Positions 1 through 64,000 of a stretch of 64,000 bases of DNA are shown in pieces. Where the stretch lies: the NCBI GenBank assembly GCA_019636475.1, contig JAHBXN010000001.1, forward strand, positions 558,001 to 622,000, in the 5' to 3' direction. Every line of letters begins with the position of its first letter. Positions within the stretch are counted from its first letter, which is position 1. The stretch comes from Phycisphaerae bacterium (GTDB lineage: Bacteria > Planctomycetota > Phycisphaerae > UBA1845 > UTPLA1). The notes below the pieces were generated by a model. That model worked only from the letters and a program-made list of their open reading frames with translations. It was not told where the DNA came from and made no database searches. Both the position numbers and the translations under genes were made by a program.

Positions 1-378
1 CTCGCAGCCCATTCCCGAACCAAAACGCGGTACGGCCCATGCAGAACGGTGTCACCATGAAACCCGGCTCCCTTCTTCGCGGCGATTCGATTACATGCCG
101 CGCATGTCCGGCCCTCATTCGGGGCCGGCGATCAGATGATCATGGCTATCTTAGGCTTTCCGCGACCGCTGGACATCGCGAACCGGCCAACGCCGCCAAA
201 GCCGTTCAATTCGGATTCAGCCCATCCGGATAGAACGCTCGTATTGTGAGACAAGAAACGGACTGTCCGCGTCGCGATTGGAGTGAATCGATGCGCACGG
301 TGAGAACCTTCCCGACGAGCATTGGATTGCGGGCCAGTTCATCCCGCGCCAAGCCGGTGCGAACCGCGCGAGCGGCGA
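1..378. other. Left-edge region without a recognised gene
   Basis: No reading frame here looks like a real protein; the short open frames have shadow-type composition. The stretch lies downstream of recR on the minus strand. A GC hairpin at 108-128 (7-bp stem, 7-nt loop) has no following T-run on either strand, so I do not call it a terminator. Confidence 0.5.
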
Positions 379-981
379 TCAGAAAGAGCGGCGTCCCTCG
401 ATCGCATCCTGCAGCACGGCTCGGCTGGCGTACTCGATCTGCGATCCACTGGGTAGTCCGCGAGCCAGCCGTGTGATCTGTACGCCGGTGCCCGCAAGGA
501 CGCTCTTGATGTGAAGACCGGTTCCCTCGCCTTCCATCGTCGGATTCGTCGCCAGGATGATCTCGTTGATGCCCCCGCGCTTCACGCGCTGAAGCAGAGC
601 GTCAATCGTCAGATCCCCCGGCTCGATCCCGTCCAGCGGGGCGATATGCCCAAGCAGGACGTGATACACGCCACGAACCAGTCCTGTCGATTCAAGCAAC
701 ATCAAGTCCTTCGGCTGCTCGACAACATAGACCTGCGACTGATCCCGCCGTGAATCCGTGCAGATGGGGCACGGATCCGCCTCCGTCAGGTTGAAACAGA
801 TCCGGCAATGCCGAACCATCTCCTTGACTTCGCGGATTGCGCCAGCCAGCGCCAGCGCTTCTTCCTTGTTGGATTTGAGAATATGAAATGCCAAACGCTC
901 GGCACTGCGCGGCCCGATGCCCGGCAGCTTGTTGAACTCGTCTTTCAGGCGAACAAGTGATGGCGGAAGCTGATCGGGCAT
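379..981 (-). CDS. recR: Recombination mediator protein RecR
   Basis: RecR works with RecO and RecF to load RecA onto gapped DNA in the cytoplasm. At 200 residues it has the usual family length. In order it shows a helix-hairpin-helix with GIGPRSAER at about 21-29, a four-cysteine zinc finger (C59, C62, C71, C74, in the CRICF and CPIC pairs), and a Toprim domain from about residue 83 (VYVVEQPKD, then LGHIAPLDGI). The C-terminal part (ATNPTMEGEGT, RLARGLPSG) is also typical. It is the last gene of the dnaX-ybaB-recR block, all on the minus strand, an arrangement conserved across many bacteria. Confidence 0.97.
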   Translation of the reverse strand: MPDQLPPSLVRLKDEFNKLPGIGPRSAERLAFHILKSNKEEALALAGAIREVKEMVRHCRICFNLTEADPCPICTDSRRDQSQVYVVEQPKDLMLLESTGLVRGVYHVLLGHIAPLDGIEPGDLTIDALLQRVKRGGINEIILATNPTMEGEGTGLHIKSVLAGTGVQITRLARGLPSGSQIEYASRAVLQDAIEGRRSF

Positions 982-1130
982 TCAAGGATCCTTCGGTCCG
1001 GCCGTTACGCAAGGCACGCACACAACCGGCCGGGGCGAAAATCGAATGGCTCATTCCGGGTGACGGCGGAAAGAGAACTATCAGCCCAGGGTCCCTCAGA
1101 ACGAGTCGGCGCGGCGTGCAATGAAGAAAC

Positions 1131-1469
1131 CTACGCGCCCAGCATTGCATCGAGTCCCGGAAGGTTCATGCCGCCTGTGAGCTTCTGCATCTCGGCTCTC
1201 ATGCCTTCGGCGGCCTTTTTCTGTGCCGCGGCGACAGACGCCTTCACCAGGTCCTCCAGCATCTCCAGGTCGCCACCCGCCACTGCATCAGGCGATATCT
1301 TCACCGCGACCAATTCCATCCGCCCATTCACGGTCGCCTTGACCATGCCCGCGCCGCTCTCGGCATCAAACCGCAAATTGACGGCCTGCTCCTGCATTTC
1401 CTGCATTTTCGCTTTCATCTGCGCGACCTGCTTCATCATGCCGCCAATCTCGCCGAGCTTTCCAAACAT
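1131..1469 (-). CDS. ybaB: YbaB/EbfC family nucleoid-associated protein
   Basis: This small DNA-binding protein of 112 residues forms dimers that coat DNA and is thought to shape the nucleoid or regulate genes. It starts with the family pattern of an N-terminal helix rich in Met, Gln and Lys (MMKQVAQMKAKMQEMQ), followed by the beta hairpin region (VKATVNGRMELVAVKISPDA) and a C-terminal helix (EDLVKASVAAAQKKA). It sits 63 bp downstream of dnaX and 149 bp upstream of recR, the classic position. Its cellular role is poorly defined even in model species. Confidence 0.93.
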   Translation of the reverse strand: MFGKLGEIGGMMKQVAQMKAKMQEMQEQAVNLRFDAESGAGMVKATVNGRMELVAVKISPDAVAGGDLEMLEDLVKASVAAAQKKAAEGMRAEMQKLTGGMNLPGLDAMLGA

Positions 1470-1532
1470 TCGATTTTCCTCACAGAGTACTTTGCACTTA
1501 AAGGGTAAAGCCGATTCACGAAGCCGAAACGA

Positions 1533-3179
1533 TCACGACGCGACGTCATCCTCGTCTGCTTCGCCGGGAGATTCTAACCCCTCCGTCGTCGCCTGACGAT
1601 TGCGGCGCACATCCACGATCTGCCCGCCGAACAGGTCCAGCACCTCGCGAACAAGCGGGTCGTTCTGCGCGGCCCGAATGTCCTCCTGCGTCGTACGATG
1701 CGCAATAGTCGCGGATTCGGGAGCGGGTGACGGTGCACGAACCGCGGCCGGCTCAATCGGCGGCACCGGCTGCTGCAGGCCGCGCACTTCTTCATCGCGG
1801 CGGTCGTCAGAGCGCGCGATTGGCTCGCCCGAGGCGATGATCCGCGAGCCGGGCGTCAGCGGTCGCCGCTTGGCAGGCGCATCCGATTCAAGCCCGGTCG
1901 AAGTCGGAGAGGAACCGGCCGTTCGCTCATCGGCTATCTCGTTTTTTTTTTCAGAAGCGGCAACCCGGGGCGCCGGCTTGATGGCCTGTGCCGGAGCCGT
2001 CGCCGCGCGCGTGGATGCAGCGGCCGAGCCGCGGCTCGATGTGCCCTGCCCGATCGCGCCGAGAAGCGATTCGATCGAGGAATAGTTCGACGCCTCGGCA
2101 AGTCGAATGATTGCTGCCTCGACCAGCGCTCGACCGCTGCCGCTGGATTTCACGGAACGGCGAAGCTCTTCGAGCACCGTAATCATGAAGACATACGCGC
2201 CGCCATCGAACTTGCGGCTCTGCTCGACTAATCTCGACCGCAGGCCGGATGGTACATCCACGAGGTCCGTCTCCTCTCCGGCCACGCGCAGGACCATCAG
2301 ATCACGAAGCTGGTTTATAAGCAGACTGCACCAGAGATCGAGCGTTGCCCCACCGCCAAGGCTCCGATCAATCACGGCCAGCGCCTCCGCCGCGTCGTTG
2401 GCCGCCAGCGCATCGATCAATGCCGCGTTCAACTCATCGTGTGCAGCCGGAAGTAGCTCATCCACGATCGCGGTTGTGATCCTGTTCCCCGCCATCGAGA
2501 GCACCTGATCGAGCAGACTGAGCGCGTCGCGCATCGAGCCGTTGGCAAGGCGAGCCAGGCGCTTCGCGGCGGCGGCATCAATCTCCACATGCTCCGACTT
2601 GCAGATCGAGTGAATCTGGCCTTCGATCTCATCGGGCGGGATTGACTTGAAATCAAACCGCTGAACGCGGCTGAGAATCGTCGCGGGAACCTTTTGCGTT
2701 TCGGTGGTCGCAAAAATGAACTTCACATGGCTCGGCGGCTCTTCCAGAGTCTTCAGTAGTGCGTTGAATGCACCCATGCTGAGCATGTGAACTTCGTCAA
2801 TGATATACACCTTGAAGCGCGATCTCGCCGGCCGATACACCGCATTGCTGCGAAGCTCGCGAATGTTGTCGACGCCGGTGTTGCTGGCCGCGTCGATCTC
2901 AACGACATCCACATCGTCGCCGCGTGAGATTCCAACACATGAATCGCAGGCGCCGCATGGCTTGACCGTCGGGCCTTCAAATGCATGGCAATTAAGAGCC
3001 TTGGCCAGAATGCGGGCCATCGAGGTCTTACCGACCCCTCGCGTGCCGCAGAAAAGGTAGCCGTGGTGCACACGATTCTGTTCGATGGCATTCTTCAGCG
3101 TCGCGACGATCGGTGCCTGGCCGACCACTTCGTCGAAATTCTGACTGCGAAATTTTCGGGCGAGTACGGTGTAGGACAT
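1533..3179 (-). CDS. dnaX: DNA polymerase III subunit tau/gamma
   Basis: DnaX is the clamp-loader ATPase that, with delta and delta', opens the beta clamp at the replication fork. The 548-residue protein starts with SYTVLARKFRSQNFDEVVGQ. It has the Walker A motif GTRGVGKTS, a four-cysteine zinc module around CGACDSC, the Walker B motif IIDEVHMLS and the sensor-like SRVQRFDF. Residues up to about 370 hold the AAA+ and collar domains. The rest is a low-complexity tau-like tail that is short compared with E. coli tau. Codons 410-413 lie on an A10 run, and both other frames stop within a few codons after it, so a truncated form of about 417 residues is likely made as well. SRP RNA lies just upstream and ybaB and recR downstream. 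Confidence 0.97.
   Translation of the reverse strand: MSYTVLARKFRSQNFDEVVGQAPIVATLKNAIEQNRVHHGYLFCGTRGVGKTSMARILAKALNCHAFEGPTVKPCGACDSCVGISRGDDVDVVEIDAASNTGVDNIRELRSNAVYRPARSRFKVYIIDEVHMLSMGAFNALLKTLEEPPSHVKFIFATTETQKVPATILSRVQRFDFKSIPPDEIEGQIHSICKSEHVEIDAAAAKRLARLANGSMRDALSLLDQVLSMAGNRITTAIVDELLPAAHDELNAALIDALAANDAAEALAVIDRSLGGGATLDLWCSLLINQLRDLMVLRVAGEETDLVDVPSGLRSRLVEQSRKFDGGAYVFMITVLEELRRSVKSSGSGRALVEAAIIRLAEASNYSSIESLLGAIGQGTSSRGSAAASTRAATAPAQAIKPAPRVAASEKKNEIADERTAGSSPTSTGLESDAPAKRRPLTPGSRIIASGEPIARSDDRRDEEVRGLQQPVPPIEPAAVRAPSPAPESATIAHRTTQEDIRAAQNDPLVREVLDLFGGQIVDVRRNRQATTEGLESPGEADEDDVAS
1942..1951 (-). promoter_or_regulatory. A10 slippery run in dnaX, probable gamma-form frameshift or slippage site
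   Basis: The coding strand has ten consecutive A residues spanning codons E410-K411-K412-N413. One added A (or a -1 ribosomal shift) gives K-R-D-S-R then TGA. One lost A (or a +1 shift) gives K-T-R then TAG. Both outcomes remove the tau tail just after the clamp-loader domains. In E. coli dnaX, ribosomal frameshifting on an A-rich heptamer makes gamma; in Thermus, transcriptional slippage on an A9 run does so. The use here is inferred from this parallel. Confidence 0.65.
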
Positions 3180-3329
3180 GACGCCTCCGCCGCGGCACCG
3201 GACGATTCAGCCAACGCCGCGCCTGGTTTCCCAACAAGCAGATACAACCGCGCGTCGCGGATGCGGCATTCACGAACCCAAGCGAAACCAAAGGGCCCGC
3301 GGGACAGGCACGATTCACGATAAACTCGC

Positions 3330-3455
3330 CTGTCGTTCAAGTCCGGCTCGGCGATCCACGGCACACGGGCTGACAGAGCTGGGCTGCTTGGTTTCCCATC
3401 TGACCCGTTGTCCCGGTCAGGACGTTGCATGGGGCCGAACCGGACTTGAACCACA
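3330..3455 (-). ncRNA. ffs: Small bacterial signal recognition particle RNA (4.5S type)
   Basis: This RNA pairs with Ffh to target nascent membrane and exported proteins. Read on the minus strand, the ends at 3434-3451 and 3335-3352 form an 18-bp terminal helix with a single G-U pair. The tip carries the conserved domain IV: GGTCAG on the 5' side, a TGG/CCA stem closed by a GAAA tetraloop, and AGCAG on the 3' side, flanked by GGG/CCC. That is the Ffh-binding symmetric loop. There is no Alu domain, so it is the short Gram-negative type. The location immediately upstream of dnaX resembles the scr-dnaX order known in Bacillus. Exact ends are estimates. Confidence 0.85.
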
Positions 3456-3676
3456 GTCGACGCGGAATCCCGCCGACAACGGCTGCCGCCATTCTAGCGA
3501 ATTGATACCCCGCCGCCACCCGCGCGGGGCGCGCGACGCACAAAGCAAGCGGCCCGGCAACTACTCGAGTCGACGGGCCGCTGGGATGTGAATGTTGCTC
3601 GGAAATTGAGCAGGCCGACCGGAGCAGGCGACGATCGAGCGGGAGGAATCCCCGAGGACCGGCCCCTACGCCGCAA

Positions 3677-4015
3677 TCAACGCCCACCCTTGAGAACGTA
3701 TTCGCACTGCTTTCGCACGGACGGATTGATCTGCCCGGACTTCTTGTACATGCGGGCGAACGATTCCACCAGCCAATCGAGGCAGGTTCCCGTCATGTCA
3801 AAAGCCCAGCTCGCAAGATCCGCGCCGGGAACCTGAGACAGACGCAGCGCAATTCGAGTCGGCGGTGGAAACGTGTGGGCCCGAGTCAGACACCCACGAC
3901 CCGTGAATACCTTCTGTTCATGCTGCCAGCGATTCAGAAATCGCCAGACGGCATCCCGCGTCTGCTGGTCAGGAATCTTCGATACGACAGCAGTGATTCG
4001 ATTTGGAAGCGCCAT
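3677..4015 (-). CDS. Hypothetical protein of 112 residues
   Basis: I do not recognise this family. The start is supported by a GGAGATTGAGG stretch just before the ATG. The protein is soluble, with no signal peptide or membrane segment, and is rich in aromatic and basic residues (WRFLNRWQHEQKVF, then ASWAFDMTGTCLDWLVESFARMYKK). It looks mostly helical and could bind a nucleic acid or a partner protein, but no motif shows this. It lies between the SRP RNA and the cyclophilin gene, all on the minus strand. Confidence 0.6.
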   Translation of the reverse strand: MALPNRITAVVSKIPDQQTRDAVWRFLNRWQHEQKVFTGRGCLTRAHTFPPPTRIALRLSQVPGADLASWAFDMTGTCLDWLVESFARMYKKSGQINPSVRKQCEYVLKGGR

Positions 4016-4210
4016 GCCTCAATCTCCTATTCGCGCCGTGAAATCCGGCAATTGATTCGCGCAAGCAGGATCGTAAACCAATCCGCTCGAACCCGACACA
4101 CTCGCAATTATAGCCCGCTTCCTCAGGATGCAAGAACTTGATCCCACGACGAGGCGATTCAGTGTGCCGGCCGAATGGAGCACCCCCCCCATATCAATCG
4201 GAACCCGACG

Positions 4211-5266
4211 TCACTCGGTTTCCCGAGCCACGAACGGCACATCGACAATTGTGATCGACTTGATCTTGAGCGGCTCAATCGGATGGTGATTCTCGTCCGT
4301 TTTGGCTTCGCCAAGACGCCGAAGGGTCTCCAGAGACGCCGGGCCTTGAATGCGGCCGAATGCGGTATATTGCCCGTCCCACTTCGGCTGACGGCTCAAA
4401 CAGATGAAAAACTGACAACTGCCGGAGTTTGCGTCGCCCTGGATCAGCGCCATGCCGACGGTTCCCACATCGAATGGCGTATCGTTGAATTCCGGCGCCA
4501 AGGTCCGCCCGTCCGCCCGCTTCCCGGTTCCATCGCCGATCGGACATCCGCCAAGTATGAACTGCGTGGGGTAAACAAGGTGAAACGTCTTGCCGTTGTA
4601 AAACCGATCACGGGCCAGCTCGATGAAATTGTCCACATGTCGGGGCGCCTGATCGTACAGCAGGTTCATCGTCATGTTGCCGTAATTCGTCTCGATCACG
4701 GCCTGCTTGAATGAGACCACTTCGATCATCAACGTGTTGGTCTCGACCGCACCGGCATAAGGCCGCCACCGCAGTTCGTATTTTCCGGCCTGGTGAAGTC
4801 CGGGATAGAAACGCGCCACATCGAACCGCAGGCCGACCGTGCCGAACGGAGCCAGCGTAATCGGCGGAACCGGGAATTGCGGCTTGCGCGTCACCCGATT
4901 CCCCATTTCCGGGTTGGATTCCGAGCTGATCTCCAGCCCGCGAAAGTTGATGCCGGAAAAAACGTGTTCAAGCGGCAAACCCATGCCGTGCTCTGGCGCC
5001 TCTTTGCCCTTCAGCGCCCCGGGGACCGCGAGCGTCACCGGCGCGCCAGTCTTGTTCTGCACCACGAATTCCAGAAAAACAGGGCTGCCGATCGGTATGA
5101 TCGACTTATCCGTGCGGATGAGCACGCGAACGGCGTTTGAGATCGGCTCTTCGACGATCGTCTCCTCCGGTGGAGCCTGTGACGTCGAATCGGGCTCGGA
5201 CATCGGCGCGGGCTGCGCGATGAAAAGCGAAAAAAGCATCATCAGCCAGTGCATCGAACTGGTCAT
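4211..5266 (-). CDS. Exported cyclophilin-type peptidyl-prolyl isomerase with N-terminal extension
   Basis: The C-terminal half (about residues 190-345 of 351) is a cyclophilin: the AVIETNYGNMTMNLL entry strand, APRHVDNFIELA, FHLVYPTQFILGGCP, and the core SGSCQFFICLS followed by LDGQYTAFGRI-like DGQYTAFGRI. Such enzymes isomerise X-Pro bonds. The N-terminal half after the leader looks like a beta-sandwich (VRVLIRTDKSIIPIGSPVFL) of a kind seen in secreted planctomycete proteins. I chose the ATG at 5266 because GAGGGG precedes it and it opens a short signal sequence (HWLMMLFSLFIAQPAP). A longer frame to 5413 lacks such support. It probably folds proteins in the periplasm. The catalytic Arg position carries H or Y (FHLVYP) instead of the usual FHRxxP, so activity may be reduced. 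Confidence 0.88.
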   Translation of the reverse strand: MTSSMHWLMMLFSLFIAQPAPMSEPDSTSQAPPEETIVEEPISNAVRVLIRTDKSIIPIGSPVFLEFVVQNKTGAPVTLAVPGALKGKEAPEHGMGLPLEHVFSGINFRGLEISSESNPEMGNRVTRKPQFPVPPITLAPFGTVGLRFDVARFYPGLHQAGKYELRWRPYAGAVETNTLMIEVVSFKQAVIETNYGNMTMNLLYDQAPRHVDNFIELARDRFYNGKTFHLVYPTQFILGGCPIGDGTGKRADGRTLAPEFNDTPFDVGTVGMALIQGDANSGSCQFFICLSRQPKWDGQYTAFGRIQGPASLETLRRLGEAKTDENHHPIEPLKIKSITIVDVPFVARETE

Positions 5267-5405
5267 GTTCCCCTCGTGCCGGTTGTGAGTTCTTTGTGTG
5301 TTTCCCCCGACGCCGCAGCTCGGCTGGCAACCGCGGCCGTGGACCATCGATGGTAACGGATTGTTGATCGGGCTTCCACCTTCGACGGAACTGCCGCCAA
5401 AGGAC

Positions 5406-6839
5406 TCACGCACCGGATCCCGACAATACGGTCGCGAACGTTTTGAAGAAGATGAGAAGGTCCAGCCGCAGGGACCAGTGATCGATGTAAAGCAAGTCCA
5501 TCCGCATCCATTCTTCGAACCCGACGCGATGCCGCCCGCTGATCTGCCAGATACACGTCAATCCGGGGCGCATGCTCAGACGCCGACGCTGCCAGCGATC
5601 GTACTTCGCCACCTCGGAGGGTATCGGCGGCCGGGGTCCGACAATTGACATGTCGCCCTTTACGACGTTGAAAAGTTGCGGCAATTCGTCGAGGCTCCAT
5701 CGGCGAAGCAGCCGACCGATCGCCGTCACGCGCGGATCGTTCGTGATTTTGAAAACCGGCCCCTGTGATTCGTTCAGATGCGCAAATTCCGCCTGTTTTT
5801 TTTCCGCGTCCAGATCCATGGTGCGGAACTTGAGCATGAGAAATTCGCGGCCATTCAAGCCGCTTCGCCGTTGGCGAAACAGAACCGGGCCTGGCGAGGT
5901 AAGTTTGATGACAGCCGCACATATCAGCATTATCGGCCCCGTCGCGACGATTGCGACACTTGCAACCAGAAGATCGAACGCGCGTTTGATGGCCAGCCAC
6001 TCCGCGGAATGACGCGTCGGCGCATAGGCCAGGAGCGGCACGCCGTGGAAGTTCGCGATTTCCGGGATTGAGTGACAAGTCATCGACTCCGCTTGAACAT
6101 GAGCCGTCACGCCAACTTCTTCGCACAGACTAACAAATGGAAGTACCTCGAGAAGGTGATCCAGCGGCGCTGCAAAAATCACCTCATCGACAACCTCACG
6201 ATCCAATATCGGACCTAATTCCTCGATTTCGCCGAGAATCCGCAGCGGCTCGACGGCGTGATCCGATTCGGTCGCCTGCTCCCACGGACCGCGAAGATGG
6301 CCGAGAACGCTCGGCCGACCCACCTGCACATTCTGACAGAGTCTGCGAAGCCGGACTGCATCACGACCGGTTCCCACGATCAGGATTCGGTGCGATGCCC
6401 GGGAGCCGAACCACCGGCCAAGCCACGAGCTTATACAGCGGACGCCGATGGTGGTCGCAGGCAGCAGAAACGCCACAAGCCCAATCTGCGCACGGGGATA
6501 GAGCTCGCGCTCAAGCAGCAATGCCAGGGCCGCCATCGAGAGCGCCAGTGCACATGCAGCTCCCACCGCATTCTGAACCACCCACCGCCAGGATCGCCAT
6601 TTCTGCGCGTACCAGCCGAGGGCATTCAGGATTGCCGGCCAGATGAGCGGCAAAAAAGCAAGTACCGTCATATGAATGCGAACGCTGCTCCAGCGGCCGT
6701 CAATGACCTCGGGCCAGGGCGTCCGCATCCAGAAATGACAGCGGAAAATGTCGGCAATGATATAGACGCCGACGATCGCGATCGCGTCGGAGACGACCAT
6801 TGTGGCCCGAAACTGTCTCCATGCCTTTGAATGCGTCAT
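5406..6839 (-). CDS. Undecaprenyl-phosphate sugar phosphotransferase (WbaP/EpsE-like)
   Basis: This enzyme transfers a sugar-1-phosphate to a polyprenyl phosphate carrier, the first step of exopolysaccharide or O-antigen repeat synthesis. The 477-residue protein has four N-terminal membrane segments (about 15-130), a Rossmann-like central domain (RILIVGTGRDAVRL, about 150-260), a further membrane hairpin (LLVASVAIVATGPIMLICAAVI) and the C-terminal catalytic domain: KLTSPGPVLFRQRRSGLNG, LKFRTMDLDAE, VTAIGRLLRRWSLDELPQL and DMSIVGPRPP. All family hallmarks are present. It precedes the cyclophilin gene by 139 bp. The deacetylase at 10.5 kb could act in the same polysaccharide pathway. Confidence 0.93.
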   Translation of the reverse strand: MTHSKAWRQFRATMVVSDAIAIVGVYIIADIFRCHFWMRTPWPEVIDGRWSSVRIHMTVLAFLPLIWPAILNALGWYAQKWRSWRWVVQNAVGAACALALSMAALALLLERELYPRAQIGLVAFLLPATTIGVRCISSWLGRWFGSRASHRILIVGTGRDAVRLRRLCQNVQVGRPSVLGHLRGPWEQATESDHAVEPLRILGEIEELGPILDREVVDEVIFAAPLDHLLEVLPFVSLCEEVGVTAHVQAESMTCHSIPEIANFHGVPLLAYAPTRHSAEWLAIKRAFDLLVASVAIVATGPIMLICAAVIKLTSPGPVLFRQRRSGLNGREFLMLKFRTMDLDAEKKQAEFAHLNESQGPVFKITNDPRVTAIGRLLRRWSLDELPQLFNVVKGDMSIVGPRPPIPSEVAKYDRWQRRRLSMRPGLTCIWQISGRHRVGFEEWMRMDLLYIDHWSLRLDLLIFFKTFATVLSGSGA

Positions 6840-7143
6840 TCGGTGTTCAGAAATGGCCGTTTTTGTGCGAATTGCGACGTCTGTCGATCACCTCATGACT
6901 CTAATCGCAAACCGGCCGGGATTGAACAACGCAGCCGAAATGGCGACGCCCGATGCGCACGGGCTCCCCAATCTGCTGCAAAGTGGCCTGAAACGCCTCC
7001 AGCGGGTAGGATCGCGCCACTAGACCGCCGGAATTCAGGCGGCGGATGGACTCCGGAGCAGGCATGCAGCCGGTGCGCTGACGGCATATGAAAACGAACG
7101 GAATCTCCAGTTTCGGCGTTCCTGAATGCGTGAGGTGACTACC
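6840..7143. other. Intergenic region with a possible gene relic
   Basis: This gap separates the divergent sugar transferase and response regulator genes. On the minus strand one frame is open from beyond 7140 to a TAG at 6901-6903; its only ATG is at 7065, giving 54 codons ending in GRRHFGCVVQSRPVCD. No ribosome binding site precedes that ATG. It could be the decayed tail of a larger enzyme or chance. A good GAGGTGA at about 7130 belongs to the response regulator. Confidence 0.3.
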
Positions 7144-7554
7144 ATGGATGATTCGCTGCCACCGAGCAAGATTCTGATCGTGGACGACAATCCGCAGAAT
7201 CTGGAGCTATTGGAGGCGTATCTGGAAGACCTGCCCGGCGTTTCGATCGCCAGCGCCCTTGACGGCCAAACGTGCCTTGAAAAGGTGGCGGCCGATCAGC
7301 CTGACCTGATTCTGCTCGATATCATGATGCCCCGGATGAGCGGCTACGAAGTCTGCAAGAAGATCAAGGCGAACGACGCGACCAAGGACATTCCGATCAT
7401 CATGGTGACGGCGTTGCACGAGATGGGCGACATCGAGCGCGGCGTGGAAGTCGGGACGAACGATTTCATCACCAAACCGGTGAATCGTGTAGACCTTCTG
7501 GCGCGGGCTCGGACGCTTCTTCGCGTCAGGCACGCCAGCAAATCCGCAAAATAA
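7144..7554 (+). CDS. Single-domain response regulator (CheY/PleD receiver type)
   Basis: The 136-residue protein is one receiver domain. The acidic pair D14-D15 (KILIVDDNPQN), the phospho-acceptor D59 (LILLDIMMPRMSG), T89 (IIMVTA) and K111 (FITKPVN) are all in place, so it should be phosphorylated by a histidine kinase and signal by protein contact. There is no output domain. The start at 7144 follows a GAGGTGA at good spacing; an upstream in-frame ATG at 7126 is less likely. No kinase lies nearby, so it is an orphan. Its target is unknown. Confidence 0.93.
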   Translation: MDDSLPPSKILIVDDNPQNLELLEAYLEDLPGVSIASALDGQTCLEKVAADQPDLILLDIMMPRMSGYEVCKKIKANDATKDIPIIMVTALHEMGDIERGVEVGTNDFITKPVNRVDLLARARTLLRVRHASKSAK

Positions 7555-7700
7555 GCGGTGTGCCGGTCCCGGTGGCGGATCGGCGATCGGCGCGGCCGAC
7601 GGAAATCAGACGGATGAATCATCCCGAGCAAAATTTGCGCGATTCTGCCGATGCGGCATCGCGTTCGAAGGCCACCAACTGAAACACCTGACACTTCGCC

Positions 7701-10361
7701 ATGGCCCGCAAACCTCGAAAACGCGCGTTTCGTGAAGCATATCGGCTGGTTGATTCCGCAGAGCGCCGCGTCTGCGTTTTCGACAACGGATTGACGGCGA
7801 TCCTGCAGCGCCACGGTGTCGCGCCGGTCGTCGAGGTTCGCGTATATGTTCGCGGCGGGAGCGCATTCGAAGGCCGATGGACCGGCACGGGGATCAGCCA
7901 CCTCCTGGAGCACTGCATCACGTCGGACGGCACCGAACAGCGCGACGAGCGGGAGATGGGGCGGCTCGGCGAGCGACTGGGCGGACTGATCAACGCGTAT
8001 ACGACGATCGACCACATCTGCCACCATGTTGGCACGACACGCGAGAACATGTCGGCGGCCGTCGAAATCTTCGCGGATTACCTCATTCGCCCCCTGCTTT
8101 CCAAGGCGGTGTTTGATCGTGAGCTGGGCGTCGTCCAGCGCGAGCTGGAGCGAGACCGGGACGACCCCGAAACGCAACTGGAAGAGATGCTCTACGAAGT
8201 GTCATATGTCGGTCACCCATTGCAGTACCCGGTCATCGGCCATCGATCGGGCCTGCTGTCGCTTACGCACGAGGATATTCTGGCGTATCACAGGCAACTG
8301 CACGTCCCCGACAACATTTTCGTGGTGATCGTGGGCGACATCGATCTTGACGAGGCGACCTCCGTCGTCGCCCGGCACTTCGACGCGATGGAGCGGCGGG
8401 CCCGCTATGACATGGTTCTTCCGCCGGTTCGGCCGTTCATCGCGCCCGCGCGCGCGATTCGTTCGATGGGTGTCGAATCCGCCACGACGACGTTCGGCTG
8501 GCTGACGGTTCGCGACGGAGAATGCGACGACATTGCGTTGGACCTGCTTGCGTCGGTACTTGGCGATTCCGAAACATCGAGATTGGCAAAAGCGCTGAAG
8601 TGGAATCGCGAACTGGCATACGACGTCGGCATCCTGCATGACAGCCATTGGCATTCGCCTGGATTGATGCAGGTCACCATCCAATGTGACGCGGCGAAGC
8701 TTGAGGCCGCCGAGCGCGCGATGCTGGAAGTATTCGCGAACATCGAAGCATCGCCCGTGACGGCGGCGGAGCTGGATCGCGCCCGACGCCAGACGCTGAC
8801 CGCCGTGCGAATGCAGCGAGAAACGGCCTCGGGCGCGGCGACCCAGATGGGCGAGGACTTTCTGGCCAGCGGCAATGTGGACTACGCGAAAGCCTATGAA
8901 AGCCGTGTCGTGGAAACGACCGTGGACGAACTGATGCGGGCGGCGAAACGCTACCTGCGCCCGAATGCATTTGTCTCCGCAACCGTTGTGCCGCGAAAGC
9001 GCGTTTCGCGCCGTTCGACCACTCCTTCGCAGGCTGCCACCGCTCTTCCGCGCATCCTCAAACTCGATAACGGGCTGACCTGCGTCCTGCAGCCGTTACC
9101 CGCCGCGGGATTCACGTCGGCCCACGCCACGTTCATCGGAGGACTCGTGACGGAGACGGCGGAAACCAACGGCGTCCACCCGTTGGCGGTTCAGATGCTG
9201 TCACGTGGAACGCGCCACCGCACCGGCGACGAGATCTCCGAGAATTTCGCGGCAAGGGGCAGCGGTCTGGCAGCCGTCTCGGGACTGAGCCAGTTGTCGT
9301 GCGGATTCACTTCGGTGGCAGAAGACTTCGACGTACTGCTCGAAGTGCTCGCGGATGTGCTTCTTTCGCCGGCGTTCGACGGGAAAGAGCTTGCGAAGCT
9401 CAAGCCCACGCACTGCGACAGCATCGCCCGATCGGAGGAGGACTGGAACGCCGAATTGATCCAGTTCGCACGGCTCAAGTTCTTCGATCATTCGCCCTAT
9501 CGCCTTCCACGACTTGGTACGATTGCGAACGTGAATCGGTTTACGCCGGACGATCTCTTTCAGTCGCATCGAGAGACCTTCCAGGGCGGTAATGGCGTGC
9601 TCTCCATTGCCGGTCGATTCGACGTCGACGCGGTCGAGGCGCGCGTACGGCGTCACTTTGCCGCCATGCCTTCGTCGATGACCCGCCGCCAACTGACCGT
9701 CGAGCCGGAGCCGGTCCGCAGCGCGGATCGACTGTTTATCAAGCGGTCGTCCGATGAGCGCGAAGTCGCCGGCCTCTTTGTCGGCTTTCCCGGCTTGCGG
9801 GTGTCAGATGTGGAGCACCGTGCGAGCGTCGCTGTCATGGAGACGATGCTAGCCGGTTACTCGCTTTCGGGCGGGCGGCTGTTCGCGGCTCTCCGGGGCG
9901 GTGACCGTGACATGGTTTATGAGATCGCGCCCGCCGGCCTGATCGGCGTGCTCCCGGGTCACATTGCGTTCGTCGCCGGCTGCGAACCAGATCGAATCAA
10001 CGAAGTCTACGCGATCGTCCGCGGCGAACTGGACGCGCTTCGCGCTCACCGGTACGACGAAGAGGAAATCGACCGGGCCCGCAACATGGTCATCATGGGG
10101 GAATTGGATCAGCTGCAATCATCCGCCGAATATGCCGCGCGGGCCGGACTGGACGAATTATTCGGCCTGGGATTCGAAGACAGCGAGCGGTTTCTGACGG
10201 AGATCCGCAGCGTGAACCTGGATGCGGTCAGCGCCGCGATCGATTCCTACCTCGGCCCGGCCACGATTGCCGTCGTGACACCCTCACCCGACCTTGTTGA
10301 CTTCGGCATCGTTCCCACCCAGGAAGTCGCCGTCTCGCCAATCGTTGCGTCCGCTCCGTAA
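7701..10361 (+). CDS. M16 family (insulinase-like) zinc peptidase, two modules fused
   Basis: The protein has 886 residues and two M16 halves. The first has the inverted zinc motif HLLEH (H67, E70, H71) and a downstream glutamate in VVQRELERDRDD (about E148), so it should be catalytic. The second half, from about residue 450 (ILKLDNGLTCVLQPLP), keeps the fold but lacks HxxEH, as in the alpha-type partner subunits. The fusion makes a complete clam-shell protease in one chain, probably degrading short peptides. There is no obvious signal peptide. It stands alone on the plus strand. Confidence 0.92.
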   Translation: MARKPRKRAFREAYRLVDSAERRVCVFDNGLTAILQRHGVAPVVEVRVYVRGGSAFEGRWTGTGISHLLEHCITSDGTEQRDEREMGRLGERLGGLINAYTTIDHICHHVGTTRENMSAAVEIFADYLIRPLLSKAVFDRELGVVQRELERDRDDPETQLEEMLYEVSYVGHPLQYPVIGHRSGLLSLTHEDILAYHRQLHVPDNIFVVIVGDIDLDEATSVVARHFDAMERRARYDMVLPPVRPFIAPARAIRSMGVESATTTFGWLTVRDGECDDIALDLLASVLGDSETSRLAKALKWNRELAYDVGILHDSHWHSPGLMQVTIQCDAAKLEAAERAMLEVFANIEASPVTAAELDRARRQTLTAVRMQRETASGAATQMGEDFLASGNVDYAKAYESRVVETTVDELMRAAKRYLRPNAFVSATVVPRKRVSRRSTTPSQAATALPRILKLDNGLTCVLQPLPAAGFTSAHATFIGGLVTETAETNGVHPLAVQMLSRGTRHRTGDEISENFAARGSGLAAVSGLSQLSCGFTSVAEDFDVLLEVLADVLLSPAFDGKELAKLKPTHCDSIARSEEDWNAELIQFARLKFFDHSPYRLPRLGTIANVNRFTPDDLFQSHRETFQGGNGVLSIAGRFDVDAVEARVRRHFAAMPSSMTRRQLTVEPEPVRSADRLFIKRSSDEREVAGLFVGFPGLRVSDVEHRASVAVMETMLAGYSLSGGRLFAALRGGDRDMVYEIAPAGLIGVLPGHIAFVAGCEPDRINEVYAIVRGELDALRAHRYDEEEIDRARNMVIMGELDQLQSSAEYAARAGLDELFGLGFEDSERFLTEIRSVNLDAVSAAIDSYLGPATIAVVTPSPDLVDFGIVPTQEVAVSPIVASAP

Positions 10362-10522
10362 GATCTGTCGACGTGTCCTTTGCAGATTTGCCCCGCCGAG
10401 GGAAGCCAGCACGGCGGCTGTTCCGCTTTATCCGTGATTCGCGGACCACTAACGGCAAATACTGCCTGGGGCCGACGGGGGCGATCAATTCCCGCAATGA
10501 ATCTCGCCGATGATGATCGAGT

Positions 10523-11566
10523 ATGCCCGCGTCCAGCCTGCAACACCGTGCTTCCTCAGACCCGCACAAGCACTCGGAAATGGGCAGACCCATCGCGTTT
10601 GATCGCGCCGTCCGGCTGGGTCGCTCAATACCCTCGCGACCGAATCCTGTGCAGCCCGCGGGCGCCAACCTGGACGGTCTTCGCCGCGACTCACACGATC
10701 AAAGCGAAGCGTTCGCGCACACGCATTCCGCCGCCGCCGACAGAGCATCGTCGCGCGTTGCCAATGCGCTGACGATTGATCTGGAGGACTGGCCGGTCGC
10801 GGTGCTGGGTCCGGGACAGGAGATCACATCGCGGGTTGTTCGGAACACAAAGCGTTGCCTTCAGCTCCTGGACTGGCATGGCACCAAGGCGACGTTTTTT
10901 GTCCTGAGTCGCGTGGCCGAAAAATTCCCCGACTTGATCCGGGAGGTCCACGCTCGCGGTCACGAGATCGCATCGCACGGTCATGGACACGAATTGCTCT
11001 TCAACATGTCTCCGAGCCGTTTCGCCGAAGACGTGTCGCGCAGCATTGAGATACTGACTGCGATCACCGGGACGCGACCTATCGGGTATCGCGCCCCGGC
11101 ATTCAGCGTCATCAGTGAAACACGCTGGGCCGGACCGATCCTGGCAGATCTCGGGTTCAAATATGATTCGAGCATCTTTCCGATTCGGCACCCGCGCTAC
11201 GGCATTCCCGGCTCGCCGCGTCGCATTCATCGCTGGGAGAACTGCGATCTCATCGAATGCCCACCGGCGACCTGCCGAATTTTCGGCACCACGCTGCCGA
11301 TTGCCGGAGGCGGATATTTTCGACTATTGCCCGGCCCGCTGGTTCGCGCGGCAGTTCGCGGGATGAATCGGTCGAACATGCCGGCAATCCTGTACATGCA
11401 CCCGTATGAGCTGGATGTCGGCGGGGTACTAGCACACAGGCTGGACGGCGTTTCGGTCGGGAATATACGGCATTTCACGCAAGCGCTGTTTCGCAGCCGC
11501 ATAGAGAAACGCCTGCATCGCCTCCTGGAAGGGTTCCATTTCAGGCCGCTGCGCGATCTGCTCTGA
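10523..11566 (+). CDS. Polysaccharide deacetylase of the XrtA/PEP-CTERM-associated type
   Basis: This is an NodB-fold carbohydrate deacetylase. From about residue 81 it shows NALTIDLEDW (motif 1 with the catalytic and metal Asp pair), KATFFVLSRVAEKFPDLI, EIASHGHGHELLF (zinc histidines), TGTRPIGYRAPAFSV and the late ILYMHPYELD. This pattern is typical of deacetylases found with exopolysaccharide loci. The first 80 residues are low in structure, and no good ribosome binding site supports the start at 10523, so the true start may be internal. It follows the M16 gene by 161 bp. Confidence 0.9.
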   Translation: MPASSLQHRASSDPHKHSEMGRPIAFDRAVRLGRSIPSRPNPVQPAGANLDGLRRDSHDQSEAFAHTHSAAADRASSRVANALTIDLEDWPVAVLGPGQEITSRVVRNTKRCLQLLDWHGTKATFFVLSRVAEKFPDLIREVHARGHEIASHGHGHELLFNMSPSRFAEDVSRSIEILTAITGTRPIGYRAPAFSVISETRWAGPILADLGFKYDSSIFPIRHPRYGIPGSPRRIHRWENCDLIECPPATCRIFGTTLPIAGGGYFRLLPGPLVRAAVRGMNRSNMPAILYMHPYELDVGGVLAHRLDGVSVGNIRHFTQALFRSRIEKRLHRLLEGFHFRPLRDLL

Positions 11567-11615
11567 AACAAGCCGCATCCGCATGGATGCGAGAATCGTC
11601 CGATCTCCGAGCGGG

Positions 11616-12725
11616 TCAGCCGTTCGGCAGAATCACGGCTTTGCCTGTTCTCCATGCGGCCACTTCGGCCAGCGCCTCATTGACCTGATCGAGCCGGAAG
11701 CGGTGGGTGATCAACTCGTGGAAGGGGAAGCGATCGCTTCGCGTGCGGAGGAACTCGAGCGCCTTGGCCCAGTGCGTGGGTTCAGAACCGTAGCTCCCGG
11801 CAACTTCCAGCTCTTTTTTCGTGATGAGGTGCGGATTGAGCAGGACAGGGCCGGCATCGCAATATTGCCCCAGCACGAGATATCGCCCGCCATCGCGCAC
11901 GAGATCCCACCCCTGGGCAACGGCTGACGGATGTCCGACGCATTCAACGACCATGTCGGCGCCCAGGCCGCGGGTGTGTTCAAGGACGAGGTCTCGGCGT
12001 CTGGCGGGATCCTTCACATCGTCAATGTCAATGACGATGTCCGCGCCGAACTGACGACATCGATCGAGCCGGTCCTTCGGTCCGCCGATCGCAACGATCG
12101 GCCTCGCGCCGGCGTCGGATGCCACGGCAATGGCAGCCAGCCCGACCGGCCCCGCGCCCTGCACGACAACGCTCTCCGCCCAGCGGATGGGCATTTTTTC
12201 GTAACCGTGCACAACGGTGACCAGCGCGCAGCCGGCGCCGACGAGCGATTCGGGCCGCAGATCGGGCGGGAGCCTGAAAACAGCCGTGCCGGCTCGAAGG
12301 TGGTGATATTGACCGTAGCCACCGAGGAAGTGGGGCGGCCTGTCGCACGGCGTGTTGACGCCGTATGCCTTTCGGTTGACACATCGGGCCGGGAGTTTGT
12401 AGAGGCGGCAGTACTTGCATTTGCCGCAAGTCATTCCGACGGTCCATGAGACGGGATCACCGATCTTGAGCGGGTTACCAAGCCAGTCCTCGACTTCGCC
12501 ACCGGTTGCCGCAATCAGACCGACGGTCTCATGCCCCATGACAAGGGGAAGCGGAACCTTGAGTTCGCCCTTGTGGAGGTGAACGTCGGTTCCGCACACA
12601 CCGGCCAGCGTGACTTTGACGAGCACCTCGCCCGAATCCAGCTCGGCCGGCAGTGGAAATTCCCTGAGTTCGATTGGCGATTTGAAAGCGCTCATGACGG
12701 CGGCGTGGGCGGTCCGGGTGCTCAT
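11616..12725 (-). CDS. Zinc-dependent alcohol dehydrogenase (MDR family)
   Basis: This medium-chain dehydrogenase oxidises an alcohol or polyol with NAD(P). Catalytic zinc ligands appear in GVCGTDVHLH and GHETVG. A structural zinc site of four cysteines is present in TCGKCKYC and PARC. The nucleotide fold has VVVQGAGPVGLAAI, and the acidic or basic residue after the second strand is not clear enough to choose NAD or NADP. I placed the start at 12725 (AAGGA upstream); the frame is open to 12911, but the extra 62 residues do not look like part of the family. The protein is 369 residues. The substrate cannot be read from the sequence. Confidence 0.9.
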   Translation of the reverse strand: MSTRTAHAAVMSAFKSPIELREFPLPAELDSGEVLVKVTLAGVCGTDVHLHKGELKVPLPLVMGHETVGLIAATGGEVEDWLGNPLKIGDPVSWTVGMTCGKCKYCRLYKLPARCVNRKAYGVNTPCDRPPHFLGGYGQYHHLRAGTAVFRLPPDLRPESLVGAGCALVTVVHGYEKMPIRWAESVVVQGAGPVGLAAIAVASDAGARPIVAIGGPKDRLDRCRQFGADIVIDIDDVKDPARRRDLVLEHTRGLGADMVVECVGHPSAVAQGWDLVRDGGRYLVLGQYCDAGPVLLNPHLITKKELEVAGSYGSEPTHWAKALEFLRTRSDRFPFHELITHRFRLDQVNEALAEVAAWRTGKAVILPNG

Positions 12726-12939
12726 GGAGATTATATTCCTTGCCAAGTCTGACATCGCGGACGCTGCAACGATTTGTCCCGCATTCCGCACCATCTTAGC
12801 GGCATCGAGATTGTCCGCGAGCCGGTTCATGCCAGAAGCGACGATCCTTTTTGACCCCCCCGATTCTTTTGAATAGACTGCCGCGAAAGGCGCACCGACC
12901 GCTTCGTTCAAGGCTCAACTCCCTGAAGGGCAGTACAGT

Positions 12940-14493
12940 ATGCGAATCGCACTCGTTAATCCCATCACCCGCCGGACCCAGGGCTATCACACTGTCGGCA
13001 GCTACATCCCGCAGCTGGGCTTGCAGGTTCTCGCCCGCCTGGTTCCTGATGGGCACCAGGTCGATATCATTGACGAAATCTTCGGCACCCAGGCGACGGA
13101 CAATCTCATCGCCCGGGGCGGATATGACCTCGTCGGGCTGACAGCATACACAAGCGGCGCGACCCGCGCGTACGAAATCGCCAGGGGGTGTCGCGCGCTC
13201 GGCATCAAGACCATCATGGGCGGGCCGCATGCTTCGGCGCGGCCTGATGAAGCAGCACAGTTTTTTGATTCGGTCGCTGTCGGCGAGACGGACGAGATCT
13301 GGCCGCAGATTGTTCGAGATGCCGCGGCTGGCAGACTAGCTCCGCGCTACGAGGGCAGGTTGTCCGATCTGGAATCGACCGGACTGGGCGCCGCGGCGCA
13401 GCGTGTATTGCCGATTAACGGGAAATACAGCGTCTCGGCCATTCAGACTTCTCGCGGATGCCCCGTGGGGTGTGAGTATTGCAGCGTGACTCGCTTCAAT
13501 GGCGCGCCGATTCGCCGCCGCCGCATTGAGGACATACTCAAGGAATGGAACGAGACGCCCAAGAAGTTCATATTCGTCGTTGATGACAACTTCTTCGGTG
13601 TCGGGCCCGCACACGCCGAATGGGCGAAGGAACTGCTCCGCGCCATCATCAAGCACGGCCGGAAGCGATTGTGGTTCAGCCAGACGACGATCAACATGGG
13701 CGAAGACCAGGAAGGCCTGCGGCTCGCGTACAAAGCGGGTTGCCGCGGCATGTTGATCGGCTTCGAGACCTTTAACGAGAAAACGCTGAAGGCCTATCAC
13801 AAAGGAATCAATCGGAACAACCTGTCCCGCTATCAGGAACTTGTGAACGGATTTCATCGCGCGGGAGTTTCCGTCTTCGGCGGTTTCATCATTGGCTCGG
13901 ACGATGACAACACCGATGCTGTCGCGGATACGGCGATGGCAGCCGTGAAGATGGGCGTGGACATTATTCAGATTACCAATCTGACGCCTCTGCCGGGCAC
14001 GACCATGTTCGATCGCTATTCCGGTGCGAAGCGTCTGTTTGCGACCGACTATCCGGCGGATTGGGAGCGATACACCTTCGTTGAGACAGTGTACAACCCG
14101 AAGCGGATGACGGCCCGCGAGTTGGACGAAGCCATCTATGAACTGCGCTATGCAGCCGCGAAGGAGAACTGGGTCTGGAAGCGAACGCTGAAGACGCTCT
14201 GGCACACACGCTCGCTGACGACGGCGCTTTTTGTTCACGGCATGAATGTCGGCTGGCGGAAGATGGCAATCGTACAGACCCCGCACGACGAAAAGCGATT
14301 CGGCTTCGCTCCGCGAGAGTCCGCGCGCATGAGCAAGGTTCGCGCCGCATTCAGAATGAACCTGTCCAAGGGATTTACCGTGCCGAGCTATTGGCACGAA
14401 AACGATGCGGATGTGGCGGAAGCGCCGCAGATCCTTCCTCCTCCTGGCATCGCCTTGCCCGTGGTGGGCGCCGCGCCCGAGCCCGCGAACTGA
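12940..14493 (+). CDS. Radical SAM protein with N-terminal cobalamin-binding-like domain
   Basis: The 517-residue protein begins with a Rossmann-like domain resembling B12-binding domains (IALVNPITRRTQGYHTVG, then YDLVGLTAYTSGA and IMGGPHASARPDE). It continues with a radical SAM core holding CPVGCEYC (C174, C178, C181) for the 4Fe-4S cluster, FVVDDNFFG and GMLIGFETFNE. A C-terminal helical region follows, as in DUF4070 or hopanoid-modification relatives. The DxHxxG cobalamin-ligand motif is not visible, so B12 may be bound base-on or not at all. A GAAGGG lies ahead of the ATG. It probably alters an unactivated carbon (methylation or ring chemistry); the substrate is unknown. Confidence 0.88.
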   Translation: MRIALVNPITRRTQGYHTVGSYIPQLGLQVLARLVPDGHQVDIIDEIFGTQATDNLIARGGYDLVGLTAYTSGATRAYEIARGCRALGIKTIMGGPHASARPDEAAQFFDSVAVGETDEIWPQIVRDAAAGRLAPRYEGRLSDLESTGLGAAAQRVLPINGKYSVSAIQTSRGCPVGCEYCSVTRFNGAPIRRRRIEDILKEWNETPKKFIFVVDDNFFGVGPAHAEWAKELLRAIIKHGRKRLWFSQTTINMGEDQEGLRLAYKAGCRGMLIGFETFNEKTLKAYHKGINRNNLSRYQELVNGFHRAGVSVFGGFIIGSDDDNTDAVADTAMAAVKMGVDIIQITNLTPLPGTTMFDRYSGAKRLFATDYPADWERYTFVETVYNPKRMTARELDEAIYELRYAAAKENWVWKRTLKTLWHTRSLTTALFVHGMNVGWRKMAIVQTPHDEKRFGFAPRESARMSKVRAAFRMNLSKGFTVPSYWHENDADVAEAPQILPPPGIALPVVGAAPEPAN

Positions 14494-14520
14494 ATTCCGC
14501 CCGCCGGCGACGCCTGTCCC

Positions 14521-15918
14521 TCAGCGGTCCGGCCTCGCGGTGGATTCACGAGTGCCCTGCGAGACAGGCTCAACGGCCAGTAGCGCCTGCCACAAGCGAC
14601 GGGTTGCTTCGCCATCCGGTTTGCCCGCGCCGTCGATCGATGTGATTCGCCACGTCATCAATCGCCGGCCGTCCAGAAACATCGCAGGCGTGCCATCGAC
14701 GCCGGCCGCTTTTCCCTGACGTATGTCTTCGGTCACGCGCGACGCAACCGCCGACGATGACAATTCGCGTTCGAACGCGGCAAGATCGATCGAAGCTGAA
14801 ACATCCTTCGCGATCCGATCATACGGCCTCCCGGCGAGCGACCGCCGCGCGTCAAACAGTGCACGAGTGAACTTCAGCCGTTTCTCCGGGTCGTCCGTCA
14901 ACGCCATAAAGGCCTCGGCAGCTCGCGACGCCTCGCATGCGTTCGGATGAAAGTCCACCGACACCGAGGAATTGCAGGTTCGGTCCATGGGGAAATGCCG
15001 CAGGATACAGCGCACGGACGGAAATGTGCGAACAAGTCCGTCCATGCTGGCGTGCAATTCGACGCACGCGGCACATTCAAAATCGGAGAACACGATCAGT
15101 GTGTGCGGCGCATCGATCGATCCGATCATGCAGTCGGTCGGGCGAACCGCGAACTCGTGCTTCTCCGCGCGGGCATGCTTCCAGATGATGTAGTCCACAT
15201 CGTTCGCGATTTTCAGATACTCACGATGGAATCGAAACGAGTTGAACTGATGCACCAGCGCCACGCCGGCAAGCGGAATGATGACCAGCGTTGCACCAGC
15301 AAGCACCAGCGTCACCCCGGCCCGAGCGATCGTCGGATGGATTCCAGCGGCCAAATCTGAGCGTGCTTCGGTGGCCGCGACCAAGGACGGCACGCGCGGC
15401 AGCCGGGCCCACGCACCAAGCACGCCGAGCCAAATCAACCCGTTCAATGCGTGGCAGGCAATGCACCACGGACACCACACCGGCAACCGCGCGACCATGA
15501 CATAAACGAACCACGTCGACGCCACCATGCCGACGGTCGCGAAGACCGTCGGCCACGCATGCCACGCCCGCTGCTCGCGATTCGGCAGACCGACGCCGAT
15601 GAACCAGACGGCCAATGTCGCGAAATATGCAAGACCAAGGACGGCGGTCGGCAGGGGACCGATTCGGGCCCACTCACTGCGGAGGACGTGCTCACAGTCC
15701 ATGTTCGCGCTGGGCGCACAGAGCTTCGAACCGAGTGATTCGCCTGCGCCGTCCGCGGATGCACTCATTGCAATCAGGACGAGACTGGCGACAACGCCCA
15801 TCAGTGCCAAAGACGCGAGCGCGATTCGATACAGACCCCCGCCGTGTCCGTACGTGCCGGATTCATCGACCGGTCGTGCCGAAGGCGGTGTGGCTGGATG
15901 AGGTGCTCCGGCGTTCAT
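14521..15918 (-). CDS. VKOR-DsbA fusion, disulfide-bond forming membrane enzyme
   Basis: The fusion joins a quinone-linked vitamin K epoxide reductase domain to a DsbA/thioredoxin domain, so one chain can oxidise exported proteins and pass electrons to quinone. The VKOR part (about 30-175) has several membrane helices, the loop cysteines C67 and C75 (KLCAPSANMDCEHV) and the active-site pair C149-C152 (VWCPWC). After another membrane segment (about 200-222), the DsbA-like domain begins with VFSDFECAACVELH (C282, C285). The start overlaps the previous gene's stop as ATGA, so the two are translationally coupled. Its position next to the T2SS operon suggests it may oxidise T2SS parts or cargo (inference). 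Confidence 0.92.
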   Translation of the reverse strand: MNAGAPHPATPPSARPVDESGTYGHGGGLYRIALASLALMGVVASLVLIAMSASADGAGESLGSKLCAPSANMDCEHVLRSEWARIGPLPTAVLGLAYFATLAVWFIGVGLPNREQRAWHAWPTVFATVGMVASTWFVYVMVARLPVWCPWCIACHALNGLIWLGVLGAWARLPRVPSLVAATEARSDLAAGIHPTIARAGVTLVLAGATLVIIPLAGVALVHQFNSFRFHREYLKIANDVDYIIWKHARAEKHEFAVRPTDCMIGSIDAPHTLIVFSDFECAACVELHASMDGLVRTFPSVRCILRHFPMDRTCNSSVSVDFHPNACEASRAAEAFMALTDDPEKRLKFTRALFDARRSLAGRPYDRIAKDVSASIDLAAFERELSSSAVASRVTEDIRQGKAAGVDGTPAMFLDGRRLMTWRITSIDGAGKPDGEATRRLWQALLAVEPVSQGTRESTARPDR

Positions 15919-16565
15919 AGTTCATGAATCGGCAGTCTGCCGGATGCAGGCAGCGTGACCTGTCGATACGAGGATCGAAACTGCAACTGGGCGATCACAA
16001 GAAATGCGATCACCAACAGTGGGCACAGGACGAATCGGATCAGTGCAACAAATCCGTCATCGAATGAATACAGCTCGTCACCGTCAAAGAAAGCGGACCG
16101 GAAGGCCCACAACTGCCGCGAATCAGCGCCCACCCACGGTGTCACCATTGCCAGCGCGCCCAGCGACCAGACGCAGGCCTTCGCAAACCCCGCCGCCCCA
16201 CCGATGCGGCCGGTCAGGCTGATTAGCAGGCACAGGACAAACACGCCGCAACACACAAGCACCGACGCGCGACCGACAAAACCGACAAGCGGTAATCTCG
16301 TCTCGATCACCTGGGCAAACGAATGGCTTGACGCGTCACCCGTGGAGGGCGGGCTTTCGGGCGAGACGCCCGGGTTCGCCGCAGTCGTGGCGCCGGTGCC
16401 GCGAGCCCGGCTCGCCGCAGGACCGGCGCTGAACCATGCCGTCAGATGAATGAGAACGGCAACCGCGGCAAGCCAGAAGAAAGCGTTTTTTGCCGTACGA
16501 AGCACGTCGACCGCCGCAAGGCACTCTTTCGCGAGATCCCGTTCGGCCGGTTGATTTGCCTGCAT
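15915..16565 (-). CDS. Integral membrane protein of unknown function
   Basis: I do not recognise this 216-residue protein. It has about four membrane segments: FFWLAAVAVLIHLTAWF, ASVLVCCGVFVLCLLISLTG, ACVWSLGALAMVTPWVG, and LIRFVLCPLLVIAFLVIAQL, with a Gly/Thr/Pro-rich loop after the first. The start at 16565 follows a GAGG; an alternative frame runs to 16607. It is translationally coupled to the VKOR-DsbA gene (ATGA overlap), so the two likely work together or at least are made together. Confidence 0.75.
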   Translation of the reverse strand: MQANQPAERDLAKECLAAVDVLRTAKNAFFWLAAVAVLIHLTAWFSAGPAASRARGTGATTAANPGVSPESPPSTGDASSHSFAQVIETRLPLVGFVGRASVLVCCGVFVLCLLISLTGRIGGAAGFAKACVWSLGALAMVTPWVGADSRQLWAFRSAFFDGDELYSFDDGFVALIRFVLCPLLVIAFLVIAQLQFRSSYRQVTLPASGRLPIHEL

Positions 16566-16633
16566 GTCAAGCCTCGATTTCGATCTCAAGCCTGGCGAGT
16601 CGAGCATCGCGATGTCGCCCGTGTGACACCGTG

Positions 16634-17449
16634 CTATTCAATCCGGGGGGCACCGTATGCCGGGCGCGAACCGGTACCGGCGTTTGACTGATCCGAGCCG
16701 CGGCCCGGCGGTGATGCCTCCCGCGACGCTCGTGTCGGCGGTTCGGGATCCGGCTTCGCGATGGGCTTCTCCCGACCATTCGATTGTCCGGAAGTTGATG
16801 CGTCCAGAATCTGGCCGCGAGAATCTCCGACGATCGGCACGCGCAGCACCTTCCGGGATGAGCTAACGACGCGCCCGTCATCGCGAACGTACTTAATGAC
16901 AACGGCCACTTTCTTGCCGCACACGCTTACATTGTCATCCCATTTGAGCCGCAGACCGTAGCCCCATCCGAGCATCTTCATCTCTCTCGCACGAAACTGC
17001 ATCGCTTCTTCGCGAGTGAATGTCCAGCATTGAACCTCAGTCGGCACTTCGCGACCGAGCGCGTCGGCATCGAGCCGATACATCGAGACCACCAGCGTTC
17101 CCGTGCCGAATACGCCCTTGGTGCTGCGGGCGCCTTCAAGATAAACCGCACATTTGAAACCATCGACCCGTCCGCTTCCGTCTGATGCGAAGCTCAGCCA
17201 CGGAAAACTGTCGAATATCTTGTTGACCCGGATGATGTTGGATTCCTCGGTGCTCGGCGGCGCGCTGATCGGCTTCGGCTCGATGCTTGAGGTGCGAATA
17301 GGCTTGAGTGGTTGCTGCTGCTGCTGTGCCACGCCCCCCTGCTCTCCGCAGCCTGTGACCAGCGCGAGGATGCACAGTACGGCGATCAATCCGTTCGCTC
17401 GCGAGCGGCGGATTCCTGACATGCAGATCGGTGCTGTTCGTGTTGTCAT
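16634..17449 (-). CDS. Lipoprotein of unknown function, gene next after gspD
   Basis: The leader (ANGLIAVLCILALVTGC) ends in a lipobox, giving a lipidated Cys at residue 34 from the ATG at 17449, or residue 25 from the ATG at 17422; a TTG at 17461 is also in frame. Neither ATG has a strong ribosome binding site. After a Gln/Pro-rich linker comes a compact domain (about 75-190) with WTFTREEAMQFRAREMKMLGW-like region and WDDNVSVCGKKVAVVIKY, resembling a beta-rich domain. The tail is Pro/Gly-rich. It lies only 87 bp after the secretin gene on the same strand, so it may be a pilotin or a secretin accessory (inference). I see no known pilotin motif. Confidence 0.78.
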   Translation of the reverse strand: MTTRTAPICMSGIRRSRANGLIAVLCILALVTGCGEQGGVAQQQQQPLKPIRTSSIEPKPISAPPSTEESNIIRVNKIFDSFPWLSFASDGSGRVDGFKCAVYLEGARSTKGVFGTGTLVVSMYRLDADALGREVPTEVQCWTFTREEAMQFRAREMKMLGWGYGLRLKWDDNVSVCGKKVAVVIKYVRDDGRVVSSSRKVLRVPIVGDSRGQILDASTSGQSNGREKPIAKPDPEPPTRASREASPPGRGSDQSNAGTGSRPAYGAPRIE

Positions 17450-17536
17450 TTGAATCGCCAATCAACTGCTACTGGGACGGCACCCAAACATTGTGAGGCC
17501 GCAAGAGCCCTTCGAACCGACAAAACCAATCGCACC

Positions 17537-20500
17537 TCACCGCGAGCCAACAGTCGCCGAACGCGCGTTGCGCCGGGCAACCACTTCCTCATCCTCCGGA
17601 TCTGAAGGCACCATCGGGCCATACTTCGGAACTTGCGGACCATACTTTTTTTCCGGCGGGACGGACTTGTCGCTCGGCGGCTGTGTCGGCTTGCCACCGT
17701 TCGGCGGAGTGTAATTTTCGTCGACGGGAAACTCCTCGATCGACGAAATCTCGTCCTCGGACTGCGGGGTGAGCCGCAGCTTTTCGAACAGCGGGCTCGC
17801 CTTCATTTCGTCTGTGATGATGCCCGACTTATCGCGTTCCTCGATGCTCATCCGGTAGCCGTCCTCAACCGTCCGGACGATTCGTGGCGTGAGCGCGAGG
17901 AGCAGTTCGGTCTTCCGCTTCACGCGCACGGTCGTGCGGAACGCGGCGCCGATGAGGGGAAGGTCGCCCAGTAGCGGAACCTTCGATTCACTCTCCGATT
18001 CGCTGGTGGTGATGAGGCCACCGATCACGACGGTTTCACCGTCCTTCACCGCGACAAACGTTTCGGCCTTGCGGTTCGTGAAGATCGGGGCAAAGACGCC
18101 GGGACCGACCTGGATGCTCGAATCGGCAATGTCCGAAATTTCCGGCGCGACCTTCAGATAGACCCAGCCGTCCGGATTGATGTTCGGCTCGACCTTCAGA
18201 ATGACACCGACGTCCTGATACACGACGTTGGTCTGCACGGTTCCGCCGGTGTTCTGCCCGGTGGCCTGCGGAATGGGTACCGACTGACCGACCGTGATGT
18301 TCGCAACCTGGTTGTCCTGGCACATGATCATCGGACGCTGAATGACTTCAAGCCGGCTGTCGGACTGGAGGGCGCGTACAAGGAAGTTGAAGTCTTCACC
18401 CGTGATGGTGAAGCTGAAGCCGCCCAGACCCGAGCCGGCCGCTCCAAGATCGGTGCCGCCAACCACGTCGAAATGGCTGCTCTGCAGAATGCCGTTTCCG
18501 CCGGGGACCGCCGTCTCGCTGAATCGCAGCTCCTGCAATGCGAACTCCAGGCCCATTTCAAACCGGTCGTCGATCGTGACTTCGGCGATCATGACCTGAA
18601 TCATCACCTGCGCCGGCGGCGTATCGAGCGACTCGACGATGCTGAGCACCGATGATTTCATGCGCGGACTGGTCGAGATGATGAGTTGGTTCGACTCTTC
18701 GTGAGCAATGACGGACACATCGCGTTCCATTCGCTGCTGAGGTGACACCGCGTCTCCCACGCTGTCCAGCACAGACTTTTCCTTCTGGAAGTACTGATCG
18801 AGCGCCGTCTGCATATCGACGGCCTTCATGTTCAAGGCCGTGTAGACGAAGCTGTCGCGGTTGCGTACATCGATCGAATCCAACTGATCGAGAATGTCAG
18901 CAACGACATTGATATCCTCGGGCCAGCCCGCGGCGATGATCGCGTTGGTTCGCTCATCAGCGACGAAGGTCGTTTTCGGCCGACCGAAGGTCCCTTTTCT
19001 GGATTCGCCGCCCTGCGACAGAGCGGTCGGCACACCGGACGTTCCGCTGATGCCGCCTTCGACATTCATCTCGCGGCCCTGTTGGAATTCGGCCTGCTGG
19101 CTCGCGGATTCGTCCTGTGCGAACATCGTTTCAAGAATCTGGACGATTTTCGTCGCGTCGGCGTGGCGCAGCAGGAATACCTTGACCAGGACCTCGCGCT
19201 TCTGGATGCCGTCCAGCTTGCGAATCAGCTCCTTGATCAGCTTCAGGGTCTCGGGCGGAGCCACGGCGATGACACTGTTGCTCCGCACATTAAAGGTGAT
19301 CTGAACGTTTTCCCGCATGGTCTGGAGCAAACGCTCTTCGCCAGGCGTCGTGCGATCGCGATAGGCGATCGGCCGGGAGCCCGCGGGCCGGAGATTGTCA
19401 TTCTCCGCGGAGGAGCCGCCGCCCTGCGCTCCCTGCGCCATCATGATCTGATTGAGAATCTCCGCCATCTTTTCGGCGTCCTCATTGTCGCACGGAAAGA
19501 TGCCGACCTCGACCAGCCCGGTGATGTCCGCCTGATCGAGCCGACCAATGATCGTCTCGACGTTGGACAATTCGCCCGGAGGCGCCGCAACGACGATCGC
19601 ATTGGTGCGCTCGTCCGCGACGACTGCCACAGCCTGCGCCGCGGACCCGCCGCCTGACTGGGCCGATTGATAGACTTCGTCCAGAATCTCCTTCACCTTC
19701 GACGCGCGGGCGCGCAGAAGCGGGAAGACCTTGACCATGTCGATCAGAGCGCTGGGGCGATCCAACTGCTTGATCAAATCGGCGATCAGGACGTGATCGA
19801 GCTTTGAGGCATTGACAACGATCGTCCGCGCCGTGTCGTTTGCCTCGACGGTCACCTTGATGTCCGGCACCGACGTTCCAGTCGCCCCCTGTCGAGGCTG
19901 GTTTCGCTCCTGGAAAATGTTCTTGATCATCTCGCCGACTTTCGAGGCCGGCGCTTCATTCGTCTTGTAAACGTGAATGACCTGACTCGACTCACCCGGC
20001 GGCACGTCGAGCTTCTTGATCAACTCCACCGCGCGATCAATCCCGTCCTTGCTGCCGCCCACCAGCACGCGGTTGCGCTTCTCGTCGGCAATCACCTTCA
20101 CGGTCCATCGCGCCGTGCTGCTGGCACCGGTCGATCCTCCCGTGTCGCGAACTTCCTTCAGCTTGTCGAAGTAGTCCTCGACCTGCGCGGCGACCTGTAC
20201 GCAATCGCCGTGCTGAAGCTGGATCAGTTCCATCACCGCCACATCCCAAGGCTTGGTGACGCTGTTCATCCGCGAGTGAATTTCGCGGATCACCGCCATG
20301 TTCTCGGGACTGGCCGTCACGACCAGGACGTTGGCCCGATCGTCAATGACGGTGGTGACTTTCTCCCTCGCCTCGGCGCCCTGTCCGGTGCCACCGGAGC
20401 CCGGCTTGAACAGTTTGCCCTGAAACAACTGATCGACCACTTCCTTGACGGCGCCGGCGCTGACGTTGTCGCAGCGGAAGAATTCTATCTGCCCCATGAC

Positions 20501-23500
20501 GCCGACTTCCACGTCCAGCTCTTTCACCTTCTCCATGAGCACGTCATAGTTCGTGCGAGAGGACGCGACGATCAGCGAATTCGTCGTCTCATCCACTTCA
20601 ATCGAGACCTTGTCCTCCGGCCGCACCTGTCCACTGACGGACGACATTTCCGCCCGCGCCTGGAAGAGATTGGACAGCGCCCCGGAAAGCTGCGAGGCCG
20701 AGTTGTACTTCATGCGAACGATGTAGATGTTCGCCATCGGGTTCAGTTCGAGATTCTCGATCTTGTCCACGACACCCTTGATCGATTCGAAATCGCTCAG
20801 GCTGGCCGATACGATCAGCGAATTGCTCCGCTCATCCGCCACAATGGCGGGAATCTCAAAACCCAGTCCGCCGGATTGTCCGCCTTCGCGTTGATCCCGG
20901 GTCTGCGTCCAGAGATTTTTCAGCTTCTCCGCCAGATCGTTGGCATTGCTCTTGCGAAGCGTGATCGTTCGGATGTTCTCGACGAGCGCCGACGCCTTCA
21001 CGTCCAACTGCCTGATGAGGTTCTTCAACTCCTCCATTCGCTCGAGCTTGGCCGCGATGATCAACGACTGCGACCGCGCATCCGGCGTGATGATGACCGT
21101 TTCGGATTTGGTCACCGCTTCGTTCGCGCCGGGAATCGTGTCCTTGCGCTTGTCCAGCATCTCCGTCAGCGCGCCTGCCAATGCCGTTGCGCTGGCGAAT
21201 TCCAACCGAATGATTTCAAACGGCATCACGCCGCGGCCCTGTACGTCGAGCTGCCTGATGAGCCCGTCGAAAACCTCGACCGCTTCCGGCCGGCCCACGA
21301 TGATCACCTGGTTGGTACGGGGATCGGCCTTGACCACCGCCTTATAGACCAGCGACCCGGATTCGCCCTCCGGCACGCCCTTGGTTTCGGACAATCCAGG
21401 CCGTTTGGTGAGGTTCTCGGCTTCACTCAGCATTTCACTGAAGCGTGTTGCAATCTCGCCGGCATCGGCGTATTGCAGCGTGAAAACCTTCGATGCAACT
21501 TCGGATTTCGACGGCTCTTTGTCGAACGCCAGAGCCACCTGCTTCATGATCAGGCAGTTCTCCATGGTGCTCGCAATCAGCAGCGCGTTTGAATCGGGAT
21601 CGCCAAAGACAAAGATGGGCCGATTGAGATCCACGGTCGCGAGCGGATTGCCGTTTTCGTCGAGCAGCCTCAAGCGGCGGATGAAGTCCTTCATCGGCGT
21701 GTCACCCGTCGCGGCGCGCTGCAAAAGTCCCGAAAGTAGTGTCGCCAGCGTGTCCGCCTTGGCGACCCGAAGCGGAACAACCATGATGTCGGCGCGTCCC
21801 TGTCCACCGGCCTTGCCTTTTTCGTCGGCTTCCTCCGGGAGTTCGGCATCGAGCAATTCGACGAAACCCGACACGACCTCGAGATCACTTTCCCCGGCCG
21901 CGACAAACGCGGTATTCGTTTGCGGATCGATCTCAACTGAAATAAGGCTCGGCGCCAGGCCGCGCTGCTTCAGGTATGAATCAATCAGCTTCTTGAGCAC
22001 TTCGCCCGATTCGCTGACGCGGCGATTCTTGAAAACGAATGCCTTCACGCGCTTGGAGATATCAACGGGAATGTCGGCGTCGCGAATCAACTGAGCGGCG
22101 AGAAGCATCTTGTCCTCTGATGCCGCGACATACAGACCATTGGTCCGTGAATCCGGGATGATATCGACCTTGTCCTGCGGTTGGGCCTGTCCCTGACCCT
22201 GGACTTCCAGCTTCTGAAAAACCGAAACCAGCGTCTGGGCCAGATCGCTGGCACTTGCGTTCTTCAGGCGGAAATATTCGATCCGCCGCTCCGGAACTGA
22301 CGCCTCGAGAATGCGGATCAACTTCTCAATCGTCTCGACGTCGGACTGCACGCCTTCAATGTAGATCATGCCGGGACCGGCTTCCGAGACCGTGACGTCC
22401 GCGCCGGTGAGTTGCAAGGCGCTCTTCGCCTCATCGGACCAATTCGCAAAATCGCCCGGCTGGGTGGTCGACGCGAAAAGCTCGTTCGCCGTCATCGAGT
22501 GCTCGGCCGGTTGGCGAGCGGCGTTCGAAGGCTCGCCGGTCGCGTGCCGGCTGCCGACCGGTCGTTCCGGCTGATTCGCCGATGCACGGATCGCCTCCGG
22601 CACCGACAGACCCTTTGTCGTCACCGGCAGGTTCTTTCGAGCTTCTTCGCCCTTCGTCGCGGGCTGTGTCGTCGCCGTCTCACGTGGCCGAATCGTTGAG
22701 ACGCGGGGCTTGTCCGCATTGGATTTGTCGGCATCGTCGGATTTGCTCGGTGTCGTCTGCGCGACTGCTGTCGAAAATGCCACCTGCATGAGGAGCAGCG
22801 GCATCGACGATGCAACAATTGTTGACTTCCGGCCACGGTCCTTCGACGCCGGCGCCGTCGAGTCGCCATCAAGCGCGCGTTCATAGCGGCGGTTATTCGT
22901 CCATTCGGCATCACCGCGCGGACCGCGGCGACCGCCCCCCTGCCGCGAGCCCGTGCCGCTGTTGCCCTCCTGCATCTGGCGGATCAGCTCCTGTACTTTC
23001 TGTTGAGACAGCTTGGTGCTGATGGGTACGACAGTGCGGACGACGCCTCCCTGCGGCCCCTTTGCGACGATTGTATCAATCATCCTGCGAATCTCTTCCA
23101 TATTGGCCTTCGACGCCGAAACCATCAGCACGTTGGCTTTCGTATTCGCCGTGATGGTGACCAGATCGGCCTTGTAGCCTTGCATGCGCTGGGCTTTGTT
23201 CCGCTCCATCTCGTTCAGATGATCCTGAATATCGCGGGCCAGCACTTCCACGTTCTGGCCGATCGGCACGTTCACAATCTGAACGCCCGTCGAGCTCGAT
23301 TCCATGCTGGAATCGAGGTGTTTGGCCATGTCGATGACTGCGTTGACTTCGCTGGTCTTGCCTTTGACGAGAATCTGGTTCGCCCCTTCATCGGCAACGA
23401 TCGTGAGCTTCTGAACCGAGGCCGAGCTACGGCTGGTGTCACGTCCTTCGACAAACAGCTTCTTCAGCACTTCGGCCTTGTCGGTCGCCGTGCCGTTGGT

Positions 23501-26500
23501 CACGGTATAGGTCACGGGCGTATCGCCTGTCGTCGGCACGTCCAGTTCCTTGATCTTCGCGACCGCATCCGCCACTGACGCCCGCTTGCCGCTCACGATC
23601 ACCGAATTCGAGGACTCAATCGCCTTGAGCCTCATGCCACCCGCGAGCACGGCCTCGTCCTGCTTCTTCTCCTGGCGACCCTCCATCCACCAGGGGATGA
23701 AACGGTCCTCCTCGCCGCTGGCTGTGCGTTTCTGCACTTTCAGCACTTCGGTCATCACTTCGAGCACTTCCTTCGCGTCCTGATACTGCAGGGCGACCAT
23801 CTCAATTGTCTGATCGGTGATTCGATCCACGTCGATATCCCGGATCAGTTCGTCGATGAGATTCTTGGTGGTCTCCGTCGCGAAGATGAGCAGCGTGTTG
23901 CTGCCGGCCTCAGCCATGACCGTCACCTGGTTGTCCTGTGCTTCGGACGTGCTTTGCGATCGCATCCACGGCGGCAGGTTTCGGTTTTGCGAGACGCCGG
24001 ATTTCTTGTCGAAAAACTGCTGCAGCGTCTGGGCGACGTCATCCGCCACTGCGAACTTCAGTGGAATCTTGTAGAAATTAAGCACCTTCGTGCCCGGCGA
24101 CTTACTGAGCGGCTCGATCACCTGCTTTTTGATCTTATCGAATTCCGCATCCGTCGCGCTGATCAGGACGGTGTTCGTGGGTTCGTGGTACTGCGCCTTC
24201 GGGCCGTCGCCGCTCTGCCCGCCGCGCGCGCCGAAGAGCTGATTGATGTTTTCCGACACGCCTCGCGCCGGAACCTGCTCCGGCATCGTCACGGTGTGGA
24301 CGATGCGTCCTCCCTCGATGTCCACCTTCTCGACAAGCGACTTGATCTGCTCGTACTCCTCCGTGTTGGCGAATGCGATGATCTTGGTCGTGCCCGGAAT
24401 CGCCTTGATGGTCGGCGGCGTCTGCTGCCGACGGTTGCGGTACATGTCCTGAAAGACCGCCTGCACGGCCTGGGCGACATCGTTCGGATTTGCGTTGGTC
24501 ACCTCGATCACGCGCTGCACACGCGTGTCCTCGGCCTTGTCCATCTCGGCAATCATCGTTTCGATTTTCGCCATGTTGGCCGTTGATGCCGTCACAAAGA
24601 CACTATTCGTCGTCCAGTTCTCGGCAACCTGAACGACGTCGCGGGGCGAAGGATTACGATTCGGAGTGGTGAAGCTCTGCCGAATGCTGTTGGCCACCGC
24701 CCACGGATCGGCGAAAGTCAGCTTGATGTTCTTGCGCAGCACGTCGTCCGTACCCGCCGGCTTGATATCGAGCTTCGCGATCAGTTCCTCAATCTCGTCG
24801 AAGAGCTGGCTTTCGGCCGTCGCGACGAGCATGTTCGAAGCGAGGTCCGCGGTGATGTTGTACGGATACTGCCCGCTGCGCTGAACCGGCATGCGTCCGC
24901 GAAGCGATGCATCGAGCGCCCGCTGCAGATCGTCGGCACGGGCTTCCTTGATCTGATAGTAGCGCGTCTCCTTGGTCTGACCGGGCTTGTCGGTCTCCTC
25001 GATCAACCTGGCGACCTGGTCCATGTTCTTTCCGTTGGCGGTGACGACAATCGACAGTGTGCCGTCTTCAAATGCCGCGGTGACGCGTTCGTTCGGATTG
25101 CGCGTCGCGGTGCCGTACTGCTGATTGATGATGTTCGCCATCGTCCACGGGGCGACATACTTGACTTTGAAAGCGCGGGTAATGCGATCCTGCGGCGGAA
25201 CGTCGAGCTGCGTGATCCAGCCGGACACCTTTTCGAAATTGGCCTCCGTGGCGTTGATGAGGAGCGTGTTTGAACCGTCGTCGCCGGTGACGTTCACCGG
25301 GAACCGGCCGAGCACATTCGGCATTGTTGCCCGCACTTGCGTCATCAGCGTGTTCGCGAGTTGCGAGGCCTGCGCATTTTTCACCTGGTAAACATAATCG
25401 CGCTTCGCAGTGCCCTCTGCGCCTTCGGTGTCCATCATCTGGACGAGCTCACCCACTTTGTCCTGGTTCACGTCATTCGCCTGAACAATCACCGTGTTGG
25501 TGTTCATGTCGAGGCTGACCGTGACCTGATCGCGGCTGGCCATGCCCGGGCGGCTCGGGAAGTTCGTCGAGATCGCCTGTTGAACGGCCTGCGGGTTCGC
25601 ATAGCGAACAACATACGCCTTGGGCTTGCGGTCGCCCTGAATCGCGATGCGGTCCGTATCCATTTCCGCTAGCTTGCGATCGAACTCCTCCTTCACATGC
25701 GGGGCACAATTCACGAGGAGCATGTTGCTGTTCGGATCGGCCGTGACATAGAAAGCGTCCTGCGGCTTGTTTCCGCGGGCCTGACGCCACTTGTTCATCG
25801 ATTCCTCGATGATCGGCCTCAATTCGTCCGCCCGCGCGAACCTGAGCGGCACGTTGTAACTCGCCGGCTCGGCGCCGACATTCGCAAGAATCGGCTCGAT
25901 CAGCGCTTCCTTGATTTTCTTGTGCTGATCGGCGTTCGCATCGACGATCACCATGCTGGCGGCGACGTTCGCCGTGACACGCGGAGCCTCAACCCCGGAT
26001 GACTGCGGCGTGACGCCCTGAAACATGGCGTTGATATTCTGTGCAACCTGGTTGACATCCTGGCCGGTCGGCAGCTTGTAGGAGACGCTCGTGCGCTGCA
26101 GCGGCGTCTCGGGCGGCACGTCCACTTCGCCCAGCATCGACTGAAGCAGCATGATCGACGTCGGTCCGCCGACCAGCACCAGCGAATTCGTTCGAGGATC
26201 GGGCGTCAAGCCGATGAGGTCGAGATTCAGGTCCGACCGCGAGGTCACGGCCGTCGCCATGAGTGTCTGGATACGCTGATGAACATCCTGAGCGGCGGCA
26301 TTCTTCAAAGGGAAGCGCTTGACCTGAACATCCGTCGGCGCGGTGTCCATCGACTCGGCGATCGACTTGATCTGATCAAACATGTCGTCCGGACAACGCA
26401 CATAAAGCGTCCCATTCGACTTGACCCCCTTGAACGACACGTCGTTCTGCGCTCGACCGCGGCCTTGCTGAGCCGCAAACACCTCGGTCAGCTTCGTCGC

Positions 26501-29500
26501 GATTGTTTCTGCGTTGGCAACGGCCAGCTTGATCGTTCGAAGCGCCTGGGCGTTCTCGATCTTCGCATCCATGCTTTCGATCTGTTTCTGGATTTCGGCC
26601 ATCTGCGGCGCCGGCGCCTTGACGAGAATCGTCTTGGTGGCGTCGTTCGATGTGATGATGATGTCCGTGGTTGGGCCGCCGCGTCCGGGACCTCCGCCGC
26701 GACTCGTCACGAACAGATCCTTCAGCGACTGGACCATGTCACTCGGGGTCGCCTTGACTGTGAACTGCCGGACTGTGTTGTCTCCCGCGTCGATATCGAG
26801 ATCCTTGATGATCTTGCCGACCACTTCGCGATCCTTCGCCTGACCGGCCACGATGACGCTGTTGGTCCGCGAATCCGCCTGGACAAGCACCCGATTCACG
26901 CCGGCGCGCCGCGCGCCACGGCCGCCGCCGGGAAAGCCCTGTTGCTGCATCTGTGCAGCGGCCGCACCGCCTCCGGGGAGCAATTCCCGTGCAAGGTCAT
27001 CCACGATCTCCGCGATGTCGGTCGCACGCGCGTGAATCAGTTCAAATCGCTCCATGTCCCACTGCGTCGTGTTCGTCAGGGTCTCCAATTCTTCGATGAG
27101 GCCCTCGATCAGATCAAGCGTATCGGGCGGAGCCTGGGCAATGACCGTGTTCGTCTGCGTCTCGGCCGTGAGCTTGATCTTGTCCGCCGCGACAGTGGCC
27201 GCGCCGGTCTGGCCGGGCAGGCCGACAATCTGTTGTTCGCCTTCGGCCCCGCCGCCTTGCTGCGGCATTTGCTGTCCTGGACGTCCCCCCCGGCCTCGAG
27301 CCGCCGTCATGGGCTGCTCCAGTCCAAGGATGTCGCGCAATCGCTCGACAACCTGCTCCGCCTCAAGATTCTTGAGCCGGAAAAACCGGATGTTCTTGGA
27401 ATCCAGCACGCGAACATCAATCTTGCGAAGGACTTCAACGATCAGCGGAATGTCCGACAGCTTCGCGATGACAAACAGGCTTTTCGTTCGTTCTTCCGGA
27501 ACAACCTTCAACAACGAGCCACCGCTTGAACCCCGTCGAAGCCCCGGCTGCTGAACCACCGCGGCCTGCGGCATCTGAGGCTGCACCGGAATCGGCTGGC
27601 CGGTTTTCGGATCGATCTGCATCTGACCGGGCTGCGGCTGCTGAGGTCCGGCCTGCTGTCCGCGACGGCCTTGCTGCTGCTGCGGCTGGGGCGCGGCCTG
27701 CTGATTGAAGACCTGGTTCAACAGTTGTGCCGCCGTGTTGACATCAGCGTACTTCAAGGGAAAGACGCGAATCACGGTCGGCGATTCGTCTTCATCACCC
27801 TCGATCTCCGAGATGATCGCTTCGATCTCATCTTCCGGACCGACAATGATGTACTCACCGGTATCCGGGTCCTGAATGATCGAGACCTTGTCGTGGTGCG
27901 GCTCGCTGGGATTCTGCACATTCCGCGTACCGGCAAAGCGGAGCGACTTGCCCTCGCCTTCGTCCGATGGCTGGGTCTGCGCGACGGCCGCCGCCGCCTG
28001 CGCCTTCAGGAGCAATGCCGGCAACGATCCCGGAATCGACGAAGCCGGCGCGAAACCGACCGGGGTGTTCTTATCGGTCCCGGTGCCGGATGAATTCGCG
28101 CCCGTCTCGCTCCCGGGCTTCGAGCCACCGGGCGCCGACGGCTGTGTCTCAACCTCGTCAGGCTCCTGACCTTCGTGAATATCAATGACCTGAACGCGGC
28201 CCTCCCGGCCGGACCGAATGAATTCGATCGGAATGCCGCTTGCGGTTTGTCCGTCACGCAACTTGAGAATGGTCTCGAGCCGCGATGACGTGACCTTGTC
28301 CGAACTCAGCACGCGATAATCCTTGCGCACGCCGCCTTCGGGCACGTCGAACATCGTCGCCACTTCGCGAATCTTCTCCTCCTGCCCGGGCTTGTAGTTT
28401 CGGACAATCAGATCTCGCTTCGTCGGACCCTCGAGGAATTCCACCTTCGAGCGCTCGTTCGTGTTGATGAAATCATCCAGCGTGAAAGACAGGTCCCATG
28501 CGGACTTGTACTTCAAGCGAATCACAAAAAACTCATCGGAATCGCGGCCTTCCTTGCCAACGATCGTCGTCGTGGGCGGGTCGCTCAGAACAACCGTGAG
28601 CAGTTCCTCGATCGCAACAAAATCCTTCGGCAATGCTCGAATCAACAGCGAATTCTTGTCCAGGTCCGCGTAGATCACGATGTCGGTCGACGTCTGCGTC
28701 GGAATTGAAATCTGCTGAATCGCCTGACCCGGCTGACCGCCAGGTACCGGTCGGCCCGGCGCCTGCCGGCCCGGCGCCGGCCGCGACGTGCCGCCGGCCG
28801 CCACTCGGCCCGCAAGCAGCGCCCGGAGCTTCTGCTCATCACTTTCGGCATCGTTCACGGCATAGACCCGCGTCACCGGCGACTGATCCGGCACGTCGAT
28901 GCGCTGGATAATCATGAGCGCCTCGGCCACGCGCGTTCGCGGCCCCTTCAGAATCAGTCGATCGCCGTTGGAAACGACCTTCAGTTCCTTCGCGTTCGGA
29001 TTGAACTCACCGGCGACCGCCTGCCCCGCAGGCATGCCGGGCACGCCCGCCCGAGCCGTCGGCCCGCTGCCGAGAAGGGTCGTCAGCGTCGTGGAGATTT
29101 CCTCGGCCGGGCGATGCTCCAGTGTCACAATAACCTGCTCATCGGGGCCGTATTGATCCTCGGCCACCTTCTCCATCTCGGCCACCAGCTTCTGAATTTG
29201 TTCCAGTTCCTTGGGCGGCGCAGTCACCAGTAGCGAATTCGTCACCGGCTCCGCGACGATGCGGACGCTGGTATCGCCCCGTTGGTTGACCATACCAGGT
29301 CGCTGAACCGGCTGTGGACGCTGCTGCGGCGCGCCGGGTGTCGGCACATTGGCACGAGCGGTCGTGATGGCCTGCGCCCCGGGAATACCCTGAGCGAGAA
29401 TCGGCGCGATCACGTCCGCCTTGCAGTGATCCAGCTTGATGATTGTCAACTCCGCCGTCGCATTGATGTCCAGCGTCTCGATCAGCGGAACGACCTGCTC

Positions 29501-32053
29501 CACGAACGACGGCGTCGCGAAAATCTGCACGGTGTTGTTGTAGATGTCGGCCGTAACAATCTGCGGAACACTCGATCCCGGCGCCGGCGGAAACATCGAG
29601 TTGATCATCTGGGCCACATCTTCCGGATTCGCACGCTTCAGCTCGATTGTCTGCAGCATCGGCTTGGTTGTGCCCGCCTGCGCATCGAGCTTCAGCACCA
29701 GGTCCTCGACCTGCGGCCACTCCTTGTCGGAGCAATAGACCATCAGTGTCATGGCATCGTCATCAGGAAGCAGCAGCGGCCCGGCCCCGCCCGCCTGGCC
29801 GGAGGCGATCACCTGCTGCATCTGCGCCTGCACCGGTTGACCCGGTTGCCCTGGCTTGGCGGGTTGAACCGGCCTGCCCCGCATGGCCCGATTCGCGCCC
29901 TGCATCTGCATGACGCGAGGCGTCGATCCGCCGTTGACCGACGAGAGCACCTGCGTAACCGTCTGCGCAACATCCGAGGGTGTCGCGAACTCGAGTCGCA
30001 TGATGTGTTCGTGCGGCTCCTCGGGATTCGAAATATCAATCTTCTCAAGCAGCGCCATGACTTCGCGCAAGTCCGACGGGCTGCATGAGATCAGCAGCGT
30101 ATTCGAAGACTGAACCGTAACCTGCGGCGCCATCGACGCGCCACGCGATCCCATCAGACGTTGGAGCGTCATCTGGATCATCTGCATCGCATCATCCGAC
30201 TTCATATGTTGCAACGTGATGATCTCAGTCACCCACTCCGTCGGTACGTCGTACTGGCGCACGAGTTGCTTGGCTCGCGCCCGACCCTCGTCGCCGCCGA
30301 CGATGATGACCGAATTGCTGGACACATCGGGAAAAATGTCCACATCGAGCGCGGCCTTGATCTCCTCCGGCACATAAAGCTGGGTCTTGTTCACGTCCGC
30401 CAGCATCTTCTGGAAGAGCGGTTTCAAGGTCGTGACGATCGTGTTGGCCGACGCGTTCTCGAGCCTGAGCAGTTCCTGCTTCGGCGGCACCCATTCGCCG
30501 ATGTCGATCCGCTTCAGGGTCGTGAGAATCTCATCCACCAGATACTGCGGTCCCCGGACATACAGTTCGTTGTTCGTGATGTCCGGAACAATCGTCAGTG
30601 CCTTCTGCTCCTGCATATTGGCGTCGATCGTCACCGGGCCGCCTGGCCTCGCTCGTGGCGTGGGAGGCGCGATCTGAAACAGTTGATTGAGTATCGTCTG
30701 GACAGTTGCCGCCTTCTGCGCCCGCAGCTTGTAGATCAACTGAGGCTTGTCAAACTCAGTGGGCGGCTTGCCGACGGTCAGCTTCGCGACGGTGGCCTTG
30801 AATTCATAGTGTTCCTTCACCAGACCGGTCAGTTGAATCAGGTCAGGGCCGACGATCTCGGTTCCGTACGTATCGGAGAACATCGAGCGGAACTGCTCGA
30901 TCACCTGAAATGCCGACCATCCCGGCGGCGTGCGATATTTGACAAGGCAGACTTCATAAAGATCCAGATGCGCCGCTTCGAACTCCTCGAACGAGTTGAA
31001 CATCCGATCCGTATCGATCTTGCGAACCAGATCCGGAATGCGCTCGACCGTGAGGTACTTGGGCTTCCGCTGAATCACATAGTTATTCAGCGGATTAAGC
31101 AGCAGCAGTTCGTTCAGCTTGTAATAGGCTTCCTGAAACGTGTAGTCGTCATTGCTGAAATAGGTCAGATTGCCGGCGATCGGCGGATCAGGCTTGTTCA
31201 CGAGCGGGAGGCCGCTGATTCGCGAAAAGTCCTCCAGCACGTCCTGCCACGGCATGTCGAAATACTGGAATCGATACGTCCGTGCCTCCGGCTGCGGATC
31301 CTCGATCTGGAACACGAGCATCTTCGTCTTCGTATTTGTCACAACCGGCGCTGCATCGTCCGATGTCTCGCCAGGGGTCGCGGTCGTGGCACTCGCGGGC
31401 GGAGTGCCGCCGCGCGGACTTGCCGTCGCAGGTGTTCGAGGAGCCCGGGGATCGGGCCGGCCGCCGGTACGGCCCGGCGTCGGCTGGATCGCGGGTGCGC
31501 CCGAGCCGTCGGTCGGCTGATTCATCTGATGCGCATTCCCAGGCTGCGACAGATTCGCCTTCGGAACCGTCGGCATCGCACGGCCGGTAGGTCGGTTCAC
31601 GCGGCCTCCCGCTCGATTGGGATGCGTCGGCTGCGCGCCGTTGACCTGTGTGCTCGGGGGAACCGCCGCAGGCTGAGTAGTCGCCGGAGATCCGGCGGAA
31701 GGCTGACCCAGACCGGCCGGCGTCACAGCAGGCTTGTCCGCAGTCTTTGCCGGCTGTGTCGAAGCCCGCGCCGCCGCCTTCAGCTTTTCAAGATTTGCAT
31801 CGTCTGCGGACTTGTCGGCCGGCTTGTCGTCTGCTGCGCTTTCGGCCGACTCGACCTCGTCCTTGGCTTCCACGCCGGCGGCATCGTCGCTCGCAGGCGT
31901 GGAGTCATCGACTTTCTGCGTCGTCGCCGGCTCATCGCCGACAACAAAGCGAGCCTGCCATGTGAAGACGCAGAACATCGCGAGCATTCCGACGACTGGC
32001 CATGCCGCCGGAAAAACTGCACGTTCGGTCTTTGTCAGTTTCTTCGATTTCAT
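17537..32053 (-). CDS. gspD: Giant type II secretion secretin (GspD family) with about 44 N1-like units
   Basis: The 4838-residue protein forms the outer-membrane channel. Textbook GspD is about 600-700 residues. Order: signal peptide (VVGMLAMFCVFTWQ); disordered Pro/Thr linker (to about 220); an N0/STN-like domain; then by eye about 44 secretin N1-like units of roughly 100 residues, each opening like VFPLKYADV and closing like TNSLIV...LIRQLD. These are broken by two linkers near residues 1300-1390 and 3010-3140. A normal secretin domain (about 4475-4730) follows, with VMIQVMIAEVTIDDRFEMG, VKDGETVVIGGLI and VPLLGDLPLIGAAFR, then a short tail. The start at 32053 has GGAG upstream; the frame is open to 32182 without support. 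There is no frameshift across 14.5 kb. It is the last large gene of the gsp operon. Confidence 0.95.
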   Translation of the reverse strand: MKSKKLTKTERAVFPAAWPVVGMLAMFCVFTWQARFVVGDEPATTQKVDDSTPASDDAAGVEAKDEVESAESAADDKPADKSADDANLEKLKAAARASTQPAKTADKPAVTPAGLGQPSAGSPATTQPAAVPPSTQVNGAQPTHPNRAGGRVNRPTGRAMPTVPKANLSQPGNAHQMNQPTDGSGAPAIQPTPGRTGGRPDPRAPRTPATASPRGGTPPASATTATPGETSDDAAPVVTNTKTKMLVFQIEDPQPEARTYRFQYFDMPWQDVLEDFSRISGLPLVNKPDPPIAGNLTYFSNDDYTFQEAYYKLNELLLLNPLNNYVIQRKPKYLTVERIPDLVRKIDTDRMFNSFEEFEAAHLDLYEVCLVKYRTPPGWSAFQVIEQFRSMFSDTYGTEIVGPDLIQLTGLVKEHYEFKATVAKLTVGKPPTEFDKPQLIYKLRAQKAATVQTILNQLFQIAPPTPRARPGGPVTIDANMQEQKALTIVPDITNNELYVRGPQYLVDEILTTLKRIDIGEWVPPKQELLRLENASANTIVTTLKPLFQKMLADVNKTQLYVPEEIKAALDVDIFPDVSSNSVIIVGGDEGRARAKQLVRQYDVPTEWVTEIITLQHMKSDDAMQMIQMTLQRLMGSRGASMAPQVTVQSSNTLLISCSPSDLREVMALLEKIDISNPEEPHEHIMRLEFATPSDVAQTVTQVLSSVNGGSTPRVMQMQGANRAMRGRPVQPAKPGQPGQPVQAQMQQVIASGQAGGAGPLLLPDDDAMTLMVYCSDKEWPQVEDLVLKLDAQAGTTKPMLQTIELKRANPEDVAQMINSMFPPAPGSSVPQIVTADIYNNTVQIFATPSFVEQVVPLIETLDINATAELTIIKLDHCKADVIAPILAQGIPGAQAITTARANVPTPGAPQQRPQPVQRPGMVNQRGDTSVRIVAEPVTNSLLVTAPPKELEQIQKLVAEMEKVAEDQYGPDEQVIVTLEHRPAEEISTTLTTLLGSGPTARAGVPGMPAGQAVAGEFNPNAKELKVVSNGDRLILKGPRTRVAEALMIIQRIDVPDQSPVTRVYAVNDAESDEQKLRALLAGRVAAGGTSRPAPGRQAPGRPVPGGQPGQAIQQISIPTQTSTDIVIYADLDKNSLLIRALPKDFVAIEELLTVVLSDPPTTTIVGKEGRDSDEFFVIRLKYKSAWDLSFTLDDFINTNERSKVEFLEGPTKRDLIVRNYKPGQEEKIREVATMFDVPEGGVRKDYRVLSSDKVTSSRLETILKLRDGQTASGIPIEFIRSGREGRVQVIDIHEGQEPDEVETQPSAPGGSKPGSETGANSSGTGTDKNTPVGFAPASSIPGSLPALLLKAQAAAAVAQTQPSDEGEGKSLRFAGTRNVQNPSEPHHDKVSIIQDPDTGEYIIVGPEDEIEAIISEIEGDEDESPTVIRVFPLKYADVNTAAQLLNQVFNQQAAPQPQQQQGRRGQQAGPQQPQPGQMQIDPKTGQPIPVQPQMPQAAVVQQPGLRRGSSGGSLLKVVPEERTKSLFVIAKLSDIPLIVEVLRKIDVRVLDSKNIRFFRLKNLEAEQVVERLRDILGLEQPMTAARGRGGRPGQQMPQQGGGAEGEQQIVGLPGQTGAATVAADKIKLTAETQTNTVIAQAPPDTLDLIEGLIEELETLTNTTQWDMERFELIHARATDIAEIVDDLARELLPGGGAAAAQMQQQGFPGGGRGARRAGVNRVLVQADSRTNSVIVAGQAKDREVVGKIIKDLDIDAGDNTVRQFTVKATPSDMVQSLKDLFVTSRGGGPGRGGPTTDIIITSNDATKTILVKAPAPQMAEIQKQIESMDAKIENAQALRTIKLAVANAETIATKLTEVFAAQQGRGRAQNDVSFKGVKSNGTLYVRCPDDMFDQIKSIAESMDTAPTDVQVKRFPLKNAAAQDVHQRIQTLMATAVTSRSDLNLDLIGLTPDPRTNSLVLVGGPTSIMLLQSMLGEVDVPPETPLQRTSVSYKLPTGQDVNQVAQNINAMFQGVTPQSSGVEAPRVTANVAASMVIVDANADQHKKIKEALIEPILANVGAEPASYNVPLRFARADELRPIIEESMNKWRQARGNKPQDAFYVTADPNSNMLLVNCAPHVKEEFDRKLAEMDTDRIAIQGDRKPKAYVVRYANPQAVQQAISTNFPSRPGMASRDQVTVSLDMNTNTVIVQANDVNQDKVGELVQMMDTEGAEGTAKRDYVYQVKNAQASQLANTLMTQVRATMPNVLGRFPVNVTGDDGSNTLLINATEANFEKVSGWITQLDVPPQDRITRAFKVKYVAPWTMANIINQQYGTATRNPNERVTAAFEDGTLSIVVTANGKNMDQVARLIEETDKPGQTKETRYYQIKEARADDLQRALDASLRGRMPVQRSGQYPYNITADLASNMLVATAESQLFDEIEELIAKLDIKPAGTDDVLRKNIKLTFADPWAVANSIRQSFTTPNRNPSPRDVVQVAENWTTNSVFVTASTANMAKIETMIAEMDKAEDTRVQRVIEVTNANPNDVAQAVQAVFQDMYRNRRQQTPPTIKAIPGTTKIIAFANTEEYEQIKSLVEKVDIEGGRIVHTVTMPEQVPARGVSENINQLFGARGGQSGDGPKAQYHEPTNTVLISATDAEFDKIKKQVIEPLSKSPGTKVLNFYKIPLKFAVADDVAQTLQQFFDKKSGVSQNRNLPPWMRSQSTSEAQDNQVTVMAEAGSNTLLIFATETTKNLIDELIRDIDVDRITDQTIEMVALQYQDAKEVLEVMTEVLKVQKRTASGEEDRFIPWWMEGRQEKKQDEAVLAGGMRLKAIESSNSVIVSGKRASVADAVAKIKELDVPTTGDTPVTYTVTNGTATDKAEVLKKLFVEGRDTSRSSASVQKLTIVADEGANQILVKGKTSEVNAVIDMAKHLDSSMESSSTGVQIVNVPIGQNVEVLARDIQDHLNEMERNKAQRMQGYKADLVTITANTKANVLMVSASKANMEEIRRMIDTIVAKGPQGGVVRTVVPISTKLSQQKVQELIRQMQEGNSGTGSRQGGGRRGPRGDAEWTNNRRYERALDGDSTAPASKDRGRKSTIVASSMPLLLMQVAFSTAVAQTTPSKSDDADKSNADKPRVSTIRPRETATTQPATKGEEARKNLPVTTKGLSVPEAIRASANQPERPVGSRHATGEPSNAARQPAEHSMTANELFASTTQPGDFANWSDEAKSALQLTGADVTVSEAGPGMIYIEGVQSDVETIEKLIRILEASVPERRIEYFRLKNASASDLAQTLVSVFQKLEVQGQGQAQPQDKVDIIPDSRTNGLYVAASEDKMLLAAQLIRDADIPVDISKRVKAFVFKNRRVSESGEVLKKLIDSYLKQRGLAPSLISVEIDPQTNTAFVAAGESDLEVVSGFVELLDAELPEEADEKGKAGGQGRADIMVVPLRVAKADTLATLLSGLLQRAATGDTPMKDFIRRLRLLDENGNPLATVDLNRPIFVFGDPDSNALLIASTMENCLIMKQVALAFDKEPSKSEVASKVFTLQYADAGEIATRFSEMLSEAENLTKRPGLSETKGVPEGESGSLVYKAVVKADPRTNQVIIVGRPEAVEVFDGLIRQLDVQGRGVMPFEIIRLEFASATALAGALTEMLDKRKDTIPGANEAVTKSETVIITPDARSQSLIIAAKLERMEELKNLIRQLDVKASALVENIRTITLRKSNANDLAEKLKNLWTQTRDQREGGQSGGLGFEIPAIVADERSNSLIVSASLSDFESIKGVVDKIENLELNPMANIYIVRMKYNSASQLSGALSNLFQARAEMSSVSGQVRPEDKVSIEVDETTNSLIVASSRTNYDVLMEKVKELDVEVGVMGQIEFFRCDNVSAGAVKEVVDQLFQGKLFKPGSGGTGQGAEAREKVTTVIDDRANVLVVTASPENMAVIREIHSRMNSVTKPWDVAVMELIQLQHGDCVQVAAQVEDYFDKLKEVRDTGGSTGASSTARWTVKVIADEKRNRVLVGGSKDGIDRAVELIKKLDVPPGESSQVIHVYKTNEAPASKVGEMIKNIFQERNQPRQGATGTSVPDIKVTVEANDTARTIVVNASKLDHVLIADLIKQLDRPSALIDMVKVFPLLRARASKVKEILDEVYQSAQSGGGSAAQAVAVVADERTNAIVVAAPPGELSNVETIIGRLDQADITGLVEVGIFPCDNEDAEKMAEILNQIMMAQGAQGGGSSAENDNLRPAGSRPIAYRDRTTPGEERLLQTMRENVQITFNVRSNSVIAVAPPETLKLIKELIRKLDGIQKREVLVKVFLLRHADATKIVQILETMFAQDESASQQAEFQQGREMNVEGGISGTSGVPTALSQGGESRKGTFGRPKTTFVADERTNAIIAAGWPEDINVVADILDQLDSIDVRNRDSFVYTALNMKAVDMQTALDQYFQKEKSVLDSVGDAVSPQQRMERDVSVIAHEESNQLIISTSPRMKSSVLSIVESLDTPPAQVMIQVMIAEVTIDDRFEMGLEFALQELRFSETAVPGGNGILQSSHFDVVGGTDLGAAGSGLGGFSFTITGEDFNFLVRALQSDSRLEVIQRPMIMCQDNQVANITVGQSVPIPQATGQNTGGTVQTNVVYQDVGVILKVEPNINPDGWVYLKVAPEISDIADSSIQVGPGVFAPIFTNRKAETFVAVKDGETVVIGGLITTSESESESKVPLLGDLPLIGAAFRTTVRVKRKTELLLALTPRIVRTVEDGYRMSIEERDKSGIITDEMKASPLFEKLRLTPQSEDEISSIEEFPVDENYTPPNGGKPTQPPSDKSVPPEKKYGPQVPKYGPMVPSDPEDEEVVARRNARSATVGSR
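18630..31030 (-). repeat. Array of about 44 diverged secretin N1-like protein repeats within gspD
   Basis: Units recur every 90-120 codons. Each has an opening strand and helix (for example RFFRLKNLEAEQVVERL or KVFTLQYADAGEIATRF), a variable low-complexity loop, a strand with D-x-R/T-T/S-N (ADERTNAIIAA, PDSRTNGLYVAA) and a closing helix ending in LD or MD. I counted about ten units before the first linker, nineteen between the linkers, and fourteen or fifteen before the channel domain. I noticed no long exact DNA repeats, so the duplications appear old. Counts are by eye and may be off by a few. Confidence 0.85.
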
Positions 32054-32142
32054 CACTACGTCTCCACGCAAAGCCGCCGCACAGCCGAATGGACCGTGCG
32101 AGGGCGCGTCTCCATCATTCGATTCCGCCCCAAGTCTTACAC

Positions 32143-33699
32143 TTATTGCGCCGCAGCCGACGCGCTTCGCGTCCGCGACCACGCATCGATCGCATCTGCA
32201 AGACCTTCTTCACTCTCCACATTGAGCCAGACCCGCTTGCCGAAAGTCTTGCCAAGCGGATACAGGTAGTAGTTTCCGGTCGCCGGCATATACACCACGC
32301 CGCCCAGCGGATGAACCGCGCGCAGCGTGCCGCCATCCACAGCGCCCTCGTCGGCCAAAGTAATCACGCGCCGACCCGTTCCGCCCACCACGATCATTTC
32401 CTGAACGTCACGATAGGTCCAAAGACCCGCGACTTTGTACTGATCATCCGGCGGGGCATCCTCGGGCGGCGGTTGGTTCGTATCGACATAGACCGGTTCT
32501 TCCGGCTCCGGTGGAATCGTCAGCGTCTGCTTGGTGTCAGAAGGCATGTACGTTCCACCCGGTGCAGGCTTGCGGGATCGATACGTCGCACTCACCTGAA
32601 TCTGCTTCGCCCGCCATTCGCCAATGTCGATCGTCTGATTCGCCTCGATCAGCATGGTGGGTGGCCGAAGTTGCTTGTCGTCTTCCGTTGTAACCACGAT
32701 ATTCAGCAGAACCTCTTCAGCGTTGGTATTCTGTACGGCGAGATTCACGATCTTCGGCGGTTCAGGCGGCGTTCGAGACGCCACCTTGTAGGCCCACGGA
32801 CCGGCCGTTTTGAATTCGTGACGAATCGGACCCTCCGAATGGCCGTCGGCGTACGCGATGGTCAGTTCCACCACATCGCCCTTGCCTTCGACCTGCACCT
32901 GACTGTTACCGCCGACACCCTTCTGAAATTGCGTTTCTTCCTTGCCATCGAAGGAAAATACGCCCTTGATTCCGACCATTTTTCGGTCCTGGTTGTCCAG
33001 AAGAACGACGTTGGTCGGCGCGGGAACAAACTCGCGGAACAGATTCCGTGTGTCGAAAATCGCGTAGTACCAATCGGGCGCGACATCCTGCCGGACCGAC
33101 GCGAGCGGCTCGGCCGGATCAGTCGGAATTGTCCGGGGCGCTTCCGCGAACGTGATGTCTTTGATTCGCTCCGGCAGCACCGGCGTCTCAACCGTCACGT
33201 CGAGTTTCACATTGTTCCGGCCGTATCGCGGCCCGAGCGGCGTGAGCGCCAGATTCGTAATCTGGCACAGAAACGGGGCGCGATAGATATCGCGAACAAA
33301 TGCCATGACTTTGACATAATCACCAATCAGCGTCACGCTCGCGGCCGGCGACTTGATTTGAGTCTTCACCCCGATGCGGATGCCCATCGCGGTCTTCACG
33401 TTCGGAGAATCGAACCCATGACGAAGGGCGATTCGCTTCAATTCAAGTTGCAGCATGTCCTTCGCGAGCGTTTCGTTGAATGAAAATGTCCGCGCCGCAT
33501 CCGCAAGCCAGACTTTCTCCACGCGGTGTTTTTCATCTTCGAGCCGCTTCAGTTTGTTGTAACGCTCGCTGTAGCTCTCGCGCAGCTGGTGCGCCTTTTT
33601 GATCTCGCCGATGAAAAGCCAGTTGATCATCGACCAGACGCCCAGCACGCCGAGGAATACGCCGAAAATCGCGGCCAGTCGTTTCTCACGAGGGTTCAT
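32143..33699 (-). CDS. gspM: GspM/PilO-like assembly-platform protein with PilP/GspC-like C-terminal part
   Basis: The 518-residue protein has one N-terminal membrane helix (LAAIFGVFLGVLGVWSMINW), a coiled coil (IKKAHQLRESYSERYNKLKRL), a PilO/GspM-type ferredoxin-like domain (DYVKVMAFVRDIYRAPFLCQ, then ITNLALTPLG) and a second region starting near YAIFDTRNLFREFVPAP. That last motif resembles the homology region where GspC or PilP proteins begin (NLFR), followed by VVLLDNQDRKMVGIKGVF. No separate gspC is in the operon, so this protein may fill both roles (inference). Its start overlaps the gspL stop as ATGA. It ends 90 bp before gspD. Confidence 0.8.
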   Translation of the reverse strand: MNPREKRLAAIFGVFLGVLGVWSMINWLFIGEIKKAHQLRESYSERYNKLKRLEDEKHRVEKVWLADAARTFSFNETLAKDMLQLELKRIALRHGFDSPNVKTAMGIRIGVKTQIKSPAASVTLIGDYVKVMAFVRDIYRAPFLCQITNLALTPLGPRYGRNNVKLDVTVETPVLPERIKDITFAEAPRTIPTDPAEPLASVRQDVAPDWYYAIFDTRNLFREFVPAPTNVVLLDNQDRKMVGIKGVFSFDGKEETQFQKGVGGNSQVQVEGKGDVVELTIAYADGHSEGPIRHEFKTAGPWAYKVASRTPPEPPKIVNLAVQNTNAEEVLLNIVVTTEDDKQLRPPTMLIEANQTIDIGEWRAKQIQVSATYRSRKPAPGGTYMPSDTKQTLTIPPEPEEPVYVDTNQPPPEDAPPDDQYKVAGLWTYRDVQEMIVVGGTGRRVITLADEGAVDGGTLRAVHPLGGVVYMPATGNYYLYPLGKTFGKRVWLNVESEEGLADAIDAWSRTRSASAAAQ

Positions 33700-35474
33700 C
33701 GGACACCCCCTTGATGGCCGATCGATCGACCATTCGACACCGGGGAAGCCGCTGGGGACGCGGCGTGCGCGTCGGTTGCCGATCGAACGTCCAGGCGCGC
33801 CGGCGAAGGCTCCCCACCTCGATTCTCGTTCGAGTTGTCGCCGGAAGGCGCCGCGTTGGAATCCGGTTCCGCTTCAATCGCCGCATCCGCGTCGTCCGTA
33901 TCCACGTCGTCCCAGTTGCGCGGCTCGCGCGGAGGCAGTTCGGCTCGAACGCTCGTGTCGAATCGATAGATTTCCGAGAGATCCTTCAGGCCGCGGGGCG
34001 TTTCCGACCCGGGCTCGACCGACTTGAATCCAAGCGACCGCAGGGATTCGCTGATCGCATTAACCGTTCCTGATTCTGCCACGCGGAGCTTCATGGCCAG
34101 CTTCGCGATTCGCCCCCCCGTGCGACCGGCGCTGCGCATATCCAAATCAAGGCGATCCACACACGCCAGTTGATCCGAAGGAAACACACGCGACAGTTCA
34201 GCGACCACGTCCGGCCAGTACTGCTCCGAAGCCTTCCATTCCTGAAGCGCGTTGGCCTGCGCTATGAATTCCAGATACGGTTTCTCGATGCTCTGCTTGC
34301 GCTCGACGCTCCTTCGAACCGACTCGGCGCTCGCACGCGCCGGAAGCACAAAGCGAATATGTGCCCAGATGCCGGCGCCGATGACCAGAATCGCCGCACC
34401 AATCGCGACCGGCGCCTTCTTCAGGCGCTTCGTTCGCTTGCTGACGGGCTTCTTCGGTCGCAGAAAATCAAATGCCTCCAGCGCCGGCCGATCCTCGCTC
34501 ACGGCCATGCCGATCACCGACGAGAATCCGCGCAGCTCCTTCGCACGCTGCGGCGACAAGTCGAGCAGGCGATCCGGCGAGAACAGTTGCGCCTTCGCGG
34601 CAAATCGTGCGGCCAGGGATTGAGCCAGCTCTGCCTCCAGCCCGGTCGAGCCGCAGACCACGATCTGATCAACGCTCGTGTGCGGCGCCGTCGCGCGGTG
34701 AGCCTCGTAGGAGCGGATGACATCAACCAGCAGCTTGCCGACGGCTTCCGTCGTCAGTTCGTCCTGTTCCGCATCCAGCAGAGGCAGCGCCGTGATGCGG
34801 CTATCCTTCACACGGTCCGCGCCGACCGCGTCAATCCGAGGCAATGTCAACTGCGCGGCACGACAAAATGCCAGAGTCCCTCGATCGATCACATCGATCT
34901 CAGTGTGCGTCGGACCGACATCCACAACCAGCACCGAGTGCGCCGCCAGTTCCGGCAGGCCGCCCATCACCGCGCGCAGGTTCGCGAACGGCCGCAGACC
35001 CAGTCGCTCGATGGTCAGTCCCGCTTCACGCGCGACCCGCTGATAGAATTCAAGGTCTTCATTGCGAATCGCCGCGACCAGCGGCTGACAGGCCTGTTTC
35101 GGATCATGCCCCAGCGCGAAGGCGAAATCGATGGTCGCCTGCTCCGCGGCAAACGGCAGTTCCTTCACGATCTGAAACTGAATCGAAGCCGGCAGGTCAT
35201 CCGCGGGCATCGGCGGCAGGTCCAGCCGGTTAAGTACGACCTGGTTGCGCGGGATCGACATGAGGGCGTGCTTCGCGGACAGGCCGGACTGCTTCATCGC
35301 CTCCCGAATGAATGCTCCGAGCAACTCCGCATTGTCAACCGCCAGATCCGGCGGAATCGGAACCGAGACCGCCTTCACCAGATCAAGACGATCGCCCCTG
35401 ACGCGAACCATCGCCATCCGAAGATCGCGGGCGTCCCAGTCAACCGCCAGAAGTTTTTTCCCTGTCAGTGCCAT
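33696..35474 (-). CDS. gspL: GspL-like assembly-platform protein (PilM-PilN type fusion)
   Basis: The 592-residue protein has an actin-like cytoplasmic domain of the PilM/GspL kind: LLAVDWDARDLRMAMVRV, LMSIPRNQVVLNRLDLPPM, FQIVKELPFAAEQATIDFA, VLVVDVGPTHTEIDVID and QIVVCGSTGLEAELA. A single membrane helix follows (APVAIGAAILVIGAGIWAHI, about 345-365), then a PilN-like periplasmic domain with a disordered acidic tail. GspL links the ATPase to the inner-membrane platform. It sits between gspK and gspM. Confidence 0.88.
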   Translation of the reverse strand: MALTGKKLLAVDWDARDLRMAMVRVRGDRLDLVKAVSVPIPPDLAVDNAELLGAFIREAMKQSGLSAKHALMSIPRNQVVLNRLDLPPMPADDLPASIQFQIVKELPFAAEQATIDFAFALGHDPKQACQPLVAAIRNEDLEFYQRVAREAGLTIERLGLRPFANLRAVMGGLPELAAHSVLVVDVGPTHTEIDVIDRGTLAFCRAAQLTLPRIDAVGADRVKDSRITALPLLDAEQDELTTEAVGKLLVDVIRSYEAHRATAPHTSVDQIVVCGSTGLEAELAQSLAARFAAKAQLFSPDRLLDLSPQRAKELRGFSSVIGMAVSEDRPALEAFDFLRPKKPVSKRTKRLKKAPVAIGAAILVIGAGIWAHIRFVLPARASAESVRRSVERKQSIEKPYLEFIAQANALQEWKASEQYWPDVVAELSRVFPSDQLACVDRLDLDMRSAGRTGGRIAKLAMKLRVAESGTVNAISESLRSLGFKSVEPGSETPRGLKDLSEIYRFDTSVRAELPPREPRNWDDVDTDDADAAIEAEPDSNAAPSGDNSNENRGGEPSPARLDVRSATDAHAASPAASPVSNGRSIGHQGGVR

Positions 35475-35527
35475 CAGTTCGGCTCAGCCCCCTTCAATTC
35501 GCCGGTCCGCCTCTCGCGGCTCGATCC

Positions 35528-37291
35528 CTACTTGGACTTGTCCTGCGCGCCGCGCAATTCGTCGCCGTGCGGACGATACGCCATGCCAAGTGGATTCAGG
35601 TTTCGGTAATACATGACCTGCGGAACCGGCCCGCGCATCTGCAGGATCACCATGAACCGCTCCACAATACCAAGACTGTCAGCAAACCCAACCGCCTCGA
35701 TTCGATAAACAGACGACTTCGTCGTGATCTTGTCGAGGATCCGGCGAAACTTGTATTCACTGATCACGCCCTGCGAAACCAGCCATGACGGCGACGATTT
35801 CGTCGCGCTGTCCAGATTCGCACGTGCCGTCACGATCGCTTCCACATCCTCATCGCTCAGTTCCTCAAGCATTGCCAGTACTTCACGGGGCGCAGTGCTC
35901 ACGTTGATGCGACCATTCAGGATCGGTGACGGTGACGCCGACAGACGGTCCAGCAGCAACGGCAAATCCTCGTAAGAACCCGGCGGCTCCTCGTCCGTCA
36001 GGTTCGCGTACACGGGTGCGCGGGCAGCCGGCGGGCGCTGCGGATTCTCTCCGCTTGGAGCGCTCGTCGGCGGATTCTCGGACTCGGGATCCGACCCATC
36101 CTGATCGGCGAAACCAGGCCTCGAATCTTCACGGTTTTCCTCGGATGGCTGAGATGTCGGATCTTCCCCGTCCGCCTGTGCTGGCGACTGGGGTGCACCC
36201 TGCTCAGGCGGGGACTGATCATCCGGCTGTGAAGTGGCCTCCTGCTCCGCCAACTGCGCCTCCAGCGGTGGCGCGGGAAGCAGATTCATAACACTGTTAA
36301 AACGGATCCCCGCCGATCGAACCGAGATAATATAACTGACAATGTCGCCGTCGATTTCCTGTTCAAGCTTCTCCTGAAGCTTGTCCAGATCCTGCATGTT
36401 GAGATTGATGCGCGGGCGATTATCGCCGGATGTGTTCGATTCCTGCGACCAGACCGTGAAGAACGGAGCAATGCCGCGATAGAGAACGCCGTTGCCGTCG
36501 TCCGGCGGAAACGACTCATTGCCATCATCTTCGTTCGGATCAAGTAGCCCGTTCTGGTTGTAATCCTCGCCGTACACCACCCACGTCGAAAAACCCCGCA
36601 CGAGGAGCAACTCTTCCACCGAAGAAAATGCAGCGCCTTTGGCGCGATACGGAGGAATCAAAGTGGCGTAGTACTCGTTCTTTGCGCCATTAGGACGAGG
36701 CTCATCGCCCGGTTCGCGCCAATCCAGGAATGAATCGACCAGCACATCGATGTTCACGGGAAAGTCCGTGTTCACCGGTACTACCCGCTGCAGTAGTCTA
36801 CGAAGCTGATCACCGGTGACAGAGTTCAGGTCCATTCGAGCCGATTCATCCGTGATGCCATAGCGAACGCGATTGGGATCATTCAGGTCCGGGGCGATCA
36901 GGCTGAATCGGAACGCCTCCTCCAGCGTCGGATCATATTTCTTCACCTCGCCGGTGACGGCCTTCTGCTGGACCGATTCGGCATCCTTGCCTTCGGGACC
37001 CGAAACCAGAAATGCACGATAACGCTCGGGGCTGTTAAACCAGCTATCCAGATCACCGCGCGTATAACGAAGAGTCACAACCGCCGATTGGACACCGGAG
37101 TTGGCCGCCTGCCTGATCTTGAACTGCCGAATCTCGGTCGTCATTCCGTCCAGATACGCGCGAACCATCAGCGTGTATCCAGCCGCCAGCAGCGACAGCA
37201 GCGCAACCATCACCAGAACGACGACCAGCATGAGGCCGCGCCTGGCGACCTTACGACGAAAACAACTAATACTTAAATGCCTTTGGTACAT
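35528..37291 (-). CDS. gspK: GspK-like minor pseudopilin with acidic low-complexity insertion
   Basis: The leader ends at RRKVARRG, followed by the hydrophobic helix LMLVVVLVMVALLSLLAAG, as in GspK, which usually lacks the Glu5 found in other pseudopilins. The body has ARMDLNSVTGDQLRRLLQRV, a helix-hairpin-helix-like region typical of GspK, repeated as NVSTAPREVLAMLEEL later. Between them is about 90 residues rich in Pro, Ser, Glu and Asp (TSQPDDQSPPEQG). The start is uncertain: ATG at 37291 or GTG at 37315, neither with a clear ribosome binding site. The pseudopilus tip complex (GspI-J-K) is the likely place of action. Confidence 0.85.
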   Translation of the reverse strand: MYQRHLSISCFRRKVARRGLMLVVVLVMVALLSLLAAGYTLMVRAYLDGMTTEIRQFKIRQAANSGVQSAVVTLRYTRGDLDSWFNSPERYRAFLVSGPEGKDAESVQQKAVTGEVKKYDPTLEEAFRFSLIAPDLNDPNRVRYGITDESARMDLNSVTGDQLRRLLQRVVPVNTDFPVNIDVLVDSFLDWREPGDEPRPNGAKNEYYATLIPPYRAKGAAFSSVEELLLVRGFSTWVVYGEDYNQNGLLDPNEDDGNESFPPDDGNGVLYRGIAPFFTVWSQESNTSGDNRPRINLNMQDLDKLQEKLEQEIDGDIVSYIISVRSAGIRFNSVMNLLPAPPLEAQLAEQEATSQPDDQSPPEQGAPQSPAQADGEDPTSQPSEENREDSRPGFADQDGSDPESENPPTSAPSGENPQRPPAARAPVYANLTDEEPPGSYEDLPLLLDRLSASPSPILNGRINVSTAPREVLAMLEELSDEDVEAIVTARANLDSATKSSPSWLVSQGVISEYKFRRILDKITTKSSVYRIEAVGFADSLGIVERFMVILQMRGPVPQVMYYRNLNPLGMAYRPHGDELRGAQDKSK

Positions 37292-37327
37292 AATATTACA
37301 ATAAATCACAACCACCGAGCCAGCCCA

Positions 37328-38260
37328 TCACCGGCTGCCGGAACTGCCTGACCCGCTGCCTCCGCTCGCTCGCGTGCGGGTAATCTTTTGTGCACGCATC
37401 AGCCGCGATCCCATGAACGTGTCCGCCTGCGGCAAACGCACCATGATCGTATAGGCTTCACGCGTGTAAGGATCTGGCTCGGAGGGAGTTAGATCAAACT
37501 TGAGCGGATCCTCCTCTTCTTCTTCCTCGGGCGGAGGGACTTCCTGATAGCCGACCGTGATCTCGATCGCCTGCGGAAGGGAGTTCCCCATCTTCCCCTC
37601 AGGCTGCAAGCCAAGGTCCCATCGGTCCAGCCAATCCACACCGTCGTAGTAGCGGAATCGGATGAACTTCAACTCAGGCGAAACCAGATCGAGGCTGACG
37701 CAGTTCTCATCCTTCTCAAACAGCGCCGTTTGAAAGTGGGTCTTCACCTCGCGGCGCACAAGCCCCAGCGGAGCCTTGCCGGTCGTACCGTTGGGATAGG
37801 TGTAGCTCTCGTCTTCCTGGTCATAGGCGAGGTAGTACTGAACCTGCCGGATGTCGCACTCGGCCGGTGGAGGCAGTTCCTCGATGCCTCGCTGTCGGAA
37901 TAGCGTCCTGTCCGGAAGTGTGACCGTCTGAAAAGAGATGAAACGCTCCTTCCCGGTGACGCCCGGACCGAGCGTCGATACAAAACCGTTCGAAGCGCGA
38001 ATCTCCTCCGCAATCTGATGAGCGACCATCTTGGCGAGATAGCCCGCCGTCGTGACCTTCAGCGAACTCTCACGCGTTCGCATGACCTGGTCATAGAACG
38101 AAAACAGCAGCAACGACACCAGCACCATGAGGCCGATCGCCAACAGCACTTCCAGCAGCGTCAGCGCGCGTCGGCGATCTCGCCGCGCATCACGAGACAC
38201 CGGAACGGCCAATCGCCGCCCGAATGCGTTCGCGGGTCGCCTGTGCCGGCATGGCGTCAT
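37328..38260 (-). CDS. gspJ: GspJ-like minor pseudopilin
   Basis: The 310-residue protein carries a basic leader (about 32 residues) and the prepilin site before LTLLEVLLAIGLMVLVS, with Glu5 present. The following region (YDQVMRTRESSLKVTTAGYLAKMV, then VQYYLAYDQEDESYTYPNG and FIRFRYYDGVDWLDRWD) matches GspJ. Near the end is a run of eight acidic residues (PPPEEEEEEDPL) and a Gly/Ser tail. The start overlaps the gspI stop by one base (TGATG), so it is coupled to gspI. Confidence 0.87.
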   Translation of the reverse strand: MTPCRHRRPANAFGRRLAVPVSRDARRDRRRALTLLEVLLAIGLMVLVSLLLFSFYDQVMRTRESSLKVTTAGYLAKMVAHQIAEEIRASNGFVSTLGPGVTGKERFISFQTVTLPDRTLFRQRGIEELPPPAECDIRQVQYYLAYDQEDESYTYPNGTTGKAPLGLVRREVKTHFQTALFEKDENCVSLDLVSPELKFIRFRYYDGVDWLDRWDLGLQPEGKMGNSLPQAIEITVGYQEVPPPEEEEEEDPLKFDLTPSEPDPYTREAYTIMVRLPQADTFMGSRLMRAQKITRTRASGGSGSGSSGSR

Positions 38261-39195
38261 CAGCGGCCACCTCCCTGCCCGGGTCTGAATCCGCCGCGAG
38301 GCAAATTGTCCGGAGGCTTCTGACCTCCTCCTTGCTGTCCGCCGCGCCCTCCGGCTTGCTGTCCACCGCCCTGCGGCCGACCGCCGCCCTGTTGTTGCCC
38401 ACCGCCCTGTTGTTGCCCGCCACCCGGAATTTGACCGGGATTTACGCCAGCCTGGCCGGCAATGCGCTGAAGTGCCCCGGTGTCGCCGGATTGGAGCGCG
38501 GCGATGATTTGGTCAATCTGTCCGCCGGCAAACCGATCACCGAACGCCGCGATAAGCGTCGGAAGGAGTTCAATCAGCGTGTCCATATCCATCGATGCCA
38601 GCGCACGCGGATCAAAGTTGTTCGGATCGATAAACTGCGTACCGCCGGGAATCGCGTCGGTGATCTGGGTAATCTGCTCCGGCTCGAGTCCGAAGTCGTT
38701 TTCGAGATCGATTCCGCGGGGTATCGCGCGGAAGATTCGCGTCGCCATGACGAATTCGCGATCTGAGGTATCTGCGTTCGGGTCGCCGACAAAAATCTCG
38801 ATATCGATTTCAAGCAGTCCCTCAACGCGAAGCGACGGATTCGTCGTCACCTTCCACGAGAGGCGATCGAGTGTCTCGCCCTCACGGAAATATCCGCTCT
38901 GCTCGCGCTCGTCGAGATTGAGCAGGCCGGAGTTGGTGTCCATCTCGGCGATGAGCCGATCGGTCATCAACATGCCCTGCGTCAGACGCTCGGCCAGTTC
39001 GACGTTTTGCTGTCCATTGCGAAACACGATTCCGATCGCCGCAATCGCCATGAGCAGAATGCCGAGCGACACGACGACTTCCAACAAGACCAGGCCGCGT
39101 CGAGCCGGGCCCGGGGCGGACGGCGTTCGCGCGCGGATCCTCAGAGAACCCGCTGCGCAGACTGAAACCCCAGATTGAGAATACGAAATCGCCAC
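38260..39195 (-). CDS. gspI: GspI-like minor pseudopilin with Gly/Gln-rich tail
   Basis: The prepilin peptidase site is RRG followed by LVLLEVVVSLGILLMAIAAIG, with Glu5. The middle (LMTDRLIAEMDTNSGLLNL, LSWKVTTNPSLRVEGLLEIDI) fits GspI. The C-terminal quarter is a Gly/Gln/Pro tail (GGGQQQGGG repeats) not found in classical GspI. I placed the start at the GTG at 39195, which follows GGGAG; a TTG at 39258 is also in frame but has no ribosome binding site. It would act in the pseudopilus tip. Confidence 0.83.
   Translation of the reverse strand: MAISYSQSGVSVCAAGSLRIRARTPSAPGPARRGLVLLEVVVSLGILLMAIAAIGIVFRNGQQNVELAERLTQGMLMTDRLIAEMDTNSGLLNLDEREQSGYFREGETLDRLSWKVTTNPSLRVEGLLEIDIEIFVGDPNADTSDREFVMATRIFRAIPRGIDLENDFGLEPEQITQITDAIPGGTQFIDPNNFDPRALASMDMDTLIELLPTLIAAFGDRFAGGQIDQIIAALQSGDTGALQRIAGQAGVNPGQIPGGGQQQGGGQQQGGGRPQGGGQQAGGRGGQQGGGQKPPDNLPRGGFRPGQGGGR
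38384..38419 (-). repeat. 18-bp tandem repeat coding the GspI glycine/glutamine tail
   Basis: Two copies of an 18-bp unit, 38384-38401 and 38402-38419, differ only in the last base. They encode successive GGGQQQ blocks. Such short in-frame repeats can change copy number without breaking the frame. Confidence 0.8.
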
Positions 39196-39388
39196 GAATG
39201 CGCTCCCTGTCCGAGAGGCCTTCAGGAGGCCTTGCGAGAACCCATTTCTTGTACGCAATAGAGCGGCAATCGTCGCAGAACGGACGATCTTTTTCGGAAG
39301 TATCTTCGAGCCGGCACGGCAGACTTAACTTTCAGCGAATCATAAAGATATGGCTTATGCAGGCGACAGCGACGCGGACATTTTCGAA

Positions 39389-40846
39389 TCAGGGGTTCTT
39401 GTTGTCGTTCTGGTTGTCGTTGTCGCCTTTTGTGTCCGGCGGGTTGTTCGTGTTGTCGTTTTTCTGACCGGAATTCGAATTTGAATTGGAGTTGTTGTTC
39501 AGTGCGTTGTCGATGTTGTCGCGTTCTTCGTCCGTAAGATTCGACTGCTCAAGGTCTTCCTTCAGCCCGGTTTGCCCGTTCTGATCGCCCTTGCGGCCAC
39601 CGGTTTCACCGTCTTTTCCGTCGCCGGACCCCCGCGGATCTGGACGATTCCCGCCACGATCCTGCATCGGCGGACGATCTCCCCCGCGATCGTTGCCAGG
39701 ACCTCGGCCATCCGATCCGCCACGGCGGCCACCCTCACCCCGATCGCCTTGGCCACGTCCTTCGCCGCGACCGCCGCCGCCTCGACCGCCGTCGCCTCGA
39801 CCGCCGTCGCCAACACCCCCCGCACCGCCGACGTTCGGAAACTGACCCGCGCCGCGGCCGGGCAATCCGCCCAGTCCGCCCGGGCTGGCGGGACCCGCGC
39901 CGCCGGGAACACCGCGACCCGCCCCGGCGCCAAATCCGCCGGCGCCAGCGCCGACTCCCCCGGTGCCAAATCCGCCGCCTCCGCCGAAACCGCCCGAACC
40001 GCCGCCGGCCGCAGCCGCCTGATCCGGTAAGCCGAATGACAGGTCACTCGCATCGGCATCAGTGGGCATCTCGAGGTTTTCACGCTTAACGTAGAAGGTC
40101 TCGTCGGCGAGTTGCTCCTCGGTGACGGGATCGCGCAAGTATGCCAGACCGGTCCGACCATCGAGAATGATCCAATGCTGGGGATCGTCTTCCGTCAATT
40201 CGCGGTCGAGTGCCACTTTCGTGACTTTTAGCGTCGCCCAATCCGTCGAACCGCTCGGCTCGAACAGAATGATCGGACGTCGATCGTCGAGTTCGACATC
40301 CTCGTTCATGCTCGTGATGGCCGGAATAGTCACTTCGGAATCAGCGGAATTCGCATTTCCTTCCTGCTTGTCCGAGTCTTTCTTTGCGGAATCGGTGGTC
40401 TCATCGAACGAAATCGGCTTGAGAAAGACCGGTCGGCCCAGCTCAATGGTATGCACATGGACTTCGCCGAGAAGCGGCGAATCCTGGGCCCACGTCGCCT
40501 GAAGCGGTTCCCAGACACCCGGAAACTGAATCGGGTCGTTCTCGATTTCAAAATAGGGATGTTGCTCGTTCGGCGCGAACCGTACGCGGACGCGCCGGTT
40601 CTCTTTCATCGCTTCCGTCCTCGCGAGAAAAAGCGTATCGCGCATCTGCGCAGCCGATTCCGGCAGCTCGGACGCAACAATCTGATTCTGAAGGAGCGGC
40701 CAGCTCAGACCAGCAAGAATCGCAAGCAGAAAAATCGCAACGAGAATCTCGATCAGCGTGAATCCGGCGCGACGTAACGTCCTGGCGCAATTTCTCCTTC
40801 GCGGCGTCCAGGCGATGAATGTTGAGATCTCGTGCATGTCACCCAT
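39389..40846 (-). CDS. gspH: GspH-like pseudopilin with long disordered RGG-like tail
   Basis: The leader ends at RRAG and the helix is FTLIEILVAIFLLAILAGL, with Glu5. Then come QMRDTLFLARTEAMKENRRV and a GspH/FimT-like beta domain (VRFAPNEQHPYFEIEND, and WIILDGRTGLAYLRD). From about residue 280 on, roughly 205 residues are low complexity: Gly/Ala-rich, then RGG/GRGE/DRGG-rich, then Asn/Asp-rich (NNNSNSNSNSGQ). Classical GspH is about 170 residues. The start is ATG 40846; GTG 40849 and ATG 40837 are alternatives. It lies between gspG and gspI. Confidence 0.85.
   Translation of the reverse strand: MGDMHEISTFIAWTPRRRNCARTLRRAGFTLIEILVAIFLLAILAGLSWPLLQNQIVASELPESAAQMRDTLFLARTEAMKENRRVRVRFAPNEQHPYFEIENDPIQFPGVWEPLQATWAQDSPLLGEVHVHTIELGRPVFLKPISFDETTDSAKKDSDKQEGNANSADSEVTIPAITSMNEDVELDDRRPIILFEPSGSTDWATLKVTKVALDRELTEDDPQHWIILDGRTGLAYLRDPVTEEQLADETFYVKRENLEMPTDADASDLSFGLPDQAAAAGGGSGGFGGGGGFGTGGVGAGAGGFGAGAGRGVPGGAGPASPGGLGGLPGRGAGQFPNVGGAGGVGDGGRGDGGRGGGGRGEGRGQGDRGEGGRRGGSDGRGPGNDRGGDRPPMQDRGGNRPDPRGSGDGKDGETGGRKGDQNGQTGLKEDLEQSNLTDEERDNIDNALNNNSNSNSNSGQKNDNTNNPPDTKGDNDNQNDNKNP
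39781..39810 (-). repeat. 15-bp tandem repeat in the GspH glycine tail
   Basis: Two exact copies of a 15-bp unit (39781-39795 and 39796-39810) with a near copy just below 39781. They encode GDGGR blocks. The repeat keeps frame and may vary in copy number. Confidence 0.8.
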
Positions 40847-40955
40847 CACGAAACCGCCGCGAGGAAATCACGCCCGCGAAGGGGCGTGAAAGGCCGCGGG
40901 GCACCGACATGAAGCCGCGCCATCGCCAGGGCGGATCAGCGCGTGCAAACACGAC

Positions 40956-41405
40956 CTAGCGATCACTCTGCCAGTTGGTCACGTCGTCTTCAGAACCATC
41001 GAGCCCATCGGGCCCAAGGCTCCAGAGGTCGTACTTGTCACGATTCTTTTCGCCCGGTGCTCGGAATTGATAGTCACGCCCCCAGGGATCCTTCAATCCA
41101 CCCGGATCCTCAATGCCCTGGATCCACTTCTTGGCGATTTCCTCATCCGCCGGCTTCTCGTAGAGGTACTTCAGATCCTCCGGCCAGCTCCCGCAATTGA
41201 ATCGGTAGAGATTGATCGCATTGGCCAGCGGGCCGTTCGAGCCGACCGCCGCTCTGGCGAGCTTGACCTTGGCATCATCCGCCTGGCCGACGAGCGACGG
41301 CACGACGAAGGCTGCAAGCAAGGCCAGCAGACCGACGACAAGCAGAATTTCAAGCAGGGTGAAACCCTTGCGAACCGGACGACGTTTGACGCGCTTCGGA
41401 CTCAT
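40956..41405 (-). CDS. gspG: Major pseudopilin GspG
   Basis: The 149-residue protein has the prepilin site RKG followed by FTLLEILLVVGLLALLAAFV, with Glu5. Its globular domain ends in the GspG calcium loop (LWSLGPDGLDGSEDDVTNW), preceded by LKDPWGRDYQF, the family signature. It has normal length, unlike the neighbouring minor pseudopilins. A GGAG lies ten bases before the ATG. GspG polymerises into the pseudopilus that drives cargo through the secretin. Confidence 0.97.
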   Translation of the reverse strand: MSPKRVKRRPVRKGFTLLEILLVVGLLALLAAFVVPSLVGQADDAKVKLARAAVGSNGPLANAINLYRFNCGSWPEDLKYLYEKPADEEIAKKWIQGIEDPGGLKDPWGRDYQFRAPGEKNRDKYDLWSLGPDGLDGSEDDVTNWQSDR

Positions 41406-41596
41406 GGTGATCAGACTCCTTCAACAATGATCTCGATATCGAGCGGATGTTCAGACCCAATTCCCTGCGGGACACGGACTGCTCACATCGGCACATCCTT
41501 ATACACGTTGCATCCCGAATTGTGGCAGCAAATTCAGCGGATTTCCAGCCGATATTATAGGCCGGCTCGGGACAAGCCGAGCATCGCCGAAGGCAA

Positions 41597-42796
41597 CTAC
41601 CTGGCGCCGCCCGAGCTCATGGTCAGAATCGGCAAAAGCAATGCGATCGCAATCACGGCGACCACGCCCGCCATGCAGACCAGCAGGAGCGGTTCCAGCA
41701 ATCGAACCGCCAGATCAATCTTCCGAGCGGTTCGATTCTCATACGAATCCGCGATCGTGACGAGCACGTTTTCGAGATTGTTGCTTTCCTCGCCGACGGC
41801 AATCATGTCGACAATATCGAGTGGGAACAGCCCGCTGCGTCCCAGCGGGCCCGACAGCGCGGCGCCTTTTCGCACGCTCTCCGTCGCGTCGTCAATCACC
41901 TCCACCAGCATGCGATTCCCGGCCGAGTCTCGGGCAATTTTCAGGGATTGCAGAATGGGCACGCCATTGTTGAGCAGGGTGCCGAGAATGCGGCAGAAAC
42001 GGCAGATCGCAACGAGCCGGAGTATCTCGCCGAGCATCGGCACCTTCATCTGCATGCGATCGAATGCAATGCGGCCGCCCTCGCTCCGCAAAACCAGCAA
42101 CACCGAGATTCCGAGGACGCCGATCGCCGACACGACGTACGGCCAGTAAATCTGGAGGAAATCGCAGGCCGCGAAGACCCACTGCGTCAGAATCGGCAGA
42201 TTGCCCTGGAGGAATTTTCTCACCTGCGGAACGACGACGACGAGCAGAAAGACAACGATGCCCGCGCCCACCGTCATGAGAATGCTCGGATAGATCAATG
42301 CGCCGATGACTTTGTTGCGGAGTTCGTTCTGTCGCTCGGTAAAGACGGCGATGCGTGTGAGAACCTCCTCGAGAAAACCGCCTTTCTCGCCGGCACGGAT
42401 CATCGCGACATGGAGTGTCGTGAAGGCGTTGGGATGCCGATCCATCGCGTCCGCCAACGTCTGACCGCTGGAGATGTCCTCGCGGACCTCTTTCAGAATT
42501 TCTTTGAAAACAGCGTTGGAAGTCTGCTTCCACAGGACATCGAGCGCCCGTAGCGCCGGAACGCCTGCCCGGAGCAGGTCCGCGAACTGCGAATAGAAAA
42601 CCGCCACATTGGTCGAGCTGACCTTCTTCTTGCGGCCGGTCATGCCGCTGACCGCCATGCCGCCTTCTGTGATTTCGAGAGGGAAGAGCCGCTGTTCGTC
42701 GAGGGCGCGCAAAACCTGCTGCTGGGTGTCGGCCGCCAGGACGCCCTTCACCGTACCTCCGTCCAAACCACGCGCAACATAGGAGAAACTGGGCAT
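41597..42796 (-). CDS. gspF: Type II secretion inner-membrane platform protein GspF
   Basis: The 399-residue protein has the GspF layout: an N-terminal cytoplasmic part (FSYVARGLDGGTVKGVL), a first four-helix domain (FYSQFADLLRAGVPALRAL, then VAMIRAGEKGGFLEEVL), a membrane hairpin (GALIYPSILMTVGAGIVVFL), a second copy (ILGTLLNNGVPILQSL, MIAVGEESNNLENVL) and a final membrane helix (LVCMAGVVAVIAIALLLPI). It is the first gene of the gsp operon, 191 bp ahead of gspG. GspE is not adjacent; candidate ATPases lie at 59.7-64 kb. Confidence 0.96.
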   Translation of the reverse strand: MPSFSYVARGLDGGTVKGVLAADTQQQVLRALDEQRLFPLEITEGGMAVSGMTGRKKKVSSTNVAVFYSQFADLLRAGVPALRALDVLWKQTSNAVFKEILKEVREDISSGQTLADAMDRHPNAFTTLHVAMIRAGEKGGFLEEVLTRIAVFTERQNELRNKVIGALIYPSILMTVGAGIVVFLLVVVVPQVRKFLQGNLPILTQWVFAACDFLQIYWPYVVSAIGVLGISVLLVLRSEGGRIAFDRMQMKVPMLGEILRLVAICRFCRILGTLLNNGVPILQSLKIARDSAGNRMLVEVIDDATESVRKGAALSGPLGRSGLFPLDIVDMIAVGEESNNLENVLVTIADSYENRTARKIDLAVRLLEPLLLVCMAGVVAVIAIALLLPILTMSSGGAR

Positions 42797-43105
42797 TTGA
42801 TCGATTTTCCGATGTAGGCCTCCGCCCTCCTAGAGCGCAACCGGCCTCAGCCATGGCGTGCAAATCATTATCATGAAAACACTTGCAGCGATCCAAGCCT
42901 TGCCAGTCCGCATGCGGACGTCACTATCCATATCGGATACGACCGACAGGCGTCATGATCCTCGCAGATTCTACACCGGCGCGGGGCCACAGTTGCGGGC
43001 GGCCCGGAAAACGGCGTTTTCATCGCGATTGCGCGCGTTTTGATCGATGCAATTTTGCGCCGGGAATGCAGAATCCGAGCGAAAACGGGGTTCGGGAACG
43101 ATGTC
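42797..43105. other. Upstream region of the gsp operon
   Basis: No gene is seen between the gcdH-like stop and gspF. The stretch most likely holds the operon promoter, transcribed on the minus strand. Confidence 0.5.
42868..42896 (-). promoter_or_regulatory. Possible sigma70-like promoter of the gsp operon
   Basis: On the minus strand TTGGAT (42896-42891) and TGATAA (42873-42868) are separated by 17 bases. That would start a transcript near 42860 with a leader of about 65 bases before the gspF ATG. Both boxes deviate from consensus, and planctomycete promoters are poorly defined. Confidence 0.3.
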
Positions 43106-44293
43106 TCAAAAAGCCGGGACGCCGCAAAGCTGGCTCCCGACAATCAGTTCGTGGATTGTTTCCGTGCCTTCGTAAGTGATGACGCTTTCAAGGTTTAGCA
43201 TGTGTCGAATCGAGTGACACTCGATACTGATTCCGGCCGCGCCGAGGATATCGCGCGCGTCGCGGGCCACATCAAGCCCCATCCGCACGTTGTTCCACTT
43301 CGCCATCGAAACCTGGGCATGGTGCATGGTGCCTTCATCCTTCATCCGACCCAGTTGCAGCGAAAGCAGCTGCGCGGTCGAGATGCGTCGGGACATGTCC
43401 GCAAGACGACGCTGAATGGTCTGAGTGTGTGAAATAGGTCGCTTGAAGACGACACGCACCTTCGACCACTCGAGCGCCTCCCGGAAGCAGGCGATGGCAG
43501 CGCCGATCGCGCCCCACGTGATGCCGTAGCGAGCCTGGGTGAGACAACCGAGCGGTCCCTTGAGGCCGCGAATGTTCGGCAACATGCTGGATTGTGGCAC
43601 GCGCACGTTATCGAAGAAAAGCTCGCTCGTGATGCTGGCACGGAGGGACATCTTGCGCAGGATGTCGCGCGTGGTGTATCCGGGCATGTCTTTTTCAACG
43701 AGGAAACCGCGGACGCCGTCGTCGGTCATGGCCCAGACGATGGCGACATCGGCGATTGTTCCGTTGGTGATCCACATTTTCGCGCCGTTGATGACCCAAT
43801 CGCCGCCTTTCTTCACGGCGTGCGTCTTCATCGTTCCGGGGTCGCTGCCGCCATCGGGCTCGGTCAAGCCGAAGCATCCGATCAATTCTCCGCGAGACAT
43901 GCCGGGCAGCCAGCGTTGTCGCTGCTCTTCGCTGCCGTACGTGAGAATCGGGTACATGCAGAGACTGCCCTGGACGGAGACGAAGCTGCGGACACCGCTG
44001 TCGCCGCGCTCGAGTTCCTGGCAGATCAGGCCGTAGCAGACGTTGTTCAATCCGGCGCAGTCATAACCCTCGATGTTGCAGCCGAGCAGACCGAGGGCCG
44101 CGATTTCGGCGATCAATTCGCGCGGAAATGTGTGATCCTCGAACGCCTGTCCGATGATAGGAATGACTTTTTCGTCCACGAAGCGGGCGACGGTCTCCTG
44201 GACCTGCCGTTCTTCTTCGGAGAGCAGTGATTTAACGTTAAAGAAGTCGTATGTATCCGGCGTCATGACGGCGGCTGGAGCGTCTGCTGCCAT
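43106..44293 (-). CDS. gcdH: Glutaryl-CoA dehydrogenase-like acyl-CoA dehydrogenase
   Basis: This FAD enzyme of 395 residues oxidises an acyl-CoA at the alpha-beta bond. The match to glutaryl-CoA dehydrogenase is close through its length: CQELERGDSGVRSFVSVQGS, GCFGLTEPDGGSDPGTM, KMWITNGTIADVAIVWA, ARYGITWGAIGAA and the catalytic-base region TYEGTETIH (about E375). If it acts on glutaryl-CoA it also decarboxylates it to crotonyl-CoA, in lysine or tryptophan degradation. No electron-transfer flavoprotein gene is nearby. An AGGAG lies before the ATG. Confidence 0.87.
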   Translation of the reverse strand: MAADAPAAVMTPDTYDFFNVKSLLSEEERQVQETVARFVDEKVIPIIGQAFEDHTFPRELIAEIAALGLLGCNIEGYDCAGLNNVCYGLICQELERGDSGVRSFVSVQGSLCMYPILTYGSEEQRQRWLPGMSRGELIGCFGLTEPDGGSDPGTMKTHAVKKGGDWVINGAKMWITNGTIADVAIVWAMTDDGVRGFLVEKDMPGYTTRDILRKMSLRASITSELFFDNVRVPQSSMLPNIRGLKGPLGCLTQARYGITWGAIGAAIACFREALEWSKVRVVFKRPISHTQTIQRRLADMSRRISTAQLLSLQLGRMKDEGTMHHAQVSMAKWNNVRMGLDVARDARDILGAAGISIECHSIRHMLNLESVITYEGTETIHELIVGSQLCGVPAF

Positions 44294-44635
44294 TTTTCTG
44301 TTACTCCTGTTTCAGAATCGATTGCACGCGGGCAATCATGCTTCATTCATGTCGGGCACCGAGCCACGCGAACGTTCCGCACCGGAAGTGGAACAAAACG
44401 AGCGTCGTTGGCGATTGGCCAGGTCAGGCGCGCCCGCTCATCGGCAGGGAATCGCGCATTTCTTCGGCAGTATAGCGGGTTTCGGCATTCAGTCACATAG
44501 ACGCCCGGCATGTGAGCGGGCGACGAGCCGGGCGGCAGGGATGACCCGTGTCTCGAACGGCGATATGATCCGATCAGGCAGCGTTCCTTCGAGACGAATG
44601 CAATCGAATGTTGCCAATCTGACTTTGGGATTCCG
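44294..44635. other. Divergent intergenic region, no gene seen
   Basis: The stretch lies between the divergent gcdH-like and psd genes and should hold promoters for both. The open frames across it overlap psd in another frame and look like shadows. I see no clear operator or terminator. Confidence 0.5.
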
Positions 44636-45409
44636 ATGCCGCTGGCGCTTCAAGGCTTACGCGAGATGCTGGTCTGTACCGTCGTGTTCGGCGGTGGAGC
44701 GGCGTTGTGCGCGTGGGGCGCGGTCTCGGGGTCGGCGTTGTGGTGGATCCCGGCGATTCCGCTCGCGGCGGTGTGGGTATTTACCATCGCTTTTTTTCGC
44801 GACCCCGAACGGGATATTCCAGCCGAAAGCGGCTCGCTCGTTTCGCCCGCTGATGGGAAGATCACGGAGATCACCCGGGTTGAGTCGCACGAGTGGATCG
44901 ATGGTCCGGCCCTGAAGATCAGCATCTTCCTTTCAATCTTCGATGTGCATATCAATCGCTCGCCCTGCTCCGGCCGGGTGCTGCGGACGGATTATCGCGC
45001 GGGTGAATTTCTTGACGCGCGCCATCCGGAGTGCGGCATTCGGAACGAATGCAACACGGTGGTTCTCGAAGCAAACGAGCCGCTCGGATCCGGGGCCGGC
45101 GTGGGTCCGACCGGCACACGCGTTGTCATTCGACAGGTGGCCGGATTGATCGCCCGACGGATTATCTGCCAGATCAGTCCGGGGGACTCGATCAGCCGTG
45201 GTGGTCGAATCGGGCTGATCAAGTTTGGCTCGCGAACGGATTTGATCGTGCCGGCGGATATCGGGCTGGAGCCGGTGGTTCAGGTAAACGATATGGTAAA
45301 AGGCGGATCGACGATTCTGATTCGGACCGTCCAATCGAAGGTGCGTTGTGAAGCGGACGCGCACCCGACCGAGCCGAGCGCGGCAACGATGTCATCGCAG
45401 AAGGCGTAG
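44636..45409 (+). CDS. psd: Phosphatidylserine decarboxylase proenzyme
   Basis: The enzyme converts phosphatidylserine to phosphatidylethanolamine in the membrane. The 257-residue protein has a membrane N-terminus (MLVCTVVFGGGAALCAWG), FFRDPERDIP, VSPADGKITEI, KISIFLSIFDVHINRSP and the self-cleavage site KFGSRTDL. Cleavage between G198 and S199 would create the pyruvoyl cofactor. The FGSR form and length match the short bacterial and archaeal class. The pssA gene follows after 11 bp, so the two steps of phosphatidylethanolamine synthesis are in one operon. Confidence 0.95.
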   Translation: MPLALQGLREMLVCTVVFGGGAALCAWGAVSGSALWWIPAIPLAAVWVFTIAFFRDPERDIPAESGSLVSPADGKITEITRVESHEWIDGPALKISIFLSIFDVHINRSPCSGRVLRTDYRAGEFLDARHPECGIRNECNTVVLEANEPLGSGAGVGPTGTRVVIRQVAGLIARRIICQISPGDSISRGGRIGLIKFGSRTDLIVPADIGLEPVVQVNDMVKGGSTILIRTVQSKVRCEADAHPTEPSAATMSSQKA

Positions 45410-45420
45410 CACCCAATCCC

Positions 45421-46476
45421 ATGAGACTCCGCAAACATCATGATCCCGCGGCCCGACGAGTTCGCCGCCGAGAGCGCGTTCTGAAGACGATCGGTGTGTT
45501 GCCGTCGCTCGCCACGCTCGGCAATCTGAGTTGCGGCCTGGGCGCGATCTACCTTTGCCTGCTTCATTCGCAGGCGGTCGCCATGAAAATTGTCGATCCG
45601 CCGATCGGCGGTGCAAAACTGGCGGCGATTTCGCCGTCTTTTGTGGCGGCGGCGGGATTCCTGCTGATCCTGGCGATGTGCTTCGATGGCATCGACGGGC
45701 GCCTCGCGCGTCTGGCGCGGAAGACGACGGAATTCGGGGCGCAGCTCGACTCGCTGGCTGACGTGGTCAGTTTCGGCGTCGCGCCGGCGTTGATGGTGCT
45801 GAGCATCTCGCAGCCCGCCACCTTCGTGGATATGAATGATCTGTCGTTCATCGACCGGGTGTACTGGCGTCTGGAATGGGTGATGGCTGCGGTGTACGTG
45901 TGCTGCGCGGCGCTGCGCCTGGCGCGATTCAACGTTGAGAACGAGGAAGACGAATCGGCTCACATGGAGTTTCGCGGTCTGCCGACTCCCGGAGCGGCAG
46001 GCGCGGTGATCGGCCTGGTGATCTGCCATCAGGGCCTTCTGCCCGATTTGAAGCTGCCGGAGTTTGCTCATGTGCTGGGCCGTGCGATGCCCGCTTATGC
46101 CCTACTGCTTGGCTTGCTGATGGTCAGCCCGTTCCGTTATCCGCACCTGGTCAATGCCGTCCTGCGCAGCCGTCGACCGTTCTGGCAGGTCGTCGCACTT
46201 TCGATGTCGGTGCTGATCGGATTCGTCGTTCAGTTTCATATCACCTTGTGGATCGTGACTTCGGCGTACGCTCTGTCCGGGCCATTCAATATGGCGATGC
46301 TGCGGCTTCGCGGCCGGAGCGAAACGGTCCAGCGGTCGGATGAGGTCGCGCTGCCCCCGATCCTGGTGGGGCCGCTCGAAACATTCGAGGATGACGAGGA
46401 CGAGCATCACGCCGACGCGCCGTCCGATGACCCCGAAGACCGAGGCGGCGGAGATTCCACGCGGTACACGGCCTGA
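45421..46476 (+). CDS. pssA: CDP-diacylglycerol-serine O-phosphatidyltransferase
   Basis: The enzyme joins serine to CDP-diacylglycerol to make phosphatidylserine, the substrate of the gene upstream. The CDP-alcohol phosphotransferase signature is complete: D92-G93, A96-R97, G106, D110 and D114 (FDGIDGRLARLARKTTE, then GAQLDSLADV). Six or more membrane helices are spread through residues 35-290. The 351-residue chain ends in an acidic tail. CdsA, which makes its CDP-diacylglycerol substrate, is encoded at 55.1 kb. Confidence 0.95.
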   Translation: MRLRKHHDPAARRVRRRERVLKTIGVLPSLATLGNLSCGLGAIYLCLLHSQAVAMKIVDPPIGGAKLAAISPSFVAAAGFLLILAMCFDGIDGRLARLARKTTEFGAQLDSLADVVSFGVAPALMVLSISQPATFVDMNDLSFIDRVYWRLEWVMAAVYVCCAALRLARFNVENEEDESAHMEFRGLPTPGAAGAVIGLVICHQGLLPDLKLPEFAHVLGRAMPAYALLLGLLMVSPFRYPHLVNAVLRSRRPFWQVVALSMSVLIGFVVQFHITLWIVTSAYALSGPFNMAMLRLRGRSETVQRSDEVALPPILVGPLETFEDDEDEHHADAPSDDPEDRGGGDSTRYTA

Positions 46477-46587
46477 ATTGCCACGATCCACCCGTCTGAA
46501 TTCGTGATCCTTCGCTTATCGCGCAAATTCCGCATGACCAACCGGCAGAAATTGCAGGCGTGCGAACGTTTCCGCCGATAAGTCAGA

Positions 46588-47595
46588 ATGGCTCTCGCCG
46601 TTCCGACTCATCCAGCCGCCGATGCTTCCATCGTATCCCCGCCGATGCAGTGCGTTGGCTGCGGGTTGATGCAGTCGCCAGGTCGCCCGGCCCTGCGACG
46701 CAACGGCGGAACGCTTCCATTCGATCTGCATCGATGCGGCGGTTGCGGACTGGTGCAGCAGCATCCCCGCGAGTCCACGGCAAAGCTGGCCGCTCACTAC
46801 GGTCACAACTACTACGTCTTCAAGGAGGACAATGCGCGCCGATGGGCACGAGCCGTGCAACAGTATTGCATCCATCTTCGAGGGCTTGAGCGTCGATCAC
46901 CGAAGCGGCTTCTGGACGTGGGCTGCGCGCTGGGGCATCTGGCGGCGCTTGCAAAGCGTCGCGGCTGGCGCGTGACGGGAATTGATGTCTCGGCCGAGGC
47001 GGTGAGTCGCGCGGTTTCGACGTTTAGCATTGATGCGCTGGCCGGTCAGTTGTCGCAGTATCTTTCGGTTCTGCCGCGATTCGATGTCGTGTTTCTGGGC
47101 GACGTGCTGGAGCACGTGGGCGATCCGGCGAGATTCCTTTTGAATGTTCACAGCTGCCTCGCTCCGAATGGCGTCGTGTGCATCGATACGCCGAACTGGG
47201 GCGGATGGTGGCGGCGGGTGGCGCGATCACGATGGATCGGCATCAACCCGTTTCACGTCAATCTCTTTGATGGAAGGTCGCTTGGCGCGATGCTCGCGCG
47301 ATGTGGAATGGATGTCACGCGGACGACATCTTACACTCACTGCCGATATGCGGCGCCGTCCGCGCGACCCGAGCTTCGGGGACTGATCGGGGCGATGCCC
47401 GATGCGCTGGCCTGGCGAACGGGCGCCCTGCTCGATCGCATGAGCCGAATTGGCGCATGGGCGGACTTGCGGACCGCTCCTCCCACGACGCTGGACACCG
47501 CGGCCGCCACGGCCGACCGGCTCTGGCGGCGCGGGTATCGCCTGCACCCTTCTTTGCTGGGGGACAATCTCGTCGTGCATGCCCAAAAGCGCTAA
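46588..47595 (+). CDS. Class I SAM-dependent methyltransferase with N-terminal zinc ribbon
   Basis: The 335-residue protein starts with two cysteine pairs (QCVGCGL and RCGGCGLVQ) forming a probable zinc ribbon, followed by LAAHYGHNYYVF. The methyltransferase core has motif I LLDVGCALGHLAALA, the acidic GIDVSAEAV, VVFLGDVLEHVGDPARF and FHVNLFDGRSL. This layout is common in Methyltransf_23 proteins tied to surface sugar or lipid modification. The substrate is not evident. It follows pssA by 111 bp. Confidence 0.85.
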   Translation: MALAVPTHPAADASIVSPPMQCVGCGLMQSPGRPALRRNGGTLPFDLHRCGGCGLVQQHPRESTAKLAAHYGHNYYVFKEDNARRWARAVQQYCIHLRGLERRSPKRLLDVGCALGHLAALAKRRGWRVTGIDVSAEAVSRAVSTFSIDALAGQLSQYLSVLPRFDVVFLGDVLEHVGDPARFLLNVHSCLAPNGVVCIDTPNWGGWWRRVARSRWIGINPFHVNLFDGRSLGAMLARCGMDVTRTTSYTHCRYAAPSARPELRGLIGAMPDALAWRTGALLDRMSRIGAWADLRTAPPTTLDTAAATADRLWRRGYRLHPSLLGDNLVVHAQKR

Positions 47596-47753
47596 CCCAG
47601 TCGAATCCGACAGCCCGTGAGGGTACGATCCGGTCCGGTCAGCGGCGGGCGCATGACCGATTGCGGAGATCAAGTGCTGCCGCATCGCGCGGCGGCGGCG
47701 ATGCGGCAATCCGTCGCCGGAATTGCGTCGCGCCGAACTCACGGAGGCAAACC

Positions 47754-48104
47754 ATGACAGACGAGACGGCGACAATAGCCGACCTGAAGCGGCTCATTCA
47801 AGAATTCGTCAACGAGCGTGACTGGTCGCAATTCCATACGCCCAAAAATCTCTCGATGTCGATTGCGATCGAGGCCGCGGAGCTGATGGAGCACTTTCAA
47901 TGGACAGAGGGTGGCGGATCGAGTCGCCCGACCGATGATCCGGTGGTCATGCAAGAGGTTCGCGAAGAACTCGCTGACATTCTGTGTTACGCGCTATCAT
48001 TCGCCAATGCACTAGGAATCGACGTGAACGATGCGGTGCGAGAGAAGATGGTGAAGAACGCGGCGAAATATCCGTCGGAACGGTATCGCGGGCGATTCAG
48101 ATAA
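47754..48104 (+). CDS. MazG-like nucleotide pyrophosphohydrolase (dCTPase/iMazG type)
   Basis: The 116-residue all-helical enzyme cleaves NTPs or dNTPs to the monophosphate and pyrophosphate, a house-cleaning role. It has the metal-binding motifs EAAELMEHFQW and EELADILCY (EExxE...ExxD type). GGAGG at 47743-47747 sits six bases before the ATG, fixing the start; the open frame extends 150 codons upstream without support. The related RS21-C6/dCTPase group has the same start pattern (ERDWSQFHTPKNLSMSIAIE). Confidence 0.93.
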   Translation: MTDETATIADLKRLIQEFVNERDWSQFHTPKNLSMSIAIEAAELMEHFQWTEGGGSSRPTDDPVVMQEVREELADILCYALSFANALGIDVNDAVREKMVKNAAKYPSERYRGRFR

Positions 48105-48173
48105 TCGGCCGGAGACTTCGGTTCGCGCTGGGAACCACAACCACCGATTTGAATCGGGATCCGTGTGCCCGAA

Positions 48174-49283
48174 TCAGGGCATGGGAACAACCCTCTCCAG
48201 CAGCTTGAGATCGTTCTGATCGCCGAACGGGAAGATCGATCGGCTGAGCGGAGCCGTTTTGAAATTCTGGTCTTCGAGCAGCGTGCTGGCCGATCCGGTG
48301 TTATCCATGAGCGCCGTCACGTCCGAGACATGATTGAGTCCGAGCAGGTGCCCCGCCTCGTGGGCCGCGACGTTTCCGATTGCAATGCCGATTCCCGTCA
48401 CGGTGGGCCGTTGGGCGAAGGGGTCGTCGAACCGTTCGATGAAGACAATGCCGTCGTCGCACCGATCCCGGTTGCCGACATCGACATCATCGGCAATTCC
48501 GAATTTCGTTCCGCTATAGGCTCCGAAGTGAATCGCGCTGAACGTACCCGGCGTGAGCATGGGATTCTCATCGCTGGTGACAATTTCGAGTCCGGTGGCC
48601 GCGAAGTTGTCCTTGACGGTATCAATGATGATCTGTTTGATCGCGGCGGTTTCGCCGGCGTACGCATCATCGATGTCGGCGGCATCGAAGACCTTGAGGT
48701 TATACGACCCATCGCCCGCGATGGTCACCGGTCCGCCGGCAAAGTTCAGGAGCAGGGTCTGAACGGCCGGCAGGGTCACCACGCCGCCGCGAGTGATCTG
48801 CACGCGGACGTTGTAGCTGCCGCCGCGCGTGGACTGGAAGTATTTTGTGATCGCGAGATAGAACTGATCGCCCGCGACGGTGACGACATCATCAATGGCG
48901 GAATTGAAGTTGTTTGCGTCGAAATCGACATCGTCGTTGATCGACCACAGTTCCTTGTCCTGATCGAAGATCGCGATCGTCGGATCGAGAAGACTGCCTG
49001 ATGCCGCATCCACGGTGACTCGAATTCGATCGCCGACGGCCATCGGCCCGAGGTCATACACATCGGCGACCTGCGAACCGATCGTGCCGCTGAATTCGGA
49101 CACATCGTTGGCACCATATGAGACCAGCTTCGCCGTCGCAAAGGATGAGCCGGTATTACTCGGAGGATTGACGATCGGCAGCATCGAGAACAGATCGCAG
49201 GCCGAGAATGCGATGCAGCCCAGGATCAGTCCGAAAGCCATCGCCGTGTCGCGAACACGCGAGAAGGAATGTGAGTATCTCAC
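48174..49283 (-). CDS. Lipoprotein metzincin-type zinc metalloprotease with PPC-like domain
   Basis: The 369-residue protein starts with a GTG after GGAG, and its leader (LILGCIAFSAC) ends in a lipobox, so it is likely anchored outside the cytoplasm. A beta-sandwich region (about 60-155: DRIRVTVDAASGSLLDPTIA, DQFYLAITKYFQSTRGG) resembles the bacterial pre-peptidase C-terminal domain. The catalytic motif HEAGHLLGLNH gives zinc ligands H308, H312 and H318 with E309, and TALMDNTG fits a Met-turn. This is the metzincin arrangement. The substrate is unknown. Confidence 0.85.
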   Translation of the reverse strand: MRYSHSFSRVRDTAMAFGLILGCIAFSACDLFSMLPIVNPPSNTGSSFATAKLVSYGANDVSEFSGTIGSQVADVYDLGPMAVGDRIRVTVDAASGSLLDPTIAIFDQDKELWSINDDVDFDANNFNSAIDDVVTVAGDQFYLAITKYFQSTRGGSYNVRVQITRGGVVTLPAVQTLLLNFAGGPVTIAGDGSYNLKVFDAADIDDAYAGETAAIKQIIIDTVKDNFAATGLEIVTSDENPMLTPGTFSAIHFGAYSGTKFGIADDVDVGNRDRCDDGIVFIERFDDPFAQRPTVTGIGIAIGNVAAHEAGHLLGLNHVSDVTALMDNTGSASTLLEDQNFKTAPLSRSIFPFGDQNDLKLLERVVPMP

Positions 49284-49798
49284 GGAAGTCTCCAGTTCGT
49301 CGAGTTCGTCCCGAAACCCTTCGGGATGAACGCGAGACCATGATAATCGACGGGCCTCGGCCGCACACGTCGGCAGGCTGCGCCAGCCGGTCTTGCGAAT
49401 TCATCGGTTTCGCGGCGGCCTCAATGCGAAGCGCATTATCCTCCTATTGAGCCGGGTGCGCCGCACATTACGGAGCGGTCCGAAAAAGGGCTGGTGAACA
49501 ACGGCGTGTTTCGATGGATCTGGAATGCAGCATCGGGAAAAAGCTAAGTCATCATAAGCGGCGTTGCACGAACTTCGCCTCAATGACGCCGCGGTTTGAG
49601 CCGATCTCGGAACAGAACCGAAGAGCCGACCGCACCGTCCAGCGCGGTGGGTCGGAGCGGGCGGAGGGACGCACGGTTCCCGGCGCTTTCCGGATTGGGG
49701 AAAAAGCAGCGCAGCGTGGGCGACGCCGACCTCCTTCAGAGGATCGATGGTCGCCCGCGCCATTTTCCGCCTGCCTGGTGAAAAATCAACGGACATAT
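49284..49798. other. Intergenic region, no gene seen
   Basis: The stretch lies upstream of the metzincin gene and downstream of the FMN reductase gene, both on the minus strand. Open frames on both strands (131 and 114 codons) have Arg/Pro/Ser-rich, shadow-like composition and no ribosome binding site. It probably holds the metzincin promoter. Confidence 0.5.
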
Positions 49799-50383
49799 CT
49801 AGACGGCTTTCAGCTTCCGAGTCACGAACGCAAGGCGGTGTCCCAATGCTTCGACTGATTCATGAAGCGTTGCATCTTTCAAGCGTCCATCGCCTTCAAA
49901 CGCCTGATGTGCCGTCGGTATGGCACGCTGCTCGGGCAAGACGATCATGTTGAGATTGCCGAGTATCGCTCGAAGGTGGACCAGGCCGCGAAGCCCTCCG
50001 AGCGCGCCGGGCGATGCCGCCATCAGGACTGCTGTTTTTCCGCTGAAGGCCGCCAACGGCCGCTCTCCGGCTGCCGCGCGGGAAACCCAGTCGATCGCAT
50101 TCTTCAGCACGGCGCTGATCGAACTGTTGTACTCCGGCGATGAGATGATGAACCCATCGGATGCGATCATCAGTTTCTTCAACTGAGTGGCGCACGGGGG
50201 CGGACCTTCTCGCGATTCCAGGTCCTCGTCGAACAGGGGCATTGCGAAGTCTCGAAGGTCGGCCACCGTGACGACCGCGCCGGCTTTTCGAGCGCCTTCC
50301 GCGGCGATCTTCACCAGCTTTTTGTTGAGCGACTGCGTGCGCGTGCTTCCTGCGAATGCGAGCAACTGAACAGGATCGGACAT
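49799..50383 (-). CDS. NADPH-dependent FMN reductase family protein
   Basis: The 194-residue flavodoxin-like protein has LLAFAGSTRTQSLNKKLV (FMN phosphate loop), LRDFAMPLFDEDLES, FIISSPEYNSSISAVLKNAI (ring contact) and GKTAVLMAASPGALGG. It would reduce FMN, quinones or azo compounds with NADPH. A GAGG lies ahead of the ATG. It is one of two redox-type genes with PhzF just upstream, 145 bp away on the same strand. Confidence 0.92.
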   Translation of the reverse strand: MSDPVQLLAFAGSTRTQSLNKKLVKIAAEGARKAGAVVTVADLRDFAMPLFDEDLESREGPPPCATQLKKLMIASDGFIISSPEYNSSISAVLKNAIDWVSRAAAGERPLAAFSGKTAVLMAASPGALGGLRGLVHLRAILGNLNMIVLPEQRAIPTAHQAFEGDGRLKDATLHESVEALGHRLAFVTRKLKAV

Positions 50384-50528
50384 GATGGATTCCTCAATCG
50401 GCCTCGGCCGGTCATGGCGAACTGATCGGAGGATTATTGTGTGCCCGTGTGCTTATTTCCGCACGGGGAAAATCCTGAGAAGCGGGGAGCCATACCGACG
50501 GCAGGGGACAGGCTGAAGTCGTTTGCGA

Positions 50529-51506
50529 TCAGCAGCCTTTGTAAAGGCGGCCCGATGCGGGATCCGCCGGCAGCCGATTCAGGATGCCGGAAGCCGTGGT
50601 GACGCAGTTGCCACCGATGCGAACCTTTCGCTGAATGGCACCGTCTTCGCCCGGCTCCTCACTGACGACGACTCGCACCAGGCCGGCGCGTCCGCCGGAC
50701 TTGCCTTGTGCACAGAGAAAATCCGCGCGCCCGTCGATCGTGGGCACGATGCCGCATTGGACCAGTTGCAGACCAAACGGACCATGTGCGCTGCCTGTGA
50801 CGGGGTCTTCGTCGACGCCGGCATTCGGCGCGAAAAATCGCGACTGGGCCGCCACTGCGGCGGACAGGGTCTCGAAGCAGGTTATGAAGATTCCGCGCAA
50901 CCCGCCCGCACGCCGGCAATACTCGATCAGTCCGCTCATTGACGGCTGCATCTGAAGCAGCACGGGGAGCGAGGTGATTGCGAAGATGATATCGTCATCG
51001 TGGGTTCGGATCGGCTTGAAGCGTGGATCGACGAGATCCATCGTGATCCCCAGGTGCGGCAGGAGCGGGGATAAATTGACTGGTGTCTTTTTTGGTTCGT
51101 TATGCGGCGCGTCGAACCAGATCGTAACGACCTGAGCCGGATCGCGGGATCTTTCCAGTCGCAGCGTGACGATGCCGCTGCGCGTTTCAATCGGGATGAT
51201 GGTGCCCGGTTCATCGAAGGCGCCTGCGAAGTGCCCGTCCTCGATCACGGCGTGAAAGGCCCCGATTGTCGCATGGCCGCAGAAATTTACCTCGCACCCG
51301 GGTGTAAACCAGCGAAAGCGAAGAGCTGCGTCTCGAACGGTGGGATTGAGAATGAAGGTCGTCTCGCTGGCATTGAATTCGGCGGCAATCAACTGCATCT
51401 GACGATCGGTCAGCGCATCGGCGTCAAAGACGACGCCGGCGACATTTCCGGCGTAGGAAGAGCTTGTAAATGCGTCAACTAGCTTGAATCGCAGCGGTTC
51501 AGACAT
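50529..51506 (-). CDS. PhzF family epimerase/isomerase
   Basis: PhzF-fold proteins are cofactor-free isomerases; PhzF itself acts in phenazine synthesis, but most homologues have unknown substrates. The 325-residue chain shows two related halves: LVDAFTSSSYAGNVAGVVFD with FNASETTFIL, then FCGHATIGAFHAV, and in the second half NAGVDEDPVTGSAHGPFG. The catalytic Glu is in NASETTF. No other phenazine gene is present, so a housekeeping role is more likely. AGGAG precedes the ATG. Confidence 0.93.
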   Translation of the reverse strand: MSEPLRFKLVDAFTSSSYAGNVAGVVFDADALTDRQMQLIAAEFNASETTFILNPTVRDAALRFRWFTPGCEVNFCGHATIGAFHAVIEDGHFAGAFDEPGTIIPIETRSGIVTLRLERSRDPAQVVTIWFDAPHNEPKKTPVNLSPLLPHLGITMDLVDPRFKPIRTHDDDIIFAITSLPVLLQMQPSMSGLIEYCRRAGGLRGIFITCFETLSAAVAAQSRFFAPNAGVDEDPVTGSAHGPFGLQLVQCGIVPTIDGRADFLCAQGKSGGRAGLVRVVVSEEPGEDGAIQRKVRIGGNCVTTASGILNRLPADPASGRLYKGC

Positions 51507-51658
51507 GGCGGCGGACTCCTGACGTTCTCAATACAGGTCGATGATACCTCGATGCCGCGGAGTGCGGTACGCCACGAGGCCGCTAAAAGCGAAGGGATGC
51601 GCCTGGCGCATCGCCGACCGGCCATTGTCGCCGCGCGCGGGTCGGCTAGACTAGCGAC

Positions 51659-52039
51659 ATGGACGCACCCTCGCCGCTCGGACCGACGCAACAACAGCGC
51701 AATTGGGCGATGCTCGCTCATCTGGCGGGTCTGGCGTTTCTCATGCCGCCGTTCGGCAACATCATCGGACCGCTTCTGATCTGGCAGATCAAGCGGAAAG
51801 AACTGGGCGAGTTCGTTGGGGCCAGCGCACGGGAAGCTCTGAATTTTCAGTTCTCGTTCACTGTGATGGTGATGTTCGTCGCGAGTCTGAATATTCTGCC
51901 GATCGCCCGCGTCGGCAGCGTGTCGATCCTCGGACTCTTCGTCCTGGTGCTGTTGAATCTGTATTCATGCGTCGTCGCGGCAATACGATCGAACGAGGGC
52001 GAGATCTTCCGTTACCCCTACGCCTTCCGGCCATTCTGA
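51659..52039 (+). CDS. DUF4870 domain membrane protein
   Basis: The 126-residue protein matches the DUF4870/Tic20-like pattern: NWAMLAHLAGLAFLMPPFGN, GPLLIWQIKRKE, AREALNFQFSFTVMV, two membrane helices after it, and the end RYPYAFRPF. The family function is unknown. It stands alone between the divergent PhzF gene and the transporter. Confidence 0.88.
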   Translation: MDAPSPLGPTQQQRNWAMLAHLAGLAFLMPPFGNIIGPLLIWQIKRKELGEFVGASAREALNFQFSFTVMVMFVASLNILPIARVGSVSILGLFVLVLLNLYSCVVAAIRSNEGEIFRYPYAFRPF

Positions 52040-52150
52040 ATAGACTGGTCGCAGGGCGGTGGTGTACGGCACACACTGCGACCATGCCGCGACGCGCATC
52101 GAACTGCCGGCGCGTCAGCAATCGAAATCCAGCTTTGGAGTGACTGAAAC

Positions 52151-53608
52151 ATGGCGATGCCCCAACCGGCCGAACAAACGACCACCGGCGCTGAGACCCT
52201 GAAGCTCAGTTGGCGGTTTCCGGCGACATTCTGGGTGGCAAACATCGCCGAGCTCTTCGAGCGGGCCGCGTTCTACGGAATGTTCATCGCCCTTTCAATG
52301 TATCTGACCAATGTGGTCGGCTTCACTGATGTTTCGTCCGGATGGGTGACCGCGGTTTTTTCATTCGCGCTGTATCTGCTGCCGCCATTCATGGGAACCA
52401 TCGCCGACAAGATCGGCTTTCGCATTTCACTGATTGCGGCGTTTGTTTCGCTTGCATGCGGGTACGCCCTGCTGGGCGCGCTGCCGAACAAAATTGCGGC
52501 GGCGTTCGCGCTGGCGCTGATCGCCGGCGGCGGTGCGATCGTCAAGCCTGTCATACTTGGTACGGCGGCGAAATGTTCCGACCAACTCCACCGTGCACGC
52601 GCGTTCTCGATTTTCTACTTCATGGTCAACATCGGTGCGTTTGGCGGTAAAACGATTGCCGCGCCGCTGCGCACCGGGTTTGATCTGCCGTGGTACGGTC
52701 GCCTCGAACTGGGTCTGGTTTACATCAATTACTATGCGGCGACCATGGCGGTCATCGCCCTGCTGCTCGTCGCCCTTGCCTATCGCAATCCCGATTCGGA
52801 AGGCACCGGAAAGACACTCAGCGAGGTGATTGAGGGGTTTCTTCGCGTTTTGAGAAACGGTCGATTCATGGTGCTGATTCTCATCGTTGCCGGCTTCTGG
52901 CTGATACAAGGCCAGCTCTATGCGTCGATGCCGAAGTACATGATCCGTCTGCTTGGTGACAGCGCGAAGCCCGAATGGCTCGCGAATGTGAATCCCTTCG
53001 TTGTCGTGTTATTTGTCATGCCGATTACCCAGTTCGTTCGAAACTTCAAGCCCGAAACGTCCATCGGGATCGCGCTTACAATCATACCGCTTTCGGCACT
53101 GACCGTTGCCATGACGCCGCTATTGCAGGCGCAGACAGGTAATTCGGTATCGGTGTTGGGACTTTTCACACTGCACCCGCTCACGATGATGGTGATCATC
53201 GGCATCGCGCTTCAGGGATTCGCCGAGTGTTTCCTTTCTCCGAAGTTCATGGAGTATGCCTCGAGGCAGGCGCCCCGCGGAGAAGAAGGACTCTACATGG
53301 GATTCCAGAATCTGCCGGTGGCGGTTTCGTGGCTGGTGGGATTCATCATGTCGGGCTACCTGCTTGACGCCTTCTGCCCGGACCCCGCAAAACTGGCTGC
53401 GACGAATCCGCTTGCCCATGCCCAATGGAAATCCGCGATCGAAACCGGCAGCGAACTTCCGAGCGCCTACGCAAGCGCCCATTATATCTGGTACACCTTC
53501 GCGGCAATCGGTGGCGTCGCGCTGGTCGCAATGAGAATCTTCAACCACATCACCGGGCGGACCGATCGACTTCGCGAGGCGATGGCGGATCAGACAACAG
53601 GCGCGTGA
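52151..53608 (+). CDS. POT family proton-coupled peptide transporter
   Basis: The 485-residue protein has about 12 to 14 membrane helices and the POT proton motif ExxER in ELFERAAFYGMF, then FMGTIADKIGFRISL, GGGAIVKPVILG and FSIFYFMVNIGAFGG (PTR2 signatures). It should import di- or tripeptides, or related compounds, with protons. GGAG precedes the ATG. The secreted C45 acyltransferase gene follows after 73 bp on the same strand, so they may share a peptide-related task. Confidence 0.9.
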   Translation: MAMPQPAEQTTTGAETLKLSWRFPATFWVANIAELFERAAFYGMFIALSMYLTNVVGFTDVSSGWVTAVFSFALYLLPPFMGTIADKIGFRISLIAAFVSLACGYALLGALPNKIAAAFALALIAGGGAIVKPVILGTAAKCSDQLHRARAFSIFYFMVNIGAFGGKTIAAPLRTGFDLPWYGRLELGLVYINYYAATMAVIALLLVALAYRNPDSEGTGKTLSEVIEGFLRVLRNGRFMVLILIVAGFWLIQGQLYASMPKYMIRLLGDSAKPEWLANVNPFVVVLFVMPITQFVRNFKPETSIGIALTIIPLSALTVAMTPLLQAQTGNSVSVLGLFTLHPLTMMVIIGIALQGFAECFLSPKFMEYASRQAPRGEEGLYMGFQNLPVAVSWLVGFIMSGYLLDAFCPDPAKLAATNPLAHAQWKSAIETGSELPSAYASAHYIWYTFAAIGGVALVAMRIFNHITGRTDRLREAMADQTTGA

Positions 53609-53681
53609 ATCAGCATGAAGCAATTCGATCTCCCGCTATAATGGCCTGTTTGATACCAAGTCAGCACGGAATGGAGCGCAT

Positions 53682-55001
53682 ATGAGAAAACGCCATCGTC
53701 ATTTCATCGCAGTCGTCACCGGCGCGATGGCTTTGGGGCTGATGCTTCCGGCGGGTTCGCTAGCCGACAAACCGAAAGGCAAGCCAAGGCCGGACGGGCG
53801 CGCGACAGGCGATGGCGCATTGCGCGTTCTTCATCTTTCCGGCGGGCCACATGATCGCGGGCTGGCCCACGGCCGAAAGTTCGGCAATGAGATCATCAAA
53901 CTGCTCAATGCGTTTGTGAAGACCGAGCGCTTGAGCGGCGGACCGCAAGGCTATGAGCAGAACGTCTCTCGCATCGGGTTGCTCATGACGTTCGGGCAGG
54001 CGTACCGCGACGAGATGCAGGGAATTTACGACGGCGTCCGCGAATCGTCCGGCGGCAACATGGAGATCAAGTCGCTCGGACGCAACCTGACGCCGGAGGA
54101 CATTATCGCGATGAACTGCATCGCGGATTCGGCCGGCTTCGGCTGCTCCTCGTTCGCGACGTGGGGTCCGATGACGAAAACCGGCGACACGATCGTGGCA
54201 CGCAACCTGGACTGGTTCTACATCCCTGAGATGGCTGCCAATCAGATTCTCGTGGTGCAGGCGCCCGATTCCGACAGCGGCCGCGCGGGATGGGTCGGAG
54301 TGACCTGGCCGGGAGCCATTGGATGCTACACGGGGATGAACGAGTATGGCGTCACCGTTTCGATGCACGATGTCTACGCCGGAGCGCCTGATCAGCCGAT
54401 GGGCTTCACGCCCCGATCGCTGATACTCCGTGAAGCAATCGAGAAAGCCCGCCCGGCAACGGCAGAGCGCGATATCATGACGGTGTTGAAGGCGCACAGC
54501 GTCGCGGTCGGAAATAATATCCCCGTGGGCGTGCCATACGTCGAAGGCACCGATGCTCCGCCGTTCATGGTGTTTGAGTATGACGGCCGTCGCGGAATTG
54601 ACGGCGGCGTGGTGGTCAGACGCACGGAAATGCTGAATGGCGGCGGTTCGGCCAAGTCAAACAAACGCATGGCGGACGATCGGTGCTTTGATGTATGCAC
54701 CAATCATTACCGAAAGCGGCTGCCGGCAGAACGATGCACGCGGTATCAGAAACTGAACGACTCCCTGACCGATCGATCGAAGGCGGGCAAGCCGCTTGAC
54801 GCGGCCGAAGCAGGTCGAATTCTCGGTCTGGCGTCGGTCGCCCCCGCGGGAAAAACGGGTGGCTTGCTAACTTATCATTCGGTGATCTTTGAGCCGAATC
54901 GCCGGACACTGCGCGTCGCCATTTGCCGCGGTCAAAGGCTGGCGACTGACTCCGATTGGACGAGTTTCAGCATCGAAAGGCTTCTGAAGGAAGGCAATTA
55001 G
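53682..55001 (+). CDS. Secreted C45-family acyltransferase/hydrolase (Ntn type)
   Basis: The 439-residue protein has a signal peptide (VVTGAMALGLMLPAGSLA). Family marks are RGLAHGRKFGNEI, the nucleophile C155 in GFGCSSFATWG, TIVARNLDWFY, ITGMNEYGV-like TGMNEYGVTVSMHDV and a C-terminal TYHSVIFEP. C45 enzymes are autocleaved before the Cys and include isopenicillin N acyltransferase; most bacterial members have unknown amide or peptide substrates. Its export contrasts with the fungal enzyme. The POT transporter gene lies directly upstream. Confidence 0.87.
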   Translation: MRKRHRHFIAVVTGAMALGLMLPAGSLADKPKGKPRPDGRATGDGALRVLHLSGGPHDRGLAHGRKFGNEIIKLLNAFVKTERLSGGPQGYEQNVSRIGLLMTFGQAYRDEMQGIYDGVRESSGGNMEIKSLGRNLTPEDIIAMNCIADSAGFGCSSFATWGPMTKTGDTIVARNLDWFYIPEMAANQILVVQAPDSDSGRAGWVGVTWPGAIGCYTGMNEYGVTVSMHDVYAGAPDQPMGFTPRSLILREAIEKARPATAERDIMTVLKAHSVAVGNNIPVGVPYVEGTDAPPFMVFEYDGRRGIDGGVVVRRTEMLNGGGSAKSNKRMADDRCFDVCTNHYRKRLPAERCTRYQKLNDSLTDRSKAGKPLDAAEAGRILGLASVAPAGKTGGLLTYHSVIFEPNRRTLRVAICRGQRLATDSDWTSFSIERLLKEGN

Positions 55002-55102
55002 GCCTGGCGACACCCGCTTGTGTGGCTCCCGCGGCCGGACACAGGCACGACGAGTCGGGACGCTCAGCGCCTCGAACGCGAACTTCGGCCCCGGAACTTC
55101 GA

Positions 55103-56029
55103 ATGCAGCAACGCCTGCTCTACGGCTCAATACTCATCGCGGCGCTGCTCGCGCTCATTTATTTCGACGGGCAGCTCGCACCGGATCCTCCGGAATTCCT
55201 TCGACGAATCGGATTGATCAGACTGGACGGCATGCTTGTCGTCGGCGTCATCCTGGCGCTCGCGATACTTGGCGTGCGGGAGATGGTCATGCTCGTCCGG
55301 GCGGCCGGCCGAGACCCGCTCTCGCGATGGCCGGTTCTGATGTGCGTGCTTTTCATCGCGATTCCATTTATCGCGGCTAACAGCACCGATTCCGCCTTGC
55401 CTCGCCTCGACGCCTCCGGCTTCGATGGCAGAATGACCCTGGCGGCGATCGTGACAACCTTCATCGGCGCGGCCGTACTGGTGGCGGCTCGCAAACGGGT
55501 CGAAGGCGCGACCGACACCATCGGTTCCACACTGTTAATTATCCTTTATGTGGGCCTGCTTGCATCGTTCCTGGTACGCATCCGGATGTTCGCGCCATCG
55601 GGCGGCGCCTGGCTCCTGCTTTACTATGTCGGCGTCGTAAAGAGTTGCGACATCGGCGCCTATTTCACAGGCCGGATGGCGGGCCGAACGAAGCTGATTG
55701 AATGGCTGAGTCCGAAGAAAACCGTGGAAGGGCTTGCGGGCGGCGTGACGTTCAGCGTCGTCGTGGCGGTGGCCGTTCCGACCATCGTTCGTGCACTGGC
55801 CGAACCGGGTTCGCCGCTGGCGGCGCAACTGCCTTCGTCGGGTATGGCCGTCCTTTTCGGTGTGACAATGGCGCTGGTGGGTCACGCGGGGGATCTGCTG
55901 GAGTCGCTATTCAAGCGGGAAGCCAGAGCGAAGGATTCCGCCTCGGCGGTGCCGGCATTTGGTGGCGTACTGGACATTATCGATTCTCCGTTGGTGACGG
56001 CTCCTTTTGCGTACTGGATCCTGATATGA
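55103..56029 (+). CDS. cdsA: Phosphatidate cytidylyltransferase (CdsA)
   Basis: The enzyme makes CDP-diacylglycerol, the common phospholipid precursor and substrate for the pssA product. The 308-residue chain has about eight membrane helices. The signature region is KSCDIGAYFTGRMAGRTKL, WLSPKKTVEGLAGG, and GDLLESLFKREARAKDS followed by PAFGGVLDIIDSPL. The usual PGHGGxxDRxDS is here PAFGG..DIIDS, a variant. The start at 55103 fits the family; a TTG at 54956 overlaps the C45 gene and is less likely. Confidence 0.9.
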   Translation: MQQRLLYGSILIAALLALIYFDGQLAPDPPEFLRRIGLIRLDGMLVVGVILALAILGVREMVMLVRAAGRDPLSRWPVLMCVLFIAIPFIAANSTDSALPRLDASGFDGRMTLAAIVTTFIGAAVLVAARKRVEGATDTIGSTLLIILYVGLLASFLVRIRMFAPSGGAWLLLYYVGVVKSCDIGAYFTGRMAGRTKLIEWLSPKKTVEGLAGGVTFSVVVAVAVPTIVRALAEPGSPLAAQLPSSGMAVLFGVTMALVGHAGDLLESLFKREARAKDSASAVPAFGGVLDIIDSPLVTAPFAYWILI

Positions 56030-56217
56030 TGCCAGGGGACGTCTGATAAGAACCGGCCGCAGGTCACGTATTCCGGGAAATCGGAGGTAGTCCGGGGCGT
56101 CGATCAATCAGGATTCACGCCCGTTCGATGATTAAAATGCCTCGAAGCCGAACTGTTCTATCTCGAGCCTGAGCGCTGACAAAACGTTCGAGGTTCGGCG
56201 GAAAAGCGAGGGAGTGC

Positions 56218-57258
56218 TTGAAGCGACGATTCCGCAAGGGCCGAGGGTCAGAGGTTTCGCACCGATTGCCGCTTCGGCCGATGCAACTTGAAATGAGGGT
56301 GCCAGACATCTCCGAAATCACGATTACATTAAGCGGCAACCACGACGATCACATGCAGATACTCGGTCCCGGCGACTGCAACCTCCGTGCGGTCCGCGAA
56401 GTTCTCGGCGTGCGCGTCTTTGCACGTGGGCCCAATCTGAAAATATCGGGCGATGCAGCGGCCGTCGGAAAGGCCGCATCGGTCTTTGAAGAGTTGCAAT
56501 CGCGCCTGAAGTCTCAATCTCATCTGACGATGGACGACGTGGGCGACGTGCTGGCACGGACGTCCGTCGAACCTGGAGACTCTGCCGACCTGATCGAGGT
56601 GTTTCGTCGGACCGCCGCGGTCAAGCCTCGGACTGAGGGCCAGAAGGAATATGTCCGGGCCATGTTGGAGAACGATCTCTGCGTGTGCGTAGGACCGGCG
56701 GGCACGGGCAAGACCTATCTGGCGGTAGCCGTGGCGTTGGGCCTGCTGAAGGCGGGCAAGATCAAGCGCATCGTTCTGGCGAGGCCAGCCGTGGAGGCTG
56801 GCGAGAAGCTCGGCTATCTGCCCGGCGACATGCAGGCGAAAGTGAATCCCTATTTGCGTCCGCTCTTTGACGCGATGCATGACATGATGGACTTCGACCA
56901 AATCAAGCGATTTGTCGCGAACGATGTGATCGAAGTCTGTCCACTGGCGTACATGCGGGGCCGAACGCTTAACAACGCAGTAATCATCCTAGACGAAGCA
57001 CAGAACGCGACTCCGCAACAGATGCTCATGTTCCTTACGCGGCTGGGCCATCACAGTAAGATGACCATCACCGGTGATGAGAGCCAGTCCGATCTTGACG
57101 GCAAGCAGCGCAGCGGCCTGGCCGATGCCGTGCGAAGACTCTCGGGCATCGAAGGCATTTCGGTTCTGCGGCTGACCCACGCCGACATCGTGCGCCACCG
57201 GCTCGTCACCAAGATCGTACACGCCTACAACGACCAGCCGCCAAACGGCGGCGGGTAG
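56218..57258 (+). CDS. PhoH family P-loop ATPase
   Basis: PhoH-like proteins are RNA-associated ATPases or helicases, often linked to YbeY in ribosome and RNA maintenance. The 346-residue protein has a KH-like N-terminal region (MQILGPGDCNLRAVREVLGV), the Walker A GPAGTGKTYLA, RPAVEAGEKLGYLPGD, MRGRTLNNAVIILDEAQN (Walker B) and TGDESQSDL. The start is a TTG after GAGGGAG; ATGs at 56281 and 56293 are alternatives. It lies 188 bp after cdsA. ybeY is not seen in the window. Confidence 0.9.
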   Translation: MKRRFRKGRGSEVSHRLPLRPMQLEMRVPDISEITITLSGNHDDHMQILGPGDCNLRAVREVLGVRVFARGPNLKISGDAAAVGKAASVFEELQSRLKSQSHLTMDDVGDVLARTSVEPGDSADLIEVFRRTAAVKPRTEGQKEYVRAMLENDLCVCVGPAGTGKTYLAVAVALGLLKAGKIKRIVLARPAVEAGEKLGYLPGDMQAKVNPYLRPLFDAMHDMMDFDQIKRFVANDVIEVCPLAYMRGRTLNNAVIILDEAQNATPQQMLMFLTRLGHHSKMTITGDESQSDLDGKQRSGLADAVRRLSGIEGISVLRLTHADIVRHRLVTKIVHAYNDQPPNGGG

Positions 57259-57395
57259 ACCGGCCCGGTCGTGTTTCATCGATCGGCGCTGACCTTCGAT
57301 CCGGTGCCGCGGCGCCGACGGCCGTTTTCCGTGCAGACGGCTCAGCAGCAGCGCCGGCGGGGCGCCGAAACGGGGCGGAATTTCATCGCGGCTGT

Positions 57396-58235
57396 CTAGT
57401 AAACGATTGTCCCTTCGACGGGCGAACTGGCCGTGGCGTAGAGCTTTCTGGGGATGCGACCGGCCCGATGCGCGAGGTAGCCCGCATCCAGGGCATAAGC
57501 CATTGCGCGTGCCATCGCGACGGCATCTTTCGCGTGAGCGATGCCCGTATTGAGCAGAACGCCGTCAGCGCCCAGCTCCATCGCAATTGTAACGTCGCTG
57601 GCCGTGCCGACACCCGCATCGACGATTACCGGATAATCCGGATCGCCCTCCTTGAGCATTTCCAGGATGATGCGAATTGCATTGGGATTCAGCACGCCCT
57701 GCCCGCTTCCGATCGGGCTGCCAGCGGGCATGACGCTGGTTGCGCCGGCCTCCTTGAGCCGGCAGGCGGAGGCCGGATCATCGCTGGAATAGACGAGCAC
57801 CTGGAATCCGTCTTTCACGAGCTCTTTCGTGGCCTGCAGCGTGGCGACCGGATCGGGAAGGAGCGTCTTCCTGTCGTGGAGAACTTCGAGCTTTACCCAT
57901 GCGGCGCCGGGATTGTTCAGTTGTTCGAGAATGTCGCGGCCGAGGCGTGCAACACGAATGGCATCATCCGCCGTAAAGCAGCCGGCGGTGTTGGGAAGAA
58001 TGGTGTAACGCGACGTATCAATGAAATCGAGCAGGCTGCGGTTCTGAGCGTCAAACAGTCGCTCCCTGCGGACGGCCACCGTAACAACCTCGCATCGGCT
58101 GGCTTCAAGGCATTCGCGCATGATCTCATAGGTCGCGTACTTGCCGGTTCCGACGAATAGGCGGGAGCGAAAGGACTGGGTGCCGATCTTCAGGGGGATG
58201 GGATCCATCTGGAATACCTTCGTCATACTGCCCAA
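57396..58235 (-). CDS. thiG: Thiazole synthase ThiG
   Basis: ThiG builds the thiazole ring of thiamine from deoxyxylulose phosphate, dehydroglycine and the ThiS thiocarboxylate. Marks are [36 protein letters not shown] (Schiff-base Lys), [22 protein letters not shown] and [18 protein letters not shown]. The 279 residues are normal for the family. The ThiS gene lies just upstream on the same strand, 32 bp away. Confidence 0.97.
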
Positions 58236-58267
58236 GTGGCCTACGGAAACGAATACGCGGGAGCGGT

Positions 58268-58507
58268 TCAGCCGCCACCGACCAGCGTAACAATTTCGAC
58301 GACGTCGCCATCGACAAGCGGCGTTGATTCGTATTGTGGGCGGCGTACGAGCCGCTTGTTCAATTCCACCGCGAACGGCGGCCTTGGCGATCGAATTGCA
58401 ACGAGGCTCCCGATCGACGCCGGCGATGGCAGAGTAAACGACGTCCCGTTCAGATTAATCGTCACGGCAACGGTCGATACAGGGCTTGATTCCGATTCGG
58501 TCTGCAT
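58268..58507 (-). CDS. thiS: Sulfur carrier protein ThiS
   Basis: ThiS is a small ubiquitin-fold protein whose C-terminal Gly-Gly is adenylated and thiocarboxylated to give sulfur to ThiG. This 79-residue protein has [41 protein letters not shown] and ends in the needed GG (a third Gly before). It has a roughly 12-residue N-terminal extension. The frame stays open far upstream to 59473, but only this part resembles ThiS. Confidence 0.92.
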
Positions 58508-58641
58508 AGTTAGAGTCCGGCTTCGGTGCGGTTCACCGCGGTTCCGGAATGCCCGGTTCCGCCGAGCAAAATCCGGGCCGATTTCCGGATTATAGTGAAT
58601 CAGCGCCGGAGCAACGACGCCGGCCCTGATGCGCCAGGAGA

Positions 58642-59016
58642 TCAGCGTTTGTCGGGCACCAGCACGCGCGTGTAGCCCCAATAGCAGACATACAGGAATC
58701 CGAACTCCACGACCAGCCCGACGACGGCGAATTGAAAGTCCTGAAGAGCGAACAGCAGAATCGCAAAAGTCAGGCTGTTTATGGCAAGCGACGCAATCGC
58801 CTGCAACCTTTGTCCCGCCACGCCAGGTTCGTCGGCCCGGCATTTGCGGAGAGACCATAGAACGGCCGCCGCCAGCGTGGCGGAAAACGCGATGGTATAC
58901 GGCAACAGCGTGATGACGGCTTCGGTATCGAAGCTGTTGCGAGTGGGTACCAGGAGGACGACGCAAGTCGTCACCATCGCGCCGAGAGCGGTCCAGACTG
59001 CGATAATTGCGATCAT
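58642..59016 (-). CDS. Small membrane protein of unknown function
   Basis: The 124-residue protein has four predicted membrane helices (IAIIAVWTALGAMVTTCVVL, TLLPYTIAFSATLAAAVLW, IASLAINSLTFAILLFAL, VGLVVEFGFLYVCYWGY) with short loops. I do not recognise a family. The same region is crossed by a longer open frame that I reject. The membrane pattern and steady hydrophobic composition favour a real gene. Confidence 0.65.
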   Translation of the reverse strand: MIAIIAVWTALGAMVTTCVVLLVPTRNSFDTEAVITLLPYTIAFSATLAAAVLWSLRKCRADEPGVAGQRLQAIASLAINSLTFAILLFALQDFQFAVVGLVVEFGFLYVCYWGYTRVLVPDKR

Positions 59017-59140
59017 CGGCTATATTGTGGCAATTCCGATGGCCGCTGTCGAAGCTGCGCCCCGGCGTCAGCGGCAGATGAATCGGCGGAGGTAGCCGAT
59101 TCCCTCTTCGACTGGGCAGGCGCGGGGTGCGTGGATAATT

Positions 59141-59452
59141 ATGAACACCGAGCGGATGGAAAAGCTGCAAGCCCTGCTTGCCAAAGAACCGAACGACGCA
59201 TTTCTCAATTTCGGCCTGGCGATGGAACTGGCCAAAGGCCGGCGCTGGGAAGAAAGCCTCGCCCAATTCGAAAAGACCATTCATCTCGATCCGGGTTACA
59301 TCGCCGCCTATTTTCACAGGGGCAAGACACTGGTGAGCAAGGGCGATCTGGAAGCGGCCCGAGGAGCGCTGGAAATCGGCATCGCGAAGGCGGAGGAGTT
59401 GGGCGAATATCACTCGAAGAGTGAAATGGAGGAGCTGCTTCATTCGCTTTGA
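59141..59452 (+). CDS. TPR repeat protein
   Basis: The 103-residue protein is made of about three tetratricopeptide-type helix pairs (FLNFGLAMELAKGRRWEESL, AAYFHRGKTLVSKGDLEAAR). It is likely a scaffold that binds another protein. There is no signal peptide. It precedes the secretion ATPase cluster, divergent from the thiamine genes, but a link to either is not shown. Confidence 0.85.
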   Translation: MNTERMEKLQALLAKEPNDAFLNFGLAMELAKGRRWEESLAQFEKTIHLDPGYIAAYFHRGKTLVSKGDLEAARGALEIGIAKAEELGEYHSKSEMEELLHSL

Positions 59453-59683
59453 TTCCGGGCGGCGCATGGGCAACGGAAAAATCGCCTTTCGCAGATTATC
59501 GCCCCACGCCGCTCCTTGATTCGCGCCTCTCAGGCCTTAGAATGAAGTTGGTTACTTCGAAAGCGACGGTTAGAACCCATCGCGATTTCAATCGTCGGTG
59601 GTTCATAATCAACTTTTGAACCCTCCCGCACAGCAGCCGGACGCATACCGGCGCTTCATGATCCGTATAGAAGAGGTCTCGTC

Positions 59684-60874
59684 ATGTCCGTCGAAATGGA
59701 AGGGGAACTTCATTCAGCCAACGACCCGAATCCGGTTGACATTCATGAAGTTCATACTCAGGACAATATACAGAAGCCGAAGAATCCGCAGATCAACCGC
59801 CTTTTCAAGGCGTGCTGCAAGCTCGAAGCGAGCGACCTTCACCTGAAGGCCAATTCTCCACCGCGATTCCGGCTCGGCGGCGATATCCGCCTGGCGCAGG
59901 AACCGCCGCTATCGAGCGACGATATCGACGACCTGATCTTCGAGGTCATCAGCGAGCGCCAGAAAAAATATTTCTTCGAGCACGGTGCGCTCGACTTTGC
60001 CCACCAGGTGCCGGGACTGGACCGCTTTCGCGTCAACGTCTTTCGACAGCGAGGGATGACGTCGGTGGCGGCACGCCGGGTTACCAAAAACATCCGCACG
60101 TTCGAGGAACTGGGTGTTCCGCCCACACTTCGCTCGCTGGCCAAACTGCATCAGGGCCTGATCCTGCTTGCCGGCATTACCGGCTCCGGCAAGTCCACGA
60201 CGATTGCAGCGCTGTTAAACGAGATCAACGAGAATCGCGCGTGTCACATCGTGACTGTCGAAGACCCGATCGAGTACATCTTTGAAGACAAAAAGGCGTT
60301 TATCAATCAACGCGAAATCGGCATCGACGTCCAGGATTTCCATGCCGCACTGAAGTACCTCATGCGCGAAGATCCGGACGTCGTGCTCGTCGGTGAAATG
60401 CGAGACCGCGAAACGTTTGAAGCGGCCATGCACGCCTCGGAAACGGGCCACCTCGTGCTGGGAACCATTCACGCGTCCAGCGCCTCTCAGACCATTACCC
60501 GCATTCTCGACCTCTTTCCGGAAGAGGCGCGCGGACTGATCCGACAGTCGTTGACCTTCAACCTGAAGGCCGTGATCTGTCAGAAGCTGCTGCCAAGCAT
60601 CCATCCGCAGCGATCGCGCATTCCATGCTGTGAAATCATGATCGTAAATGCGGTCATTCGAAAGCTGATTGCCGAAGGTCGCGACTTTGAAATTGCCGCG
60701 GTCCTCAAATCGTCAATTCATGACGGAATGCAGGACTTCACGGAGGCGCTGTACCAGCTCGTTCAGCAGGAATACGTGGATGTCAAGTTGGCAATGGAAG
60801 TCGCCCCGAGCCCGGACGAGCTCAAGATGCGGCTCAAGGGCATCCGAACGGGCGCGGGCATGATTCTGGGATGA
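59684..60874 (+). CDS. PilT-like secretion/retraction ATPase
   Basis: The 396-residue ATPase has the PilT layout: KLEASDLHLKANSPPRFRLG, RFRVNVFRQRGMTSVAAR, Walker A GITGSGKSTT (K170), Asp box VEDPIEYIF, Walker B VVLVGEMRDRET and His box LGTIHASSASQTI. PilT proteins power type IV pilus retraction, but no pilus gene set is seen here; it may serve the T2SS. GAGG lies before the ATG. It heads a run of three related ATPase genes. Confidence 0.9.
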   Translation: MSVEMEGELHSANDPNPVDIHEVHTQDNIQKPKNPQINRLFKACCKLEASDLHLKANSPPRFRLGGDIRLAQEPPLSSDDIDDLIFEVISERQKKYFFEHGALDFAHQVPGLDRFRVNVFRQRGMTSVAARRVTKNIRTFEELGVPPTLRSLAKLHQGLILLAGITGSGKSTTIAALLNEINENRACHIVTVEDPIEYIFEDKKAFINQREIGIDVQDFHAALKYLMREDPDVVLVGEMRDRETFEAAMHASETGHLVLGTIHASSASQTITRILDLFPEEARGLIRQSLTFNLKAVICQKLLPSIHPQRSRIPCCEIMIVNAVIRKLIAEGRDFEIAAVLKSSIHDGMQDFTEALYQLVQQEYVDVKLAMEVAPSPDELKMRLKGIRTGAGMILG

Positions 60875-60887
60875 GCGCCGGGCCTGC

Positions 60888-60918
60888 GCGACGACATTTT
60901 CGGCGCGTCGCATTTTTT
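60888..60918 (+). terminator. Possible Rho-independent terminator after the PilT-like gene
   Basis: GCGACG (60888-60893) pairs with CGTCGC (60906-60911) around a 12-nt loop, followed by A and six T residues. It begins 14 bases after the stop, but the stem is short, and the next ATPase gene may still be read through. Confidence 0.4.
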
Positions 60919-61010
60919 GCGATCGCCGGAGCCTGCCAGCACCGGGCGCATTTGTGGTGCAACCTCGAACGCGCGACCAGTTGAGGTGAGGGTCGGGGAT
61001 CGCTGCAAGC

Positions 61011-62732
61011 ATGCCACGAATTGAGATACTCACTGAAACCGAATCGCAGATAGTCCCGTTCAACGGGCCGACGCTCCGAATTGGCCGCGACGCCGGAAAC
61101 GATGTCGTCCTCAACGAGAAGCTCGCATCGCGCCAGCACTGCATACTTGAGGTTGAAGGCGGCAACTTCCGCATCAAAGACCTGAAGAGCTCGAACGGAA
61201 CCTGGGTCGGCGACAATCGGATCATCGAGGCCTCGGTTGATTTCGGCGATATCATCCGCATCGGCAAGACCCGCCTGCGCCTGCTTCCCGACGAAGTCGT
61301 CGGCAAAAAGGGCAGGAAGGTGCCCACGGCGGTGGTGGTCGAGGACTCGCCCGAGGAACTGCCTTCACCGGCCCCGGGGGACAATACCGTCGCCACCACA
61401 CTCGCCGCACGGGCACTCGCGGCCGGCCCCCTATCAAAACAGCTTGCGCCCATGATGCTGGCCGTCGCGAATGTGCCGCGTCCGCCCGGATCGCCGGACA
61501 CAGCCAAGGACTTCCGCCTTCTAAGCCGACGCGGCCAGGAATTACAGGTCAAGAGCCGGTCCGGCGATGAGAGCGTCGGCGAATCGGTCGAAGCGCTTCG
61601 GCAGTTGCTGTTTGTGGCATTTCGCACCCGGGCAACGGACATTCACATCGAGCCGAAAGGTGCCACGATCAGCGTGCGTTTCCGAATTGACGGTCAAATG
61701 CACACGGTCGGGCAGATGTCATCCCGGATGGGCGTCGGGGTGCTCAATGTCATCAAGGTGCTGTGCGAGGCTGACATCTCCAAAAAACAGATCGTGCAAG
61801 AAGGCAACTTTTCGGTGGATCTTGCGTCGCGCCGGGTCGATTTTCGCGTGAACATGACTCCGACGGTTCACGGGCAAAAACTTGCGCTTCGTTTCCTTGA
61901 TAAGGGCACTGTTCCCGATCATTTCAGCGGTCTGGGCATGACAGAGCGGGCCGTGATGGAGATGGAGCGCGTCACGTCGCAGGACTCGGGCATGGTCATT
62001 CTCGCCGGTCCGACCGGCAGCGGGAAAACCACGACGCTGTATACGGCCCTCAAGGGCATTAACGCCGAGACGCGCAATATCATCACAATCGAGGACCCGG
62101 TCGAATACGAACTCGCGAATACGACGCAAATATCGATCGACCCACGTCACAACCTCACCTTCTCTTCGGTGCTCAGCTCAGTCCTGCGCCAGGACCCGGA
62201 CGTCATTCTCGTCGGCGAAATTCGTGACCAGGAGACGGCCAAGATGGCGATGCAGGCCGCCACGACCGGTCATCTCGTCCTGACGACGATCCATGCCCGT
62301 GACACCGTGGGAACGATCTTTCGCCTGCTCGATCTGGGCGTCGAGCCGTTCCTGATCGCCAGCGCGGTCACGATGTGTATTTCACAGCGGCTGGTGCGGA
62401 CCCTCTGCGACAACTGCAAGCGTCCCTTCAAGCCCGACGCGGCCATGATCCGCGCGATGAAAATCGAAGGCCGGCAGTATGGCCATTTCTACGACGCCGT
62501 GGGTTGCAAGAAGTGCATGAACGTCGGCTATCGCGGCCGGACGGCGCTTTTTGAAATGCTGATGTTCAATCCACAGCTCCGCGACGTGATTCTCACCAGA
62601 CCGACCATTTCCGATATTCGCAAGGCCGCCGGAGAGTGGATGTTTGAAACGCTGACCGAGTGCGGATTTCGGTATGTGATGGAAGGTAAAACCACTTTTC
62701 AGGAGGTCGACCGGGTATCGGGAATGGCCTAG
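61011..62732 (+). CDS. gspE: GspE/PilB-like ATPase with N-terminal FHA domain
   Basis: The 573-residue protein begins with an FHA domain (about 1-95: TLRIGRDAGNDVVLN, SRQHCILE, DLKSSNGTWVG), which binds phosphothreonine. A flexible linker follows, then the GspE core: TRATDIHIEPKGATISVRFR, Walker A GPTGSGKTTT (K339), Asp box IEDPVEYEL, Walker B DVILVGEIRDQET, His box LTTIHARDTVGT, and a four-cysteine zinc site (CDNC and CKKC). It is a complete, probably active assembly ATPase and the best candidate motor for the T2SS at 17-43 kb. The FHA domain replaces the usual GspE N1 domain and suggests control by a Ser/Thr kinase. Confidence 0.93.
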   Translation: MPRIEILTETESQIVPFNGPTLRIGRDAGNDVVLNEKLASRQHCILEVEGGNFRIKDLKSSNGTWVGDNRIIEASVDFGDIIRIGKTRLRLLPDEVVGKKGRKVPTAVVVEDSPEELPSPAPGDNTVATTLAARALAAGPLSKQLAPMMLAVANVPRPPGSPDTAKDFRLLSRRGQELQVKSRSGDESVGESVEALRQLLFVAFRTRATDIHIEPKGATISVRFRIDGQMHTVGQMSSRMGVGVLNVIKVLCEADISKKQIVQEGNFSVDLASRRVDFRVNMTPTVHGQKLALRFLDKGTVPDHFSGLGMTERAVMEMERVTSQDSGMVILAGPTGSGKTTTLYTALKGINAETRNIITIEDPVEYELANTTQISIDPRHNLTFSSVLSSVLRQDPDVILVGEIRDQETAKMAMQAATTGHLVLTTIHARDTVGTIFRLLDLGVEPFLIASAVTMCISQRLVRTLCDNCKRPFKPDAAMIRAMKIEGRQYGHFYDAVGCKKCMNVGYRGRTALFEMLMFNPQLRDVILTRPTISDIRKAAGEWMFETLTECGFRYVMEGKTTFQEVDRVSGMA

Positions 62733-62903
62733 CCAGTGTCAGGGCGTCCGCCCCGGCGGGACCGCACAACGCCCGAAAACCAGTCCGCCAGGGTTGAAGC
62801 CTGCAATCGCCTTTTGCCGTTCCAATCTCGGCGGTCATTCCTTACAATCATTCGATTCAAGCCGACCGAAACCGAGCACCAGACCTGAAACCGAAAAACG
62901 CTA

Positions 62904-64000
62904 ATGACAGACCAATTTGTCCCTGACCGACTCGTTTCGCCCTTGCTCGCGGCGCTGCCGACCGACGAGGGGGGCTATTTCGCGATCTGGAAGATCATCA
63001 TCTACGCGTTGTGCGTCGTCCTCTGGGCGCACACGGCGGCGTGGTCGGATAAAGACTTGCGCCTGCTCCGGGTCCCACTGGGGTTCTGGGTGCCAGCGAT
63101 CTTTTTTTCGGGCGTGCTCGGCCTCGTGCTCTGGCTGGTCATTCCTCTTTACTTTGTCGGCATCCTGATCTTCGCCGTGACGTTCGGTCCGGCGGCTATT
63201 TCATATGTCGTGTTTCGGAATCGCCGCGTGGCTCCGGCCAAGACCGTTTTGACATCCGCGCACATCAAGCGAATCGCCTCGGGGCGATCGAAAGAGAGCA
63301 CGGAGGAGGCCCTCAGCGGCAAAGACCGCACGCGCATCAAAGGACCGGACGGTAAGCAGCCGGCCTGGCCGACGGATCCGACTGAGCACGCGGCGTACCA
63401 GGCGACGCAGGACCTGCTGTTCGACTCAATCTGGCGGCGTGCGAGCGATGTGCTGATTGACATGATTCCCAACGAGCCGCTCAAGATCATGTACAAAATC
63501 GACGGAGTCGATCGCACGCGGGATCCGCTCGACCCGGAAACCGCGCCGCGCGTCATCGGCCATCTGAAGCGCATCTCGGGGCTCAATGTTGAGGAACATC
63601 GTCGCCCGCAACAGGGCAAGTTCAAGGCGACCATCGGCGCTGGAGCCGGCGCGGAGCGGACGGTGGATGTCGATGTGAAAACGTCGGGCAGCACCGCGGG
63701 CGAGCGAATGCTCCTCAAGATGTTCTCAGAGGAAGCGAAATTCCGGATTCCTGATCTGGGGTTCACCAAGGCGCAACTGCCCGTATTTGAGGAAGCGATT
63801 CAACAGCCCAAGGGTGTCGTCATCGTAAGCGGCCCCCGCGGCAGCGGTGTTACGAGCAGCCTTTACGCGATCCTCCGCTCGCACGACGCCTTCATGCAGA
63901 ACATCCACTCGCTCGAATTGTCCAAATCAATGGACCTCGAGAACATCACTCAACACGTCTACGACAGCTCAGACGGCACGGTCAGCTTCGGTCGTCGATT
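62904..64000 (+). CDS. Membrane-anchored GspE-like ATPase with substituted Walker A, partial
   Basis: The gene runs off the right edge (about 365 codons seen). The N-terminus has two or three membrane helices (IIIYALCVVLWAHTAAW, then FWVPAIFFSGVLGLVLW and further), unlike soluble GspE. The next part resembles the GspE N2 domain (LLFDSIWRRASDVLIDMIPN, LKRISGLNVEEHRRPQQGKF). Walker A reads GPRGSGVTSS, with V316 where the catalytic Lys should be. It may be a non-hydrolysing partner or a pseudo-ATPase. It lies 171 bp after the FHA-GspE gene. Confidence 0.87.
   Translation, partial: MTDQFVPDRLVSPLLAALPTDEGGYFAIWKIIIYALCVVLWAHTAAWSDKDLRLLRVPLGFWVPAIFFSGVLGLVLWLVIPLYFVGILIFAVTFGPAAISYVVFRNRRVAPAKTVLTSAHIKRIASGRSKESTEEALSGKDRTRIKGPDGKQPAWPTDPTEHAAYQATQDLLFDSIWRRASDVLIDMIPNEPLKIMYKIDGVDRTRDPLDPETAPRVIGHLKRISGLNVEEHRRPQQGKFKATIGAGAGAERTVDVDVKTSGSTAGERMLLKMFSEEAKFRIPDLGFTKAQLPVFEEAIQQPKGVVIVSGPRGSGVTSSLYAILRSHDAFMQNIHSLELSKSMDLENITQHVYDSSDGTVSFGRR

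Follow-up and report, generated by a model that had tools for sequence, protein, structure and literature searches.

A giant T2SS-type secretin with about 43 N1-type domains in Phycisphaerae and the long periplasmic tunnel that it may form

What would a bacterium build from a secretin of 4838 residues, most of which are repeated N1-type units? Secretin oligomers consist of 12-19 subunits arranged as stacked rings, and in the solved secretins each N domain contributes one ring. The window analysed here, a stretch of 64,000 nucleotides from a Phycisphaerae bacterium (assembly GCA_019636475.1, contig JAHBXN010000001.1, positions 558,001 to 622,000), encodes on its minus strand a protein that a first-pass annotation had described as a secretin with about 44 N1-like units, an order of magnitude more than GspD or PilQ carry. 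The unbroken 14.5 kb frame of 4,838 codons was confirmed. It starts with an ATG at 32053 with GGAGA upstream (a longer alternative, 17537-32182, would begin with GTG and give 4881 aa) and encodes, from N- to C-terminus, a signal peptide, a Thr/Pro/Ala/Gln-rich linker, an N0 domain, N1-type units spanning residues ~368 to 4478 and a secretin domain at residues 4480-4838 (Table 1).

Table 1. Features of the giant secretin gene and its gene cluster in the window
Feature	Position	Strand	Basis or remark
Lipoprotein gene dn1, lipobox LVTGC	16634..17461	-	conserved neighbour of secretin
Giant GspD-type secretin gene	17537..32053	-	4838 aa, 525 kDa
Secretin channel domain PF00263, VPLLGDLP motif	17873..18373 (residues 4561-4727)	-	Pfam
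Module 3: 14 N1-type units	18620..22282 (residues 3258-4478)	-	family-trained HMM
Junction 2/3 linker	22283..23071 (residues 2995-3257)	-	signal-peptide-like segment STIVASSMPLLLMQVAFSTAVAQ at 22757-22825
Module 2: 19 N1-type units	23072..27772 (residues 1428-2994)	-	family-trained HMM
Junction 1/2 linker	27773..28597 (residues 1153-1427)	-	degenerate signal-peptide-like segment at 27977-28030
Module 1: 8 N1-type units	28598..30736 (residues 440-1152)	-	unit HMMs, model
N0 domain, single copy in protein	31037..31282 (residues 258-339)	-	AlphaFold match to GspD N0 (3oss); PF21305 in orthologues
N-terminal signal peptide	31928..32053 (residues 1-~40)	-	sequence and hydrophobicity
PilO/GspM-like inner-membrane protein, 518 aa	32143..33699	-	weak PF04350, synteny
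GspL/PilM-like protein	33696..35474	-	PF11104, TIGR01175
GspK	35528..37315	-	PF21687
GspJ-like	37328..38260	-	weak PF11612
Probable GspI	38260..39258	-	place in conserved gene order
GspH, long Gly/Asn-rich tail	39389..40849	-	PF12019
GspG major pseudopilin	40956..41405	-	TIGR01710 above cut-off
GspF	41597..42796	-	PF00482; TIGR02120 380 bits, just under cut-off 424

The Pfam search proposed in the first-pass annotation gave the single C-terminal channel domain that had been claimed (PF00263, 163.9 bits against a cut-off of 27.5) and 37 stretches matching PF03958 (984 bits), but PF07660 was unmatched in the window protein, whose N-terminal domain is instead of the PF21305 (GspD N0) type. The latter model scores above its cut-off in orthologues from families f4 and f12 and below it in the window protein. 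An iterative HMM grown from the window protein returned 45 matches, a few of them partial, and a family-trained HMM returned 41 clear units; the AlphaFold model adds one further N1-like unit ahead of module 1, just after N0 (residues ~368-426), and the earlier count of about 44 was a fair one. With 41-45 units and 4838 aa, the protein falls outside the standard definition of GspD in both N-domain number and length. The array had been taken for one uniform run and is instead built of three modules. Many units carry long low-complexity loops, and the linkers at the junctions measure ~140-430 residues in the fused proteins of f4 and of f1, the family of the window. A Cys motif like PCVLPASLL is found at junction 1/2 in most f1 proteins, the window's own not among them, and also in two f8 proteins (L088 and L100).

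Structure prediction in segments gave no different fold for the repeats, which are N1-type and GspD-like. The model of residues 238-680 (24 sequences, mean pLDDT 83) found its best matches among T2SS secretin N-domains, namely those of the K. pneumoniae PulD complex, XcpQ and ETEC GspD (Foldseek against 6hcg, E 1.9e-12). The N0 model aligned with the GspD N0 of the GspC-GspD complex 3oss with Z 9.8 and an rmsd of 1.8 Å over 77 residues, and single modelled units aligned with GspD at 1.2-1.6 Å. In the model of residues 4026-4735 (37 sequences, mean pLDDT 70), repeated beta-alpha-beta-beta-alpha units run into a GspD-like barrel, and GspD entries were again the best matches. By sequence, GspD is nearest to the C-terminal part and PilQ next, the NCBIfam models scoring 269 (GspD), 172 (PilQ), 133 (MshL) and 100 bits (SctC) on the last 479 aa. 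The whole protein reaches 1040 bits with TIGR02517 (cut-off 351), a score inflated by 25 repeated stretches; the 269 bits of the last 479 aa alone lie under this cut-off yet far over the PilQ, MshL and SctC scores. The protein thus comprises a signal peptide, one N0 at the tip, about 43 domains of the N1/N2/N3 fold and a GspD-like secretin domain. Domain, fold and gene context support its assignment as a T2SS-type secretin, and HMMs, structure prediction and conservation agree with the earlier view that it is a real T2SS secretin and not an orphan repeat protein, as they do with the claimed excess of N1 domains.

In transcription order the cluster reads gspF, G, H, I, J, K, L (PilM-type), M (PilO-type), the giant gspD and dn1, so that the pseudopilins G-K, together with F, L and M, are linked to the giant gene. 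The locus had been called a complete T2SS operon, which holds for F to M and D, but gspE lies outside the cluster as an orphan (G000:C1:399492-400634, L202) about 175 kb away and GspC was not found in the genome (best PF11356 match E 0.27, below cut-off). In f2, f8 and f12, gspE stands directly upstream of gspF and has the orphan gspE of the window genome as its best match; judging from these sequences, the orphan is a gene relocated out of the operon. The PilO-like M protein has ~300 extra residues, and its C-terminal part resembles a GspC-HR/PilP domain by eye. It possibly contains a divergent HR-like domain, which would explain the missing GspC. A prepilin peptidase gene is present (PF06750 at C1:71 kb). 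The genome also encodes five other secretins of 577-874 aa, and in each the unit HMM detects at most one unit (two of the frames are partial).

Other families of the class share the gene order K-L-D and, wherever the DNA covered extends far enough, further genes of the F to J set. The lipoprotein gene dn1, with a lipobox-like Cys, follows the secretin gene in all 32 loci of the order that were examined, and weaker homologues lie beside giant genes in other families and on Verrucomicrobia-labelled contigs. It has no relatives in Pfam, NCBIfam or PDB, and PDB sequence searches with its product and with the M protein returned nothing meaningful. By position only, dn1 is a candidate pilotin, and it may represent a new pilotin-like family. 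Near the secretin gene, a fused VKOR-DsbA protein is encoded at 14521-15918 on the minus strand, with homologues behind the operon in two f1 relatives as well (L078 and L112). Positions 59684-64000 of the plus strand encode PilT- and PilB-type ATPases, with which a distinct type IV pilus cluster begins, opposite in strand to the gsp genes.

An array of this size could stem from faulty assembly, or the gene could be a functionless repeat gene in decay. Nothing positive speaks for either, apart from a stop codon inside the searched match in one relative (G008). TRF detected no tandem array of the unit period in the DNA and self-BLASTN of the gene only two pairs (39-49 bases, 78-82% identity), which makes the array old and not inflatable by mis-assembly of near-identical repeats. 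Frames of similar length recur in independent assemblies, single-contig genomes included (G002, G013, G014, G047 and G208). In f1 the frame measures 4,261-5,207 aa in 15 of the 17 genomes, and the other two frames (1,184 and 1,952 aa) sit on contigs of 8-12 kb. Reciprocal best unit pairs between f1 proteins are perfectly collinear (35/35, 38/38 and 31/31), and orthologous units score medians of 126-176, against a median best score of 79 between units inside the window protein. As orthologous units are closer to one another than are the units of one protein, each position has its own identity. The dN/dS ratio is 0.09-0.13 in three same-genus pairs and under 0.25 in every computable window; the array is under purifying selection along its length. 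Assembly artefact or chance was rejected on the independent assemblies, the collinearity, the dN/dS and the absent DNA repeats, and to an artefact or a decaying gene we assign a negligible probability.

The survey of related gsp operons proposed in the first-pass annotation showed that the giant array is family-wide and widespread in the class, sometimes spread over two or three genes. Within the order to which the window belongs, f3 and f4 have long frames, and the secretins of f2, f5, f6 and f8 are mostly 1,250-1,900 aa. True array loss in these short secretins was considered and rejected, as an upstream gene holds the missing units. In f5, f6 and f8 this is a separate gene of 2,600-4,377 aa with 23-53 N1 units (f6 partial) ahead of the secretin gene, which itself usually has 14 units, and in f2 there are three tandem genes of 1,290, 1,254 and 1,605 aa with 10, 14 and 14 units. 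Where no partner gene was visible, the upstream genes were unrelated (L083) or the locus was left out for N stretches or chimaeric frames (L089 and L093). The split genes keep the module order (N0 module, middle, secretin) and begin with signal peptides wherever the start could be judged, and the fused proteins of f1 and f4 contain the same three modules with linkers between them. The units of module 3 pair, largely one by one, with the 14 units that the stand-alone secretin genes encode in f2, f6, f8 and most of f5; in more distant families the array can be matched in parts only. Totals across the order are alike whether one, two or three genes are involved (34-48 units, one higher), and N0 was found at the N-terminal tip alone. 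Unit order and number are kept within the family, as is the linkage to pseudopilin, platform and lipoprotein genes, and the modules are divisible. In the secretin-domain tree the split forms fall together beside f1 with moderate support, with a long-branch fused f12 row among them. Most simply read, the tree suggests a fused ancestor that was split once at junction 2/3 and, in f2, once more.

At junction 2/3 the fused f1, f3 and f4 proteins keep a hydrophobic segment, which in f1 ends with A/G-x-A/G-Q, the pattern at true signal-peptide ends in this group. The segment of the window protein, STIVASSMPLLLMQVAFSTAVAQ, is homologous to RTTVAASMPVLMMHLALGTAIAQ in another genus. Against shuffles it reaches p=0.03 in the window protein and p<0.05 in 12 of the 19 fused homologues. 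At junction 1/2, hydrophobicity was above shuffles in none of the tested linkers, the window's included. The segment at junction 2/3 may be a relic of fusion, or signal peptidase may still cleave there. If cut, the protein would be a polyprotein, exported whole and processed at its internal segments into two or three proteins that assemble as modules; this would fit a stacked tube too, with working parts that are not giant and a parallel in the three f2 genes. Bradyrhizobium FbcH provides a precedent for an internal signal peptide in a bacterial polyprotein. Besides the conservation of the segment in the fused proteins, such processing is favoured by the real N-terminal signal peptides that relatives carry at the same place, and by fission from a fused ancestor, the simplest reading of the tree, which would make the segment older than the split. 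We nevertheless regard it as unlikely, since hydrophobicity at junction 1/2 is not significant, the internal segments are weaker than true signal peptides (7 of the 19 not significant) and could be relics of an earlier gene fusion, and other families of the class have an unbroken array with no such junctions.

Outside the order, further families of the class Phycisphaerae have single frames without such modules, with 20-63 units (f9, 47-49; f12, 43; f15, 29-51; f105, 22; f106, 39; f107, 20-40; f108, 33-63; f111, 37; f112, 40). A single frame reaches or exceeds 3,000 aa in at least 53 of the 248 genomes in the class sample, the longest being 6,169 aa with 63 units. Unit number was rejected as a universal ruler, since counts in the class run from 20 to 63, although it stays constant within certain families, as in four f9 genomes with 49 units each. 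In the phylum sample, the matches outside the class were under 1,500 aa among the matches listed; a secretin of a Gemmata MAG has 2,321 aa and 8 units.

Frames of about 3,000-4,040 aa were found in Verrucomicrobia-labelled MAGs. The contigs with giant secretins L123, L126, L130, L131, L133, L138 and L140 mostly bear this label, some being named 'Akkermansia muciniphila' (a doubtful label). In an RpoB tree built on motif-checked frames, the giant-bearing MAGs L123, L130, L133 and L140 fall outside Planctomycetota and cluster with a Verrucomicrobiae MAG. Units of f107 and f108 correspond position by position to the final 14-15 units of L123; the arrays are therefore homologous, and either transfer between phyla or presence in an ancestor is possible on these sequences. 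The wider secretin tree is weakly supported and joins long branches.

Like GspD (PulD, XcpQ, EpsD; TIGR02517), the giant protein has an N-terminal N0, N1-type units, a C-terminal secretin domain, for which GspD is the closest match in sequence and fold, and a gsp operon context. GspD has N0-N1-N2-N3 only, in about 600-700 aa, whereas the giant secretin has ~43 N1-type units in three modules, and its system differs from a standard T2SS in that no GspC was found and the cognate gspE is unlinked. Unit number, the modular divisible build and the missing GspC set it apart from known T2SS secretins. With the PilQ of Thermus thermophilus (PMC5745081) it shares extra N1-type domains, which would here form rings as well and give a reach suited to a wide periplasm; that PilQ has six rings (N0-N5) in 757 aa and serves a type IV pilus and DNA uptake, while the giant secretin has ~7 times the units and T2SS pseudopilins. 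The secretins of Planctomycetia of ~1,200-1,500 aa (for instance L108, L109, L145 and L153) come from the same phylum, have a related secretin domain and with 5-8 units exceed the usual number, but they have several-fold fewer units than the giant protein and form a separate branch in the secretin tree. The crateriform structures with pili-like fibres of planctomycetes are also large complexes that join outer and inner membrane in this phylum (PMC5394234), but they are described from another class; a link between the two is speculation.

We consider it probable, with moderate confidence, that the protein is a T2SS secretin of the outer membrane and that its N1 domains stack to form a periplasmic tunnel of great length. 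It would most likely be the working secretin of the T2SS in a wide envelope, and we infer both the stacking and the length. Assembly would involve 12-15 subunits, with a computed mass of 6-8 MDa. Every unit would form a ring, like N1-N3 of GspD and N1-N5 of Thermus PilQ, and the rings would stack in sequence order, from N0 at the inner-membrane platform to the secretin domain in the outer membrane. At the few nm per ring of known secretins, about 43 rings would extend very roughly 100 nm or more. For comparison, the six rings of Thermus PilQ form a channel of ~35 nm in a periplasm of ~70 nm (PMC5745081, PMC4463427), and planctomycetes have a variable periplasm that can be greatly enlarged (PMC5394234). 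A tunnel of such length would suit this wide, variable envelope. A pseudopilus of GspG-K, driven by GspE, F, L and M, would push substrates through it, and the lineage-specific unit number (20-63) would set its reach. An N0 at the tip alone, position-specific units and separate modules in the same order fit a long ring stack.

Several points weigh against a tunnel. Ring stacking lies beyond what monomer models can show, the long low-complexity junction linkers and the split genes could mean separate structures, and the genome has the five other secretins and no detected GspC, the partner of N0. Instead, a short secretin of normal build may be surrounded by its N1 domains as a flexible chain or folded brush, acting as a tether (to the inner membrane or peptidoglycan), as a receptor for cargo or exopolymer, or as a spring. 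The low-complexity loops and junction linkers would suit such an arrangement, as would the resemblance of N1-like folds to KH domains, which bind other ligands, and the occurrence of the array as a separate polypeptide in relatives. These domains form rings in solved secretins, however (PMC5745081), and position-specific conservation with N0 at the tip only favours an ordered stack, so we see in the brush a minor alternative of low probability. Extending the tunnel reading to the whole group is more tentative, and we propose it with less than even confidence: Phycisphaerae and some Verrucomicrobiota may stack 20-63 N1 rings into a T2SS tunnel that measures some 100 nm or more. The unit number of each lineage would determine the length, and the tunnel could be built from separately exported stackable segments, whether these come from two or three genes or from a polyprotein cut at internal signal peptides.

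No giant, long or extended secretin, and none from Phycisphaerae or planctomycetes, was described in the open-licence literature searched, which is a weak indication of novelty; a paper on Phycisphaerae genomics makes no mention of secretion or secretins. Textbook secretins have few periplasmic rings, and the family described here has about ten times as many N1-type units and occurs in much of a class and part of another phylum. A family so conserved and widespread suggests an export tunnel that would greatly exceed all known ones in length. This would change ideas on how far such tunnels can reach, how their length relates to the width of the envelope and whether rings from separate chains can stack, and the giant secretin would offer a genetic handle on the enlarged planctomycete periplasm.
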